The notes under the pieces: model-generated
Databases searched by the model: none
What the model was told of the DNA's origin: nothing
Seen by the model: only the letters and a program-made list of their open reading frames with translations
DNA from: Nanobdellota archaeon
GTDB lineage: Archaea; Nanobdellota; Nanobdellia; PEZQ01
Direction: 5' to 3'
NCBI GenBank assembly: GCA_018220985.1
Contig: JAAOXS010000005.1
Span: forward strand, 1 to 54,657
Length of the DNA: 54,657 nucleotides
Shown: positions 1 to 54,657 of the stretch, one piece after another
Layout of the letters: the number at the start of each line of letters is the position of its first letter
Position numbering within the stretch: the stretch's first letter is position 1
Position numbers and translations under genes: made by a program

Positions 1-356
1 CTTAAGTGAGTTGTTTTCCCACCTGGCGCGGCGCACATGTCTAAAACTTTATCTTTTTCTTCTGGTTTCAACCATTGAGGTGGGATTAGTGATGTTAATT
101 CTTGAACGTAAAAATAGCCCAGTAAATATTCAAGAGTTCCTCCTAACATTTTTCGTTCCCGTTCAATTACGTAACTGTTTTGAGGGAATCCTTTTTTTAG
201 GACGAATCTTTGTTTTCTTAATCGTATCGCAAGTTGTCCTGGAGTAATTTTTAGTGTGTTAACTCTAATGCTTCGTTTAATTGGTTTGAAACATGTGTTA
301 AAAAATTTTTTTCCGAAAGCGTTTTCGTAACGTTCAATTATTTCTTGCCGGAACAT
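1..356 (-). CDS. NSUN/RsmB-family RNA cytosine-C5 methyltransferase, partial
   Basis: The minus strand reads an open frame from the ATG at 356 to the window edge (118 residues, C-terminus missing). It ends in DMCAAPGGKTTHL, the SAM-binding motif I of the Nol1/Nop2/Sun (NSUN) RNA m5C methyltransferases. The N-terminal part has the family's IKRSIRVNTLKI and GTLEYLLGYFYVQELTSLIP segments. It should methylate cytosines in tRNA or rRNA; the target cannot be told from this fragment, and the catalytic cysteines lie outside the window. It starts 10 nt after the stop of the AdoMet synthetase gene on the same strand, so the enzyme making SAM and one using it are probably co-transcribed. The plus-strand reading frame over this region is a shadow. 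Confidence 0.85.
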   Translation of the reverse strand, partial: MFRQEIIERYENAFGKKFFNTCFKPIKRSIRVNTLKITPGQLAIRLRKQRFVLKKGFPQNSYVIERERKMLGGTLEYLLGYFYVQELTSLIPPQWLKPEEKDKVLDMCAAPGGKTTHL

Positions 357-366
357 AAATTATTTT

Positions 367-1551
367 TCACGTCACATAATTAAAAGGATAGTGTTTTCCA
401 CCGCCATTAATCATTAAATCATTCAAGTAATCATTATATCCTTTTATCACTTTATTACAAGTTTCATTTGCAATTTCTTTGTTCACTTCCTGTTTTGATG
501 ATACGCCAATATAACAGTCTTGTATTGGTTTTCCAATTTCGCTAACTATCACTACTTGCGAGCCTACGCCTGTTCTTTCCCAAATTTTTTTAGAAATTTG
601 CTGAGCCCATATGTTATAAAATCCTCCAACGTGTCTTGTTAAATTCTTACCTGCGATGGCTTCAATTGTTTGCGGTCGAAAAGGAGTTATCATACCAGTA
701 ACCCTATTACCTCTACCAACTTGTCCATGATCAGCGTTCTCAACTGATGACCCTGTAACTAATAAATAATAATTTTCTTCATTCGTCCCTTTTTTCGGAG
801 TGTCATTTTGGTTTATGCTCAACCTTGAAGGTTCAGGTAGTTTGTTTAATATTTTTTCTTGAATGTAACTCAAGTGGTTAAAATAATCTTTCTCTGAATT
901 AACACTTTCATCTTTTATTCCAGCTGCAAGTGTGAAAACGTATTCGTCATTTATTCGTCTGCCCATGATTTTAACATCTGTTCCCAAAAATTTTTTGTTC
1001 TGCATTATTTTTTCTAATTCAATGTTAACATCATACATTGTTTGTTCTAGTTTAGTTAGTGGATAATGTCCTGTCCCAAACGACGTGTCATTCGCAAAAA
1101 GTCCTTGAGAGTAAGTATTTGATAACGCTTGACTGCTTGTTGAAACATTAGAAATATCCAAATCCCATTCCACTTTCATTCCAATACTTTTTCTAAAAAG
1201 AGCTGATGCGGAAAGGGAAACTATTTGTTTTAAAGGAATTTCAATATTTCCTTGTTTTATTGTTGCGTTACCTGCAAGAATAGTGTTAAATGGTTTAATA
1301 ACTTCACCACCACCCCATTTAATATTAACTTCCCCTCCTGCAAGTAATATTTTATCAAAATTATGGTGAGGTACTTGTTCTACCCCTACTCCCAACTCAT
1401 TCATCCACCACTTCGCGTAATCTATAGATATACGTGAAGCAAGAGCATCAGATAATGTGTCAGGATGACCTTTTCCTTTTAATTCCGCGATTTCAAATTT
1501 ATTATCGTCAGGTGTTTTAAAAATTTTATCCAAAAATAGTTTATGTGTCAT
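367..1551 (-). CDS. mat: Archaeal-type S-adenosylmethionine synthetase (methionine adenosyltransferase)
   Basis: Makes AdoMet from methionine and ATP. The protein (394 residues from the chosen start) matches the archaeal AdoMet synthetase family, which differs from bacterial MetK: an N-terminal ELKGKGHPDTLSDALA segment, a central LFANDTSFGTGHYPLT, and a C-terminal GSSVENADHGQVGRGNRVTG followed by TRHVGGFYNIWA. Length is normal for the family. The frame opens at 1572, but a TATA-like box on the minus strand lies at about 1576-1585; a start at 1551 (MTHKLFL) sits about 28 nt downstream as expected for a leaderless mRNA, while 1572 would abut the box. It is divergent from an XRE-CBS regulator and followed after 10 nt by an RNA methyltransferase. 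Confidence 0.93.
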   Translation of the reverse strand: MTHKLFLDKIFKTPDDNKFEIAELKGKGHPDTLSDALASRISIDYAKWWMNELGVGVEQVPHHNFDKILLAGGEVNIKWGGGEVIKPFNTILAGNATIKQGNIEIPLKQIVSLSASALFRKSIGMKVEWDLDISNVSTSSQALSNTYSQGLFANDTSFGTGHYPLTKLEQTMYDVNIELEKIMQNKKFLGTDVKIMGRRINDEYVFTLAAGIKDESVNSEKDYFNHLSYIQEKILNKLPEPSRLSINQNDTPKKGTNEENYYLLVTGSSVENADHGQVGRGNRVTGMITPFRPQTIEAIAGKNLTRHVGGFYNIWAQQISKKIWERTGVGSQVVIVSEIGKPIQDCYIGVSSKQEVNKEIANETCNKVIKGYNDYLNDLMINGGGKHYPFNYVT

Positions 1552-1575
1552 GAAATACAAAGAAAACAACAATTT

Positions 1576-1614
1576 TTATATAGTTTAAGTTATAGTTTTA
1601 TTAATAATTATAAC
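1576..1614. promoter_or_regulatory. Divergent promoter region between mat and the XRE-CBS gene
   Basis: On the minus strand a TATATAAAAATT box (about 1575-1585) precedes mat. The interval also holds an inverted repeat GTTATA (1589-1594) and TATAAC (1609-1614) separated by 14 nt, which could be an operator for the adjacent XRE-type regulator. The box is seen directly; the operator role is inference, and AT-rich DNA yields such short repeats by chance. Confidence 0.4.
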
Positions 1615-1624
1615 CAGTAGTTAT

Positions 1625-2155
1625 ATGATTACAGGGTATTTGCTTTTAGATAAGAGAAAACAGTTGTGTTTAAGTCAATTGGAAGTTTCAAAAAAAGTTG
1701 GTATTTCTCAAGCGCACTTGTCTAAAATAGAGTCAAGCAAGGTTGATCCGAGATTATCTTCAGTTAATAAGTTATTAAATTTGTATGATAATTCTACTAA
1801 AAAAACAGTTGCGCTTATTATGGGTTCATCAGTTATTTCCGCACGTTCTTTTGATTCTATCCGTTCTGTTGCTAAAACAATGCGTTTGCATAACATTTCT
1901 CAATTGCCAATAATTGATTCAGGTATTGTTGTTGGTAAAGCATGTGAGGAAGATATAGTACTAAATCTTCGTAATGGTTTAGGTAAAAAAAGTGTTGGCA
2001 AAATAATGGGTCATCCTTTTCCCATTGTGCATGTTGACGAGCCCGTAAAAAAAATTAAGGATTTAGTTATGAATAGTAAAGCAGTGCTTGTCAGTCGTCG
2101 TGGTAGTATTGTTGGAATTGTTACAAAGTATGATTTATTAAAATTAGTAGAATAA
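1625..2155 (+). CDS. XRE-family HTH regulator with a CBS domain pair
   Basis: The protein (176 residues) has an N-terminal Cro/CI-type helix-turn-helix (residues about 5-58; LSQLEVSKKVGISQAHLSKI is a classic XRE recognition helix region). Two CBS motifs follow: IMGSSVISARSFDSIRSVAK... with SQLPIIDSGIVVGKACEEDI, then VGKIMGHPFPIVHVDEPVKK... ending GIVTKYDLLKLVE. CBS pairs bind adenosyl ligands (AMP, ATP, AdoMet), so this is a candidate ligand-sensing transcription factor. It is divergent from the AdoMet synthetase gene with only 73 nt between start codons, so AdoMet sensing is an attractive inference but not shown. A similar XRE-CBS architecture is known from archaeal genomes. Confidence 0.85.
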   Translation: MITGYLLLDKRKQLCLSQLEVSKKVGISQAHLSKIESSKVDPRLSSVNKLLNLYDNSTKKTVALIMGSSVISARSFDSIRSVAKTMRLHNISQLPIIDSGIVVGKACEEDIVLNLRNGLGKKSVGKIMGHPFPIVHVDEPVKKIKDLVMNSKAVLVSRRGSIVGIVTKYDLLKLVE

Positions 2156-2194
2156 TAACATTTTTAAAACAATTATTAGTAATGTTTTCTTATT

Positions 2195-2310
2195 GGGCCC
2201 ATGGCGCAGTTTGGTAGCGCGCTGGTCTTATAAGACAACCTCTGAAACAGTCAAAAAAGAAAGTGTTCTAGGATAACCAGAGGTCATCGGTTCAAATCCG
2301 ATTGGGCCCA
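2195..2310 (+). tRNA. tRNA-Ile(UAU) with a 42-nt intron
   Basis: Acceptor GGGCCCA (2195-2201) pairs with TGGGCCC (2303-2309); discriminator A at 2310, no encoded CCA. D-stem GCGC/GCGC, anticodon stem CTGGT (2222-2226) with ACCAG (2276-2280), T-arm ATCGG-TTCAAAT-CCGAT. The spliced anticodon loop is CTTATAA, giving anticodon UAU (2229-2231). The intron (about 2233-2274) is at the canonical 37/38 site: exon CTTA pairs with intron TAGG (2269-2272), flanked by 3-nt bulges TAA and ATA, a bulge-helix-bulge splice motif. GGGCCC acceptor and A73 agree with archaeal tRNA-Ile. Most archaea read AUA with an agmatidine-modified CAU tRNA, so a UAU anticodon is unusual. Confidence 0.88.
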
Positions 2311-2383
2311 TTTTATTATTTTTTTTGTTTAAAATTAGTAACCGTAAGCTTTTAAAAACAATAATTCCGTTTGAAATTGAATC

Positions 2384-2458
2384 GCCCTTGTAATCTAGTC
2401 CGGTCAAGGATCCCGGCCTCTCAAGCCGGAAACCCGGGTTCAAATCCCGGCGAGGGCA
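2384..2458 (+). tRNA. tRNA-Glu(CUC)
   Basis: Acceptor GCCCTTG pairs with CGAGGGC, discriminator A at 2458. Anticodon stem CCGGC/GCCGG closes the loop CTCTCAA with anticodon CTC. T-arm is CCGGG-TTCAAAT-CCCGG. No intron and no encoded CCA. It lies 73 nt after tRNA-Ile on the same strand. Confidence 0.95.
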
Positions 2459-2501
2459 TTACCCTAAATTTTTTAAAATAAAACATTATGGATATTAGTT
2501 A

Positions 2502-3308
2502 ATGAACATTTTAAGACGTTTAAGAATAAATCATGCATTATACACAACATCTTTCGCATTGATTGGTTGGATTTTTTCGGGGTTTCAGGTAAATAGTGAA
2601 TTCCTTATTTTAATGGTTTCATTATTTTTTTTTAACATTTTTGCTTTTGTTTACAATGATTTTATTGATGCTCCTTTTGACGCTAAAGATAATCATAAAA
2701 GTAAAAGAAACATTTTTTGTGATAAAAAAAATTTAAAATTTGGAAAAACAATTTCAGTTTTTTTAATAATTTTCGTGTTGGTTACAGCACTTTTTGTAAA
2801 CACACAATATTTCTTTTTATTATTAATCATGTTATCACTTATGGTTTTGTATTCAGGTCCCGTGTTTCGTGCAAAATCTAGACCTTTTTTTGATGTATTG
2901 TTTCATGCAACTTGGGCTGTTTTAGTTTTCTTCGCTGGATACTATTATTTCTTTAGTTATAGTATAGGGTTAATATTAGGAAGTATCTTAATTTTCTTAT
3001 TATCTTCCATTCAAGAGATAGGTCAAGAAATCCGTGATTTCACTATAGATAAAGAAACAAATCAAAAAACGAGTGTACAAGTATTAGGGTTAAAAAATTC
3101 AATTATTTTAATCAAAGGAATAATTTATATAATTCACATAATATTAACTCTCGGATTTCTGTTTATGAATCATTCCCTACTTTCAATCATTAGCATAACC
3201 ATACCATTATTGAATATTTTTAAAATAATTGATTTCAAAAAAAGTTTTGGAAAATTATGGTCAACTTTAACACTTAGTTTAATGTTGCTCTTCATAAGTT
3301 TATTTTAA
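2502..3308 (+). CDS. UbiA-family membrane prenyltransferase
   Basis: A 268-residue polytopic membrane protein. The first Asp-rich motif of UbiA enzymes, NDFIDAPFDAKD (residues about 52-63), and the second, RDFTIDKETNQKT (about residue 178 on), are both present; they bind the Mg2+-prenyl diphosphate. UbiA enzymes transfer prenyl chains to aromatic, lipid or sugar-phosphate acceptors within the membrane. In archaea one member makes the second ether bond of membrane lipids (digeranylgeranylglyceryl phosphate synthase) and others act in quinone or haem pathways; I cannot tell which applies. A second UbiA homologue lies at 4605-5642. The neighbouring glycosyltransferase and acyltransferase suggest a lipid or cell-surface role. 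Confidence 0.85.
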   Translation: MNILRRLRINHALYTTSFALIGWIFSGFQVNSEFLILMVSLFFFNIFAFVYNDFIDAPFDAKDNHKSKRNIFCDKKNLKFGKTISVFLIIFVLVTALFVNTQYFFLLLIMLSLMVLYSGPVFRAKSRPFFDVLFHATWAVLVFFAGYYYFFSYSIGLILGSILIFLLSSIQEIGQEIRDFTIDKETNQKTSVQVLGLKNSIILIKGIIYIIHIILTLGFLFMNHSLLSIISITIPLLNIFKIIDFKKSFGKLWSTLTLSLMLLFISLF

Positions 3309-3360
3309 AAAACCAATAAACTTTTTAAAAACATTTTTATTCTTTTTAAATAGTTATAAC

Positions 3361-4380
3361 ATGAATAAAAAAAAACGTATTAAAGTATTATTTATATTAG
3401 AAATAAAAAATATTTTAAAGTTATCAAAAATATTAAACGCTGATAAAGATACGGGTTGGTTAAAAACATATTTATTCAGTTTAAAAAATGAATTTAAGAA
3501 AAATGGGGTGGATGTTCATATAGATAATTTAAAAAAACCAGATATCATTGATATTCATATTCCAGGTTATAATTGTCTAAAATATTTGGTTAATAAAAAA
3601 ACGCCCATAATATTACATGGTCATATATCTCCAGAATCATTTCAGTTTAACAATTTATCTTTCATAACTAAAATTTTTTATAAATATTGGTTAAAAATTT
3701 TATGTAAACGCGTTGATTTAATTATTGCTCCGTCAAAGTATGCAAAAAATGAATTTGAGAAGATTTGTGATTGTAAAATACAAGTCATTAGCAATGGTGT
3801 AAATTTAGAAAGATTTTGTTATAGTTCAAAAAAAAGGGATAAGTTTAGAGAAAAGTATAGGATAAAAAAAGACGAATTTGTATTATTATCTGTAGGTCGA
3901 ATTGATAAAAGAAAAGGTTTCGATCAATTGTGTGAAATTATGAAAACCATACCAAATATTCGACTTGTTGTTTGTGGAAGAGAGAAAAAAAAATTTGATT
4001 TTTCAAATAACGCTATTTTTACAGGGTTCATTGATGATATAGAATCAGCTTACTGTGGCGCAGATGCATACATTAGTTTATCCAAACAAGAAACACAGGG
4101 ATTAACAATTCTCGAAGCCGCTGCTTGTAAATTACCTTTAATTTTAAGTGATTTACCCGTGTTTAAAGAGTGGCTTACTCCAGATGTAGATTGCATTATA
4201 AGCAATAATTCTAATGTAATCACAAAATCAATTATGAAACTAAAAAACAAACCAAAAAAAAGAAAGCAGCTTGCGAATAATGCTTATTATAAAGTTAAAA
4301 GTTATCATAATATCAAAGAATGTTCAAAGAAAGTTATTAAAGAGTATTATCACATTTTAAATAAACAAAAAAGTAATTAA
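3361..4380 (+). CDS. GT4-family glycosyltransferase
   Basis: A 339-residue GT-B glycosyltransferase of the group 1/GT4 type. The nucleotide-sugar-binding C-terminal half starts at VISNGVNLERF, continues with LLSVGRIDKRKGFDQL, and carries the EX7E motif in ETQGLTILE (about residues 245-253) just before AAACKLPLI. The N-terminal domain contains PIILHGHI and VDLIIAPSKYAKNEF, usual for acceptor-side Rossmann domains. No membrane segment is evident, so it probably works on the cytoplasmic face, transferring a sugar to a lipid or glycan precursor. A TTTTTAAATAG box sits 10-20 nt upstream of the start. The sugar and acceptor cannot be predicted. Confidence 0.88.
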   Translation: MNKKKRIKVLFILEIKNILKLSKILNADKDTGWLKTYLFSLKNEFKKNGVDVHIDNLKKPDIIDIHIPGYNCLKYLVNKKTPIILHGHISPESFQFNNLSFITKIFYKYWLKILCKRVDLIIAPSKYAKNEFEKICDCKIQVISNGVNLERFCYSSKKRDKFREKYRIKKDEFVLLSVGRIDKRKGFDQLCEIMKTIPNIRLVVCGREKKKFDFSNNAIFTGFIDDIESAYCGADAYISLSKQETQGLTILEAAACKLPLILSDLPVFKEWLTPDVDCIISNNSNVITKSIMKLKNKPKKRKQLANNAYYKVKSYHNIKECSKKVIKEYYHILNKQKSN

Positions 4381-4412
4381 CAAATGGCCAGCACGTATCC
4401 CTAATTAGAAAC

Positions 4413-4421
4413 GTTTAAAAG
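4413..4421 (+). promoter_or_regulatory. TATA box for the eL41-like microprotein gene
   Basis: GTTTAAAAG lies 27-35 nt before the ATG at 4448, the spacing of an archaeal promoter with a leaderless transcript. It supports the small reading frame being a real, separately transcribed gene. Confidence 0.5.
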
Positions 4422-4447
4422 TGATTCTCTAATTTATTTTTGAAGTA

Positions 4448-4576
4448 ATGAAAAGAAGTTCGCGTAATTGGAAGAAGACTATTGGCAGACGTGGTAAGCA
4501 CAGATGTAGGTGGAAAACCCGTAAGAAACGTATGAAAGAACGTAAAAGAAAAGCAAAAATGCGTAGAGGAAAGTAA
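4448..4576 (+). CDS. Small very basic protein, candidate ribosomal protein eL41 homologue
   Basis: A 42-residue reading frame with over half Lys/Arg: it begins MKRSSRNWKKTIGRRGKHRC and ends WKTRKKRMKERKRKAKMRRGK. The last ~22 residues resemble eL41 as I recall it from eukaryotes and some archaea, a ~25-residue single helix with a W-x-KKRMRRLKRKRRKMR pattern; the key matches are the Trp, the RKKRM block and the KMR near the end. The additional ~20 N-terminal residues are not part of normal eL41. It has its own TATA box and clean spacing on both sides. Composition-driven similarity is a real risk at this length, so the family call is tentative; that it is a gene is more secure. Confidence 0.6.
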   Translation: MKRSSRNWKKTIGRRGKHRCRWKTRKKRMKERKRKAKMRRGK

Positions 4577-4604
4577 ATTAATATTAAATTCCATCTAACA
4601 CGTT

Positions 4605-5642
4605 ATGCGAATCAAAAAAAAACCCCAACTTGTCAAGGATCTACTTTTTACAAGTAATATTCGTTTCACTTTCTTCAAGAACATAGCTCAATTTTTTGTA
4701 GGTGCACTATTTTATCTACTTACTTTCAAAGAGATTAATTTAATTAATTTATTTTTTGGTGCTTTATCATTCCTAGTAATGTATTCTTCTATTTATTTGT
4801 TTAATGATCTTATGGATTTAGAATCTGATAGAAAAAGAAAAGATAAAAAAAAGTATAAGCCCATAGCGAGAGGAGATTTAAGTATCAATTCAGGAATTAG
4901 TTTGATGTTTATTCTTATAATCATAGGGTTAGTTCTGTCTTTTAAATTAAATAATGTTTTCAAATTATTTCTTGCATTAAGTTTATTAGGTAATTTTTTA
5001 CATAGTTCAGTTTACACTAGGTTTAAGGATAAAAGTTTACCATACATATATTTAGGTAAGGGGCTTGCTGACTTTTCAAAACCAGCAATGGGTTGGTTTT
5101 CTCAAACAATATCATTTGTTAATTTTCCCATATTTATCGCTATGCTTTTAGCATCATTCCAAACATTTGGTTATTATTACCTAACAAAAAAACGTTTAAT
5201 AATTAAAGGTAAAAAAATTCAGGTAAAAGAGTATAAAAGTGCTTTAACAATTTCATTAATAATAATTACATTAATGTTAATAACAGTGGTTTATACTTCT
5301 TTCAAATTTGCTTTAGTTGTAAACCTTGTTATAATAATAATTATCACAATTTTAGCTTCTATTATGAACAAAAAAGCTGATTCTTTTGATATTAATAATA
5401 ATAACAAGTTATATGCAAAAGTTGTTTTACTGTCTCTATTAATAACCCTATTCATTTATATTTTGGGTTTTCCAGAGAATATTGATGCAAATCTTAACAA
5501 ACATACCGAAGAAATTAGGGTTAAAATAAATAATAATTCAATTCAAGAATTTAATAATATTATTAATTGGGTTAAAAATAGTCATATCATGTCAGGTCTA
5601 ACTGAAAGTATTTATAATATCACAATTATAAAAATTGAATGA
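4605..5642 (+). CDS. UbiA-family prenyltransferase, similar to DPPR synthase
   Basis: A 345-residue polytopic membrane protein. Motif 1 is NDLMDLESD (residues 67-75) followed by RKRKDKKKYKPIARGDLS; the K-P-I-A-x-G ending resembles decaprenyl-phosphate phosphoribosyltransferase (DPPR synthase) and related UbiA enzymes acting on sugar phosphates. Many hydrophobic segments follow; the last ~55 residues, after LFIYILGFPENI, look soluble. A lipid-linked sugar role is inferred from this motif and from the glycosyltransferase and acyltransferase neighbours. The downstream acyltransferase start overlaps its stop (ATGA), so the two are translationally coupled. Confidence 0.8.
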   Translation: MRIKKKPQLVKDLLFTSNIRFTFFKNIAQFFVGALFYLLTFKEINLINLFFGALSFLVMYSSIYLFNDLMDLESDRKRKDKKKYKPIARGDLSINSGISLMFILIIIGLVLSFKLNNVFKLFLALSLLGNFLHSSVYTRFKDKSLPYIYLGKGLADFSKPAMGWFSQTISFVNFPIFIAMLLASFQTFGYYYLTKKRLIIKGKKIQVKEYKSALTISLIIITLMLITVVYTSFKFALVVNLVIIIIITILASIMNKKADSFDINNNNKLYAKVVLLSLLITLFIYILGFPENIDANLNKHTEEIRVKINNNSIQEFNNIINWVKNSHIMSGLTESIYNITIIKIE

Positions 5643-6319
5643 TGAGTAAAATAAAGATCAGTAATGATTATGTAAAAGTTTACATGACTATAATTTCATT
5701 GATATTTGAATTCAGCCTTATACTGTTCTCTTTTTTTATAGGGTACTTGTTATTTTTAGATTTATACATACCACTTCGTATTTTCTTGACACTCTTAATA
5801 ACTAACGTGCTATTTGTTACATTTAATGTTATTTCCAACAAATTTGTAAGAACCATAATAAATTTAACTAATTTTAATTTTTTGCATCATTTTGTAGTGT
5901 TAAGTTATCGTTATAGTATAATGCTCAGCAGGTTAATTTTACTTTCAAAGGATGGAACGGGGATGCCTTCATTCTTTTACAAACTTTTCGGATTGAAAGC
6001 TGGAAAAAATTGTCATATTGGTGGACATATCTTTGAACCGCATTTAATAACACTAGGTAATCATGTTCATATTGGATATGATGCCATATTATCAGGTCAT
6101 ATGTTCAATGATAATACTAAAAAAATGACTGTTGGAAAAATAAATATTAGATCAAATGTTTTAATTGGCGCACGTTCAACAATTTCTCCAAACACGCAGA
6201 TTGGGGATAATGTAATAATTGGAGCTTATTCCTTTGTGAAGATAGGAAGCAATCTTAAAGCAAATAGTGTTTACGCAGGGATTCCAGTAAAAAGAATTAA
6301 AAAAATTCAAAAATCTTAA
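5639..6319 (+). CDS. Membrane-anchored hexapeptide-repeat acyltransferase
   Basis: The protein (226 residues) starts with two hydrophobic segments (about residues 15-65) and continues with a left-handed beta-helix of imperfect hexapeptide repeats: ITLGNHVHIGYDAILSGH, then VLIGARSTISPNTQIGDNVIIGAYSFV and VYAGIPVKRI near the C-terminus, the usual ending of this transferase family. Such enzymes acetylate sugars or amines using acetyl-CoA; a His in the coil region (GHMFNDNT) could be catalytic. Its ATG overlaps the preceding UbiA stop by 4 nt; a second ATG three bases later is an alternative start. Substrate unknown, probably a surface or lipid-linked glycan given its neighbours. Confidence 0.8.
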   Translation: MMSKIKISNDYVKVYMTIISLIFEFSLILFSFFIGYLLFLDLYIPLRIFLTLLITNVLFVTFNVISNKFVRTIINLTNFNFLHHFVVLSYRYSIMLSRLILLSKDGTGMPSFFYKLFGLKAGKNCHIGGHIFEPHLITLGNHVHIGYDAILSGHMFNDNTKKMTVGKINIRSNVLIGARSTISPNTQIGDNVIIGAYSFVKIGSNLKANSVYAGIPVKRIKKIQKS

Positions 6320-6361
6320 CTAATAAAAACATTTTAAAGAAGTAATTTATTCTTTCTAATA

Positions 6362-6970
6362 ATGAAGTTTGATATTCAGGTGCATTCACGTTTTTCGCAT
6401 TGTGCTAACATGAATGTTAAGAAACTGTTGGAGAAAATGGATTTATTAGGTTTTGATTACGTGTTCATAACAGACCATAATACTATGCGATTTCATAAAT
6501 ATAACAAGTATAAACAAATACTTCCCGGAATCGAAGTTAAAACAATTGAAGGAGAAATATTAGGTTTATACGTTCAGGAAAAAATCAAAAAAGGTTTAAG
6601 CGTTGAAGAAACAATTGACAAAATTCACGAACAAGGCGGTTTAGCAATTCCATCTCATCCTTTTGACAAATCACGAGAACACTTCAAACACGTTAACTAC
6701 AATTTTGACGCTATTGAAATTTTCAATGGGAGGGTTATATTTCAAAAACATAATCTGCAAGCATTAAACAATGCAAGAGGTTTTGTTAAACTCGCGGGAA
6801 GTGATTCGCATTTCGTAAGCGAGTTCGGCAAGTGTTATAATACTTCACCGTTTGATGACCCGTATAAATCAATTAAAACAGGTAAGGTTAAGTGGCACGG
6901 CTCTTTCAACGGAATTTCAGGACATGTTAAAACAGCTCTTCATAAAAAATTAGGTTTAAGTGTTGAATAG
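6362..6970 (+). CDS. PHP-domain metal-dependent phosphoesterase/hydrolase
   Basis: A 202-residue stand-alone PHP domain. The metal ligands appear in order: VHSRFSH (His 8 and His 13), TDHN (Asp 39, His 40), PGIEV (Glu about 58), PSHPFD, and GSDSHF (Asp and His about 144-147). This is the trinuclear metal site of the family, whose stand-alone members hydrolyse phosphoesters such as nucleoside monophosphates or histidinol phosphate. Length suits a minimal PHP protein. The substrate cannot be assigned. It ends 41 nt before the tRNA-Leu gene. Confidence 0.85.
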   Translation: MKFDIQVHSRFSHCANMNVKKLLEKMDLLGFDYVFITDHNTMRFHKYNKYKQILPGIEVKTIEGEILGLYVQEKIKKGLSVEETIDKIHEQGGLAIPSHPFDKSREHFKHVNYNFDAIEIFNGRVIFQKHNLQALNNARGFVKLAGSDSHFVSEFGKCYNTSPFDDPYKSIKTGKVKWHGSFNGISGHVKTALHKKLGLSVE

Positions 6971-7011
6971 CAACTTTTAAAAAACCTTTTTTAATATTAT
7001 TTTTTGTAATT

Positions 7012-7095
7012 GCGGGAGTGCCGGAGCGGTCAAACGGGACGGGCTTAGGACCCGTTAGCTTAGTGCTTACGCAGGTTCAAATCCTGTCTCCCGCA
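7012..7095 (+). tRNA. tRNA-Leu(UAG)
   Basis: Acceptor GCGGGAG pairs with CTCCCGC, discriminator A at 7095. Anticodon stem ACGGG/CCCGT closes the loop CTTAGGA, anticodon TAG. The long variable arm (TAGCTTAGTGCTTA region) is that of a class II leucine tRNA. T-arm GCAGG-TTCAAAT-CCTGT. A T-run follows at 7101-7107. The radical SAM gene on the opposite strand ends inside this tRNA. Confidence 0.95.
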
Positions 7096-8512
7096 TTAAA
7101 AATTTTTTTGTGAATTCAATTGCCAATTTTGAGAAGTACATTATTTCATATGGTTTTCTTATTTTCCTAATTTGTTGTATCACATATTTTGGTGAGGTGT
7201 AGTATTTTTTTAGGGTTTGGTTTTGTATTCTTATTAGTGTTTGGCTGTTCACGTGTTCTAATTTTTTGTAAGACGGTTGATTGTTGATGAACGTGAATTT
7301 CGACCAGTCTGGTTTTCTTGGTAGTAATTTTTGTTTTTGCATGATTTCGTAAACTGGCGTTCCAGGAAATGGGCACATTATTGTTAAGCATAAAAAATCG
7401 GGCATTAATTCGAAGATTAGTTTTTTTGTTTCTTCAATATCTTTAACTGTTTCTTGCGGATGGTTTCCCAGTATGAATGTTCCTTCAACATATCTTATTT
7501 TTGCCTGTTTAGCCCATTTGAACGCGTTTCTTATTTGCGTTAAGGTTATTCCTTTTCGTATTATTTTCAGTATTTTCTCGCTTCCGGATTCAACTCCGAA
7601 AACCACTTTTTTGCAACCGCATTTCTGCATGTGTTGTAATAATTCTAAATTCACAGTGTTTACGCGTGTATTGCAGTTCCAAGTTATGTTGTTTTGTTTT
7701 AAGTATTTCCCTATTTTTTTGACCAGTTCATGATTTATTGTAAACGTATCATCTTCTATTGTTATATGATTTATTTTGTATTTTTGTTTTAATTCATAAA
7801 TTTCTTGCTTTATGTTTTCAAAGCTTCTGAATCGTATTCTATTTCCATAATTCACGTGCCCTGCGCAAAATATGCATTTTCCAGGACATCCTCTGCTAGT
7901 TATTATTTCCGCTATTCGTAAGTGTTTTCGTGAGAATCCTCTAGACACATGATTTCTTTTGTATTCTCGTTCATTAAAGTAGTGTCTTGCTGGAAAAACT
8001 ATTTTGTTAATATCATGTATTAGTTTTCTTTTCGGGTTAGTTATTATTTTCTTGTTTCTTCTGAAAACTATTCCTTTTATTGTTTTAAGCGGTTTTCGAG
8101 TTTTTATGCAAGTGTACAGTTCTTGTATTGTTTTTTCTCCTTCCCCTTGCACGATTATGTCTATTGCTTTTAATTCTTCAAGTGTTTGTTTAGGCAGTGC
8201 TGTTGCATGCGGTCCGCCTAATATTGTTATTATTTTTTTATCGTGTTTTTTTATGATTTGTGATATTTCGTTAACTAAATGTATTGAAGCTGTTAGGCTT
8301 GTGAAACCTATTATTTTTGGTTTAAGTTGTTCTAGTTGTGTTATTAGTTTTTTTTTGTTAAATTCTTGAACGCAGTAATCAATTACTGTTATGTTAGCAC
8401 GTTTTTGTTCTAAGCTTGCAGCTATGTACGCGAGGTTTATGGGGATTTGTAAAGATACGTAGTTTTCTTGTATTGCTTTGTTTGTTGGTGGTTGTATTAA
8501 GATTACATTCAT
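7067..8512 (-). CDS. B12-binding-domain radical SAM protein
   Basis: A 481-residue protein. The N-terminal ~150 residues form a cobalamin-binding Rossmann-type domain (starts MNVILIQPPTNKA, contains IIGFTSLTASIHLV and TILGGPHATALP). The radical SAM core follows, with the 4Fe-4S ligands in the CxxxCxxC motif SRGCPGKCIFC (about residues 211-221) and downstream GVESGSEKIL. The class includes many methyltransferases and cyclases with unknown substrates; none can be assigned. Its last 29 nt run antisense into the 3' half of tRNA-Leu, so the final residues MRETGFEPA are the complement of a tRNA T-arm; no earlier in-frame stop exists. Confidence 0.88.
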   Translation of the reverse strand: MNVILIQPPTNKAIQENYVSLQIPINLAYIAASLEQKRANITVIDYCVQEFNKKKLITQLEQLKPKIIGFTSLTASIHLVNEISQIIKKHDKKIITILGGPHATALPKQTLEELKAIDIIVQGEGEKTIQELYTCIKTRKPLKTIKGIVFRRNKKIITNPKRKLIHDINKIVFPARHYFNEREYKRNHVSRGFSRKHLRIAEIITSRGCPGKCIFCAGHVNYGNRIRFRSFENIKQEIYELKQKYKINHITIEDDTFTINHELVKKIGKYLKQNNITWNCNTRVNTVNLELLQHMQKCGCKKVVFGVESGSEKILKIIRKGITLTQIRNAFKWAKQAKIRYVEGTFILGNHPQETVKDIEETKKLIFELMPDFLCLTIMCPFPGTPVYEIMQKQKLLPRKPDWSKFTFINNQPSYKKLEHVNSQTLIRIQNQTLKKYYTSPKYVIQQIRKIRKPYEIMYFSKLAIEFTKKFLMRETGFEPA

Positions 8513-8578
8513 TTTAAAGTTTTTTTTAGCTTTTTTGAATATATAATTTTTAAAGGTATTAATTCTTTTTCTATTATT

Positions 8579-9502
8579 ATGTTTAGTTTTTTGAAAAAGA
8601 AAAAGGGTGGGAATGTTCGTGTTAGTGTTCGCAATCTTGTTGTTTCAAGAGGGAATAAGAAAATCATTTGCGGTTTATCTTTTAATGTTAGTAAAGGTCA
8701 AATATATGGTGTTGTTGGTTTAAGTGGTAGTGGTAAATCAACAGTTCTAAAATCTCTTGTAGGACTATTATTAAAACAAGGTTATGTTAAGTTATTCGGA
8801 TGTTATGGTTACTGTCCTCAAGAGGACGCGTTTTTTGAGGATTTGACAGTTAAGGAGAATCTTGTTTTGTTCGGTTCGTTAAGTGGTGTGCAGGAAGAAA
8901 AAGTTCTTAAAAAAGGAGTAGTTTTGTTAAAACAATTATTGATGTTTGATAAATTAGATTCTGTTTCAAGTAGTTTGAGCGGCGGTCAAAAAAAGCGTTT
9001 GAACATTATTCTTTCAATTCTTCATTCTCCTAAAATAATTATTCTCGACGAGCCTTTTGCGGGTTTAGATTATTATAATCGTAAAGTTTTATGGAGTTTT
9101 TTAAGGCATTTGAAGAATACAGGTTATACGATTTTGTTAACAACCCATTTATTAAATGAGGCTGAGGATAATTGTAGTGAAGTTCTAGTTTTAAAGAATG
9201 GTAAGAAATTTGCTGCAGGTAGTGTTAAGCAAATATTGAAGCGCAGAGGCGTTGACGTTGTTATTAGTTTAAGAACGAATTACGTTAATAAAGATAAAGA
9301 AGAGGATATTAAGATTTATTGTAAACGTAATAAGGTTCGCGTGTTAGAATTGAAAAAGAACTCTATAATTCTCGCATTATCATATGTTAATAAAGGTTTA
9401 TTTTATTCTTTTCTTTCTCGTAAAAAAATTGTTTTTGAAGAAGTTTTTTCACGAGTCCCTGAATTGGATGACGTGTTTTTGATGAGTGTTGAAAATGTTT
9501 AA
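8579..9502 (+). CDS. ABC-2 type transporter, ATP-binding subunit
   Basis: A 307-residue ABC ATPase. Walker A GLSGSGKST at residues 47-55, Q-loop in CPQEDAFFEDLTV (about 81), ABC signature SLSGGQKKRL (about 135), Walker B IIILDEPFAGLD (about 154) and switch His in LLTTHLLNEAED. A ~90-residue C-terminal extension follows, usual for CcmA/DrrA-like exporters. The next gene encodes the matching ABC-2 permease and overlaps by 8 nt. Together they would export a hydrophobic compound, lipid or glycan; substrate unknown. The start is an ATG close behind an AT-rich TATA-like stretch. Confidence 0.92.
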   Translation: MFSFLKKKKGGNVRVSVRNLVVSRGNKKIICGLSFNVSKGQIYGVVGLSGSGKSTVLKSLVGLLLKQGYVKLFGCYGYCPQEDAFFEDLTVKENLVLFGSLSGVQEEKVLKKGVVLLKQLLMFDKLDSVSSSLSGGQKKRLNIILSILHSPKIIILDEPFAGLDYYNRKVLWSFLRHLKNTGYTILLTTHLLNEAEDNCSEVLVLKNGKKFAAGSVKQILKRRGVDVVISLRTNYVNKDKEEDIKIYCKRNKVRVLELKKNSIILALSYVNKGLFYSFLSRKKIVFEEVFSRVPELDDVFLMSVENV

Positions 9503-10736
9503 GCCGAGAACTTTTGAAATGGTGAAGAAAGAGGTATTAATACTTATTAGGCGTCGTAAGTTTTTGGTTCTTATCATTTTATTACCTTTTGTTCTTGGTG
9601 GTTTAATGGCGATTCTTCCTTCTTTAACAACTTTTAACGATGTTAAAATTGGTTTGTGCGATTTGGATAATTCGGTTTTATCTTCACGTTTTGTTAATGA
9701 AGTTATGTCTTCTTTTTCAACTGTTATTTTTAATGAGTCTGAAAGTTTTTGCGTTGAAGAATTAAGCCGTGGCGTGAAGAGTGATGCTTACACTATTGGA
9801 ATTATTGTTAGTGATGGTTTTGAAAGTGATTTGTCTAATTTATCAAAAGCGAATTTAGGCGTATTTTATGATAATAGTGATTTTCGTTTTGAAACGTATT
9901 TGGATTGGTTTATTTATTCTGCGCTTAGTGGTTTTAAAACAAGTATTGCTCGTGAAGGTGAAATAAAGTTAAAATCTGAAGTTGAAGGTGTTTACACTCT
10001 TGCTGTTAGTGTTCAATCTATTACAAAGGGTTTTGATAATGTCATTTCTGATAATGTTGATTCTTTTGTTTCAACTTTAGAGTTAGTTAAAAATTTGGAT
10101 GTGAGTTTTTTATCAGATCCAGTGGTTGTGAATAAAAATGGTGTGTACGATATTTCAAGTCCGTCAGCAACTGCTTTTCCATTAGTTGTGGGTGTTCTGT
10201 CAGTTTTTACTTTGCTCATGTTATCATCTACCAGCGTTATTTTTGACAGGAAGTCAAAATATTTGGTTAGGATTAGAACGAGTAAGACTTTTTTGTTAAG
10301 TTATTTGTTCGCTAAGTGCGTTGTATTTTTTTTAGTTAGTCTTGTTCAATTCACAATTTTATTTTTGTTATTTTTAGTTTTAGGCGCGAGTTTTAACATT
10401 AATATCATAGGATTATTTGTTGTTTTAATTCTTGTTTCTTGCGTGAACACGTTAATAGGTATGGTTATTGGTTTTGTTAGTGAGAACGAAACTGTTGCAA
10501 TTCTATTCTCATTACTTTTAACTCTTCCTTTTTTGTTTATTAGTGGTATTTTTTATCCGATTGAAATGTTTCCAGGATTTATACGTTTTTTCGCTGAAGT
10601 TTTCCCTTTAAAACTGGAGATTGAATTAATCAAGTCTTCAAGCGTGTTCGGTGTTCACGCATCAATTATTAATTTAGGAATTTACTGCGCTGTTTTAGGA
10701 GTTGTTAACTGGTTATTTTTAAAATTGAAAAATTAA
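9495..10736 (+). CDS. ABC-2 type transporter, permease subunit
   Basis: Membrane partner of the preceding ATPase (413 residues from this start). The architecture is YhgE/ABC-2: one N-terminal transmembrane helix (LVLIILLPFVLGGLMAIL), a ~180-residue external domain, then five or so helices, including VALLIGM-like turns near INTLIGMVIGF and the typical ISGIFYPIEMFPGFIRFFAE segment before the final helix. The frame also offers a GTG at 9486; the ATG at 9495 was preferred, overlapping the ATPase stop by 8 nt. No regulatory sign of its own, so it is probably expressed as an operon with the ATPase. Confidence 0.9.
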   Translation: MFKPRTFEMVKKEVLILIRRRKFLVLIILLPFVLGGLMAILPSLTTFNDVKIGLCDLDNSVLSSRFVNEVMSSFSTVIFNESESFCVEELSRGVKSDAYTIGIIVSDGFESDLSNLSKANLGVFYDNSDFRFETYLDWFIYSALSGFKTSIAREGEIKLKSEVEGVYTLAVSVQSITKGFDNVISDNVDSFVSTLELVKNLDVSFLSDPVVVNKNGVYDISSPSATAFPLVVGVLSVFTLLMLSSTSVIFDRKSKYLVRIRTSKTFLLSYLFAKCVVFFLVSLVQFTILFLLFLVLGASFNINIIGLFVVLILVSCVNTLIGMVIGFVSENETVAILFSLLLTLPFLFISGIFYPIEMFPGFIRFFAEVFPLKLEIELIKSSSVFGVHASIINLGIYCAVLGVVNWLFLKLKN

Positions 10737-10897
10737 GGGCAAGTGCAGTACTTGGCAGCTTCAAAATTAATTAATAAAAAAAGCATTATTAATAAGCAAA
10801 TCATCATAATTAAGTACGTAATTTTTTGTGCACGGTAGCTCATAAAAAGTTTTGAGTAAGGTGAAGTTATTAAATTATTATTTCCTACATAATATGG

Positions 10898-11659
10898 ATG
10901 AAAAAGAGTTTTGGAAAAAAAGATTATGTTATTATTTTTTCTTACATTCTTGTTTTCTTAGCAGGCTTGTTGTTTCCAAGAAACATTTATTATTCTGAAA
11001 CGCAAGAACTTCCAATTCTACATTTATCAAATCCTTTTGTTTTAAAAAGTTCTTTTAGTGTTGTAGCAGTTAATAATGCAGGTTTTGGAAGTGTTGGAAA
11101 CATTAGTGTGGAAATTTTAGCTGGTAGTGGTAGGGTTTTATTGAATACTAATCCTTTTGTTGAAACAGATACTCAAGTCAGTGTTGAAATTGCAAAGCAA
11201 GTTGCTGAAAGCGTGTGTGGTTATTCATTAAACGATAAAGATATTATTGTAACATTTGATATTGATGGTGTTGTTGTTGGTGGCCATTCAGCTGGCGCAG
11301 CTACTGCTGTAACAATTATTGCAGCGGTTTTAGAAAAAGAATTGAATGATAGTGTTGCTTTAACTGGCACTATTGATTTTAACGGGAACGTAGGAAATAT
11401 TGATGGGTTAATTGGAAAAGCGCAGGCTGTTGGTGAGGCTGGTAAAGAATTGTTTTTAATTCCGAAAGGGCAGAACAATATAACATATTACGAGCGGGAA
11501 GTTGTTGAGGAAGAAATTTTGTCAGGTTTTGTTTTTAGGAGTTTTAAGTACGTGCCTAAATTTTTTGATTTGAATAATTATACTCAAGCAGAGTGGAACT
11601 TAACAGTTGTTGAAGTTAGTAATATTAGTGAAGTGTTATTTTATATTTTAAATTCTTAG
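10898..11659 (+). CDS. Membrane-anchored Lon-type (S16) serine protease without ATPase
   Basis: A 253-residue protein with one N-terminal transmembrane helix (IIFSYILVFLAGLLF) and a peptidase S16 domain. The catalytic Ser is in GGHSAGAATAV (Ser 131) and the catalytic Lys in IDGLIGKAQAV (Lys 174). The 43-residue spacing between them equals that in Lon. Only the protease domain is present: no AAA+ module, so it cannot unfold substrates by itself. It probably acts outside or at the membrane face on unfolded or peptide substrates. The topology (N-in, domain outside) is inferred from the basic N-terminus. The 161 nt before the start show only AT-rich DNA and short inverted repeats. It converges with the next gene with a 12-nt overlap. 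Confidence 0.85.
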   Translation: MKKSFGKKDYVIIFSYILVFLAGLLFPRNIYYSETQELPILHLSNPFVLKSSFSVVAVNNAGFGSVGNISVEILAGSGRVLLNTNPFVETDTQVSVEIAKQVAESVCGYSLNDKDIIVTFDIDGVVVGGHSAGAATAVTIIAAVLEKELNDSVALTGTIDFNGNVGNIDGLIGKAQAVGEAGKELFLIPKGQNNITYYEREVVEEEILSGFVFRSFKYVPKFFDLNNYTQAEWNLTVVEVSNISEVLFYILNS

Positions 11660-12412
11660 TTCACTGATTATTGGTAAGTGGTCTGATAAATTGCTTTGCA
11701 ATACCTTTGTGGTTAATAATTTTATTTCGGGTGTTGCAAGTACGTGGTCCAGTCTATGTTGCGGATCCCAAGAAGGGTACGTGTTTTGAGTTTTTATTTC
11801 TTGGAAGTCTGTTTTTTTTCTTAGTGTTTTGTATTCTTTCCATTTGTCTGAACAGTTTAAGTCACCGCAAAGTATTAGTGGTTTTTTTCTATTGTTTACC
11901 ATGTTTATTATTTTTTTTATTTGCCAAGGTCTGCTTAAAGTAATTTTATTAGATAAGTTAACATTAACTGCTGTTGATAAGTGCGTGTTTATTAAGTCAA
12001 TTTCTTTATTGTTTATTTTAAAAGTTATAAGGTTTGAGTATCTGCTGAATATTATAACTGGTAGTTTGAGTTTTTCAGTTTTAACAACTTTCTGATTTGT
12101 AAACACTAAGTTTGAGAGTTTTAAGTAAAATGGAAATAGTGTGTTGCTAGTTGAGTGAACTTTTTTTAATCCAGTGATGTTTTCTATTATCTTATCCTGT
12201 TTTACACCACCATTTTTTTTTGAACCTAAGTTAACTTCTTGTAAGCAAACAATATCGGGTTTTTGTTTTTTTATTAATTCCCCTATTTTAGTTATTACTT
12301 CTCCATTTTTAGGGTTCGGGAACAACCATCCTTTTGTGGTTTTAAAATAATTACCAGTATTCCTTCCGCTCCCAAATGCAATATTATAAGTTAATAATTT
12401 TATTTTTGTCAT
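11648..12412 (-). CDS. Endonuclease/exonuclease/phosphatase (EEP) family protein
   Basis: A 254-residue EEP-fold hydrolase. Family motifs occur in order: LLTYNIAFG (substrate/metal Asn), IVCLQEVN (metal-binding Glu), LINTHLS, LILCGDLNCSD (GDxN), and the C-terminal RLDHVLA plus SDHLPIISEL (catalytic Asp-His). These metal-dependent enzymes cleave DNA, RNA or phospholipid/inositol phosphates; specificity is not visible. No signal peptide. It is convergent with the Lon-like protease gene (12-nt 3' overlap) and divergent from the 16S rRNA operon. Confidence 0.88.
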   Translation of the reverse strand: MTKIKLLTYNIAFGSGRNTGNYFKTTKGWLFPNPKNGEVITKIGELIKKQKPDIVCLQEVNLGSKKNGGVKQDKIIENITGLKKVHSTSNTLFPFYLKLSNLVFTNQKVVKTEKLKLPVIIFSRYSNLITFKINNKEIDLINTHLSTAVNVNLSNKITLSRPWQIKKIINMVNNRKKPLILCGDLNCSDKWKEYKTLRKKTDFQEIKTQNTYPSWDPQHRLDHVLATPEIKLLTTKVLQSNLSDHLPIISELRI

Positions 12413-12494
12413 CTAAATATCTTTAATATTATTCTTTAATTAGTTTTGCGTTCCGCAATTAGTTTTAAGTATTTGACTTGAGAAAAAAACTGTT

Positions 12495-12512
12495 CAGTAA
12501 CCTTTATAAATG
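12495..12512 (+). promoter_or_regulatory. 16S rRNA promoter (TATA box)
   Basis: CAGTAACCTTTATAAATG contains a strong TATA box TTTATAAATG. Nearly the same 18-mer (CAGTAAACCTTATAAATG) stands before the 23S gene at 26280-26297. Transcription would start near 12535, about 200 nt before mature 16S. Confidence 0.7.
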
Positions 12513-12534
12513 TTTTAACGTTTTGTTATTCTTG

Positions 12535-12736
12535 CCGTAAGAACGTATCGGGTTCGACCCTGAAACATAAACCAGTTTCATCTTGGTTGTTAGTGAGGGT
12601 GTTCGATTTCCACTTGCGGATTCAGAATCTTTGTGTGCGCCAGTCACTAGGTGAATTGGCTCGAATTAGGTAAGAACCAAAATAGTGTAAGGAGAAGTGA
12701 ACTCCACACTCTTTGTTGGTAGTAACTCTGCAAGCA
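12535..12736 (+). other. Pre-16S leader with structured domain
   Basis: About 200 nt of leader with no plausible gene. A closed domain is bounded by CCGTAAG (12535-12541) and CTTGCGG (12613-12619) and contains hairpins around GGGTTCGACCC and AACCAG...CTTGGTT. Further on is a hairpin AGTGT-aa-GGAG...CTCC-ACACT (12684-12710). The outer processing stem strand is at 12662-12678. I see no tRNA, although the leader domain looks superficially tRNA-like. Confidence 0.5.
12662..12678 (+). repeat. 16S processing stem, 5' strand
   Basis: CGAATTAGGTAAGAACC is the exact complement of 14271-14287 (GGTTCTTACCTAATTCG). The two strands flank mature 16S and form the 17-bp stem at which the archaeal precursor is excised, normally at a bulge-helix-bulge; I could not place that motif with confidence. 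Confidence 0.8.
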
Positions 12737-14228
<1,492 letters not shown>

Positions 14229-14270
14229 TAAATAATTAGTTTTTAGTTTATGGTTGATATAGTAAAAAAC

Positions 14271-14287
14271 GGTTCTTACCTAATTCG
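14271..14287 (+). repeat. 16S processing stem, 3' strand
   Basis: GGTTCTTACCTAATTCG pairs perfectly with 12662-12678. Just after it, TTTAAAAG (14306-14313) is a TATA box for the HD-domain gene whose ATG is at 14336. Confidence 0.8.
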
Positions 14288-14335
14288 CACACAAAACCTT
14301 TTTTTTTTAAAAGAAATGTTAGTGTAGTGTTAGCT

Positions 14336-14935
14336 ATGAAATCATTGGATAAGTTAATGTTAGAATTGTACGTGATTAAGTCAGATAGAGTGCTTCATTA
14401 CAAAACTGTACCTAAACTTGTTAAATTCGTAGTTGGAATGATTTCTGAAGAATTAGATGTTAGTAAATTATTTTTTGCTGCTAAATATCATGATATTGGA
14501 AGGTTATGGTATTCTAAGGGGAGGAATGCTTTTTTTCATCAGTACGCTACTTTCTTAATTCTTAAGAAGCATGGTTTTGAAAAAGAGGGTGATATTGCTA
14601 TGCGTCATGATTGTTTTGGTTGGACTCCTGAAGAAACTCGTAGAGTTGGTTTTAATAAAGAATTCAAAACGAGTAATCCAATTGATTTAATCCCAAATAG
14701 TGTTGAATCAAAGATTTTAGCTTTAGTTGATTCTCTTAGGGGATGGGATAATAAACATGAGGATTTGTGGAATCCGAAAAAGTTACATCCTACTACGAAA
14801 AAATTTTATGCTAGTATTGGGTCGCCTGATTTTTTTCTCAGTCGTAAAAAACGGATGGTTACAGAATTAGAAAAATTAGGGTTGAATACGCAAAAAGTTA
14901 TTGAAAAAGCTAAGAAATTGTATTCTGTTTCATAA
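14336..14935 (+). CDS. HD-domain phosphohydrolase-like protein
   Basis: A 199-residue protein (the frame also has a GTG three codons earlier at 14327). The HD signature is AAKYHDIGRLWY (His-Asp at about residues 52-53), with an earlier His in RVLHYKTVPKLV and later HQYATF and MRHDCFGWTPEE as likely further metal ligands, and a final Asp in ALVDSLRGWD. Members hydrolyse nucleotides or phosphate esters, including second messengers; the substrate is unknown. The TATA box 25-30 nt upstream of the ATG indicates its own leaderless promoter immediately after the 16S gene. Confidence 0.8.
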   Translation: MKSLDKLMLELYVIKSDRVLHYKTVPKLVKFVVGMISEELDVSKLFFAAKYHDIGRLWYSKGRNAFFHQYATFLILKKHGFEKEGDIAMRHDCFGWTPEETRRVGFNKEFKTSNPIDLIPNSVESKILALVDSLRGWDNKHEDLWNPKKLHPTTKKFYASIGSPDFFLSRKKRMVTELEKLGLNTQKVIEKAKKLYSVS

Positions 14936-14962
14936 ATTTTTAATAATTATATTCTTAATAAT

Positions 14963-15358
14963 ATGTTTATGATAAAGAAAATTCCCACAATTACTGTTCC
15001 TAATATTTTTGAGTTTTCTAGTTCGTATTTTCGTTTTGTTAGTGATTACTTAACGCAAGTTAAGAATAAGGGTATAATTGTTGATTTGGTTGGTAAAGAT
15101 GAGTATGATCTTTTAATTGAAAATAGTTTATCAAGTATTATTAGATCTAAAATTACAAATTTTGAGGAGCGTATTTTTGGAATAGTGTACAATAAGGGTC
15201 GTATTGATTTTTATCCCCATATCATTTCTTTTTCAGATAGTTTTGTTGAAGGAAGTGAGGAAAAAAAGGTTTTTAAAAAATTAAAGGAATTGCTTAAAGG
15301 TTTAAGTAAATCAGAAAATCTTTCTGATTCAATTTTTCTTGATGAGTTAAGTGAATAA
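14963..15358 (+). CDS. Hypothetical protein
   Basis: I do not recognise this 131-residue protein. It is mixed alpha/beta by eye, with no signal peptide or membrane helix. Central hydrophobic strands (GIIVDLVGK, RIFGIVYNKGRIDFYPHIISF) alternate with charged helices, and the C-terminus is Lys-rich then acidic (KKLKELLKGLSKS...DELSE). It lies 27 nt after the HD gene and 34 nt before a membrane protein gene on the same strand. Codon use is like its neighbours, so it is probably a real gene. A start at the second Met (MIKKIP) is possible. Confidence 0.6.
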   Translation: MFMIKKIPTITVPNIFEFSSSYFRFVSDYLTQVKNKGIIVDLVGKDEYDLLIENSLSSIIRSKITNFEERIFGIVYNKGRIDFYPHIISFSDSFVEGSEEKKVFKKLKELLKGLSKSENLSDSIFLDELSE

Positions 15359-15392
15359 ACATTTATAAATTTTAAAAGTGTAATATTTTTTA

Positions 15393-16145
15393 ATGGCTGT
15401 TTTTGGGGATATAAGTGCCATGATTAATGTTGGCGCAGTTTTAGTACTCATAATTAGTTTAATCATGGTTGGCGCAACACTAAATGTTGCAGCACCCTTA
15501 GCGCTTGGTGGCGTGTTTGGATCAGCATTACCTTATATTATTTCAGTTATGCGAATGTTCCAACCATTATTTGATTTGTTAGGTAATATAATTCCTTTTC
15601 TAGGTATTTTCATAAAAGATTTACCTGATATTTTAGCTCTTATTGTAAATCAAATTGGCTTTGAGGCACGTTCGCTAGGAATAATTGCATTTTGGTTTGG
15701 TAGATTCATGTGGGGTGTTTTATTCGGTGTTCCTTTTACAATTACTAAAAGGTTTTTGGATAGATATGAAAACGGTCTTCAGAGAGGTATTATAACACTT
15801 TTTGGAGTGTTTTTATCCATTTGTGTTTTCATGTTAATGCTTGTTCAATTATCCAATATTGGTTGTGGTTATGTGGATAGTCTTTGTTCATTACAACAAG
15901 GAATGTACGCTGCTTCAATCCCTCTTTTTTTGATTGGAACATTTATTGCAAATATTGGTTTATTTTCTATTACGCTCAAATCAGCTTATGATAGGGGCGG
16001 ATTGTCTGGTGAGAATTTAAAAGAGAATGCTATTGATATTTTTTCAACTATGTTCATAATTGGAGTTTTCAGTTTCCGCGTTTGGATCCCAGCCATAGCA
16101 GGTTGGGGAATGAGTAGTGGGATAGTAACTAGTCTTCCTTGGTAA
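15393..16145 (+). CDS. Hypothetical polytopic membrane protein
   Basis: This 250-residue protein has about six hydrophobic segments: residues ~10-32 (GAVLVLIISLIMVGATLNV), 38-60, 65-90, 95-120, 130-155 and 180-205, and a final one near residue 225. The loops are short and Gly/Asn/Asp-rich; SIGCGY and DSLC give two Cys in one external-looking loop (NIGCGYVDSLCSLQQG). I recognise no family. An AT-rich box (ACATTTATAAATTTT, 15359-15373) lies about 25 nt before the ATG, so it probably has its own leaderless promoter. Confidence 0.65.
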   Translation: MAVFGDISAMINVGAVLVLIISLIMVGATLNVAAPLALGGVFGSALPYIISVMRMFQPLFDLLGNIIPFLGIFIKDLPDILALIVNQIGFEARSLGIIAFWFGRFMWGVLFGVPFTITKRFLDRYENGLQRGIITLFGVFLSICVFMLMLVQLSNIGCGYVDSLCSLQQGMYAASIPLFLIGTFIANIGLFSITLKSAYDRGGLSGENLKENAIDIFSTMFIIGVFSFRVWIPAIAGWGMSSGIVTSLPW

Positions 16146-16146
16146 A

Positions 16147-16156
16147 GTTTATAAAG
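16147..16156 (+). promoter_or_regulatory. TATA box of tRNA-Ala
   Basis: GTTTATAAAG lies about 30 nt upstream of the mature tRNA-Ala 5' end, the usual spacing for an archaeal tRNA promoter. Confidence 0.6.
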
Positions 16157-16180
16157 CGTTCTTCCGTGTTTTTTTTGGTT

Positions 16181-16253
16181 GGGCTCGTAGCTCACTCGGT
16201 AGAGCGCCGCCCTTGCAAGGCGGAGGCAGTGGGTTCGATACCCACCGAGTCCA
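16181..16253 (+). tRNA. tRNA-Ala(UGC)
   Basis: Acceptor GGGCTCG pairs with CGAGTCC, discriminator A at 16253. D-stem GCTC/GAGC, anticodon stem CCGCC/GGCGG with loop CTTGCAA, anticodon TGC. T-arm GTGGG-TTCGATA-CCCAC. No intron, no encoded CCA. Its 3' end plus five flanking bases is repeated at 17395-17413. Confidence 0.96.
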
Positions 16254-16258
16254 CTTCC
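16240..16258 (+). repeat. tRNA-Ala 3'-end direct repeat, copy 1 (att-like)
   Basis: ACCCACCGAGTCCACTTCC covers the 3' end of tRNA-Ala and five bases after it. The identical 19-mer is at 17395-17413. A tRNA 3'-end duplication is the normal scar of site-specific integration, so these may be the ends of a small inserted segment of about 1.15 kb. Confidence 0.7.
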
Positions 16259-16318
16259 GTTAATTTTTCCAGATTAGTTCCGAAATACTTTTGATAATAG
16301 GATTGCGTGTAGTATAAT

Positions 16319-16840
16319 ATGAAATTGGTTTTCTTGTATGGTTCTCCTGCAGTAGGTAAATTAACTGTTGCTAAAGAACTTGAGAAAATCACAGATTATA
16401 AAATCTTTCACAATCATGTTACCTTAAATTTGGTTAAAGAATATGTGAAAAAATTAAGTAGAGTATTTAGAACTTCTGAAAAAGTTAGGTTAGTAATGTT
16501 TGATTCAATGGCAAAAGAGGCAGAAGGATTAATTTTCACGTATTGCTATTCAAAACCTGAAGATGATTGGTTTGTGAAAGAAGTGATTAATGTACTAAAA
16601 AAGAACAAGAGTGAGGTTTGTTTTGTTCATTTAAAAACCAGTAAGGAAGAATTAATGAAAAGGGTTAATAATAATTCAAGAAAAAAGTATAACAAAATAA
16701 GAACAAGAAAGAAGTTAGACGAGAATTTAAAAAAACACAAGTTTGTAGAAATCGGGTTTGTGAATAATTTAGTAATTGATAATACTTCTGTAAAAGCTAA
16801 AGATACTGCATTAAAGATTAAAAAACATTTCAAACTATGA
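16319..16840 (+). CDS. P-loop nucleotide/small-molecule kinase-like protein
   Basis: A 173-residue P-loop protein with Walker A GSPAVGKLT at residues 9-17 near the very N-terminus, as in shikimate- and adenylate-kinase-like proteins. HNHVTLNLVKEY and CFVHLKTSKEELMKRV follow, with the latter matching the VxLxxsxeEllxRv region of this group. The Ser/Thr after Lys is Leu-Thr, so the P-loop is slightly relaxed (GKLT). Substrate unknown. Its stop overlaps the next ATG (ATGA at 16837), so the pair is coupled. Both genes lie between two copies of the tRNA-Ala 3' end, which suggests horizontal acquisition. Confidence 0.7.
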   Translation: MKLVFLYGSPAVGKLTVAKELEKITDYKIFHNHVTLNLVKEYVKKLSRVFRTSEKVRLVMFDSMAKEAEGLIFTYCYSKPEDDWFVKEVINVLKKNKSEVCFVHLKTSKEELMKRVNNNSRKKYNKIRTRKKLDENLKKHKFVEIGFVNNLVIDNTSVKAKDTALKIKKHFKL

Positions 16841-17292
16841 AAGCTGCTTTGAATCCAAAACACTTGTGGCACGGTTCAATTAGTAAAAACAAAGTGCTAA
16901 AACCAAAAATGGCAGTTGACCTAACAGGTCATCCCGACAGTAATTTAAAAGGTGTTTACGCAACAGACATAAAAGAATTAGCAATAGAATTTGGACTGGC
17001 TGATAAAAAATTGCATAAATACGCAGATTACACAAAAAATCCAGTGCAGTTAGTGCTGATAGAAGGAAACATTAGAATTGGGAAAAAATTTTATTTACAC
17101 AGAATCAAAAGCGAAAATTTTAAAGAAATGCCAAAAAATTCTCATCAATGGTTCTCTCATAAAGAAATTAAACCAGCAGAGATAATAGAATTAAAAGTAG
17201 ATGATTACAAACACTTAGTTAGAAAAGCAAGCAAAAAAGACAAGGAATATTATTATAGTATGATAGGAAAATTTCTTAAAGAAAATGACTGA
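16837..17292 (+). CDS. Protein with ADP-ribosyltransferase-like HGS motif (tentative)
   Basis: A 151-residue protein I do not firmly recognise. It reads LWHGSISKNKVLKP near residue 10, then GVYATDIKELAIEFGL around residue 37. An HG(S/T) followed ~25 residues later by VYAT-x-A is the layout seen in the ADP-ribosyltransferase (ART) fold, where His and Tyr/Ser contact NAD. A late acidic residue is expected, and several Glu are available (EIIELKVDD). It is coupled by a 4-nt overlap to the kinase-like gene. Its first 17 bases recur at 17303. A toxin-like or nucleotide-modifying role would be speculative. Confidence 0.45.
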   Translation: MKAALNPKHLWHGSISKNKVLKPKMAVDLTGHPDSNLKGVYATDIKELAIEFGLADKKLHKYADYTKNPVQLVLIEGNIRIGKKFYLHRIKSENFKEMPKNSHQWFSHKEIKPAEIIELKVDDYKHLVRKASKKDKEYYYSMIGKFLKEND

Positions 17293-17302
17293 GTGATAAA
17301 CC

Positions 17303-17437
17303 ATGAAAGCTGCTTTGAACCCTAAACCACTCCGAAACCACCCAAGAACCAATCCGGAAAATAAAAGTAGCGTCACGGAAAACGCAAGTGAGACACCCAC
17401 CGAGTCCACTTCCAATTCATTTTTAAGAAATTATTAA
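17303..17437 (+). pseudogene. Degenerate partial duplicate of the ART-like gene start
   Basis: The first 17 bases (ATGAAAGCTGCTTTGAA) are identical to the start of the 16837 gene, and about 27 of the next-inclusive 30 bases match. The frame (44 residues, MKAALNPK then unrelated Pro/Asn/Ser/Thr-rich sequence) then leaves the homology, runs through the second tRNA-Ala repeat and stops at 17437. It is richer in C and G than its surroundings. It looks like a recombination remnant and not a functional gene. Confidence 0.45.
17395..17413 (+). repeat. tRNA-Ala 3'-end direct repeat, copy 2 (att-like)
   Basis: Identical 19-mer to 16240-16258. The rest of the tRNA is absent here, so this is a fragment, not a second tRNA gene. 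Confidence 0.7.
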
Positions 17438-17460
17438 GTTATAATATACTAATATACTAT

Positions 17461-17703
17461 GACATTAAATCAATTAAAATTGCTGATTTTGAAAAAAAAG
17501 CGGGTTTTGATAAAACACGTGCTGAAATATTAATACAAATGTTGAAGAAAGAAATTAAAATACTTGAAAAAAGCCCTAACAACAAAAATAAGATAATGGA
17601 TGTTATTGTTTTAGCACTTCAACTCGCGAACAGATTTAACATTGATTTGGACAAAGAATGGGTAGAACAACTCAAAAGAAAACAAAAATACTTACGGAAA
17701 TGA
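17461..17703 (+). pseudogene. MazG-like pyrophosphohydrolase fragment lacking a start codon
   Basis: An 80-residue open frame reads DIKSIKIADFEKKAGF...TRAEILIQMLKKEIKILEKS...KIMDVIVLALQLANRFNIDLDKEW...KQKYLRK. The second half resembles the EExxDvl-x-LLQLANRxxID-x-xxW region of small MazG-type NTP pyrophosphohydrolases, with the usual metal Asp at IMDVIV, although the upstream Glu pair is only partly preserved (KKEIKILE). There is no ATG, GTG or TTG before Met 27, and the frame stays open back towards the tRNA-Ala repeat. It is most likely a 5'-truncated gene next to the insertion scar. A short ATG-started version would begin near 17539. Confidence 0.4.
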
Positions 17704-17824
17704 AAAATAACACTCTGTAAAACAATTATACAATTTTTAATAGTGTCCATTTCAACATTTTTTTTTCTTTTATTAAAAGGCAAGTTCATAAATTCTTTTA
17801 TATTATAAATAGTGTTATCATTGT

Positions 17825-18424
17825 ATGAAGTTTTATGTTGCTTCTCGTTTTTCCAATAAAGAAGAAGTACGTGATTTATTCAAAAAATTAAAAGAATTAG
17901 GTCATGAAATAACTGCTGATTGGACTCTTCATAAACCACTCAAACCATATGAAGAAAATCCAAAAATATCAAGAGAATACGCTGTAGAAGATATCAATGG
18001 TGTTCGTGAAGCTGATGTTTTTGTAATATTAAACGCGAATGGCGGAACAGGAGTGCATACAGAGCTTGGTGTTGCCATCCAATCACGTCTAGAAAAAGGA
18101 AAACCCGAAATTTACGTTATAGGAAAACACAACACGAACAGCTTAATGTATTTTCATCCAACAGTAGTGCTTTTAAACAATGTGGATGAATTATTAGAAA
18201 AAATTCAAAATAGAATAAGAAAAGGAGTTTACAAGCATTATAAAGGAAAATTGTACGAAGTTTTAGGTGTTGGCCATCATAGCGAAACACTTGAAGAACT
18301 AGTATTTTACCATGCAGTAGGTGAAAATCGTTTATGGGTCAGACTTAAAAAAATGTTTTTTGAAATGATTGAAGTTAATGGGAAAAAAGTTTCTCGTTTC
18401 AATTTTATTGCAAATAAATTGTAA
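17825..18424 (+). CDS. Nucleoside deoxyribosyltransferase-like protein fused to DUF1653
   Basis: The first ~135 of 199 residues resemble the nucleoside 2-deoxyribosyltransferase superfamily: KFYVASRFSNKEEV at the start, ADVFVILNANGGTGVHTELG in the middle (catalytic Glu probably in HTELG), and a Rossmann-like end. The last ~60 residues (GVYKHYKGKLYEVLGVGHHSET...VFYHAVGENRLWVR) match DUF1653, a small beta-barrel domain found alone in bacteria. NDT-like proteins bind or cleave N-glycosidic bonds of nucleotides; DUF1653 has no known function. The fusion suggests a joint action on a nucleotide-like ligand. Its own TATA-like box is about 25 nt upstream. Confidence 0.8.
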   Translation: MKFYVASRFSNKEEVRDLFKKLKELGHEITADWTLHKPLKPYEENPKISREYAVEDINGVREADVFVILNANGGTGVHTELGVAIQSRLEKGKPEIYVIGKHNTNSLMYFHPTVVLLNNVDELLEKIQNRIRKGVYKHYKGKLYEVLGVGHHSETLEELVFYHAVGENRLWVRLKKMFFEMIEVNGKKVSRFNFIANKL

Positions 18425-18428
18425 AATA

Positions 18429-18986
18429 TTAATACCAGGGGTGGTATTTCATTAATCGTTCAAGTATTAGTTCATGATTTCCTTCTGGCACGCCTAATAA
18501 AATTATTTTTTTAAATAAAGTTTTAAATAATTCTTGAACTGTTAAAAAAAATAAGTTTAAATCATTAACTTGAGCGGGCGCGCCTGAGAAAGAGATTTTG
18601 AAACCTTCACCGTAAACGTACTTAAAATCGTTATAAGCGCGCTTCACGTGATAATTATTAGTAACAACTAATAGGTTAGTCCAATTATTTTCGAGAATAA
18701 TTCGTTTTGTGTAAACAGCATTTCCAACGGTGTCCAATGAATCGTTTTCAATAATTACTGGCACGTTAACATATTTTAAAGCAAGATTTGAATAACCACC
18801 ACTCAAAATTAGTTTTTCACTTTCATTCATAAATTCTAATGCTAATAATATTCTTTCACGCCATTCTAATGAAATATCAGTGTCATTGTTTATTGTTTCA
18901 TGACCGAGAACGATTATCACATCGTAAGATAAAGCTGGTGTGATAAATAAAAACAATAAAAACAAGCTAATCTTTCGCGTTTTCAT
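18429..18986 (-). CDS. YdcF/SanA-like (DUF218) protein with signal peptide
   Basis: A 185-residue protein from the ATG at 18986, which places a signal peptide MKTRKISLFLLFLFITPALS at the N-terminus; the frame extends 12 codons further but that would put charged residues before it. The DUF218 core follows: DVIIVLGHETINNDTD, EKLILSGGYSNLAL, ENDSLDTVGNAVYTKRII and LLVVTNNYHVKRAYNDF. The family is found in cell-envelope proteins (ElyC, SanA) linked to polyprenyl carrier use. It is external or membrane-anchored here. Its start overlaps the end of the upstream RHH-nucleotidyltransferase by 20 nt, so they are probably one operon. Confidence 0.8.
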   Translation of the reverse strand: MKTRKISLFLLFLFITPALSYDVIIVLGHETINNDTDISLEWRERILLALEFMNESEKLILSGGYSNLALKYVNVPVIIENDSLDTVGNAVYTKRIILENNWTNLLVVTNNYHVKRAYNDFKYVYGEGFKISFSGAPAQVNDLNLFFLTVQELFKTLFKKIILLGVPEGNHELILERLMKYHPWY

Positions 18987-19806
18987 TTCCAAGTTCTTTA
19001 ATTGCTTTTTCGTATCTTTCAAAAGTTCCTAAATCATACCATCTACCTTCAAAAGGGTATCCTGCAAGTTTGCCTTGTTCAGCTAGTTTTGGAAATAAAT
19101 CTGTTTCAACCATTGCATATCCTTCAGGGATTAAGTCAATAATTTCAGGTTCTAAAATGTATATTCCTGCACTGAAAAGGTTTGAAACAAATGTTTTTGG
19201 TTTTTCAACAAAACGCATTATCCTACTGCCCTGCATCACTGCAATTCCATAATTTTCAGGTGTATCAGTTGTTTTCAAACCAATTGTTCCAAGTCCGCCT
19301 CTTTTTTTGTGAAAAGAAAACATGTCATGTAAATCCACTTCTTTAAATTCGTCGCCATTCATCATTACAAAGCTTGATTTCAAAAAGGATTTAGCAAGTT
19401 TCAAACAGCCAGCAGTTCCTAAGGGTTTTTCTTCTTCAATGTATCGAATTTTCACTCCGAATTTACTGCCATTACCAAAGTATTCTTTTATTTGTTCTTT
19501 CAAGTAACCAACAGAAAGAAGTATGTCAGTAATGTCATGTTTTTTCAGCATTTCAATTAAGTGTTGTAAGAAAGGTCTTCCTTGAAGAGGAATCATCACT
19601 TTAGGAATTTCATAAGTAAGAGGTCTAAGCCTTGTTCCTTTTCCTCCTGCGAGTATTAACGCATGTTCAATCTTTTTCGTATTTAATGCTTTAGATAATA
19701 ATAATTCTATTGCATGACTTCTGCTACGCATTTTTGTTGAATCAATTAGCATATCTACCTGTTCAAGAATTGATTTGTTAAGTGTTAAAGATATTCTCTC
19801 TTTCAT
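18967..19806 (-). CDS. Sugar-1-phosphate nucleotidyltransferase with N-terminal ribbon-helix-helix domain
   Basis: Residues about 1-45 (MKERISLTLNKSILEQVDML...RSRSHAIELLLSKAL) are a MetJ/Arc-type ribbon-helix-helix DNA-binding domain: a short strand and two helices with a Ser-Arg-Ser turn. The rest is a complete NTP_transferase: LILAGGKGTRLRPLTYEIPK (signature 1), KPLGTAGCLKLA, VMMNGDE (metal Asp), VEKPKTF and the GRWYDLGTFERY end. It would make NDP-sugars such as GDP-mannose or dTDP-glucose. A DNA-binding domain on such an enzyme is unusual and suggests autoregulation or moonlighting. Total 279 residues; it starts 36 nt upstream of the GNAT gene end. Confidence 0.88.
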   Translation of the reverse strand: MKERISLTLNKSILEQVDMLIDSTKMRSRSHAIELLLSKALNTKKIEHALILAGGKGTRLRPLTYEIPKVMIPLQGRPFLQHLIEMLKKHDITDILLSVGYLKEQIKEYFGNGSKFGVKIRYIEEEKPLGTAGCLKLAKSFLKSSFVMMNGDEFKEVDLHDMFSFHKKRGGLGTIGLKTTDTPENYGIAVMQGSRIMRFVEKPKTFVSNLFSAGIYILEPEIIDLIPEGYAMVETDLFPKLAEQGKLAGYPFEGRWYDLGTFERYEKAIKELGNENAKD

Positions 19807-19841
19807 AAAAATTTATCATATAAAATATTATTTAAACATTG

Positions 19842-20339
19842 TTATATTTCTTTAATCATGAATTGCCCTGATTTTTTGAATCTGAATTTTTTTTGAAAAA
19901 CTTCCAAATTATTTTTGGTATAAGGCACTGCTTTTATGGTTTTAACTCCTTTTTCTTTCATTTCTTGAATTATTCTTGGCATTAATTTTGTTAATATTCC
20001 GCGTTGCAATAAAAAAGATGTTATGAAATCCAAGTAAGCTATGTTGCTATCATGAATAACGTAAGTGTAATGTCCGACAGGTAATGTTCCTTTTTCTGTT
20101 TCAACAAACATGATTCCTTTCACTATGTTTTCAATTACTGTTTCTCTAACATAATTTTGATCAAAGTCAATTTTTTGTTCGTCAAGTATCCAAGCGTATT
20201 CAGTTCTTTTTCCATATATTTTTTTGTAATTATCCATATCAGGATTATCATAGTACTTTTTAGAAATGTCATATAGTTCTTGAACGTTCATAGGTTCTTT
20301 CTTTTTACCATATAGGGGTAAGCATATTACGTCATCCAT
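19842..20339 (-). CDS. GNAT-like acyltransferase (tentative)
   Basis: A 165-residue protein. The last half has GNAT-like order: GTLPVGHYTYVIHDSNIAYLDFI (beta strands 4-5 region), then QRGILTKLMPRIIQEMKEKGVKTIKAVPYTKN (helix 3 and strand 6, with the usual surface-Asn turn) and FQKKFRFKKSGQFMI (GFxxxG-like end). The acetyl-CoA signature Q/RxxGxG/A appears only in the loose form LLQRGILTK. The first ~50 residues are charged and unlike the family. It is upstream of the nucleotidyltransferase gene on the same strand, 35 nt away, so possibly one transcript. Acceptor unknown. Confidence 0.6.
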   Translation of the reverse strand: MDDVICLPLYGKKKEPMNVQELYDISKKYYDNPDMDNYKKIYGKRTEYAWILDEQKIDFDQNYVRETVIENIVKGIMFVETEKGTLPVGHYTYVIHDSNIAYLDFITSFLLQRGILTKLMPRIIQEMKEKGVKTIKAVPYTKNNLEVFQKKFRFKKSGQFMIKEI

Positions 20340-20419
20340 AAATTAACTCCATACAACAATAACCTTATATAATTACTCTTTTGTTTGAGTAAAATTTAAA
20401 TAATGTTTTGTTAATTTTT

Positions 20420-22555
20420 TCATAATTTCTTGTATCGTAACAATAATGAATTTGTCACTACACTAACAGAGCTTAGAGCCATTGCACCTCCAGCAATTAT
20501 AGGAGATAAAAGAACTCCAGTAAATGGGTAAATAATTCCAGCGGCTAAAGGTATTCCTAGTACATTGTACAATAATGCCCAGAACATGTTTTGTTTTATT
20601 TTTGCCATGGTTTGTTTGCTTAGTTTTATTGCTTTAACCACGTCTAATAAATCGTTTTTCATTATTACAATGTTACCTGTTTCCATTGCAACATCTGTTC
20701 CAGAACCCATTGCAATACCTATATCAGCTTGAGCTAGTGCTGGCGCGTCATTGATTCCATCACCCACCATCATAACAATTCCTTTTTCTTGTAATTTTTT
20801 GACGTGGTCTGATTTTCCTTTAGGCATTACTTTTGCAAAGAAATGCTTTATTCCAACTTGTTTTGTTATTGTTTTCGCTGTTTGCTCATTATCTCCCGTC
20901 ATCATGTACACAGTTATCCCAAGTTTTTGCATTTCTTGAACTGCTTGTTTCGAAGTGTCTTTTACACTGTCCGCCACAGAGATTATTCCTAAAACCTTCT
21001 TGTTTTGTAGTAAGGATATTACTGTTTTACCTTGTTTTTCTAAATTCTGGATTTGTTCATTATCATCATTGATATTACCCAAAAAGTATTGCTTTCCATT
21101 AATAATTGCTTTTACCCCTTTTCCTTGAATTGCTTGGAATTTTTTTGGTTTGAATAATTTTAATTTTTTCTTTTTAGCTTTTTTAACTATTGTTCTAGCA
21201 ATAGGGTGTTCGGATAATTGTTCAATACTCGCCGCTAATTGTAATACATCATTTTTCGAAAGTTTTTGAAACGGGATTAAATCAGTTACTTCAGGCTGTC
21301 CTTTTGTTATTGTTCCAGTTTTATCCAGCACGACAAACTTTGTTTTATGAGCTGTTTCTAACGCGTCGCCCCCTTTTATTAAAATCCCATTCCTAGCACC
21401 TTTGCCCGTGCCCACCATTATAGCTGTTGGCGTTGCAAGGCCTAATGCGCAAGGGCATGCAATTACTAAAACGGAAATTGAAGTCATAAGCGCGAAAGAA
21501 AAATTTTCACCAAAAATGTTCCAAGTTAAAAAAGTTAGAAATGATATTAATAAAATCACTGGAACAAAGTATGCTGACACTTTATCAGCGAATCTTTGTA
21601 TAGGTGCTTTTCGCGTTTGAGCTTCTTCCACAATTCTAATTATTTGTGCTAATGTTGTGTTCTCTCCAATTCTTGTTACTTTAAAAGTGAAACTGCCTGT
21701 TTCATTTATTGTTCCACCAATTATTTTATCATTTCTTTTTTTTTCAATAGGCATGCTTTCCCCTGTTATCATGCTCTCATCAACAAATGATTGTCCTTGA
21801 ATTATTTTTCCGTCAACTGGAATTCTTTCACCAGGTCGAACGAGTATTATATCATTTATTTTTACATTGTCTATTTTTATTTTAATTTCCTTTTCGCCAC
21901 GCAATACTGTTGCAGTCTTTGGGGATAAATTCATTAGTTTTTTTATTGCATTTGAAGTGTTTCCTTTCGCAATTGATTCTAAAAGTTTTCCCATTACTAC
22001 AAGCGTTATTAGAATTGTTGAAGTTTCAAAATACTGTCCTATTGTTGGATTAAACATTGTTGTGTAAATGCTAAACGTGTAAGCAGCGCTCGTACCCATA
22101 ACTATCAACGTGTCCATGTTTGCAGTTTTGTTTTTTAAAGCAGACCACGCACCTTTGTAAAACCGCCAGCCAACTATGAATTGAACAGGTGTTGCTAACA
22201 CCCATAAAATGTAATCTGAGTAGGGTACTGTTATTTTTAACCACATGAAAATCATTCCAATAATGAGTGAAGGTATTGCAAAAACCAAGCTGATAAAAAA
22301 TAGTTTTTTCAGGTTTTGAATTTCTTTTTTTTCATGGTTGAAAGATATTTCTGTTTCAACACCGTAGCCTGAATTCTTAATTATGTTTATTAGTTCGTTC
22401 TCAGTTACTAATTTTTCATGAGTTATTGTTGCTTTTGCTGTTGATAAATTAACATTTGCTTCAACAACACCTTCTTTTTTTGTTAACGCTTTGTTCACAA
22501 GTGTAACGCAACTAGCACAGTGCATTCCAGTTATTTGCAAAGTCGTTTTTTTCAT
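20420..22555 (-). CDS. copA: Copper-exporting P1B-type ATPase
   Basis: A 711-residue CopA. One N-terminal heavy-metal-associated (HMA) domain, ITGMHCASC at residues 8-16. The transmembrane metal site is [12 protein letters not shown] (about 369-380), the phosphorylation motif DKTGTITKG (about 408), the P1B-specific [15 protein letters not shown], and the hinge [15 protein letters not shown]. The GNIVIMKN and final helix with [15 protein letters not shown] (Met/Ser-rich TM6 end) fit Cu+ specificity. It pumps Cu+ out across the membrane. It is the last gene of the copper/thiol operon and its ATG overlaps the preceding microprotein stop (ATGA). Confidence 0.95.
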
Positions 22556-22680
22556 ATTTTTTGTTTAGTTTTTTGTAAGCAAGAGTAACAGCATACGTTT
22601 ATCACGATTTCTTTATCATTACAATAATCACATTCGCAAGATATATTACTCATATCTCCACTGCAAATTTTGCATTCCAT
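22552..22680 (-). CDS. Cysteine-rich microprotein of the copper operon
   Basis: A 42-residue reading frame with eight Cys (residues 3, 6, 15, 17, 20, 30, 31, 34): CxxC, CxCxxC and CCxxC. Pairs of this type bind Zn2+ or Cu+, so it is a metallothionein-like or zinc-ribbon candidate. The stop TGA overlaps the copA ATG by 4 nt and its start is 21 nt after the stop of the DsbA-like gene, in the same orientation. Its placement and coupled overlap argue for a real gene. I do not know a matching family. Confidence 0.7.
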
Positions 22681-22701
22681 TTTTCATCATCTCATTTTTT
22701 T

Positions 22702-23610
22702 TTATTTTGCGAGTTCTTCATCAATTACGTTTTTGAAAACTTCAAAAGGTTGTGCACCTGTAACTAGTATTCCATTAATAAAAAACGCAGGTGTTCCACT
22801 AACACCGTAACTTTGCCCGTCACTAAGGTCGTTCTGAACTTCAGATTCATATTTACCAGTGTCTAAACAATCATTGAACGTGTCAGTGTTTAATCCCAAA
22901 TCTGAAGCGTACTGTTTGAAGGATGTTACGCCACCACTAACACCTTCTTCAAATAATTTGTCATGCATTTCCCAGAAATTACCTTGTTCGTTAGCGCACT
23001 CTGCGGCTTCAGATGCTTTCTGAGCGTTAGCATGAAATCCTAAGGGGAAGTCTCTAAACACTAGTTTTACTTTTCCAGTATCAACGTATTCTCTTTGTAT
23101 GTCAGGCAAGGTTTGAGCGTAAAATCTCGCGCAGAAAGGGCATTCAAAATCGCTGAATTCTATTATTGTTACAGGTGCATTCTCATCTCCTTTAACAGCG
23201 TCATCATCAGCGCTGACACTTATTCGCGTAGTTTCAGGTTGCTCTACTTGTTGAGGTTGTGTTTGTGTTTGAGGAGGGTTATCTAAATCAACAGCGTTAA
23301 TGAAAAGTAGTTTTCCATCATTAGAAACATAACTGTCCATTTCTTGATTATTTATTTCAATTTTTATTTTATACAAATTACTTTCCTCAGTTTTATCTAT
23401 TAATTCTGCAGTAGTTCCTTGTTCTAATAAATTATTATTTATTATGTTTAATGCTTTTATTGATGCTTCATCTATTGAAATCATGCTTCCAGTCAAGCCG
23501 TTTAAGTTAGTATTCATTAAATTGTTATATAATGAAAAGATTAGCAATATTCCAAGAGTTCCTGATAATATTTTCCAGTAGTCTTCTTTTTTTATTTTTT
23601 TTAATTTCAT
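22702..23610 (-). CDS. Membrane-anchored DsbA-like thiol oxidoreductase
   Basis: From the ATG at 23610 (overlapping the preceding stop, ATGA) the protein has 302 residues; the longer frame to 23676 would lie in the Cys-tail of the upstream gene. It has one N-terminal membrane helix (YWKILSGTLGILLIFSLY), a PepSY-like ~70-residue external region, a Pro/Gln linker (PQTQTQPQQVEQPE) and a DsbA/thioredoxin-fold C-terminal domain with CxxC FSDFECPFCARFY (about residue 155) and cis-Pro loop GVSGTPAFFING. It would oxidise or isomerise disulphides outside the membrane, probably protecting thiols in this copper-rich operon. Confidence 0.9.
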   Translation of the reverse strand: MKLKKIKKEDYWKILSGTLGILLIFSLYNNLMNTNLNGLTGSMISIDEASIKALNIINNNLLEQGTTAELIDKTEESNLYKIKIEINNQEMDSYVSNDGKLLFINAVDLDNPPQTQTQPQQVEQPETTRISVSADDDAVKGDENAPVTIIEFSDFECPFCARFYAQTLPDIQREYVDTGKVKLVFRDFPLGFHANAQKASEAAECANEQGNFWEMHDKLFEEGVSGGVTSFKQYASDLGLNTDTFNDCLDTGKYESEVQNDLSDGQSYGVSGTPAFFINGILVTGAQPFEVFKNVIDEELAK

Positions 23611-25052
23611 ATTCCACATCCGCAACTTCCACCGGTAGCAGCACCGCAAGTTGAGCTTCCACAACTTCCTCCGCAAGAGCTACTAGTTTGAACAGGTATT
23701 TTTGATAATTCTTGTTGCATTTCTTGTTCGTTTCCAATTTCTTCTTTTACTAAAAAAGTTCCAGGTATCATTCCCATCCAACAACTCCAAGGAATAACTC
23801 CTTCATTTTCTGGTGTGAACTCTATTATTTGTTCACCTTTATTAATGTCAAAATTTAATCCTAATTTAGGCACTTGGATTGCATTATTACATCCATTAAT
23901 ACTTATGCCGTTAATAATCCACTTAACAGGAATTCCTTTTTTTAATACGAAACTATCAGGTTCCCACCCGTAACGGGTTACGTTCATTCTTATTTCCTGA
24001 TAATCTTCATTAAAAGTTGCTAAACCTGTTAAAGTATTTGAATTCATTGAAGCTGTGATACTATTCAAATCTAGTCCCACACCTGTTAATGCAAGTCCGC
24101 GATTTATCATTATCACGCCTAACACGAGAACCACTACTCCTGAAGCTTTTAGAATCCTGTGCGTTGAATTTTTTGAAATGTATGATGTAAAATAACCGAA
24201 TCCGAGTAATACTGGAAGAGTTCCTATTCCAAATGCGAAAAGAGATAATGCTCCTTGAATTACGCTTCCAGTTCCAGCCGCAAACACGTACATTGCTTGA
24301 AGAGGTCCGCACGCTATCATCAAGCCGTTCAAGAGCCCTATTACAAAGGGGCTTCTTGTTTTAACGGCTTGTGAATTAATTTTTTTGAGGACTTTGGGGA
24401 GGGGTATTCTTATTCTTCGGAGTGATGGGAAAATGTTTAGAGTGTTTAGTCCGAAAATTATTAAGAATCCTCCTGCAAGAATTGCAGCCATTCCACGAAG
24501 AGCTGGTGTGAAGACTATTATTGAGCCGATTAGTCCGAATAATGCGCCAATTATTGTATAGCTTATTGTTTTTCCTATACCATACTTCAAGTGGTTTTTC
24601 TTATCCGCATTATTATAACTCATTATAAACCCACCACACATACCTATGCAGTGGAATCCTGTTAGCAGTCCTGTTAAAAAAAGAAGCATTATTGATGTAC
24701 TTTGAGTTAATTCAGGTAGTTGGAAAAAATTGTTTGCTAAGGTGTATCCTCCAAATAGTATGAATAATAGTCCAAGAAGTAGTGTTGATGTTTTTAGTGT
24801 TTTAGTGTTTATTCTAAAACCTTGTTTTTCTTCATTGTTTTGTTCGCACGCAGTGTACCCTGCTTGTTCTATTTTAGTTATTATTTTTTTAAAACTCGTT
24901 TTTTGCTCGTCGTATTTTACTGTTCCTTTTTGTGTTACGTAATCAATATTAATATTTTGTATTCCATCAAGTTCGTTCACTGCTTGTTCTATTATTTTTT
25001 TACAACTATTACAGTGCATGCCTTCAACTTGAATTTTTTTTGATAGTGTCAT
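23607..25052 (-). CDS. HMA - DsbD/TauE-like membrane - cupredoxin fusion with Cys-rich tail
   Basis: A 481-residue, four-part protein. Residues 1-65 are an HMA domain (VEGMHCNSCKKI). A DsbD_2/TauE-SafE-like membrane domain of about seven helices follows (CIGMCGGFIMSYNN near 130, and LMIACGPLQAMYVFAAG near 250). Residues ~345-445 look like a cupredoxin with a CuA/blue-copper end, WSCWMGMIPGTF. The tail (~455-481) is Cys/Gly/Ser-rich, SSSCGGSCGSSTCGAA and more. The architecture resembles copper-handling HMA-DsbD proteins in bacteria. It probably moves copper or electrons across the membrane. Starts overlap neighbouring genes at both ends (ATGA). Confidence 0.9.
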   Translation of the reverse strand: MTLSKKIQVEGMHCNSCKKIIEQAVNELDGIQNINIDYVTQKGTVKYDEQKTSFKKIITKIEQAGYTACEQNNEEKQGFRINTKTLKTSTLLLGLLFILFGGYTLANNFFQLPELTQSTSIMLLFLTGLLTGFHCIGMCGGFIMSYNNADKKNHLKYGIGKTISYTIIGALFGLIGSIIVFTPALRGMAAILAGGFLIIFGLNTLNIFPSLRRIRIPLPKVLKKINSQAVKTRSPFVIGLLNGLMIACGPLQAMYVFAAGTGSVIQGALSLFAFGIGTLPVLLGFGYFTSYISKNSTHRILKASGVVVLVLGVIMINRGLALTGVGLDLNSITASMNSNTLTGLATFNEDYQEIRMNVTRYGWEPDSFVLKKGIPVKWIINGISINGCNNAIQVPKLGLNFDINKGEQIIEFTPENEGVIPWSCWMGMIPGTFLVKEEIGNEQEMQQELSKIPVQTSSSCGGSCGSSTCGAATGGSCGCGI

Positions 25053-25249
25053 TTTAGTTTATAACCTTCACGTTCCATTATTTGTTTTATTTTGTTTAAA
25101 CTAATTTTTGTATTATCATATTCAATACTCACTCGTCCATTTTTATAGGATATATTATTCACAAGTATTTCTTCATCTTCTAATACTAAAGTTATTAGTT
25201 TTTCACAAGCATTACAGTGCATTCCTTCAACAGTTATTGTTTGTTTCAT
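25049..25249 (-). CDS. copZ: CopZ-like heavy-metal chaperone
   Basis: A 66-residue stand-alone HMA domain with metal-binding GMHCNACEKL at residues 9-18 and the fold's second half NKIKQIMEREGYKLK. Such proteins deliver Cu+ to the HMA domains of P-type ATPases. It lies between the DUF2318 lipoprotein and the HMA-DsbD fusion, with a 4-nt overlap to the latter. The gene symbol is by homology of fold and context. Confidence 0.88.
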   Translation of the reverse strand: MKQTITVEGMHCNACEKLITLVLEDEEILVNNISYKNGRVSIEYDNTKISLNKIKQIMEREGYKLK

Positions 25250-25705
25250 TTAGAACACACCTTTCATCGTGTATAAATTGCTTTCTTTAATTATTATGTT
25301 TTCACTGTCAATTTCGTGCTCTAAATATGTTGGCCAGCATCCGCCACCTGCAAGATTTTTTGTTCCTAAACTATTTATTGAAAAGTGTCTTCCGCAGTTG
25401 TTGCAAACCATGTCTGTTCCTTCCTGCCTGTATCCTTTGTAGCCACCACAAACATCGCACGCGTCAAAAGCTGTTCTAATAATTCCATCAGAACCTTTAA
25501 CTGCGAAAAATTTTACTGTTTTGCCATTCGCGTTATATTCATAAAATTTTGCTTGAGTGGTTATTTCACTAAGGGGTATTTTCATTTCTGAAAAAGAGTT
25601 TGCAAGGTTTACAATATTCCCACTTACTTGTGTTTTATCAGTAACGTTTGTACATCCTGAAAGCAATAATATCAGAGGGAATATTAGTAGTGTTTTGGTT
25701 TTCAT
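25250..25705 (-). CDS. DUF2318 lipoprotein (redox/metal cluster family)
   Basis: A 151-residue lipoprotein: the signal peptide ends in a lipobox, LLLSGCTN (lipidated Cys about 18). The DUF2318 core holds FDACDVCGGYKGY, MVCNNCGRHFSI and GGGCWPTYL. In bacteria, similar domains are linked to the FtrD-type Fe/Cu transport system. The Cys pairs probably bind a metal. A TATA box (TTATAAAC, 25729-25736) sits 24-31 nt before the ATG, so this is the first gene of the copper operon; its stop abuts copZ. Start choice: this ATG gives a textbook lipoprotein signal. Confidence 0.85.
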   Translation of the reverse strand: MKTKTLLIFPLILLLSGCTNVTDKTQVSGNIVNLANSFSEMKIPLSEITTQAKFYEYNANGKTVKFFAVKGSDGIIRTAFDACDVCGGYKGYRQEGTDMVCNNCGRHFSINSLGTKNLAGGGCWPTYLEHEIDSENIIIKESNLYTMKGVF

Positions 25706-25728
25706 GTAAATTTTTTGGTTCTGAAACT

Positions 25729-25760
25729 GTTTATAATATTAATTATGAAACTAGTTTCAT
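25729..25760 (-). promoter_or_regulatory. Promoter and palindromic operator candidate of the copper operon
   Basis: A perfect 16-bp palindrome ATGAAACTAGTTTCAT (25745-25760) stands directly upstream of the TATA box TTATAAAC (25729-25736) that drives the leaderless DUF2318 gene. Its last four bases overlap the stop codon of the winged-helix gene. A further CAGTTTC half-like element occurs just downstream of the TATA. The position is right for an operator of a metal regulator; the binding protein is unknown. Confidence 0.6.
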
Positions 25761-26233
25761 TTAAGAACTACAAGGTTTGTCATTCCTCTTCTTTTGCGTT
25801 CAATTATTTTTTTGTTTTCTAATTTGTCAAGGATTCGTGTAATTTTTACTTTTGAGTGTTCTGTTTTATTCACTAAATCTGATTGATAAATTGTGCCTTC
25901 GCTTTCTTTAATTAATTTATATATTTCTTGTTCTTCTTCTGTTAGTTCTTTTGGTTCTTTGAATTTTTTAGTTTTTAATTTTGGTTTATTATACTCGTAT
26001 AACACGTAAGCTCCTGTTGCAATAATTATTAGTCCTATTATTATTCCAAAATAGTATGTTGAGTAATCCTTATCAGTGTGTAGACAATAATTGTTTTCAA
26101 GTATGCATGAATTATTATTAGCTTTGATTAATTCATTTGTCAAGAAGTCTTCACTTGTTTTAAAGTTTAAAGTGGTAAAAAGTGATGCTAATCCTAGTAA
26201 GATTATTGATATTGCTAAAACTTTTTGATTCAT
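25757..26233 (-). CDS. Membrane-anchored winged-helix transcription regulator
   Basis: A 158-residue protein with two N-terminal membrane helices (residues ~5-22 and ~62-85) enclosing an external loop with two Cys (NNSCILENNYCLH), and a C-terminal winged-helix domain (about 95-158): ELTEEEQEIYKLIKESEGTIYQSDLVNKTEHSKVKITRILDKLENKKIIERKRRG. This layout (membrane plus cytoplasmic MarR-like wHTH) is frequent in archaea. It is immediately upstream of the copper operon and its stop overlaps the candidate operator, so it is the obvious candidate regulator; the Cys pair may sense redox or copper. That is inference. Confidence 0.8.
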   Translation of the reverse strand: MNQKVLAISIILLGLASLFTTLNFKTSEDFLTNELIKANNNSCILENNYCLHTDKDYSTYYFGIIIGLIIIATGAYVLYEYNKPKLKTKKFKEPKELTEEEQEIYKLIKESEGTIYQSDLVNKTEHSKVKITRILDKLENKKIIERKRRGMTNLVVLK

Positions 26234-26279
26234 TATTTACTATGTGTTATTGCATGATTTAATAACTTTTTTAATATGG

Positions 26280-26297
26280 CAGTAAACCTTATAAATG
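26280..26297 (+). promoter_or_regulatory. 23S rRNA promoter (TATA box)
   Basis: CAGTAAACCTTATAAATG has the same CAGTAA element and TATA box as the 16S promoter at 12495-12512. Transcription should start near 26320, about 185 nt before mature 23S. Confidence 0.7.
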
Positions 26298-26319
26298 ATT
26301 ATTATTTGAATTTTGTTTG

Positions 26320-26503
26320 ATGAATGAGTAGTTGAATCATTCGTTCTCTTTTTTGCGAGCGGATGGTTCTCATCGGAATCCATGCGCTTTCTGAGCCAAG
26401 CTTAGAGAGTAAGGACTCGCGCATTCATTTAATGATCTCGAGTCGTGCATACGAGTTGGATTTACCAGGTAGAATATAATATAATAAATATAACTTTGCT
26501 GTT
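26320..26503 (+). other. Pre-23S leader with processing stem
   Basis: About 185 nt of leader. A hairpin GAATGA...TCATTC and a larger structure closed by GCGAG (about 26356-26360) and CTCGC (about 26416-26420) are visible. The processing stem 5' strand is TCGTGC-AT-ACGAGTTGGA (26443-26460), complementary to TCCAACTCGT-ATT-GCACGA (29508-29526) beyond the 3' end. No open reading frame of note. Confidence 0.5.
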
Positions 26504-29477
26504 AATTTTTAGTGGTAAAACGCCGTTTAGTGAATGGCTTGGCTTGAGAGCTGATGAAGGGCGTGGCAAGCTGCGATAAGCCCGGTGTAGCTGCATGCAA
26601 GCGTTGATACCGGGATTCCTTAATGCGACTTCGTGAACCTTAGGGTTCGCACCATTCAATTGGTGCAGGAACGCGGTGAATTGAAACATCTTAGTAACCG
26701 CAGGAAGAGAAAACAATTGTGATTCCGTAAATAAGGGTGACTGAAAGCGGACCAGGGCAAAATGAATCTGCAATAGTAATATTGTGGAAATGTGTGGTTT
26801 GGGCCGTGCTAAACATCCAAAAATCTAAGCTTAACTTCTCTGGAAAGAGAGACCTTAGAGGGTGATAGTCCCGTAAGCGCTCGATAATTGGTTGTGGCAT
26901 GGTTCCTGAGTAGCCAGGGTTGAAACTCCTTGGTGAACATGGGAGGCAACAACTCCCAACCCTAAACACTCCTCAAGACCGATAGCGTATTAGTACCGTG
27001 AGGGAAAGTTGAAAAGAACCCGTACAAGGGTGTGAAAAGAGCCTGAAACTAAGCGGCCACAGTAAGACGCGGCATTAAAGCGAAAATTTTACAGGATACT
27101 GTTTAGTTTTCTTGCGGTGTTGCGTCATCCGTTCCGGATAACGGAGCAGGGAGTTTGTGTAAGTGGCAAGACGAACCATCTTTACGTTGGTGTGTCGAAG
27201 CGAAAGCGAAATTGCCCGCAGCATGCGAGGGGCTGGGTGCGAATAGTGCCCGTAGTCACTTGTGCAAGACCCGAAGCGAGTTGATCTACGCCTGGCCAAG
27301 ATGAAGTCCCCTGTCAAGGGGGTGGAGGTCTGAAGAGGTACTGTGTACAAGCGTTCTTCTGAGCTGGGTGTAGGGGTGAAAAGCCAATCGTAACTCGCAA
27401 TAGCTGGTTCCTCGTGAAATAGGCCTTAGTCTAGTCTACGGTGAGATGGCTTGAGGGGTAGAGCGACTGATTTTATGCGACAGGGGTCATGAGACCTCGG
27501 TATGAAGTCAAACTCCGAATACTCAAGTATTTTAGACCCGTGGAAACGGTGCAGGGGGGTAAGCTCCTAGCACGAGAGGGGAACAACCCATACTATGGTT
27601 AAGGTCCCTAATTACTGGTCAAGTGTAAAAGGTAGAAGCGTATCCGACTCCTAAAACAGCCGGGAGGTAGGCTTAGAAGCAGCCATCCTCTAAGGAAAGC
27701 GTAATAGCTCACCGGTCTAGGGCTCGGGTCGTGAAAATGGACGGGACTAAGCCAGTAACCGATACCATAGAACACTCCGAAAGAGTGATTTAGTAACGAG
27801 GCGTCCCGCGCGAGCAGAAGCATGGTCGCAAGGTCATGTGGATCGCCCGGGAATGAGAATCCTGCTAACAGTAGCAGCAAAGCAAGGTGAGAATCCTTGT
27901 CGCCGAATGGGCCAGGGTTCCTCAGCACTGTTCGTCAGCTGAGGGTTAGTCGGTCCTAACGCCACCCTTAACTGGGCGTGGTGGAAGGGGAAACGCGTTG
28001 ATATTCGCGTACCACTATTGTACATGCGGTAACGCAAGCAGTACTGGGTGACACTTCCGGATAAGCCGAACACAGTCATCGCTGTGTCTAACAAGAATAA
28101 GCGTGTAGAGTCTCGTAATGAGGAGAAGCACGTTAAGCTTGGAATAGCCCGTGTATACGGGTTCGGTTGAGTCCTGGAGTCATTGAAAAACCCGTACTGA
28201 AGGATCAGTAGTGTCCGTACCCAGAACCGACACAGGTGCCCTAGCTGAGTAGGCTTAGGCGTGTAAGGGATAACTCGAGGTAAGGGAAATCGGCAAGTTA
28301 GCCCTGTATCTTTGGTATAAGGGGTCCCTGCGGTGGTGTTCGTATGAGCGCGATTGCAGGGGACACTAACAAGGCCGGCTGGACTGTTTAACAAAAACAT
28401 AACTGACTGCTAGCCATAAATGGTGTGTATAGTCAGCGAGTCGTGGCCACTGCCAGTATCTGAAAGCTTGTTTCAACGGGCCAAAGGACTGGTGTAGGCC
28501 GGAGGTATCCGTAACCTTCTTAAGGTAGCGTAATTCCTTGTCATTTAATTGGTGACGTGCATGATGGATTAACTAGGTCGGCGCTGTCCCTACCCGAGAC
28601 CTTGTGAATATTCTTTCCTGGTGTAGAGGCCAGGGACTTCCAGTGGGTTGCGAAGACCCCAGGAGCTTTACTGTAGTCTGTTGTTGCTGTACGCGTAGTG
28701 TTGTGTAGAGTAGGTGGGAGACGTCGATGGAGGGCAGAAATGTTTTCCGGAGTCATTGATGAAACACCACCCTTCACTGTTTGTACAGCTAACCTTTAGA
28801 GGGACAGCGATTGATGGGCAGTTTGGCTGGGGTGGTACGCCCGCGAAAAAATATCACGGGCGCCTAATGGTTACCTCATCCGGTTTAGAACTCCGGAGTT
28901 GAGTGCAATGGCAAAAGGTAGCCTTACCGGAAACCGAAAAATAAGGTTTGCGGTCTCGAAAGAGAGGCATAGCGATCCTCACTGCTCTTTTGTTGAGAGC
29001 GTGAGACGGCAGAAAAGTTACCCTGGGGATAACAGGCTTGTCGCGCTCGAGCGTTCATAGCGACGGCGCGGCTTGGTACCTCGATGTCGGCTCTTCCTAT
29101 CCTGGCGGTGCATAAGCTGCCAAGGGTGCAGGTGTCCACTGATTAAAAGGGATCGTGAGCTGGGTTCAGAACGTCGTGAGCCAGTTCTGTTGTTAACTAC
29201 TGGAAGCGTTTGGCGCTTGAGTGGAAGCAAGCATTAGTACGAGAGGAACATGCTTGCGTGGCCTCTGGTTTACCAGTCATCCGACAGGGTGCCGCTGGGC
29301 AGCTACGCCATAATTGGGATAAGAGCTGAAAGCATCTAAGCTCGAAGCCTTCCGCAAGACGAAGCGCCATTATTAGGTTCCCCGTAGAACACGGGTTTGA
29401 TAGAGTTGGGGTGTAAGCACCAAGGTAACGAGGTGTTCAGCCCGCGACCACTAAGAGACCGAACCGCTAAAATTTTA
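26504..29477 (+). rRNA. rrl: 23S ribosomal RNA
   Basis: Full-length archaeal 23S. The 5' region has GAATGGCTTGGCTTGAGAGC and GGCAAGCTGCGATAAGCC; the 3' region has the sarcin-ricin loop AGTACGAGAGGAAC at 29236-29249. Helix 1 pairs AATTTTTAGTGGT (about 26504-26516) with ACCGCTAAAATTTT near 29463-29476, which sets the ends to within a few bases. It has its own promoter and is not linked to 16S (about 12 kb apart) or to any visible 5S gene. No intron was noticed by eye. Confidence 0.96.
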
Positions 29478-29580
29478 TGGAAGCAAAGAATATCTCACTT
29501 GTAAATTTCCAACTCGTATTGCACGATTCGTTATTATTTTTTTTTAAAAAAAATTGTTTAGTGAAAACGCTTTTTAAGTG

Positions 29581-29625
29581 TTATGAATTTTTAGAATAGA
29601 TTTTTTGTTAACCTTGTTTATATAC
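29581..29625 (+). repeat. Imperfect 45-bp promoter-like repeat, copy 1
   Basis: TTATGAATTTTT... ending TTGTTTATATAC; about 80% identical to 29702-29746. It contains a TATA-like TTTATATAC but no gene follows within 120 nt, so it may be a decayed or duplicated promoter, or drive a short transcript ending at the T-runs near 29680. Confidence 0.5.
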
Positions 29626-29658
29626 TAAAATTGTGCGTGTATTAATTACCTACCTTGC

Positions 29659-29696
29659 TTCTTTTTTCTTTTTATTTTTTTAACACATTTTTTTTT
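29659..29696 (+). terminator. T-rich termination region after 23S
   Basis: The stretch contains several runs of T (cttcttttttctttttattttttt and attttttttt), the usual signal for archaeal transcription termination. It would end 23S or a transcript from the 29581 promoter-like repeat. Confidence 0.45.
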
Positions 29697-29701
29697 AAAG
29701 T

Positions 29702-29746
29702 TTATGAATTTTTAAGTTGGATTTTTAGTTAAACTTGTTTAAATAC
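29702..29746 (+). repeat. Imperfect 45-bp promoter-like repeat, copy 2
   Basis: Second copy of the 29581 element; its TATA-like TTTAAATAC is about 25-32 nt before the ATG at 29770, so here it is the probable promoter of the hypothetical gene. Confidence 0.5.
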
Positions 29747-29769
29747 GAAAGGTATTATTTAATATTATT

Positions 29770-30099
29770 ATGAGTGTTGGTTACGTTTCAGAGTCGGATT
29801 TTAGGTCGAAGCTGGTTAAGCTATTAGTTAAAAGTATTTGTGAAAATTCAATTTTTTCCAGTAATTCTTTTTCAATTAATTCAGGTTCTGATTTTGTTTC
29901 TGCCTGTTTAACAGGTAAGTATTATTTAGGAATTAAAGCTGGTAAAATTTTAAGATATCAAGTTAATGGTACTGAATTTTCTTCAAGTTTTCCTGAAAAT
30001 AAATTAAATAGTTTTGTAAAAGAGCATTCTGGTGTTATCACTGATGAATTAGAAAAATATTTTCATGAGAATCCTTTAATTGAAAGAGTTACGCATTAG
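29770..30099 (+). CDS. Hypothetical protein
   Basis: I do not recognise this 109-residue protein. It is Ser-rich (FSSNSFSINSGSDF) with no membrane helix. A hydrophobic/Lys stretch, YYLGIKAGKILRYQVNGTEF, has alternating pattern suggesting beta strands, and the C-terminus (KEHSGVITDELEKYFHENP) looks helical. It has a promoter-like repeat in front. It may be co-expressed with the VIT-like transporter gene 34 nt downstream. Confidence 0.55.
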   Translation: MSVGYVSESDFRSKLVKLLVKSICENSIFSSNSFSINSGSDFVSACLTGKYYLGIKAGKILRYQVNGTEFSSSFPENKLNSFVKEHSGVITDELEKYFHENPLIERVTH

Positions 30100-30133
30100 G
30101 ATTTATATATAAAAAAATTATAGTAGTATATTT

Positions 30134-30610
30134 GTGAAACAATCATTAAAAACAGGTTTTAGTTTTGGATTAACATCAGGTATTATTACCACTCTGGGTT
30201 TAATGGTTGGGTTGTATTCCAGCACTGGTTCAAAACTTGTCGTGCTTAGTGGAATAATTACTATTGCTTTTGCTGACTCGTTATCTGACGCTCTTGGAAT
30301 TCACGTAAGTGAAGAGTCAAGGAAAAAGGTTAGTGGGAAACACGTTTGGACAGCTACGGTTTCAACTTTTGTTTCAAAGTTTGTTTTCGCAATATCATTC
30401 ATTCTTCCAGTAATTTTATTTGATTTATCACTCGCAATTGTTTTAAGTGTGGTGTATGGTTTAAGCTTGTTAAGCTTGTTAAGTTATTATATTGCAAGAA
30501 CTCAAAAAAAGAAACCTTGGAAAGTTATAATTGAGCACTTAGTGATTGGTGTTTGCGTTATGTTTTTGACGAATTTTGTTGGTTTGTTTGTTAAAACAAT
30601 TTTTGGTTAA
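30134..30610 (+). CDS. VIT1/CCC1-family transporter-like membrane protein
   Basis: A 158-residue, roughly five-helix membrane protein of the vacuolar iron transporter (VIT/CCC1) family: FGLTSGIITTLGLMVGLYS (helix 1, GxT-x-Gly), IAFADSLSDALGIHVSEESRKK (the conserved Asp/Glu-bearing metal-pathway helix and following loop), then VSKFVFAISFILPVIL. It probably carries Fe2+ or Mn2+. The start is GTG at 30134; no ATG is close. It overlaps the convergent gene at 30607 by 4 nt. Confidence 0.85.
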   Translation: MKQSLKTGFSFGLTSGIITTLGLMVGLYSSTGSKLVVLSGIITIAFADSLSDALGIHVSEESRKKVSGKHVWTATVSTFVSKFVFAISFILPVILFDLSLAIVLSVVYGLSLLSLLSYYIARTQKKKPWKVIIEHLVIGVCVMFLTNFVGLFVKTIFG

Positions 30611-30933
30611 GGTTTTTTTTCTGTTCCTTGTCCTGAACCCGCGATTTTACCTTCCTCTTCTTCTTTTCCTATTTTCAAAATTTTTTCAATGAATTCTTTA
30701 AGTTTTATTTCGTATTTTTCGTAAATGAATTGTGCCAAGTATAGTAAAATTATTGTTATAATAGCCCAAAATAGTGATAAAATCATTGAAATAATAATTG
30801 TGCTAAACGGTGCTAAGAATAAATTCGCGTCGTACAATACATTCATGAAAAAAGCTGCCATAGCTCCTGAGAGAACACTAACGGATATTAGAAATATTTC
30901 TCTTAGAAAGAATTTTCTGTCTGGTAAGAACAT
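30607..30933 (-). CDS. Hypothetical small membrane protein
   Basis: A 108-residue protein with two or three hydrophobic segments (IFLISVSVLSGAMAAFFMNVL; FSTIIISMILSLFWAIITIILLYLAQF) and a Lys/Glu-rich cytoplasmic tail KYEIKLKEFIEKILKIGKEEEEG ending in GSGQGTEKKP. I do not recognise a family. It is convergent with the VIT-like gene (4-nt overlap at the 3' ends) and divergent from the pilus ATPase region, about 80 nt away. Confidence 0.6.
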   Translation of the reverse strand: MFLPDRKFFLREIFLISVSVLSGAMAAFFMNVLYDANLFLAPFSTIIISMILSLFWAIITIILLYLAQFIYEKYEIKLKEFIEKILKIGKEEEEGKIAGSGQGTEKKP

Positions 30934-31014
30934 TTCAAAATTTAGACGGTTTTTCTAACTTAAAAAAGTATCATCCAAAAAGTATATTACGCATTGTAGG
31001 TTAAATAATTATTA

Positions 31015-31524
31015 ATGAAAAAGGGAGGGTTTGCTAAAGTTAAGACTGTTAAAGTACCTGAAAAAAAAATTGTTTCAAACGAAGTTCGTACGGACGTTGA
31101 CCGTGTTGTTGACTTAGTTGGTGCAAGCCATAATAATAAATTATCTTTGAGAAAGATTAAGAATAAGTTGAATTTGCCTTTTGAAGTTGTTGAGAAGTGG
31201 GCGAAAATTCTTGATGAAAATAATGTTTTAGAATTGGTTTATCCTAAGAATCCTTTTATTGGAGCTTTTTTGAAAGTTAAAAAAGTGAAGTATGTTGAAA
31301 CAGGAAAAGAGGTTGGTAAAGTTTTGAAGAAAAAATTGGAGGGAAATAGTATTGGTAAAGAAAAAGAAGGTGAGTTTGAAAAAGGAAGTGGCGGAGATAA
31401 AAAAGAAAGCGGAGAACGAATTATTAGAAAAAGCAGAATTGAACGCGGAGAAAAACGTAGCGCAAAAAATCGTGTCGCCATTATTAAAAAAGGAAAAACT
31501 CGCAAAGTTAGAAAAACAAAATAA
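31015..31524 (+). CDS. Winged-helix-like protein upstream of the pilus ATPase (frame-shifted part of it?)
   Basis: 169 residues as read. Residues ~25-85 (VDRVVDLVGASHNNKLSLRKIKNKLNLPFEVVEKWAKILDENNVLELVY) have the pattern of a winged-helix domain and NPFIGAFLKVKK follows. From ~residue 105 the sequence becomes a Lys/Glu/Gly/Arg mixture. In the overlapping +1 frame (open from 31328), the same bases encode a more natural Lys/Glu helix leading straight into the type IV pilus ATPase. The reading frame of the C-terminal third is therefore probably an artefact, and the wHTH could really be the N-terminus of the ATPase protein, joined by a frameshift, or a separate overlapping gene. Confidence 0.55.
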   Translation: MKKGGFAKVKTVKVPEKKIVSNEVRTDVDRVVDLVGASHNNKLSLRKIKNKLNLPFEVVEKWAKILDENNVLELVYPKNPFIGAFLKVKKVKYVETGKEVGKVLKKKLEGNSIGKEKEGEFEKGSGGDKKESGERIIRKSRIERGEKRSAKNRVAIIKKGKTRKVRKTK

Positions 31525-33010
31525 GTATTCATGGGAATGTGATGGCGTACCAGTTAGTGTAGTTATAGCAAAGCATGATAAGGAATTCGTACCAATTTAC
31601 GAGTTACGAACACCAAAAATTGGTGTTGGAACTCGCGCGCTTCTTAAAAACATTAAGGAAAACGTGATTGCCAGTTACGAGTTCGGTGACGCTGACATGC
31701 TTGACATTAGTAAGATGCGTAAGTTAAAAATTATTTTTTCAAAAAAAATTTTTGAAATAATTTCAACTGAAATTCCCACGATTAAGGATGAGAATAAAAA
31801 AATTTTATCAGGTATTCTCGTGCAAGAAATGCTCGGTCTTGGAATTATCGAGTTCTTAATTGATGATGCACAATTAGAGGAGATAGTTGTTAATAATGCT
31901 ACTGAAAACATTTGGGTTTACCATAAGTCTTTTGGTTGGTTGAAAACCAATGTTAAATTAACTGATGAGAATGAAATTTATAATTTCGCCCAAAAAATTG
32001 GTCGTGTTGTTGGTAAGGAAATAACCACTCTTAATCCTTTGATGGACGCGCATTTAGTTACTGGTGACCGTGTTAATGCTTCTTTATTTCCAATTTCCAC
32101 AAAGGGCGGGACGCTCACTATTAGAAAGTTTAGAAGACAGCCGTGGACTATTACTGATTTAATTGAGAAGGGCAGTCTTAGTTATGAGGTTGCAGCTTTT
32201 ATTTGGATTTGCATGGAGTACGAAATTTCTTTAATTGTTTCTGGTGGAACTGCAAGTGGTAAGACTTCTTTTCTCGGTTCAATTCTTCCTTTTATTCCTC
32301 CAACTCAAAGAGTTATATCAATTGAGGATACTCGTGAGATCCAATTACCCAAGTTTCTGCATTGGGTACCTTTAACAACTAGAACGCCTAACCCTGAAGG
32401 TAAGGGTGGTGTGACAATGCTGGACTTGCTTGTTAATTCTTTACGTATGCGTCCAGATAGAATTGTTGTTGGCGAGATTAGGCGTCAAAAGGAAGCGCAA
32501 GTCCTTTTTGAAGCAATGCATACAGGCCATAGTGTTTACGCTACTGTTCACGCTGATACGGCTGAGCAAACAACACGCAGGTTAACTTCGCCGCCAATTG
32601 ATTTGCCTGTTGAAGAAATTGAAACGCTTCCATTAATTATTGTTATGTATCGTCATAGGCGTAAGAAAGTAAGAAGGTTGTTTCAAGTTGCTGAGCTTGT
32701 TGGTTCCAGACAAGGTGAGGATGAAGTAAGTATTAATGAAATTTTTAAGTGGGATCCTATTGATGATATTATCAAATCTGAGAATAATAGTATTAGAATT
32801 GTTAATGAATTAAGATTGCATAGTGGCATGGATGAATCAGATTTGAAGCAGGAGATTAAGCGTCGTGTTGAAATTTTGCAATGGATTGTTTCAAATGATT
32901 TACGAACAGTTGATGAGGTTGGTAGAATTGTAAGCGAGTTCTATTATGATAAGGAGAAAGTTTACTCTCTTATAAAGAAGAAAGTTAAGCCTAGTGAATT
33001 ATTAAAATGA
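31352..33010 (+). CDS. Archaeal type IV pilus/archaellum-type secretion ATPase (GspE/FlaI family)
   Basis: 552 residues from a TTG start. The core begins about residue 57. Walker A GGTASGKTS at about 297, Asp box ISIEDTREIQLP, Walker B DRIVVGEIRR and His box TVHADTAEQTTRRL mark the GspE/FlaI hexameric ATPases that power pili, archaella and type II-like secretion. The next two genes encode the TadC/FlaJ membrane platform. The TTG start lies 173 nt inside the preceding frame. Frame 2 is open from 31328, so there is no ATG before the core; this favours an upstream join with the wHTH reading frame. The end overlaps the next start (ATGA, 33007). Confidence 0.9.
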   Translation: MVKKKKVSLKKEVAEIKKKAENELLEKAELNAEKNVAQKIVSPLLKKEKLAKLEKQNKYSWECDGVPVSVVIAKHDKEFVPIYELRTPKIGVGTRALLKNIKENVIASYEFGDADMLDISKMRKLKIIFSKKIFEIISTEIPTIKDENKKILSGILVQEMLGLGIIEFLIDDAQLEEIVVNNATENIWVYHKSFGWLKTNVKLTDENEIYNFAQKIGRVVGKEITTLNPLMDAHLVTGDRVNASLFPISTKGGTLTIRKFRRQPWTITDLIEKGSLSYEVAAFIWICMEYEISLIVSGGTASGKTSFLGSILPFIPPTQRVISIEDTREIQLPKFLHWVPLTTRTPNPEGKGGVTMLDLLVNSLRMRPDRIVVGEIRRQKEAQVLFEAMHTGHSVYATVHADTAEQTTRRLTSPPIDLPVEEIETLPLIIVMYRHRRKKVRRLFQVAELVGSRQGEDEVSINEIFKWDPIDDIIKSENNSIRIVNELRLHSGMDESDLKQEIKRRVEILQWIVSNDLRTVDEVGRIVSEFYYDKEKVYSLIKKKVKPSELLK

Positions 33011-33888
33011 AAACAGTGCCGTTATCATTAGCACCACCTCCCCTGCTTAAATTTTTAGCTCCTCAGTTTAAAGGTTTGGCGAGGATTTTATTGTCTTTTT
33101 TTCCGGGTTTGGAGCTTGAATTAAAGCAGGCGGGTATGCGTTTTTCAGCAGAGGAGTATATGAGTTATTTGTTTGTAGCTTTTATTTTTAATTTGTTCAC
33201 TTTCACGTTTTTATTTTATTTTATTTTTGTTGGTTTAATGCAGCCGCCTAACATTAATTTGTGGTTGGTTAGTAGTTTAGGAATTTTAATGTTCACGTTA
33301 TTCATGCAAGTTAATTATCCTAAGTACACTATTATGAAGCGCGCTAAAGAAATTGACAAGACTTTATTGTTCGCTTTGAGGAATTTGCAGATTCGTCTTA
33401 AGTCAGGTATTCCTTTATACAAAGCTATGAAAGGTGTTGGTAAGCAGGATTTTGGAATTGTTAGTCAGGAGTTTAAGAAAACAGTTAATGAAATTGAAGG
33501 TGGCGTGCCTCAAGTAACTGCAATTGAGAGAATGGCTTTTCGTAATCCGTCAAAATATTTTCAGAGGGTTGCTTGGCAGATAGCTAATGGTTTGAAAGCT
33601 GGCGCGTCTATTGAGAAGAGTATTGATTCCATTACCAAAAACTTGGCTAAAGATCAGTTAATAACAATTAAGAATTATGGTGCTAAATTGAATCCTCTTG
33701 CTATGATGTACATGATGGTTGCTGTTATTATTCCAACTCTTGGCGTGACTTTTCTAATCATTCTCGGCTCGTTTTTTGGTATGGGTATTGATGAAAACGT
33801 GTTTTATTTGATTGCTGGTTTTTTAGCTGTTTTCCAGTTCATGTTTATGGGCATTATTAAAACTAATCGTCCGGTGATAGAGTTATGA
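33007..33888 (+). CDS. TadC/FlaJ-type (T2SSF) pilus membrane platform protein 1
   Basis: 293 residues. A T2SSF domain with LLFALRNLQIRLKSGIPLYKAM (helical bundle) around residue 125 and KYFQRVAWQIANGLKAGASI around 195, flanked by membrane helices near residues 58-90, and 225-290. It is the inner-membrane platform to which the ATPase binds. Joined by ATGA overlaps to the ATPase before and the second platform gene after, it is part of a compact three-gene pilus core. Confidence 0.85.
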   Translation: MKTVPLSLAPPPLLKFLAPQFKGLARILLSFFPGLELELKQAGMRFSAEEYMSYLFVAFIFNLFTFTFLFYFIFVGLMQPPNINLWLVSSLGILMFTLFMQVNYPKYTIMKRAKEIDKTLLFALRNLQIRLKSGIPLYKAMKGVGKQDFGIVSQEFKKTVNEIEGGVPQVTAIERMAFRNPSKYFQRVAWQIANGLKAGASIEKSIDSITKNLAKDQLITIKNYGAKLNPLAMMYMMVAVIIPTLGVTFLIILGSFFGMGIDENVFYLIAGFLAVFQFMFMGIIKTNRPVIEL

Positions 33889-34868
33889 AAAATCGTTATA
33901 GTTTTTACGAAAAGGTAGGTAGAACTTTTCCGAGGGGCGTTAAAAAAAGTATTTGTTCTATGATGGTTTATGCTGATATTAAAGTTGATGAAGAAGCGTG
34001 GCTTGGTTTCACAACCGTTTTTACGAGTTTGCTTTTTCTCGCTGTTTCATTGCTTTCTTTTGTAATAACTCGTGATTTTTTAGTTTCTTTTTTGTCAGGT
34101 GTTGTTTTAAGTGGTTTTTTTGTTTTAGTTCCTCATTTACTTATTAGTTTAAAAAGTGATAAGAGGGTTGATTTTGTGGAGAAAGTTTTGCCCGATGCTT
34201 TGTTATTAATCGTTTCTAACATTAGGTCGGGTATTACTCCTGAGAAAGCTTTGGTTCTTAGTGCGAGGGACGAGTTTGGTATTCTTTCTGTTGAGATTAG
34301 GAGTGCGATGAAGCGCACTCTTGCTGGTGAGAATTTTGTTGAAGCTTTAAAACTTATCAGTAAGAATGTTAATTCTAAGGTTTTAAGGCGTGTTGTTAGT
34401 TTGTTAGTGGAGGGTGTGCGTTCTGGTGGTGAGATTGCTAAGTTGTTAGAGGAGTCTGCGTACAATATTCGTTCTAATCAGTTGATGAAGCGTGAGATTC
34501 GTTCAAGTGTTTTGATGTACATTATTTTTTTGTTTGCGGCTATTGGTTTTGCAGCGCCTATTCTTTATGGGATTAGTTCTTATTTAACAACTATTATGAG
34601 TGATTTGTTAGCGGGGATTGATATTCCTGAGGAAGTTTTGCGAACGAGTTTTATTAAATTGTCAAGTTCTTCGATTAGCCCTGAGTTCGTGAATTTTTTC
34701 GCTATTTTCAATTTATCTGTTAGTTGTTTGTTTGGTAGTATGATTATTGGCATGATTGAATCTGGCAGTGCTAAGAAAGGTTTGAAATTCATACTGCCAT
34801 TGTTAGTGTGCAGTCTTGGTTTGTATTTCTTACTACGAAGCGTTTTAAGCACTGCAATAGTTATATAA
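33885..34868 (+). CDS. TadC/FlaJ-type (T2SSF) pilus membrane platform protein 2
   Basis: 327 residues. Same family as the preceding protein: LPDALLLIVSNIRSGITPEKAL about residue 104, RSGGEIAKLLEESAYNIRS about 185, with membrane helices near 40-85, 205-240 and 280-325. Pairs of different TadC-like proteins also occur in Tad pili and in euryarchaeal pilus systems. Coupled to the previous gene by a 4-nt overlap. The next gene, GH3-like, is convergent and its 3' end begins 1 nt after this stop. Confidence 0.85.
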   Translation: MKNRYSFYEKVGRTFPRGVKKSICSMMVYADIKVDEEAWLGFTTVFTSLLFLAVSLLSFVITRDFLVSFLSGVVLSGFFVLVPHLLISLKSDKRVDFVEKVLPDALLLIVSNIRSGITPEKALVLSARDEFGILSVEIRSAMKRTLAGENFVEALKLISKNVNSKVLRRVVSLLVEGVRSGGEIAKLLEESAYNIRSNQLMKREIRSSVLMYIIFLFAAIGFAAPILYGISSYLTTIMSDLLAGIDIPEEVLRTSFIKLSSSSISPEFVNFFAIFNLSVSCLFGSMIIGMIESGSAKKGLKFILPLLVCSLGLYFLLRSVLSTAIVI

Positions 34869-36440
34869 TCATTTAAAGAACCTACCACCAATTTCCACCA
34901 GTCTTGTATAATCTTCTAAAGTGAGTAATCTTTCCATTTTAGGTTGTCCAACAAGTGATCCGCTAGTGTTTTGTTTTTTTTCTTTTTGAAAGTTCCAAAA
35001 AGTATTTTCAGGAACAAAATTTATTTCAAGGTTTTCTAATCTAACATTATCCCTAAATCCACGAGATTTTTTGTACAATTCATTACCCTCACAAATATTT
35101 TTATCTAGTTTTTCAGATAATTCCTGAAGATTTCCCGGAATTTCACTTGCTTCAGCTATAACAAAATATTTTTTATTATTTTCATCAGGATAATAACCAA
35201 AATTGCTAATATTACTAATTTTTTCTGATTCTATTAATTGTTCAAGAGCTATTTTAACATGTGCAGGGTATAAACGCTCAATATCAATGTTTCCTATTTT
35301 ACCATCCCATCTTCCAATAATCTCAAAACGAATAGGGTCTTTTCCAACAATTTTAATGATGTCGCCATTCAAATAATTATACAAACCTGCAACAGTAGTG
35401 CAAGCGAGACCATAGTTATCACCAATTTTCGCTTCAGTAATATGTTTAAGGTTATCTTGAAGAACATTAACATGGCTACCTTCTTTATGAACTTTTAATA
35501 ACAAGTCTTCATCTATAATTCCATAAATCAAGTTTTTCAAAAAACCAACATGTCCTTTTTTCTCACCTTGTTCACAACCAGGCATACCATTTAATTCACT
35601 GCTACCATATGCATTAGTAACAGGATATTCTCCTCCAAGATATTCAAATATTGTTGAAGCAAGAGGTCCAAAATCTTCACCACTAGAAATTACAGCTTCT
35701 AAATTATCAGTTATCAAATTCATTTTTCCTTTTTCTTGTATGAAATCAAGTAAATCCGCCATGAAAATTGGCACTCCTGCAAGCCCTGTTATCTTCTTGC
35801 CTTCAATATCTTTTAACAAAGCAGTATACCTTTTCTCATCATTTGCAATTTTTAAAGTACTTTCAGATGGTAAAAGAAGGCTTCCAATTCCTGGTTTTTT
35901 AATTGTGTGAGAAAGAGCAATTGATGAAATATAATCAATAGGCAATCCTCCTTTAAGTTCTGTTTCATTAATGGTAACTACAGTAAGTAATTTTCCAGAT
36001 AATAATTTTGGTTTCTTCATTGATAATTGAAGTTGAGTAGTTGCTAGTGTTAAATTGTTCAAATACCAATTATTAATTGGAAACATTTTTGGAACGTTTG
36101 TTGTACCTGATGTTCTAACCCAGCCAATAGGTTGTTGTGAAGAAAGAACATTAGGTGGTTCGCTCCAATTAGAGTTATTCAATCTTTTTTCAATTTCTTC
36201 AAAAAAAGGTACGTAATCCTCATAAGTTGTTAATGGGACTTTTTTAAAAAATTTATCAATTGTTTTAATATTGAAAAAATCATATTTTTTACCATAATCT
36301 GTTGAAGCATTGGCTTTCATTAGTTTTTGCAAAAATTTTTCCTGCGTTTCAAGAGGTTTGTCCCACCCATCGTTACCATATTTAAAAAGTTTTAGACATT
36401 TTAATGCACCATAAAATAAATAACTCTTAACAAAACCCAT
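34869..36440 (-). CDS. GH3-family acyl-adenylating enzyme
   Basis: 523 residues, whole-length GH3 domain: NASTDYGKKYDFFNI and VPLTTYEDYVPFFEEI at the N-terminus, WVRTSGTTNVPKMFPI (ATP phosphate-binding Ser/Thr-rich loop), AVISSGEDFGPLAS, NAYGSSELNGMPGCEQ, and FEIIGRWDGKIGNIDIERLYPAHV towards the C-terminus. GH3 enzymes adenylate a carboxylic acid and join it to an amine, e.g. auxin with amino acids in plants; microbial ones join siderophore or lipid acids. Substrate unknown. A TATA-like GTATATATTA about 15-25 nt upstream of the ATG suggests a leaderless mRNA. Convergent with the pilus operon. Confidence 0.88.
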   Translation of the reverse strand: MGFVKSYLFYGALKCLKLFKYGNDGWDKPLETQEKFLQKLMKANASTDYGKKYDFFNIKTIDKFFKKVPLTTYEDYVPFFEEIEKRLNNSNWSEPPNVLSSQQPIGWVRTSGTTNVPKMFPINNWYLNNLTLATTQLQLSMKKPKLLSGKLLTVVTINETELKGGLPIDYISSIALSHTIKKPGIGSLLLPSESTLKIANDEKRYTALLKDIEGKKITGLAGVPIFMADLLDFIQEKGKMNLITDNLEAVISSGEDFGPLASTIFEYLGGEYPVTNAYGSSELNGMPGCEQGEKKGHVGFLKNLIYGIIDEDLLLKVHKEGSHVNVLQDNLKHITEAKIGDNYGLACTTVAGLYNYLNGDIIKIVGKDPIRFEIIGRWDGKIGNIDIERLYPAHVKIALEQLIESEKISNISNFGYYPDENNKKYFVIAEASEIPGNLQELSEKLDKNICEGNELYKKSRGFRDNVRLENLEINFVPENTFWNFQKEKKQNTSGSLVGQPKMERLLTLEDYTRLVEIGGRFFK

Positions 36441-36484
36441 ATATATTCTATAATATATACTTTACACAATATATATGTTTTGTA

Positions 36485-37171
36485 TTAATATACAAAAGCT
36501 AAAAACATGAATAGCAAGTTTATCAAAAATGGAATTAACGCTAAGGTTAATGGAACTTCAGGTTTTATCATAAATATAATAATAACAAAAATAAAGGAAA
36601 CAATCATTAAAATTATCGATACGTAAAGAAATTGAATTTTACGAATGTATTTCTTATCAGATAATTTTATAAAAATTTTTCTAAAATTATACATTGCTAA
36701 TAAAGTATAAGAAAAAAGAATACCTATATATGATATTTTAAATAATGGACTTAAATCCACAGCCCATCCAACACCATGTCTTTCCAACATAAGACTATTT
36801 GGTAGTATTAATAAAATAATTATTAACAAAGTTGGTATTGCCATGTAAATAAATTTTATATAATCTTTCTTATACATACCTTTCAAAGAATAAGCTGTAA
36901 AAAAAAGAAACATACTTGAACTAGTTGTAAATATATAACTAATCTTAGATAAATAAGTAGCTATTTCTAAATCTAAGATTGAAGACCTTAAACCTAAAAG
37001 AATTGCATAAACTAAAAAAGAGAGCAGAAAAAGTATGAAAAATTTTGAAGATGTATTTAGTTTTTTCTTTTTTCTTACGAAAACAAAAATAAATGTCAAT
37101 GTTAATAAAATACTCAAGGTGGGTAAAGTGAAATTAATTAATTGAATTAAATCTACAGTCATAACATTCAT
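36485..37171 (-). CDS. Seven-transmembrane sensor-like membrane protein
   Basis: 228 residues, seven evident helices (about residues 15-32, 42-60, 75-97, 106-125, 142-162, 180-205 and 208-228) with short loops. This resembles the N-terminal membrane domain of 7TM-type histidine kinases (his_kinase_N / 7TMR-type), but no kinase or other cytoplasmic domain follows. It stops at the last helix. It is divergent from a KaiC-like gene (82 nt between starts), which might be its cytoplasmic partner; that is inference. Confidence 0.6.
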   Translation of the reverse strand: MNVMTVDLIQLINFTLPTLSILLTLTFIFVFVRKKKKLNTSSKFFILFLLSFLVYAILLGLRSSILDLEIATYLSKISYIFTTSSSMFLFFTAYSLKGMYKKDYIKFIYMAIPTLLIIILLILPNSLMLERHGVGWAVDLSPLFKISYIGILFSYTLLAMYNFRKIFIKLSDKKYIRKIQFLYVSIILMIVSFIFVIIIFMIKPEVPLTLALIPFLINLLFMFLAFVY

Positions 37172-37253
37172 ATTACTTATTTTTTAATATATATCTTTTG
37201 TTATATAAAAATAAAAACTAATTTAATCATGTGTTGTTAATAATAGTTTTGTT

Positions 37254-37892
37254 ATGAATGTTGAAACAGGAATTCGTTGGTTAGATGACCTTCTTGGTGG
37301 CGGAGTTAAACAAAATTCAAGCGTTCTAGTTCGCGGAATTTACGGAACTGGAAAAACAACAATTTGTTCAAAATTTATTAACGAAGGATTAAAAAAAAAA
37401 GAGGATTGCCTGTTCATAAACACTGAAACAAAACATTCGCAACTAAAATTAAAAAACAATGCTAAATTAACAATAATCACCACAAAAAAAGACGTGAAAG
37501 AAAATAATGTGATAACTACAACTAACAAAAATTTATTAAAAAAAATAAAAAAAACAATTTACGAACACGAGAATATAACAAGAATAGTTTTTGACACTGT
37601 AAACCCCATATTAAGATTTAACAATATAAAAAGCATGACTAATAAACTTGAAGATGCGATTGCATCATTAGGAAAAGAAAATACTAAAATAATAACATTA
37701 GATACAACTAAATTAACTCGTGAAAAAAGCAATATTTGCAATGATCCATTCCAAACAGTAGTTGAACTATCTAAAGAAAAAAACAAGCACTTATGCAATA
37801 TTCTTCAATCAGAGAAAACAGAAATGGTAGGTAAAGTTGTAAACATAGATGAAGATAGTGTTACGCGCGAAGTAAGAAGTTTCTTTGAATGA
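37254..37892 (+). CDS. KaiC/RAD55-like RecA-superfamily ATPase, short
   Basis: 212 residues, one RecA-like domain. ETGIRWLDDLLGGGVKQNSSVLV then Walker A GIYGTGKTT (about 28-36) and Walker B RIVFDT (about 107); a switch Glu after CLFINTETKHSQ. It is shorter and less conserved than the other three copies in this cluster. It is divergent from the 7TM gene and convergent with the KaiC-like gene at 37896, leaving a 3-nt gap. Roles of this family in archaea include FlaH in archaellum assembly and signalling; the specific role is unknown. Confidence 0.85.
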   Translation: MNVETGIRWLDDLLGGGVKQNSSVLVRGIYGTGKTTICSKFINEGLKKKEDCLFINTETKHSQLKLKNNAKLTIITTKKDVKENNVITTTNKNLLKKIKKTIYEHENITRIVFDTVNPILRFNNIKSMTNKLEDAIASLGKENTKIITLDTTKLTREKSNICNDPFQTVVELSKEKNKHLCNILQSEKTEMVGKVVNIDEDSVTREVRSFFE

Positions 37893-37895
37893 ATT

Positions 37896-38642
37896 TCAAA
37901 ACCATTTCTCGTCTGGAAATATTTTAATCCCTTTTTTAGTGATAGTGTAAGGGTGTATCATTTTAGTGTGGTCTGATTGTCTCATCTTAACTATTTCAAT
38001 TCCTCGTGTGAATTCAGCTCCTTTTTTTTGTTTTCGGTGAAGTGCGATAACAGTGTCAGCTAAGAATTCTATTCCCGCCACGCTAAGAGTGCTAGTGTCA
38101 CCATGCAATCCCATTTCTGAAACAATAATTGATGAGCCTGGAGAGTTACGGAGAACGCTGAACAATTTGTAAAACACGTTTTTAACTTTAAAAATGTCTT
38201 TAATATAGTATTCTATTATTGTTGCTGAATCAATAACAAGTCTTGAAAACCTTTTTTTGCGAAGTAATGGTTCAACTATTTTTAACAAAATTTGCGGATA
38301 GTTAGGATTAATTGATTCAATAATTAGTAAGTTCTTTTTCTCTAAGGATTCTATGTCTAATCCAATTGTTTTAGCGTATTTTCGAATGTCTTCAGCGTTG
38401 TTTTGAGTTGTTATATACAAGCCAGGTTCGCCGTATTTTATCGCACCTTCGTAAAGAAATTGGAGTGCGAATATTGTTTTTCCAGCTCCCGTGTTTCCTG
38501 AAAGCATTACAACACTTCCTGGAACAAATCCCCCATGAGTTACTTCATCCATTCCTGGAACGCCCGTTTTAATTCTTTCACTATTCGTTTTTTTTTCAGG
38601 TTTTGCAATTTTGTTTTCAATTTTTTCTTCAACACTGTTCAT
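37896..38642 (-). CDS. KaiC/FlaH-like ATPase (third in the operon)
   Basis: 248 residues: RIKTGVPGMDEVTHGGFVPGSVV, Walker A GNTGAGKTI (about 51-59), LYITTQNNAEDIRKYAKTIG (switch region, NAED), Walker B SRLVIDSATIIEYY, C-terminus GIEIVKMRQSDHTKMIHPYTI. This last segment is shared with the other long copies in the operon. It contains a complete nucleotide site. Its start overlaps the end of the gene at 38639 (4 nt). Ends 3 nt from the convergent KaiC-like gene. Confidence 0.92.
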   Translation of the reverse strand: MNSVEEKIENKIAKPEKKTNSERIKTGVPGMDEVTHGGFVPGSVVMLSGNTGAGKTIFALQFLYEGAIKYGEPGLYITTQNNAEDIRKYAKTIGLDIESLEKKNLLIIESINPNYPQILLKIVEPLLRKKRFSRLVIDSATIIEYYIKDIFKVKNVFYKLFSVLRNSPGSSIIVSEMGLHGDTSTLSVAGIEFLADTVIALHRKQKKGAEFTRGIEIVKMRQSDHTKMIHPYTITKKGIKIFPDEKWF

Positions 38643-39331
38643 TTTAGTTCAACTCCTTTTCGAGTTATCTTATACGGTACGAATTCTAATAATTTTTCTG
38701 ATTCGGTTTCAAAACCCCTAATTTTAAGGAATTTTCCATCACTTTTTTTTTCAAGTTCGATTGTTGAATCAGTGAGTGATTCAAGAAGTACGTAAATTTT
38801 TTCGTCGTGCATTCCTTGTTCTACAACAAGTAATAATACATCGTTTTTTTCTCTGAATTTGCTTATCACATCTTCTAAAAAGTTTGCTACATCATCAATA
38901 GAGTTGTGAATTATAAGATTTGAAACAGAGTCAATAACGCACCTTAAAGGCTTGTTCAAGTATGCTTTGAATATTTCTGAAAGTGCTACGCTAATATCTG
39001 ATAAATTGCTTTTACCAACTCTAATAATTCCGGATTCTTTCTTTTTTGATGTTGAAGTATATGCGTCAACTATTTTTAAGCCAGTGAATTTTTTTCGAAA
39101 AGTTAATAATTTTTTTTTAATGTTCTCCCCTAAATTGTTAGTCGTAACGTAAACTCCTATTTCATTCTCGTCAGTTGCAATGAAATGTGATGAGAACAAG
39201 CTTTTACCCATTCGAGGCGAGCCTATTAAGAGAACTGATGAGCCTCTTAAAAAGCCACCACTTAGCAATTTATTAAACGCGGGAATTCCAGTGCTAGCTC
39301 GCGTTCTTTTTTTAACAATTTTTTTTTTCAT
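38639..39331 (-). CDS. KaiC/FlaH-like ATPase with diverged Walker A (second in the operon)
   Basis: 230 residues: STGIPAFNKLLSGGFLRGSSVLL, Walker A GSPRMGKSL (about 33-41), Walker B CVIDSVSN (about 121). The switch Glu seen in the other copies (VYITTEQ-like) is Thr-Asn here (YVTTNNLGEN), so ATPase activity may be reduced, as in FlaH where hydrolysis is weak. Overlaps the neighbouring genes by 4 nt on both sides. It may be a non-hydrolysing partner in a mixed hexamer with the first and third copies; that is inference. Confidence 0.9.
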   Translation of the reverse strand: MKKKIVKKRTRASTGIPAFNKLLSGGFLRGSSVLLIGSPRMGKSLFSSHFIATDENEIGVYVTTNNLGENIKKKLLTFRKKFTGLKIVDAYTSTSKKKESGIIRVGKSNLSDISVALSEIFKAYLNKPLRCVIDSVSNLIIHNSIDDVANFLEDVISKFREKNDVLLLVVEQGMHDEKIYVLLESLTDSTIELEKKSDGKFLKIRGFETESEKLLEFVPYKITRKGVELK

Positions 39332-40152
39332 ATTTTTCTAACAATGATTCCTTTATTTGTTATTTCAAAAGGGTATATTTTATTACTATGGTCTGTTCTC
39401 CGCATTTTTCTAACCATCAGTGCTCTTTTGAATTTAGCGGCGATTCCAATAAATTGAAGTGAGATTATTCCATCAACCATGAATTCTATAACTCCAAAAC
39501 GGCTTAATCCTTTACTTTCTTCAAGTATTTCAGCTGTAAAAAGAGTTACGATATCCATGTCTTTAAGGATTTTGTAAACTGAAAAAAGTTTTCTTCGCGT
39601 TTCAAAAACGTCATCAAAAAAGAGTGAGAACATGCTTGTTGAATCAATAACAACGCGTTTAGCATTTATTTCTTCAATTTTTTGTTTTACGAGATAAGGT
39701 AGTTGGCGAACGTTTCCAGGGTCTATTTCTATTATTGATAATTTTTTTTCATCCATTAGTTTATGAAAATCCCATCCGAAACTCGTAAGCATATCATCCG
39801 CAATGTCGTCAGCTCTCTGCTCTGTTGTTATGTAAACCCCGTTCTCACCATGGTCAATAATTCCTTTGTAAAGGAATTGGGCGGAAACTATTGTTTTTGA
39901 ACTGCCTGTTTTTCCAGTTACGAGAACAACAGAGTGAGGTAAGAATCCACCACCCATTAATTCATCTAATCCTGGAATTCCAGATTTAATTCTACGAGAT
40001 AATTCCACTCTACGATTTTTCACGTTTTGTTTAATTGGTTTTTTTTGTTTTTTCTCAATTTTTTTAGGTTTAACTTTTTTTGAGTTAACAAGTTTAACAA
40101 CTTCTTCAACTTCTTTTTTCTTATTCTCTTTGCTTAAAAAATTTAAACGCAT
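39328..40152 (-). CDS. KaiC/FlaH-like ATPase with basic N-terminal extension (first in the operon)
   Basis: 274 residues. About 50 residues of Lys/Glu-rich extension (KKKEVEEVVKLVNSKKVKPK) precede RIKSGIPGLDELMGGGFLPHSVV, Walker A GKTGSSKTI (about 82-90), switch VYITTEQRADDIADDM, Walker B RVVIDSTSMF, and the ending FKRALMVRKMRRTDHSNKIYPFEI. The basic extension could contact the acidic membrane or a partner tail. It lies 9 nt after the 1030-residue membrane protein gene on the same strand, so it is the first of three KaiC-like genes in one transcript with the receptors. Confidence 0.92.
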   Translation of the reverse strand: MRLNFLSKENKKKEVEEVVKLVNSKKVKPKKIEKKQKKPIKQNVKNRRVELSRRIKSGIPGLDELMGGGFLPHSVVLVTGKTGSSKTIVSAQFLYKGIIDHGENGVYITTEQRADDIADDMLTSFGWDFHKLMDEKKLSIIEIDPGNVRQLPYLVKQKIEEINAKRVVIDSTSMFSLFFDDVFETRRKLFSVYKILKDMDIVTLFTAEILEESKGLSRFGVIEFMVDGIISLQFIGIAAKFKRALMVRKMRRTDHSNKIYPFEITNKGIIVRKI

Positions 40153-40161
40153 AAATTTAAT

Positions 40162-43100
40162 TCACTCCACTCTTCTTATTTGTCTTCTTTCTTTTTTACT
40201 CTTTCCTTTTTTTGTTCCTAATTTTTCTTTTAAATCTTTAATTCTTGATTGTATTCCAACAAGGTTTCCTTCATATTTTCTCATTAAATTCATGTAAGTT
40301 TCTTCATCAATTTTTCTTTCAAAGTATTTTTTTTGAGTTGCGTTAAGCATTTCATTCAAGTGCGATTCTTTTGAATTCCAATGCTTTAATAATGATTTGT
40401 TAATGAGTTTTGAACCAATAACTTTGTAAAAAACGAATAAGGTTCCTCCAAATAAAATCATGATTATCAGTATTTGCAATGGTGACAGCGTAAAACCGGC
40501 TTTTTCAATGAATAATGTTGTGAGAACTGTTCCAGTATTCCCATCAGGATCTATTATTGTAATAAGCGCACCCCAAGTCCCCGAGTTGTTAAATAATATC
40601 GTGTACGCCCCTTCATAAGTTCCCTCTTCTGTTTCGTAAAGATATATTAAATCATTATTTGGGGATTTTATAGTGGCGTTCGCAAAATTAACATTTGAAC
40701 CGTCAGGATAGTTTGCAGCTATTACGAAAAGAATTGTTTCACCTTGAATAAAAGTTGTTTGAACTGGTTTTAATAATTTTGGCGTAATCGTTAAAGGCAG
40801 TACTCCAAGAGTTGTGAATTCACCGCCACCCTTAAGAGCTCCGAATAATTCTTTTCTCACTTCCACCATTAAATTAAAATCCCCTAAACTTGCGTCACTT
40901 GGAACTTCATAAATTCCTTCATATATTCCTGTTTGCTTTTCTAAAAGTTGTATTTTTACGCCTTCAGAAGTTATCGCTGTAACATTTGCACCACTAACTA
41001 TTTCATCCTCTTTTAAAACTTCAATGCTAATCATTATTTCCTGTCCCCTGGTAAAAATTGAACCACGAATAGGGCTGTTAAATTTAATGTCAAAGTAAGA
41101 GAATTTTGAGGGCAGGGATATTTCTCTTTCAATAGTTTGTGAAATATTGTTTCCAGCTAAGTCCTGAGCATTGACTTGAATATTCCATTTCCCAAACGGG
41201 TCTGCGAAAGTTGTTTCGTAAACAAAAACGAAACTTCCTTCAGCGTTTGTTTTGTTCGTATTTGAAACTTGCCAGTTTGAAGTTTCACTATTTAAAATAA
41301 AATTTACAACATAGTTAGCACGCGGGATTCCTTGCAGTGTTGTAAGCGTTCCAAAAATTATTATGTTATCTCCAATTTCGTAAGATATTTCATCAGTTAA
41401 TAATTCAATATTAAGTTTTTTTGAAATGTTAAAAACCAAGTTTTTTCTTCCAATACTTCCATTCTGTTCAGCTGAAATTAGTAATGAGTATTCTCCTAAA
41501 AATCCTGTAGGTGTTAAAATACTTCCATAATAGTATCCTGTTGAAGTATTCTCAGTTAAAGAGTATTCTGTTGATGAGAATCCTGGAAGAAATTTCACGT
41601 CAGCATCGCTGACGGGTTCATTATCTTTATTCACAAGTATTTTAAAAGTTAAATTATCATTAACTGAGCAAATAGTGTTATTATCCGGTTCGTAAACAAT
41701 TATTTGTAATCCTAAACAATCATCAGGGCAGGATGTTGAATTCTCACCTGGAGCTTCGCAAATATTATTAGGGCAACAGTTCGCCGTTATTGCACAAGAG
41801 CAAGAGTAATCAATGCATTGGAATGAAAGGCATGTGCCGCAATTACTTTCACACACTCCACAATCAGCAGGGCAAATGCATTGGTTTTCGCTTGACTCGC
41901 ATACATCATTCCCACAAACAGCTGTACAGTCAGCAGGGCAAATATAAGAATTCTCACCTGGAGCTTCACACACACCATTACCACAACTTGCTGTACAGTC
42001 ATTATCTAAATTAAAGTTGCAAAGAGAGCAGCATAGAGCATCATCATCAACGCAGTAATTTGTTTGTGTGAAAGTGCAATTAGCAGTATCATTTCCAGGA
42101 TTAGTGCAAGTGTCAGTTGTGCAATAATCACTATCATCACAATCATTGTTTGAAAAGCATTCTATTTTAGACTCTGGCGTGGTTTGATATACAATCAAAG
42201 GATTTGATAAGGATTGTCCGATTGCAGTTACGTCTGTTGCACCATTTATTATCATAAAATAATAACTTATAAAATTTGGAGTGTTAGTGGTTACGTTCCA
42301 ACCGTAACGATCGCTTCCATCGAAAATGCTCCAAGACCCACTAACATCATTTTGGTTTAGTACAATCCCATAACCATTATTGTTAGCGTCATCGTGAACT
42401 CCGCGGTAATCATAACCATTTGAACTGCCTGTTGTTGTTGAATCGTCAGTTTCGCTTGAAGCATCGCCTCCTGGCGTTCCTAATCCCAGTATTCTATAAT
42501 TTGCAGCGTTTGGGGAGGAGTATTGTATTTTAATAAAACCACTTAAGTAGTATATGCTAATGTTTTCGTAAACAGTGTATGTTGCGTCAGTTCCCGTTAC
42601 GCGCATTATTTTTCTTACAGCGCCATTCTTTACTAGTTCACTGCTCCAAGCAAGGCTTGCGTGAGTATTATCATCATTCACGTATAATCCTTCTATTCTC
42701 GAGTTTGATACAATATTATTTTTTGATTGGTCTTGGTTTTCTTCAGATTTTATTACGAAATCAATTATTCCTGTGTAAGCATCAGCATTTCCAAGTGCTA
42801 TTTTTAGTTTTGAGTTCTCTATAATGTTATTTCCAGGAGTTATTGAACCCCATGTTAAACTGTAAGAAGGTGATATTTTAGTGTTAGCTTCTGTGTCAAA
42901 ATAAATGTTGTATGTTCTGTTAGTATTAACATCTGTTGTTCCATTAATAACCCAAATTAATTCACCGTACCCATCACCAACAATTCCAACATCATCAAAT
43001 TGGGAGGGTATTTCAACTCTATTTTCTATTATCCTTATTGAATTTTCATCAAAATTTTGGGAGTCGTTTAGTTGGTCTAATAAATTTGTAAAATTTATTA

Positions 43101-43254
43101 ATAGTTCTACTGGCATGTTCTCTCTTACATAATTTCCTGAACTGATGTTAATAGGTAAACGGTATTGCCAAGTGTCATTCCACCAGTCATTTGCTGCTAA
43201 AACACTAGCTGGTAATACAAATAAAATAAGTAGTAAGCTATTTTTTTTTCCCAC
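40162..43254 (-). CDS. Large signal-anchored Ig-like membrane protein with cytoplasmic tail
   Basis: 1030 residues. Signal peptide (SLLLILFVLPASVLA). A DUF2341-like opening (WWNDTWQYRLPINISSGNYV, IRIIENRVEIPSQFDD) leads into a large beta-rich region, then a Cys-rich segment with repeated CGNGVCEAPGEN...CPADC units (about residues 430-545), Ig/macroglobulin-type domains (NSPIRGSIFTRGQEIMISIEV and similar), a membrane helix at about 925-950 (LSPLQILIIMILFGGTLFVF) and a ~75-residue Lys/Arg-rich tail (LLKHWNSKESHLNEML...TQKKYFERKIDEETYMNLMR). The outside part is probably an adhesin or receptor. Its start overlaps the end of the paralogous upstream gene by 17 nt. Confidence 0.85.
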   Translation of the reverse strand: MGKKNSLLLILFVLPASVLAANDWWNDTWQYRLPINISSGNYVRENMPVELLINFTNLLDQLNDSQNFDENSIRIIENRVEIPSQFDDVGIVGDGYGELIWVINGTTDVNTNRTYNIYFDTEANTKISPSYSLTWGSITPGNNIIENSKLKIALGNADAYTGIIDFVIKSEENQDQSKNNIVSNSRIEGLYVNDDNTHASLAWSSELVKNGAVRKIMRVTGTDATYTVYENISIYYLSGFIKIQYSSPNAANYRILGLGTPGGDASSETDDSTTTGSSNGYDYRGVHDDANNNGYGIVLNQNDVSGSWSIFDGSDRYGWNVTTNTPNFISYYFMIINGATDVTAIGQSLSNPLIVYQTTPESKIECFSNNDCDDSDYCTTDTCTNPGNDTANCTFTQTNYCVDDDALCCSLCNFNLDNDCTASCGNGVCEAPGENSYICPADCTAVCGNDVCESSENQCICPADCGVCESNCGTCLSFQCIDYSCSCAITANCCPNNICEAPGENSTSCPDDCLGLQIIVYEPDNNTICSVNDNLTFKILVNKDNEPVSDADVKFLPGFSSTEYSLTENTSTGYYYGSILTPTGFLGEYSLLISAEQNGSIGRKNLVFNISKKLNIELLTDEISYEIGDNIIIFGTLTTLQGIPRANYVVNFILNSETSNWQVSNTNKTNAEGSFVFVYETTFADPFGKWNIQVNAQDLAGNNISQTIEREISLPSKFSYFDIKFNSPIRGSIFTRGQEIMISIEVLKEDEIVSGANVTAITSEGVKIQLLEKQTGIYEGIYEVPSDASLGDFNLMVEVRKELFGALKGGGEFTTLGVLPLTITPKLLKPVQTTFIQGETILFVIAANYPDGSNVNFANATIKSPNNDLIYLYETEEGTYEGAYTILFNNSGTWGALITIIDPDGNTGTVLTTLFIEKAGFTLSPLQILIIMILFGGTLFVFYKVIGSKLINKSLLKHWNSKESHLNEMLNATQKKYFERKIDEETYMNLMRKYEGNLVGIQSRIKDLKEKLGTKKGKSKKERRQIRRVE

Positions 43255-44488
43255 CTTTTTTCCCCCCCTTATTCTTTTTTATTCCTAACTTTTTTTTGAG
43301 TTCTTTGACACTGGTTTGAACGCTTACGAGTTTCGCTTCGTGTTTTCTCATTAATTCCATGTATGTTTCTTCATCGATTACTCTGTCAAAGTATTTTTTT
43401 TGAGTTATGTCTTGCATTCTTTTCAAGTCTTTTTGTTTTGCAGTGTAATGTTTAAGAAGTGTTATTCGCAAAAATTTTGTTCCACCAAAAAAGAAGAAGA
43501 ATACTGAAATGATTATGAAAACAATGGTTGCTAGTATTACTAATGGATGTGTGATAATTGATTGTGTTAGTATTAAAATGTTTTTTTGGATTTCGCCTTT
43601 GTTTCCGTATTCGTCAACAACTGTGAAATGAGCATTCCAAGTGCCTAAAAAATTGTTTGGAATTTTGTAAGAAATGTTGAAATAATCATTAACAGTGTTC
43701 ATTGCTAATTTCCCTTCTGGTGTGTTAATTGTCACGTTCACGTTTAATGCAAGTGTTTTGTCAGGGTAGTGTGATTTTATTTTAAATAAAATTGTTGCGC
43801 CGGGTTTGAAAACGTTTTTTTCAGGTTCAATAATTGTTACATTAATTTTTGCGGGGTTAACATTCAATTTTAGGAATGCTCCTCCTTTTCTAATGCCTTG
43901 AGCTAAGTTTTTTTCAGCGGTGATTCTGATGAGTTTATAATTGTCCTGCGAGTCATATTTTAAATCATAGTTTACAGTGTAAACGCCATTATTTACTTCT
44001 ATAAGGTTTAATTCTTCTTCGTCAATTAACGCGGTTACTTTTGCTCCTGCAATTTTTTCAACACTTCTGAAAACTTCAACGCTAATAGTTATTGTTTCAC
44101 CGCGAGTGTATGTTAGCGTTTGAACTGGTGAATTAAAGTTAACTCCGAAGTATGCGTTCTCACTTGTTAATATTGCAGTTATGTTTTTTTGAGTGGTTAT
44201 GTTTTGTGTTTTAAAATTAATAATCCAATTTCCTGACTGGTCGCTTACTGTGGATTTAAAAATGTATGAATTGTTTTTTTCAAAAAATAGTTGTTTTACG
44301 TAATGCCAATCATCATCAGTTGTTATGATTTCAATTTCCGCGCTTCCTAAAAAATTTGTTTCAGGTGTTATTGTAAAATAATCTCCTAAAATGAATTGTG
44401 TTCCCCCTGTTGAATTCGTAATTGTGAATTCTACAGCGTTAACCGCGCTTATCATGAAGAGCATTGCTAAAAAAACTGTTTTTCGCAT
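43238..44488 (-). CDS. Signal-anchored Ig-like membrane protein, short paralogue of the 1030-residue protein
   Basis: 416 residues: signal peptide (TVFLAMLFMISAVNA), three or so Ig/macroglobulin-like domains (NSPVQTLTYTRGETITISVEV matches NSPIRGSIFTRGQEIMISIEV in the paralogue), a transmembrane helix near 325-348 (LVILATIVFIIISVFFFFFG), and a cytoplasmic tail LLKHYTAKQKDLKRMQDITQ KKYFDRVIDEETYMELMRKHE then Lys-rich. The tail is the same domain as in the 1030-residue protein. First gene of the five-gene minus-strand operon that ends in three KaiC-like ATPases. No DUF2341-like or Cys-rich region here. Confidence 0.85.
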   Translation of the reverse strand: MRKTVFLAMLFMISAVNAVEFTITNSTGGTQFILGDYFTITPETNFLGSAEIEIITTDDDWHYVKQLFFEKNNSYIFKSTVSDQSGNWIINFKTQNITTQKNITAILTSENAYFGVNFNSPVQTLTYTRGETITISVEVFRSVEKIAGAKVTALIDEEELNLIEVNNGVYTVNYDLKYDSQDNYKLIRITAEKNLAQGIRKGGAFLKLNVNPAKINVTIIEPEKNVFKPGATILFKIKSHYPDKTLALNVNVTINTPEGKLAMNTVNDYFNISYKIPNNFLGTWNAHFTVVDEYGNKGEIQKNILILTQSIITHPLVILATIVFIIISVFFFFFGGTKFLRITLLKHYTAKQKDLKRMQDITQKKYFDRVIDEETYMELMRKHEAKLVSVQTSVKELKKKLGIKKNKGGKKGGKKK

Positions 44489-44573
44489 ATTACATTATTG
44501 GAATTCCTTGATTTTTAGAGTTTTCTAAAAAAAGAAAAAAGGTTTAACAATAATAAAAAACAATTATTCATGT

Positions 44574-46208
44574 ATGGTGCGGGGGCAAGTATCTATTGAG
44601 TATTTTTTTCTTGTGAGCATTATCATGTTAGTCGGTATTGGCGTGGTTTTATCTTATATGAGAATAACTGAAAGCACTATTTCTTCATTTCAAAGTGAGG
44701 CTTCAGTGCAAAAATTGAATGAGGAGATTACACGAGTATTTTACATGAGATATCCTGCTACGCGAACTGTGCGTTTAGAAATTCCTAATAACGTGATTAG
44801 TAATAGAACTTTTATTGCTAATAATACTATTCAAATTAGTTATTATGATAATGGAATTGTTGACGTTTTTGAAAGTCTTGATTTTAATGTTTCAGGATAC
44901 ATCCCTAACAAACCTGGAGTTTATTGGCTTAAATTGTTCTCAGATATTAATAACACGCTTCAAGTTATGGTCATAGATTTTGATGTTTATCCTGATAATA
45001 TTGCGCTTTACTTACCTAAGTTCGGTGAAAAAGAGTATAATATTACTTTAACCAATACGGGTAATCAAACAATTAGTGTTAGTGCGTTAACTGAGAATCT
45101 TGATTACTTAGTTGATCTTGACGCGTCCACAAGGTATATTGATACTTCACTTAATTTAGGAAGCATTGTTAAAGGTGGTCATAAAACTTTTGAAATTCGT
45201 GTTAGTGCAAATAAAGGCGTTGGAAATTATTATGGAACTATTTTTCTCAAAAGCGATAATGTTGAAATCAATATTCCTATTGCAGTTGGTATTCGTAATC
45301 GAATTTTTCCAGTGAATACAACAATTATTCCTCTGGACAGTAATCAAGTTGATGTTTTGAAAGCTTATGGTTTTGCTTATGATTTATTAAGTCAAGAAAT
45401 TCCTGTTGGTTGGGTTATGAACAATATTACGATTAACACAACTGAGTTAGGAAGTTATGATTATGAGGGTAGTGTTTTCGTAATTGATAGTTTGGATGTT
45501 GATTGGATCATTTCAGAAGCTGCTTCTTGGGGTGTTACAATTCATCATTTAAACCAATCTCTTAATGGTGATTTCGTAACTTGGCTTGCTTTCGCTCCGA
45601 GAGTTGCTGTTCATTCAAGTGGGAAGTATTGGGTTGTCACTAGTACGCTTAACATGTCTGGAATACCCTATGATTGGGTTGATGGTAATACCATTCTAAA
45701 CAGTGGTTTAGCAGGTTATGATGTTTTACTAGTAGGGCATTATGATTTTGAGTTTAATTCTCCGAATCCTGAAGGTGAAACTAGTAAAATAGAAGAGTTC
45801 GTTGTTAATGGAGGTTATTTGCATGCGGAGTGCGTTTCAATAACGAGCTATGAGAAATATCAGAATTCTACTGGTGTTACTTCTTCAAGAAGCATTTTTG
45901 GAGGGGATTATTTGGAAATGTTCGAGTCTGAGAATCCTTTAACTCAAACATGGGGTGTACCTAAGGATATTGGCGGTACTGTTTCTGGTTTGAACGTGTC
46001 TAATGCTAATGTTACTGTGTTAAGTGATGATAATTATGGTTTCCATAAGTTCGTGTATTCCTCACATGGTGAGGGCTATATTTCTTATTTTGCAGGTCAC
46101 TTAGGTGATAGTGTTGACATAAATGTTTCACGTATGCGATTGCTTAATAACGTGGTTTTGTTCACTTCCGCTGAAAAAGGTAAAACCGGCCCGTTACCAC
46201 AAATTTAA
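44574..46208 (+). CDS. Surface protein with archaeal class III (pilin-type) signal peptide
   Basis: 544 residues. The N-terminus MVRGQVSIEYFFLVSIIMLVG is a class III signal peptide: short basic leader, cleavage after Gly (RG|QVSIEY), then the hydrophobic helix used for pilus-subunit assembly. Beta-rich external domains follow: NEW3/CARDB-like (NITLTNTGNQTISVSALTEN; FEIRVSANKGVGNYYG), then a Gly/His-containing globular domain with LVGHYDFEFN and EEFVVNGGYLHAECV. Such pilin-like adhesins are processed by FlaK/EppA-type peptidases and may be assembled by the pilus ATPase/TadC pair at 31-35 kb. It is divergent from the receptor/KaiC operon (85 nt between starts). Confidence 0.85.
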   Translation: MVRGQVSIEYFFLVSIIMLVGIGVVLSYMRITESTISSFQSEASVQKLNEEITRVFYMRYPATRTVRLEIPNNVISNRTFIANNTIQISYYDNGIVDVFESLDFNVSGYIPNKPGVYWLKLFSDINNTLQVMVIDFDVYPDNIALYLPKFGEKEYNITLTNTGNQTISVSALTENLDYLVDLDASTRYIDTSLNLGSIVKGGHKTFEIRVSANKGVGNYYGTIFLKSDNVEINIPIAVGIRNRIFPVNTTIIPLDSNQVDVLKAYGFAYDLLSQEIPVGWVMNNITINTTELGSYDYEGSVFVIDSLDVDWIISEAASWGVTIHHLNQSLNGDFVTWLAFAPRVAVHSSGKYWVVTSTLNMSGIPYDWVDGNTILNSGLAGYDVLLVGHYDFEFNSPNPEGETSKIEEFVVNGGYLHAECVSITSYEKYQNSTGVTSSRSIFGGDYLEMFESENPLTQTWGVPKDIGGTVSGLNVSNANVTVLSDDNYGFHKFVYSSHGEGYISYFAGHLGDSVDINVSRMRLLNNVVLFTSAEKGKTGPLPQI

Positions 46209-46235
46209 AATTGTTCAATAACCTTTTTTGTAGTT

Positions 46236-46370
46236 ATGAGTTATTCACGTGAAGATTTTGATGATGTTCTTAATCTTGTAAGGCCTATTCCTCTTACTGA
46301 TGAGGAGTTAATTTTAAGGGAGTTTTCTGATATTAAGGAAGTGCTTATTTCTTTGAAAGATGAGGTTTAG
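46236..46370 (+). CDS. Small acidic hypothetical protein
   Basis: 44 residues, MSYSREDFDDVLNLVRPIPL then TDEELILREFSDIKEVLISL and KDEV; predicted helical, strongly acidic. The gene lies between the pilin-like adhesin and RNase P RNA on the same strand and its codon use is like that of its neighbours. It is too short to assign; no Cys or membrane helix. The next TATA box is 5 nt past its stop. Confidence 0.5.
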   Translation: MSYSREDFDDVLNLVRPIPLTDEELILREFSDIKEVLISLKDEV

Positions 46371-46374
46371 TAAG

Positions 46375-46384
46375 GTTTAAATAG
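46375..46384 (+). promoter_or_regulatory. TATA box of RNase P RNA
   Basis: GTTTAAATAG lies about 25-33 nt upstream of the start of helix P1 of RNase P RNA, so it is its likely promoter. Confidence 0.6.
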
Positions 46385-46407
46385 GGTTTTTTTGTTATTT
46401 TTTATTG

Positions 46408-46746
46408 GTTGTGGGTGGGAGCGCAGTTATCGCTTCTTTTAATTTGAAGTGAGGAAGGTCCACACTCCAGTTCGTGACAACCTAAGTGATTAGGAACTTT
46501 GAGAAAGGTTGGTTTAACAGAGCAGAAACGATTAACCATTTGAACCTGATATTGATGATGGTTTGTTATTGTGGGTGAAACGGCTGTTACCTTGTTTGGT
46601 GCAAGTCCGCTCAAGAATTCAGTTTATGATTAGTGAATTCGGAGAGCTTTAATGAGACGCTTAGACGAATACTGCGAACACTGTCGAAGACCCCGTTTTC
46701 GCGGGTGAGGGTGGTAACAAAAAGTGGACTACTCCCCAACCACAAC
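46408..46746 (+). ncRNA. rnpB: RNase P RNA
   Basis: Conserved region I is TGAGGAAGGTCCACACTCC (about 46450-46468; consensus GAGGAAAGTCC). A GTGAAACGG element is near 46573, and the 3' conserved region reads ACAAAAAGTGGACTAC (about 46717-46732; consensus ACAGAAxxxGGCTTA). P1 is formed by GGTTGTGG at the 5' end and CCACAAC at the 3' end. The RNA processes tRNA 5' ends. Length is about 339 nt, in the archaeal range. Domain details such as P8 or P15-17 were not traced. Confidence 0.9.
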
Positions 46747-46778
46747 TTTTTAAAATTAATAAGTATTATTTTTTGATT

Positions 46779-46946
46779 ATGGCTAGTAATAAAGTGTCTT
46801 TACCAATGAGTCAGGGTGGTTTAAGAACTTTTCATGAGAAAAGTTTTAGCAAGTTTAGTTTTGACCCGGATAAGTTTGTTTTCGTTGCTGTTGTGTTCAT
46901 ATTAATGTTAATCTTTATTTTGAAGATTAATCCTTTAAGTTTTTGA
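46779..46946 (+). CDS. secG: Sec61-beta/SecG preprotein translocase subunit
   Basis: 55 residues: LPMSQGGLRTFHEKSFSKFSFDP is the family signature (MSxGGL...), followed by one C-terminal transmembrane helix FVFVAVVFILMLIFIL. This is the small beta subunit of the SecYE-beta protein channel. It starts ~33 nt after RNase P RNA, with TTTTTAAAATT in front. The last 12 nt overlap the 3' end of the convergent kinase gene. Confidence 0.93.
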   Translation: MASNKVSLPMSQGGLRTFHEKSFSKFSFDPDKFVFVAVVFILMLIFILKINPLSF

Positions 46947-47774
46947 CCAGTATTCTTCTAGTATTGGTCTAAAACGGTTTTGTATGTCAGCGTGTTTGAA
47001 TAAGTCGTTTAATGTTTTTATCTCAATTTTTTGAGGTTCCCAATTAACATATTCTTTAACTATTTCACCGAAACTTTTTTGGTTAACAATTTCTAATTCA
47101 AGCGGTTCTTGTCTGCCAATAATTAGTAAACTGCCTTTTCCAGAAGAGTTTGGTTTGGATTTTAGGGCGGGGTAAATTTTTGATTTTAAGTTATCAAAAA
47201 CTTGTATTAAATCATTTCTACCATTAATTCTAAATCTATAATTTGCTTTCAATTTGTCAGATATTTCATTTCCATTTGCGTGTGCTTTTCTAAGAAATTC
47301 TATAACACCTGTTTGATCTTTTTTTTCATAACGGTCTTTTTTATCTCTATTTCTTTCACTTGATAATACTTGGTCTGGTAAGTCTATAAGAGCTGCAATA
47401 TCAGGGTCTGGGAAGAAAACATCTATTCCTAAAATATCATTGAATGGCAGTCCTAAAAATACTTGACCGTACGCAGCGTTTGACCATTTGCTTCTTTTAC
47501 AAATAACGATTTTCCCGTTTTGTTTTGCTTGTTTTATGTATTTTGCTTGATATGCCCTGTCCAGTGCGTAAAAGATTGTTGCTACTTCTCTAGGAATTTC
47601 TTTTTCTCCTCTTAAGTGTTGGTCAACTAATAGTCCTCCTATTGTGGAATAATCTGGAAAAGTATAGTACTCAACGTCATATCCTTTTAGGAAAGCATCG
47701 TAAGCAAGTATTGATAATTGAGTTCCTTTACCTGCTTTATCAGGGCCATGGCCAAAAATTATGTCACCACTCAT
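46935..47774 (-). CDS. Thymidylate kinase-like protein
   Basis: 279 residues. Walker A GPDKAGKGT near residue 9, PDYSTIGGLLVDQHL (dTMP-binding area), ATIFYALDRAYQ, CKRSKWSNAAYG where dTMP kinases have DRY...S-x-AYQ, and the LID-like DKKDRYEKK. These match the dTMP kinase family in order, but the DRY motif is altered to CKRSKW. The last ~75 residues (after KSKIYPALKSK) are extra, ending KTLNDLFKHADIQNRFRP. It may phosphorylate dTMP or a related nucleotide. Convergent with secG, overlapping 12 nt. Confidence 0.8.
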   Translation of the reverse strand: MSGDIIFGHGPDKAGKGTQLSILAYDAFLKGYDVEYYTFPDYSTIGGLLVDQHLRGEKEIPREVATIFYALDRAYQAKYIKQAKQNGKIVICKRSKWSNAAYGQVFLGLPFNDILGIDVFFPDPDIAALIDLPDQVLSSERNRDKKDRYEKKDQTGVIEFLRKAHANGNEISDKLKANYRFRINGRNDLIQVFDNLKSKIYPALKSKPNSSGKGSLLIIGRQEPLELEIVNQKSFGEIVKEYVNWEPQKIEIKTLNDLFKHADIQNRFRPILEEYWSKT

Positions 47775-47871
47775 TAGAATTGTGTTATAATTAGTTTATT
47801 AAAATACTTTTCTTAACGCTACTACTCATAATAAGAATTAGTTTGAGTGTTAAAAATAAAGAAAGTTTATT

Positions 47872-49830
47872 TTAAAGTTTAAGCTTTTTTAGTTCGCTTT
47901 TCAGGACTGCTACGCTTTCAGGGTTTCTTAGTGTTGAAATGTCTCCTGCAGGTTCGTTGTTTAGGAGTCTTTTTAGTATTCGTCTCATTATTTTTCCACT
48001 GCGCGTTTTAGGCAAGTCTTTCACGTAAAAAACTTTTTCGGGTTTGGCTGTTGGCCCAATTATTTTACGTGTTAAACTGATGATTTCTCGTGTTAGTTCA
48101 TCTGAGGGTTTAGCTTTTGGTTCGAGAATCACAAATGCTAATGGTACTTCACCTTTAATTTTGTGAGGTATTGGTACAACTCCTGATTCTGAAACGTCTT
48201 TATGCAAGTTTATAGCGTTCTCCAATTCCGCTGTTGCTAATCTGTGTCCTGCAACTTTCATCACGTCATCTGTTCTTCCAGTCATTCGAATGTATTTGCC
48301 TTTAATGATTTTAGCGCCGTCGCTTGTATCGTAGTATTCGCCGTTATGTTTACTCCAGTACGTTTTCTTGTAGCGTTTAGAGTTTTTCCACACGCCGTGC
48401 AGTAATCCTGGCGCGAATGGTTTGTCTTGAAATAAGTATCCTTCTTTTCCTTTAACTTCTTTACCTTCAGCGTCTAATACTTTGTGCCGTATTCCCGGAA
48501 AGCTTCTTCCAGCCACCATTGGAATGAATGGTCCAACTCCAGGTAAAACGTTTATTAGTGTTCCTCCAGTTTCTGTTTGCCACCACGTATCTATTATTGG
48601 GCATCTGCTTCCTCCAACAATTTTGAAATACCATAGCCATGCATCCAAGTCTATTGGTTCGCCTACAGTTCCAAGAATTCTTAATGATGTTAAATCATAT
48701 TTTTTCGGCCATTCTTCTCCGAATCTTGCGAACATTCGTATTACTGTTGGAGCTGTGTAAAAAACGTTCACGCCGTATTTTTCTATGATTGACCAGAATC
48801 TTCCAGGGTCTGGGAAGTCAGGGGCGCCTTCGAAAGTAACTATTGTCGCGCCAACAGAGAGTGGTCCGTAACAACTGTATGTATGGCCTGTAATCCACCC
48901 TACGTCCGCTGTGCACCAGAAAACGTCGTCGTCATGTAAGTCAAAGTCAAGTTTTGTCGTCCAGTATGCTTGAGTTAAGTATCCTCCTGTGTCGTGGATT
49001 ACTCCTTTTGGAGTTCCTGTTGTTCCGCTCGTGTATAATATGAATAATGGGTCTTCGCTGTTCATTACTGTAACGGGGCATTCTGAATTAACTGTTTTCA
49101 TCAAGTCATTCCAGTAGTAATCTCTTCCTTTGGTCATTTTTATTTTAGCGCCAGTTCTGTTAACCACAATTACTTTTTTGACTTTCGTGCCTTTCGCTCC
49201 AAAGTCTGCTTGTGATTTAAGGTTTAATGGTTTTCCCCGCCGGTAGTACCCGTCAGCAGTGATTAAAATTTTTGCTTCACCATCTATAAGTCGTTTTTTT
49301 AGGCTTTCACCTGAAAAAGCTGAGAATACAACGCTGTGTATTGCCCCTATTCGAGCGCAAGCGAGCATTGCTATTTGCGCTTCTGGAATCATAGGTAAAT
49401 AAATTCCAACTCTATCCCCTTTTTTTACTCCAAGTTTTTTTAGGACATTAGCGAATTTGCTTACTTCTTTGTGTAATTGGTAGTAAGTAATGTATTGTGT
49501 AGGTTCGTTTATTGGTTCGGGTTCCCATATTATTGCAACTTTGTTTTTACGGTGCGTTTCTAAATGTCTGTCAACAGCGTTGTGGCAAGCGTTTAATTTC
49601 CCGCCTAAAAACCATTTAGAATATGGTTTTTTCCATTCGTAAGTTTTATTCCAATGTTTAAACCAGGTTATTCCTTCTTTAGCAAGTCTTCCCCAAAATT
49701 GTGTTGGGTTTTTATCAGCTTCAGCGTACACTTTTTCACTACTAATCCACGCGCGTGCCTTCATCTCTTTTGAAGGCCAGTAAACGTGTTTTTGTTTTTT
49801 GTCGGATACAACCCATTTAGTTGCTTTCAT
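47872..49830 (-). CDS. acs: Acetyl-CoA synthetase (AMP-forming)
   Basis: 652 residues from the ATG at 49830 (a TTG two codons earlier also opens the frame). A full acyl-adenylate synthetase: [15 protein letters not shown] (about 270), [41 protein letters not shown] and C-terminal [13 protein letters not shown], whose Lys is the usual acetylation/catalytic residue. It makes acetyl-CoA from acetate, CoA and ATP. It is divergent from the Por operon, pointing to a role in acetate assimilation or, run in reverse, acetate formation from Por-derived acetyl-CoA. Confidence 0.95.
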
Positions 49831-49941
49831 AATCAAATTCCCTCAAAAGGTATTACTATTTCGTTTCTTAAATAAGTAACGTCTACAGTGCATATTTTCA
49901 CGAAAACAGTTAATAACTAGTATTGTTTTTAGTTAGTGTTC

Positions 49942-50478
49942 ATGATAGAGATCGCTATTCATGGTAGGGGAGGTCAAGGTGCTGTTACTGCTTCGCAAAT
50001 TCTTGCCATGGCTTTTGAAGAGCAAGGAATTCGAGCTCAGGCTTTTCCACAGTTTGGCACTGAAAGAACAGGCAGTCCTGTTAAAAGTTTTGTGCGCGCT
50101 TCGCGTAGGGAAATAAAAATTAAAGCACCGGTAACTCTTGCTGATTACTCTATTGTAATTGATCCCACTTTAATTAATACTGTTAACATTGTTGATGCGA
50201 CCAAGCCTCGTGGAACAATTGTTGTTAATACAAAAAATGCTTTAAGTAATATTTCAAAAAAGCATAGGGTTATTTGCATTGACGTTAATGAAATTGCTAA
50301 AAGCATTTTTGCGCGTGGCGCTAATGTTGGTTTGTTAGGCGCTTTTGTCGCTTCCACTCGCGTGTTGCAGATTAAGAGTTTAACTGCTGCGATTAGCACG
50401 CGTTTTCCAAGGTTTGTTAAAGAAAACCAGCAAGTTGCTGAGAGGGTTTACGAAATTGTTCGTAAAGAATTAGTATGA
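49942..50478 (+). CDS. porG: Pyruvate/2-oxoacid:ferredoxin oxidoreductase gamma subunit
   Basis: 178 residues from the ATG at 49942 (an in-frame GTG two codons earlier is an alternative). MIEIAIHGRGGQGAVTASQIL is the typical PorG start; TERTGSPVKSFVRAS and IARGANVGLLGAFV-like segments follow. It forms one subunit of the four-subunit enzyme that makes acetyl-CoA, CO2 and reduced ferredoxin from pyruvate. Its stop overlaps the delta-subunit start (50475-50478). Confidence 0.93.
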   Translation: MIEIAIHGRGGQGAVTASQILAMAFEEQGIRAQAFPQFGTERTGSPVKSFVRASRREIKIKAPVTLADYSIVIDPTLINTVNIVDATKPRGTIVVNTKNALSNISKKHRVICIDVNEIAKSIFARGANVGLLGAFVASTRVLQIKSLTAAISTRFPRFVKENQQVAERVYEIVRKELV

Positions 50479-50750
50479 AAAAGGGTTTGAAATTTAATAT
50501 TGGCGGAATAATTGATGAACCCGGCAATTCGGTTGAAACTAAGAAAGATGGTTGGCGTGTTCACAAGCCTGAAGTCGATTATGATAAGTGTACTAAGTGC
50601 GGGGTTTGCGCTATGTTCTGCCCTGATGGCGCTATTTTCAAGGATAAGAATGGAAATTATAAGTGGGATTTGGATTATTGTAAGGGTTGCGGAATTTGCG
50701 CGCAAGTGTGCCCTGTGAAAGCGATTATTATGAAGGAGGAGGAAAAATAA
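50475..50750 (+). CDS. porD: Pyruvate:ferredoxin oxidoreductase delta subunit (2x[4Fe-4S] ferredoxin)
   Basis: 91 residues: two ferredoxin motifs, CTKCGVCAMFCP and CKGCGICAQVCPVKAI, each binding a 4Fe-4S cluster. Preceded by the usual DELTA N-terminus with KPEVDYDK. It passes electrons from the TPP site to ferredoxin. Overlaps porG by 4 nt; its stop TAA shares the A of the porA ATG. Confidence 0.94.
   Translation: MKKGLKFNIGGIIDEPGNSVETKKDGWRVHKPEVDYDKCTKCGVCAMFCPDGAIFKDKNGNYKWDLDYCKGCGICAQVCPVKAIIMKEEEK
50735..50743 (+). promoter_or_regulatory. Shine-Dalgarno sequence of porA
   Basis: AGGAGGAGG about 8 nt before the porA ATG (50750) is a strong ribosome-binding site, complementary to the 16S CACCTCC end. 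It fixes the porA start at 50750 in place of the longer frame that begins at 50687 inside porD. Confidence 0.6.
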
Positions 50751-51910
50751 TGCCTTTGTTCGGTAAATTCAAGTACGGTGGAAAAAATGTTATTAGTGGT
50801 AGTGATGCTGGAGCTATTGCTGCTAAGCTTTGCAGACCCAGCGTGATTTCAGCGTATCCGATTACTCCTCAAACAATTATTGTTGAGCGTCTTGCTGAAA
50901 TGGTGAATAATGGTGAGATGAAAGCTGAAATGGTTAAGGTTGAGAGTGAGCATAGCGCTGCGTCTGTGCAAATGGGTGCTCAAGCTACTGGTGTTAGAAC
51001 TATTGGCGCGTCTTGTTCGCAGGGTTTGGCTTTGATGAATGAGATTTTACACGTGATTTCGGGTTTAAGATTGCCTTGTGTTATGATGGTTGCTAATCGT
51101 GCGCTTAGTGCTCCAATAAGCATTTGGAATGACCATTCTGATACAATGGCTTCTCGTGATACGGGTTGGATTCAGTTACATTGTGAGAATAATCAGGAAA
51201 TTTTTGACACAGTTATTCAAGCGTACAAAATCGCTGAGGATAAGAATGTCATGTTGCCTATCATGCCTTGTTTTGATGGTTACATTTTATCCCATTTATA
51301 CGAGTCCGTTAATGTTGCAACTCAAAGTCAAGTTGATAATTTTTTACCTGCTTACAAAGCAGTTCATCATTATTTAGATCCTAAAAGGCCAATAACGATT
51401 GGTTCGGTCGCGCCTCCAAATTGTTATACTGAGTTCAAGTTCCAACAACAGAAAGCTATGGATAAGGCTCTTAAAGTTATCAAAAAAGTTAATTCGGAAT
51501 TCTCTAAAGAGTTCGGACGTTCTTATGGTAATGGTTTAGTTGAGGAGTATAAATTAAAAAATGCTGATACTGTTTTAATTGGTATGGGTAGTGTTTGTGG
51601 AACTATTAAAAGTGTTGTTGATAAGCATAAGGGTGTTGGTTTGTTAAGGATTAAAAGTTTCAGACCTTTCCCAACAGAGGATATTGTTCGCGCTTTATCA
51701 AATGCTAAGCGGGTTGCTGTTGTTGATAAAGCTTTCTCGTTTGGTAATGCAGGTCCTTTGTTTACAGAGGTTAAAGCAGTTTCCCCTGTTAAAAAAATTA
51801 ATGGTTTCATAATGGGTTTGGGTGGTCGTTCAATAACTGAGAAAGATATTGAGTTCGTCATTAAGAATGCAGGTGTTGAAAAAAATTTTTGGGTGAATGT
51901 TAATGAATAA
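50750..51910 (+). CDS. porA: Pyruvate:ferredoxin oxidoreductase alpha subunit
   Basis: 386 residues from the ATG with a Shine-Dalgarno. Family features: VISAYPITPQTIIVERLAE, KVESEHSAASVQMGAQATGV (catalytic/structural Glu), ASCSQGLALMNEILHVISGLRLP, ISIWNDHSDTMASRDTGWIQ; C-terminal half with KNADTVLIGMGSVCGTI. It contributes to the active site with porB. Overlaps porB by 14 nt. Confidence 0.95.
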   Translation: MPLFGKFKYGGKNVISGSDAGAIAAKLCRPSVISAYPITPQTIIVERLAEMVNNGEMKAEMVKVESEHSAASVQMGAQATGVRTIGASCSQGLALMNEILHVISGLRLPCVMMVANRALSAPISIWNDHSDTMASRDTGWIQLHCENNQEIFDTVIQAYKIAEDKNVMLPIMPCFDGYILSHLYESVNVATQSQVDNFLPAYKAVHHYLDPKRPITIGSVAPPNCYTEFKFQQQKAMDKALKVIKKVNSEFSKEFGRSYGNGLVEEYKLKNADTVLIGMGSVCGTIKSVVDKHKGVGLLRIKSFRPFPTEDIVRALSNAKRVAVVDKAFSFGNAGPLFTEVKAVSPVKKINGFIMGLGGRSITEKDIEFVIKNAGVEKNFWVNVNE

Positions 51911-52802
51911 TTTACCTGAAAAAGAATATTTTGCGAGCGGGCATAACGCGTGCCGTGGTTGCGGTCCCGCTATTGCTATGCGCTGGATTGCGAAAGCAGC
52001 TGGCGATAATACTGTTATCGCTCATGCCACGGGTTGTATGGAAGTTATTTCAACGCTTTACCCTTACACTTCTTGGAAAACACCTTGGATTCATTCAGCT
52101 TTTGAGAATGCAGGGGCAGTTGGTAGTGGTGTTGAAGCAGCTCTTAAAACACTTTACTCAAAGAACAGGCCTAATGTGTTAATGATTGGTGGTGATGGTA
52201 GTACTTTTGACATTGGTTTTCAGGCTTTGAGCGGTGCTATTCAAAGAAAGCATAATTTTTGTTATGTGTGTTATGATAATGAAGCTTACCAGAACACAGG
52301 TTATCAGCGTTCAGGTGCTACTCCCAAGTATGCTCGTACAACTACAACGCCTTATGGTAAGGTTGTGCATGGCAATGATACGTGGCAGAAGCCTATGCCT
52401 TTAATTATTGCTGCTCATGGTGCGAAGTATATTGCTACTGCGAGTGTGAGTAATGTTGTTGATTTGTATAATAAGGTTAAGAAAGGTTTGGAAATTCCAG
52501 GTCCTGCGTACGTTCAAGTTCAGACACCTTGCGTTCCGGGTTGGGGTATTAATCAGGCTAGCACTATTCAAGTTGCTAAGTTAGGTGTTGAAACAGGTGC
52601 TTATCCATTGTACGAGATTGAAGGTGGGAAAGTTAAGATGACTCGTAAGCTTGAAAAATTGGTTCCTGTTAAGAAGTATTTGGAGTTGCAAGCTCGTTTT
52701 AGAAATTTATCAGAAGATGAGGTTAAAGAATTCCAGTCACGTGTACGCTATTGGTATAAGTATATTGAATCATTGGAAAGTAAAGGTAAAGTGTTCCCAT
52801 AA
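51897..52802 (+). CDS. porB: Pyruvate:ferredoxin oxidoreductase beta subunit (TPP-binding)
   Basis: 301 residues. The TPP-binding GDGSTFDIGFQALSGAI (about 98-114) followed by YDNEAYQNTGYQRS is characteristic. Cys ligands of the beta-subunit 4Fe-4S cluster: GHNACRGCGPA (about 17-26), a further Cys at HATGCMEV and the C-terminal CVPGWGI. A second possible ATG is at 51903. It is the last of the tightly overlapping porGDAB operon. Confidence 0.95.
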   Translation: MLMNNLPEKEYFASGHNACRGCGPAIAMRWIAKAAGDNTVIAHATGCMEVISTLYPYTSWKTPWIHSAFENAGAVGSGVEAALKTLYSKNRPNVLMIGGDGSTFDIGFQALSGAIQRKHNFCYVCYDNEAYQNTGYQRSGATPKYARTTTTPYGKVVHGNDTWQKPMPLIIAAHGAKYIATASVSNVVDLYNKVKKGLEIPGPAYVQVQTPCVPGWGINQASTIQVAKLGVETGAYPLYEIEGGKVKMTRKLEKLVPVKKYLELQARFRNLSEDEVKEFQSRVRYWYKYIESLESKGKVFP

Positions 52803-52838
52803 CCTTTAAAAACAGGTTTCTTTATTCTATTTTGTAAT

Positions 52839-52979
52839 GGGCGTGTAGCATAGTCCGGATAATGCGACTGCCTCCTAAGCAGTGAAGATAGATGGGCAAA
52901 CCGAATCATAATATGTGGTTACTGACCTATGCTGAGCTGAGAAAGCAGTAGACCGGGGGTTCAAATCCTCCCACGCCCG
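52839..52979 (+). tRNA. tRNA-Arg(CCU) with a ~66-nt intron
   Basis: Acceptor GGGCGTG pairs with CACGCCC (52972-52978), discriminator G. D-stem GCAT/ATGC; anticodon stem ACTGC (52867-52871) with GCAGT (52945-52949); loop CTCCTAA, anticodon CCT. T-arm GGGGG-TTCAAAT-CCTCC. An insert of about 66 nt lies between 37 and 38 (about 52878-52943). Because AGCAGT occurs at both ends (52878-52883 and 52944-52949), the exact borders are ambiguous. Only a partial bulge-helix-bulge pairing (exon CTC with intron GAG) was found. A TATA box CTTTAAAAAC precedes it (52804-52813). Confidence 0.85.
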
Positions 52980-53197
52980 CTACATTAACATACCAAACAG
53001 CAGACGATTCCGAACCTCTTAAGAACAATTCTAAAAGCACGAAAGCAACCCTAAACAAGCAAATTTCAGAACTATCAAAACACGAACTTGAAAAATTACT
53101 AAAAAAAGTAAAAAACACACTTCAAAAAAAATATCCGAGCAAATACAAGTCAAGATATGATGTTCCTATTGAAGAAAGAGTATTCACTCCACAACAA
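52952..53197 (+). other. In-frame extension joining tRNA-Arg 3' end to the integrase gene
   Basis: The integrase frame stays open upstream of the first legal start (TTG 53198) back through 52981 and into the tRNA-Arg T-arm and acceptor, to a stop at 52949-52951. The ~70 codons (ending VFTPQQ) resemble an integrase core-binding helix region, KQISELSKHELEKLL and similar. No ATG, GTG or TTG is in it. This is what the integrated form of an SSV-type integrase gene looks like: the att sequence lies inside the gene. Confidence 0.6.
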
Positions 53198-53752
53198 TTG
53201 AAAAAGTTCTTGAACGCGGTAAGGTTACCTGTTTACAAAATGTTATTTCTCACTATGTCAAGCACGGGTGTGCGAGTGGGTGAGTGTGTGGTGTTGAAAC
53301 CTGAAAACATTGATTTTAAGGAACGCTGTTTGTGGGTGTGGGTTGAGAAAAAGGAAAGACCTGTGAGAGTTCCAAAGTATTTTCCTAAATTTTATGGTAA
53401 GAAATTGAAGTCTTATCTTGACGTGTTCTCAAATCGTATGAGGTTGTGCGGTCACTTGTTCCCTGACCGTCATAATGTTTCACACGTTAGTTTAAAACAA
53501 GCAGGTCACATTTTTAGACAAACACTTGACCGCGTGGGGTTAAGCGAGTATTATGCGTTGAGTGGTAATCGTAAACTTCGTTATTTCACAACTAACAGTT
53601 TGCGTAAGACTTTCGCCAGTTATCAAAGCAGTTTAGAGCAAGCGCGTATGGTGTTACATCACGCGAATAGTAAGATTACTAAACGCCATTATTACGCCAC
53701 GCTAAAAGAACGCAAGAAAGAAATGATAGAAGCTGCTTTTGAAGAGTTTTGA
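53198..53752 (+). CDS. Tyrosine recombinase/integrase, C-terminal catalytic part
   Basis: 184 residues from TTG 53198 (see the upstream extension for about 80 further in-frame codons). The catalytic set is largely visible: Arg in SSTGVRVGECVVL, a Lys in VEKKERPVRVP, NSLRKTFAS in place of HxxR (Asn for His), His in VLHHANSKIT, and the Tyr nucleophile in KRHYYAT. So it is a tyrosine recombinase of the archaeal SSV or XerA-like kind. The start of the gene is absent, replaced by tRNA-Arg sequence. No excision partner or viral gene is nearby in this window. It may be a remnant or the end of an element continuing past the window. Confidence 0.8.
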   Translation: MKKFLNAVRLPVYKMLFLTMSSTGVRVGECVVLKPENIDFKERCLWVWVEKKERPVRVPKYFPKFYGKKLKSYLDVFSNRMRLCGHLFPDRHNVSHVSLKQAGHIFRQTLDRVGLSEYYALSGNRKLRYFTTNSLRKTFASYQSSLEQARMVLHHANSKITKRHYYATLKERKKEMIEAAFEEF

Positions 53753-53855
53753 ACATTTATTTTTTGTTGAAAGCGCTATCTCACAATTCTAAAGGAATTT
53801 TACATATTGTTTACTATACTAAAGACAATATTAACAATTTAATTAAAAGTGGTTT

Positions 53856-54065
53856 CTAGTGTTTATGTTTACCCCATCTGATACGTTCCCATAATCTCTC
53901 ATGACCATAGTATGCAATGCCTTTCAAAATGTTTAATCCAAGCCCCGAACTAATTGAAAGCGCGAAATCTCCTGTTATTAAATAAAAACCAACCATAGTC
54001 ATGAATGTAGCTATTACTCTCCAACTCATGGTTTTTGCAAGTGAACGTCTTATCCTATCCCCCAT
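53856..54065 (-). CDS. DUF2061 membrane protein
   Basis: 69 residues: RSLAKTMSWRVIATFMTMVGFYLITGDFALSISSGLGLNILKGIAYYGHERLWERIRWGK fits DUF2061 (usual ending YYxHERxWxRIxWG). Two transmembrane helices. Function unknown; family members sit near sulphate or cell-envelope genes in bacteria. It follows the AbrB-like gene by 10 nt on the same strand, so they are probably co-transcribed. Confidence 0.85.
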   Translation of the reverse strand: MGDRIRRSLAKTMSWRVIATFMTMVGFYLITGDFALSISSGLGLNILKGIAYYGHERLWERIRWGKHKH

Positions 54066-54075
54066 TTAAATTCAC

Positions 54076-54267
54076 CTACAGTTTCTCAGAATTAACTTTA
54101 GTTAATAATAACTTATCATCCTCAAAAAGGATCCATCTAAGTTTCTCACCGTTCTCTAATTTGAAATTGTCAACAACACGCTTAGGTACAGTTGTACGTC
54201 TACGCGTTCCACGAATCGTTAACGTAGTTTCAGTTATGAATTTCACATCATTTATGTTAATTTCCAT
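54076..54267 (-). CDS. AbrB/SpoVT-type small DNA-binding protein
   Basis: 63 residues from the ATG at 54267. TLTIRGTRRRTTVPKRVVDNF is the swapped-hairpin AbrB motif (I/V-G-x-x-RxxTVPKxVxxxL), followed by GEKLRWILFEDDKLLL. Archaeal AbrB proteins act as regulators or antitoxins. The frame extends to 54288 with two more Met codons; the TATA box CTTATAAATG on the minus strand (about 54290-54299) puts the transcription start near 54267, favouring this leaderless start. The neighbour DUF2061 protein may be its regulated partner. Confidence 0.8.
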   Translation of the reverse strand: MEININDVKFITETTLTIRGTRRRTTVPKRVVDNFKLENGEKLRWILFEDDKLLLTKVNSEKL

Positions 54268-54388
54268 ATTCTTGCCCATGCACAACACACATTTATAAGT
54301 TTGGTTTCAAACCAATACATATTGGAGTCAAATTAGTTCGTAGTCATTTTAGAAAAACTTTAAAAAACAACTAAAACTCTAATCAATT

Positions 54389-54463
54389 GGGCCTTTAGCG
54401 TAGTCCGGATAACGCGTTCGGCTTCGGACCGAAAGATCGGGGGTTCAAATCCCTCAGGGCCCA
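54389..54463 (+). tRNA. tRNA-Arg(UCG)
   Basis: Acceptor GGGCCTT pairs with AGGGCCC, discriminator A. D-stem GCGT/ACGC, anticodon stem TTCGG/CCGAA, loop CTTCGGA with anticodon TCG. T-arm GGGGG-TTCAAAT-CCCTC. No intron, no CCA. TATA-like CTTTAAAAAAC lies about 25 nt upstream. It is the second arginine tRNA in the window. Confidence 0.95.
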
Positions 54464-54477
54464 TCACCATAATTCAT

Positions 54478-54657
54478 TTATTTTTTTTTGAGACCTTTTG
54501 ATGTGTAAACATGATTAGAAGGAATTCGCTTATTTCTACCAACAACTGTATTAGCACCAATTGTAGAGTTATTTCCAACTTTAACCCCACAACCAATAAG
54601 TGACCTAGCCCCAATTAAGCAATTTTTTCCAATAATAATAGAATCATAAACTGTTTC
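54478..54657 (-). CDS. Hexapeptide-repeat acyltransferase, C-terminal part (partial)
   Basis: The last 59 residues of a gene that continues past the window edge. The coils SIIIGKNCLIGARSLIGCG and KVGNNSTIGANTVVGRNKR are left-handed beta-helix hexapeptide repeats (LbH), ending SNHVYTSKGLKKK. So it is an acetyl- or acyltransferase, possibly on a sugar nucleotide. Nothing can be said about its substrate or start. Confidence 0.85.
   Translation of the reverse strand, partial: ETVYDSIIIGKNCLIGARSLIGCGVKVGNNSTIGANTVVGRNKRIPSNHVYTSKGLKKK

Follow-up and report, generated by a model that had tools for sequence, protein, structure and literature searches.

Membrane proteins with a conserved hairpin tail are linked to KaiC-like ATPases in small-genome archaea and may form a receptor module of a KaiC signalling hub

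The stretch of DNA analysed here (the window: 54,657 nucleotides, contig JAAOXS010000005.1 of a Nanobdellota archaeon) carries at 37896-44488 on the minus strand an array of five abutting genes: two encode membrane proteins of 416 and 1030 aa with signal anchors, and the other three KaiC-like ATPases. An earlier sequence-only reading had proposed this arrangement, and on re-checking its coordinates and strand were exact to the base; the junctions (a 17-nt overlap, a 9-nt gap and two 4-nt overlaps) were reproduced and the flanking fourth KaiC-like gene was found where claimed. The features are:

43238..44488, minus strand: short tailed membrane protein, 416 aa, with a signal peptide, three beta-sandwich (macroglobulin/Ig-like) domains, one TM helix and a C-terminal helical hairpin
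43274..43567, minus strand: TM and hairpin tail of the 416-aa protein (residues 308-405; tail profile E=1.6e-34, the profile being built partly from this sequence)
40162..43254, minus strand: large tailed membrane protein, 1030 aa, GTG start, overlapping the upstream gene by 17 nt, with a signal peptide, N-terminal beta-rich domain, Cys-rich repeats, MG/Ig-like domains, TM and hairpin tail
41134..41382, minus strand: MG2-like domain of the 1030-aa protein (residues 625-707; PF01835 E=1.4e-5, 25.8 bits, under the cut-off of 32.8)
40207..40503, minus strand: TM and hairpin tail of the 1030-aa protein (residues 918-1016; tail profile E=2.9e-37, the profile again including this sequence)
39328..40152, minus strand: KaiC-like ATPase P0003, 274 aa (PF06745)
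38639..39331, minus strand: divergent KaiC-like P0002, 230 aa (PF06745)
37896..38642, minus strand: KaiC-like P0001, 248 aa (PF06745)
37254..37892, plus strand: fourth KaiC-like P0006, 212 aa (PF06745, 63 bits), convergent with the array, stop codons 3 nt apart
36485..37171, minus strand: multi-TM protein P0007, HisKA_7TM-like, lacking a kinase domain; an uncertain member of the unit

The host genome is 0.66 Mb in size and its four KaiC-family genes all lie within one 5-kb stretch; a genome-wide search found no further KaiC above the cut-off. A sigma-70-type promoter scan gave matches below chance, the sigma-70 consensus being ill-suited to archaea.

All four KaiC-like proteins reached the Pfam PF06745 gathering score of 26.6 bits over the RecA-like domain (203, 80 and 180 bits for the three ATPases of the array, which upholds their assignment, and 63 bits for the fourth). 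The accompanying label 'FlaH-like' was not supported: the NCBIfam equivalog cut-off for ArlH (215 bits) was clearly missed (38, 31, 57 and 29 bits), and ArlH/FlaH identity was rejected on that basis. Cyanobacterial circadian KaiC consists of two fused KaiC domains; the proteins here are single domains scoring at most 137.5 bits against the NCBIfam circ_KaiC cut-off of 546 bits. Their active sites differ in the residues for ATP turnover within a ring (Walker A, the pair of catalytic Glu and the K-x-R finger). P0003, with a basic N-terminal extension of ~45 residues, has a Gly to Ser change in Walker A (GKTGSSKT) and retains the catalytic Glu (TTEQ) and the KMR finger; its closest relatives on the tree are tail-linked KaiCs from two other families. 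P0002 has an intact Walker A (GSPRMGKS), a replaced catalytic Glu (TTNN) and no KMR finger, matches DUF7504 and DUF7090 (and DUF835 below threshold), and joins divergent KaiCs from three other tail loci (support 98/97, on long branches). In P0001 (Walker A GNTGAGKT) the first catalytic Glu is replaced by Gln (TTQN) and the KMR finger is present, while P0006 has Walker A and no KMR finger. Across loci, active KaiCs retain Walker A, Glu-Glu and K-x-R, and partners of ~170 aa have neither Walker A nor the Glu pair; most relatives do not have three intact paralogues but a single active KaiC, often accompanied by a KaiC relative devoid of Walker A. The N-terminal extensions are variable and of low complexity, and inspection revealed no common docking motif among them.

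Both membrane proteins do end in the same tail, as had been claimed, although the sharing is not limited to it: the two are paralogous over ~350 residues, with 36% identity across residues 65-411 of the shorter protein, including the macroglobulin/Ig-like domains. The tail is a helical hairpin of ~85 residues continuing from the TM helix, predicted in the 416-aa model as a helix (315-367), a turn (368-372) and a second helix (373-400), with a hairpin pLDDT of only ~43-58; for the 1030-aa protein the full-length model (mean pLDDT 34) is usable only in the TM/hairpin helices (925-978 and 984-1011). Searches of Pfam, NCBIfam and PDB gave no match worth keeping for the hairpin. The domains earlier called Ig-like look macroglobulin-like: MG2 scores fell below the gathering score of 32.8 bits (25.8 here, 27.7 and 26.5 in relatives), and the Foldseek search, which returned complement/macroglobulin folds, agrees on the domain type. 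The likeness to alpha-2-macroglobulin and complement is confined to this predicted fold and weak MG2 match; whole-model TM-scores were ~0.24, and neither a thioester domain nor a protease-trap architecture was seen. Among relatives the tail is the conserved part and the ectodomains vary (MG/Ig, LamG, RCC1); large tailed proteins often carry two hairpins and the short partner one.

Run against 371 genomes of the phylum, the tail profile finds relatives in 93. Conservation of the neighbourhood, on which the original proposal had chiefly staked itself, was borne out in a held-out set of 33 loci picked by tail alone: a strong KaiC lay within 6 kb in 22 of them, against ~1-3 expected (P~6e-15 with the base rate set generously at 0.10), and in the first unbiased set KaiC lay near the tail in 14 of 21. 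The pairing recurs in ~55 loci and is thus not due to chance; tail and KaiC genes are at most 150 bp apart in 36 of 55 and on the same strand in 37 of 55, often with gaps of -3 to 60 bp. Gene order and strand differ between loci. About one third of tail loci have no nearby KaiC, many, though not all, of these at contig ends, and a 99% complete genome of the same family (G001) has KaiCs and no tail protein, showing the system to be patchy.

Tail and KaiC also diverge together. On the tree the tail-linked KaiCs group together (4 label changes versus 18.4 when shuffled; none of 500 shuffles as low), tail and KaiC distances are correlated (Mantel r=0.43, 0/2000), and this holds even between the two systems of a single genome (G402), where KaiC and tail have matching kin (L157 with L121/L108; L156 with L115/L119). 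On this conserved linkage, we regard the membrane proteins and KaiC-like ATPases as a real, recurring functional unit.

Further genes accompany the unit. Among the 55 tail+KaiC loci an extra divergent KaiC was present in 24, HK in 13, REC in 16 and MinD in 6, so that inactivated KaiC relatives and two-component genes linked to KaiC, the marks of a KaiC hub, are both found across relatives. Response regulators lay within 12 kb of a tail gene in 28 of 71 cases versus 1.9 expected, in genomes partly chosen after such neighbours had been seen. In the window's genome, divergent KaiCs stand at the locus and the histidine kinase/response regulator pair is unlinked, on another contig. The 7TM protein P0007, once taken for a lone flanking member, is not supported as a conserved part: it is not homologous to the recurring ~195-aa membrane protein of other loci, has no similarity to the multi-TM protein of L059, and scores 24.2 bits for HisKA_7TM (gathering score 28.6). 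An anti-phage defence system was also considered and rejected, the PADLOC matches being marginal (E 2e-4 to 5e-4) and confined to shared NTPase regions.

We lean towards reading the locus as a module of an archaeal KaiC signalling hub, the one that supplies its surface receptor (or receptor-like adhesin). Both tailed proteins would be exported and held by a single TM helix, with exchangeable beta-domains outside that may sense or bind, for example, a neighbouring cell, a glycan or the envelope. The conserved cytoplasmic hairpin would be the output element, engaging the co-encoded KaiC-family ATPases, although linkage alone is no proof of contact. With the signal running inwards, binding or clustering of ectodomains could alter the hairpin arrangement, and this in turn how a KaiC ring assembles, which nucleotide state it adopts or which partners it chooses. 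Divergent paralogues with altered catalytic residues may serve as regulatory subunits or adaptors. For many relatives, the receiver of the output might be a histidine kinase paired with a response regulator, or else a MinD-like ATPase. A more specific version, which we hold only tentatively and think may well be wrong, is a novel mode of transmembrane signalling in small-genome archaea, with giant and short receptors whose one to three hairpins dock onto a hexameric KaiC ring, part of it catalytically dead, such that outside contact (e.g. with a host or partner cell) becomes a KaiC nucleotide-state switch.

KaiC-like signal transduction hubs in archaea were proposed by Makarova, Galperin and Koonin in 2017, as cited in PMC5847659 and PMC6393860. 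As those citing papers present it, the proposal resembles our loci in combining KaiC-family ATPases with inactivated KaiC relatives and two-component parts, and differs in that the constant partner here is a dedicated family of receptor-like membrane proteins sharing a conserved hairpin tail; we found no description of such a receptor partner in the literature, the 2017 proposal being represented by the papers that cite it.

The same proteins could instead form an adhesion or surface-array machine, in which a KaiC ring, together with MinD-like ATPases, would use ATP to position, cluster or hold large surface proteins instead of serving as a signalling hub. Giant LamG- or RCC1-repeat ectodomains suit adhesion, the double hairpins of large proteins and single hairpin of the short partner fit such a machine, and MinD/ParA-like genes stand between or beside the tail genes in L149, L151 and L152, and others lie close to both tail and KaiC genes in L129, L059 and L068. 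However, MinD is rarer among the 55 loci than HK, REC or the extra divergent KaiC, which signalling fits better, and no MinD-like gene was seen at the window's locus; we consider this machine rather unlikely.

Regulation of the adjacent type IV pilus, with the KaiCs acting ArlH-like on its ATPase (31352-33010) and the tailed proteins serving as accessory surface parts, is a distinctly less probable reading. It draws on the pilus-type ATPase and two TadC-like genes at 31352-34868, a class-III-signal-like protein at 44574, the confinement of the genome's KaiCs to this region, and the description of KaiC genes near archaeal pilus loci (PMC4858521), where KaiC and MinD/FleN ATPases are likewise encoded with surface structures. 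What stays constant beside KaiC here is a tailed surface protein and not a secretion ATPase/TadC pair: a pilus-type ATPase occurs in only 4 of the 55 loci, a linkage too little conserved for the locus to be part of the nearby pilus, and in the window the pilus genes form a separate operon on the opposite strand, their ATPase scoring below the archaellum FlaI cut-off (317 versus 550 bits). ArlH/FlaH, whose hexamer state depends on phosphorylation (PMC8978795), is similarly a single-domain KaiC-like ATPase beside a membrane apparatus, but the proteins here, besides missing the ArlH cut-off, are nearer the KaiC_arch_3 and cyanobacterial KaiC models and show no conserved linkage to motors of archaella or pili. 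That KaiC and surface-protein genes are mere neighbours in common accessory regions, with no joint function, might be argued from the patchy distribution and the varying order and strand; the held-out loci, the tight gaps, the clustered KaiC subfamilies and the matched divergence inside one genome already disfavour it and make it highly improbable.

KaiC-like ATPases are expanded in archaea, where they are proposed signalling hubs, and many members of the host group depend on contact with other cells. For the preferred receptor reading, the recurrence of a receptor-like partner whose inner tail is conserved offers a concrete, testable KaiC input, and its pairing with KaiC in poorly known tiny-genome archaea points to an undescribed outside-to-inside contact or signal route. 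The more specific ring version, if true, would amount to an archaeal equivalent of chemoreceptor arrays or receptor kinases. The hairpin-tail profile allows cognate KaiC/receptor pairs to be listed across thousands of genomes. The solved single-domain archaeal KaiCs PH0186 (2zts), PH0284 (2dr3) and SSO2452 (2w0m) belong by profile to the same ATPase family, and we know of no membrane partner for any of them; the database carries all three only as uncharacterised or by locus. A search for relatives with P0003 returned 14 loci, mostly of distant KaiCs, one of which, labelled Candidatus Aenigmatarchaeota, has both tail and KaiC.

Our re-examination of gene calls confirmed as exact every gene, strand, gap and overlap that the sequence-only reading had claimed for the operon, in which two membrane-protein genes precede three genes for KaiC-like ATPases on the minus strand. 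The features of the locus and its surroundings are as follows, in operon order for the first five.

43238-44488 (-), 416-aa membrane protein
40162-43254 (-), 1030-aa membrane protein
39328-40152 (-), P0003, KaiC-like
38639-39331 (-), P0002, KaiC-like
37896-38642 (-), P0001, KaiC-like
37254-37892 (+), P0006, KaiC-like, convergent on the operon with 3 nt between both stop codons
31352-34868 (+), operon of type IV pilus type, lying 3 kb from the KaiC genes and encoding an ATPase and two TadC-like membrane proteins
44574-46208 (+), 544-aa protein whose signal sequence is of class III (pilin-like)
46411-46743 (+), archaeal RNase P RNA, adjoining the locus
12737-14228 (+), archaeal 16S rRNA
26506-29473 (+), archaeal 23S rRNA

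The genome (G000; 661,534 bases, 83.6% complete; the window is its contig C15) contains only four genes that pass the Pfam KaiC cut-off, all of them at this locus. The archaeal rRNA genes and RNase P RNA on the contig mark the organism as an archaeon, and its relatives and small genome point to DPANN. The two membrane proteins, which judged by their sequences are paralogues (36% identity across residues 65-411 of the shorter), each consist of a signal peptide, beta-rich domains, one TM helix and a basic tail of about 85 residues (24-25 Lys/Arg versus 9-11 Asp/Glu). An AlphaFold2 model of the 416-aa protein, built from two rows only (mean pLDDT 67), exhibited three beta-sandwiches followed by helix 315-367, a turn at 368-372 and helix 373-400, so that the C-terminus is predicted to be a TM helix continuing into a helical hairpin, the latter at low confidence; the 1030-aa model was unusable except for the same two C-terminal helices. 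The outer domains matched macroglobulin (MG) domains in Foldseek, and MG2 matches were below threshold in three family members, while in the 1030-aa protein the first 600 residues, Cys-rich repeats among them, were assigned no fold. G7 and A-rich runs (ggggggga aaaaagg) at 43238-43265, where the two genes meet in their overlap, mark a possible slippage or assembly-sensitive spot.

A profile built from seven tails found matches in 47 of 280 genomes of the class, and a refined 23-row profile in 93 of 371 genomes of the phylum, many with E < 1e-20, with the conserved core L..L..E...L..L.k..Q..YF....Is...Y.....Y...L..I...i..L. The commonest layout was a giant protein (about 1,000-3,500 aa, frequently with two tandem hairpins) beside a short one (~300-500 aa, one hairpin), their genes frequently overlapping by 4 nt; the window's pair, with one hairpin per protein, is a variant of this. 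Ectodomains varied among members (MG/Ig-like, LamG lectin-like repeats, RCC1 propeller repeats), and the pairing of an inner tail that stays constant with outer parts that can be exchanged suggests receptors or adhesins sharing a common inner partner. One tailed surface protein (L130:8243-13756) has RCC1 beta-propeller repeats that match PF25390 strongly (E 5e-139), a feature unusual on an archaeal surface.

Loci chosen by tail alone were kept separate, after the first cases had been seen. KaiC was within 10 kb in 14 of 21 loci of the first such set; in a held-out set of 33 loci from previously unexamined genomes or contigs, selected on tail score only, a strong KaiC (E < 1e-20) was within 6 kb in 22 (P about 6e-15 against a base rate of 10%, set deliberately high). 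Several of the misses are cut off by the end of their contig, and in two the contig is the second one of a genome that is positive at its partner locus. Across 55 loci with both tail and KaiC, the nearest gap was 150 bp or less in 36 and the strand shared in 37; in a genome labelled Candidatus Aenigmatarchaeota (L189) the tail gene lies 55 bp before the KaiC gene.

When 63 KaiC domains were placed on a tree, those linked to a tail required 4 label changes versus 18.4 when shuffled (0/500 as low), although this contrast is no census because the non-tail rows were picked by similarity to P0003 in relatives. P0003 grouped with tail-linked KaiCs from two other families (100/94 for a wider set of five), and P0002 and P0006 grouped, tentatively because the branches are long, with divergent KaiCs from three other tail loci (98/97). 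Tail and KaiC distances were correlated (Mantel r=0.43, 0/2000), which species phylogeny could partly explain; it is no explanation for genome G402, where the KaiC and tail of each of two systems choose the same relatives, the sets differing between systems.

In the family as a whole, almost every main KaiC combines a Walker A resembling GGPGSGKT with a Glu-Glu pair and a K-x-R finger. Relatives of a second class, ~170 aa long and matching DUF7504, have neither Walker A nor the Glu pair. Similar domains, DUF835 among them, have been named iKaiC, and iKaiC-REC fusions reported (PMC5847659). Of the window's own KaiC-like proteins, P0003 shows a Gly-to-Ser change in Walker A and retains Glu and KMR; in P0001 the first Glu is replaced by Gln; P0002 has neither Glu nor KMR and matches DUF7504, DUF7090 and, below threshold, DUF835; and KMR is missing from P0006. 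The window's subunits are thus graded and partly degenerate rather than one active and one dead.

The most probable reading is that the tailed proteins act at the cell surface as receptors or adhesins, with their hairpins feeding a KaiC hub; the hairpin-KaiC contact, the mixed ring and the nature of what is sensed are putative. Switching could plausibly be modelled on the KaiC-like archaellum ATPase ArlH, whose hexamer state and partner binding change on phosphorylation (PMC8978795). Among the 55 loci we found histidine kinases in 13, response regulators in 16, an extra divergent KaiC in 24, MinD-like ATPases in 6 and pilus-type ATPases in 4; response regulators were within 12 kb of the tail gene in 28 of 71 cases versus 1.9 expected, most genomes having been chosen after some such neighbours had been seen. 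The main rival, an ATP-driven organiser of surface proteins, draws on the MinD/ParA-like genes flanked on both sides by tail genes, with abutting or overlapping ends, in three loci (L149:4995-5807, L151:9871-10629, L152:9470-10273). That the KaiCs regulate a pilus, KaiC genes near pili having been described already (PMC4858521), is less likely because pilus ATPases are not constant neighbours; the window's own stays under the cut-off for archaellum FlaI.

Hubs that join KaiC to inactivated KaiC and two-component parts have likewise been proposed (PMC5847659; PMC6393860), and for a tailed receptor family as KaiC partner we found no description in the open literature, a scope that leaves aside the founding 2017 paper and most subscription journals. 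The single histidine kinase-response regulator pair of G000 lies off the window's contig (L194, G000:C17, 3-2376) and comprises the genome's only response regulator and best HATPase match, a second, weaker HATPase_c match being on C7; the following gene, on the other strand, appears CheC-like on inspection. A ~195-aa multi-TM family recurred in 12 loci (e.g. L111:14561-15148), often adjoining a short tailed protein, and one member scored just above the cut-off of PF09819 (ABC-type cobalt transport permease component); the window's multi-TM protein P0007 (36485-37171, -), considered as a member, proved unrelated. The gene of the 544-aa protein is transcribed away from the operon, 85 bp separating the two; the protein has only a weak DUF11 match and may be a minor pilin or a tip protein. 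The 16S and 23S rRNA genes of the window, which are co-oriented and separated by about 12 kb, share no rRNA operon.
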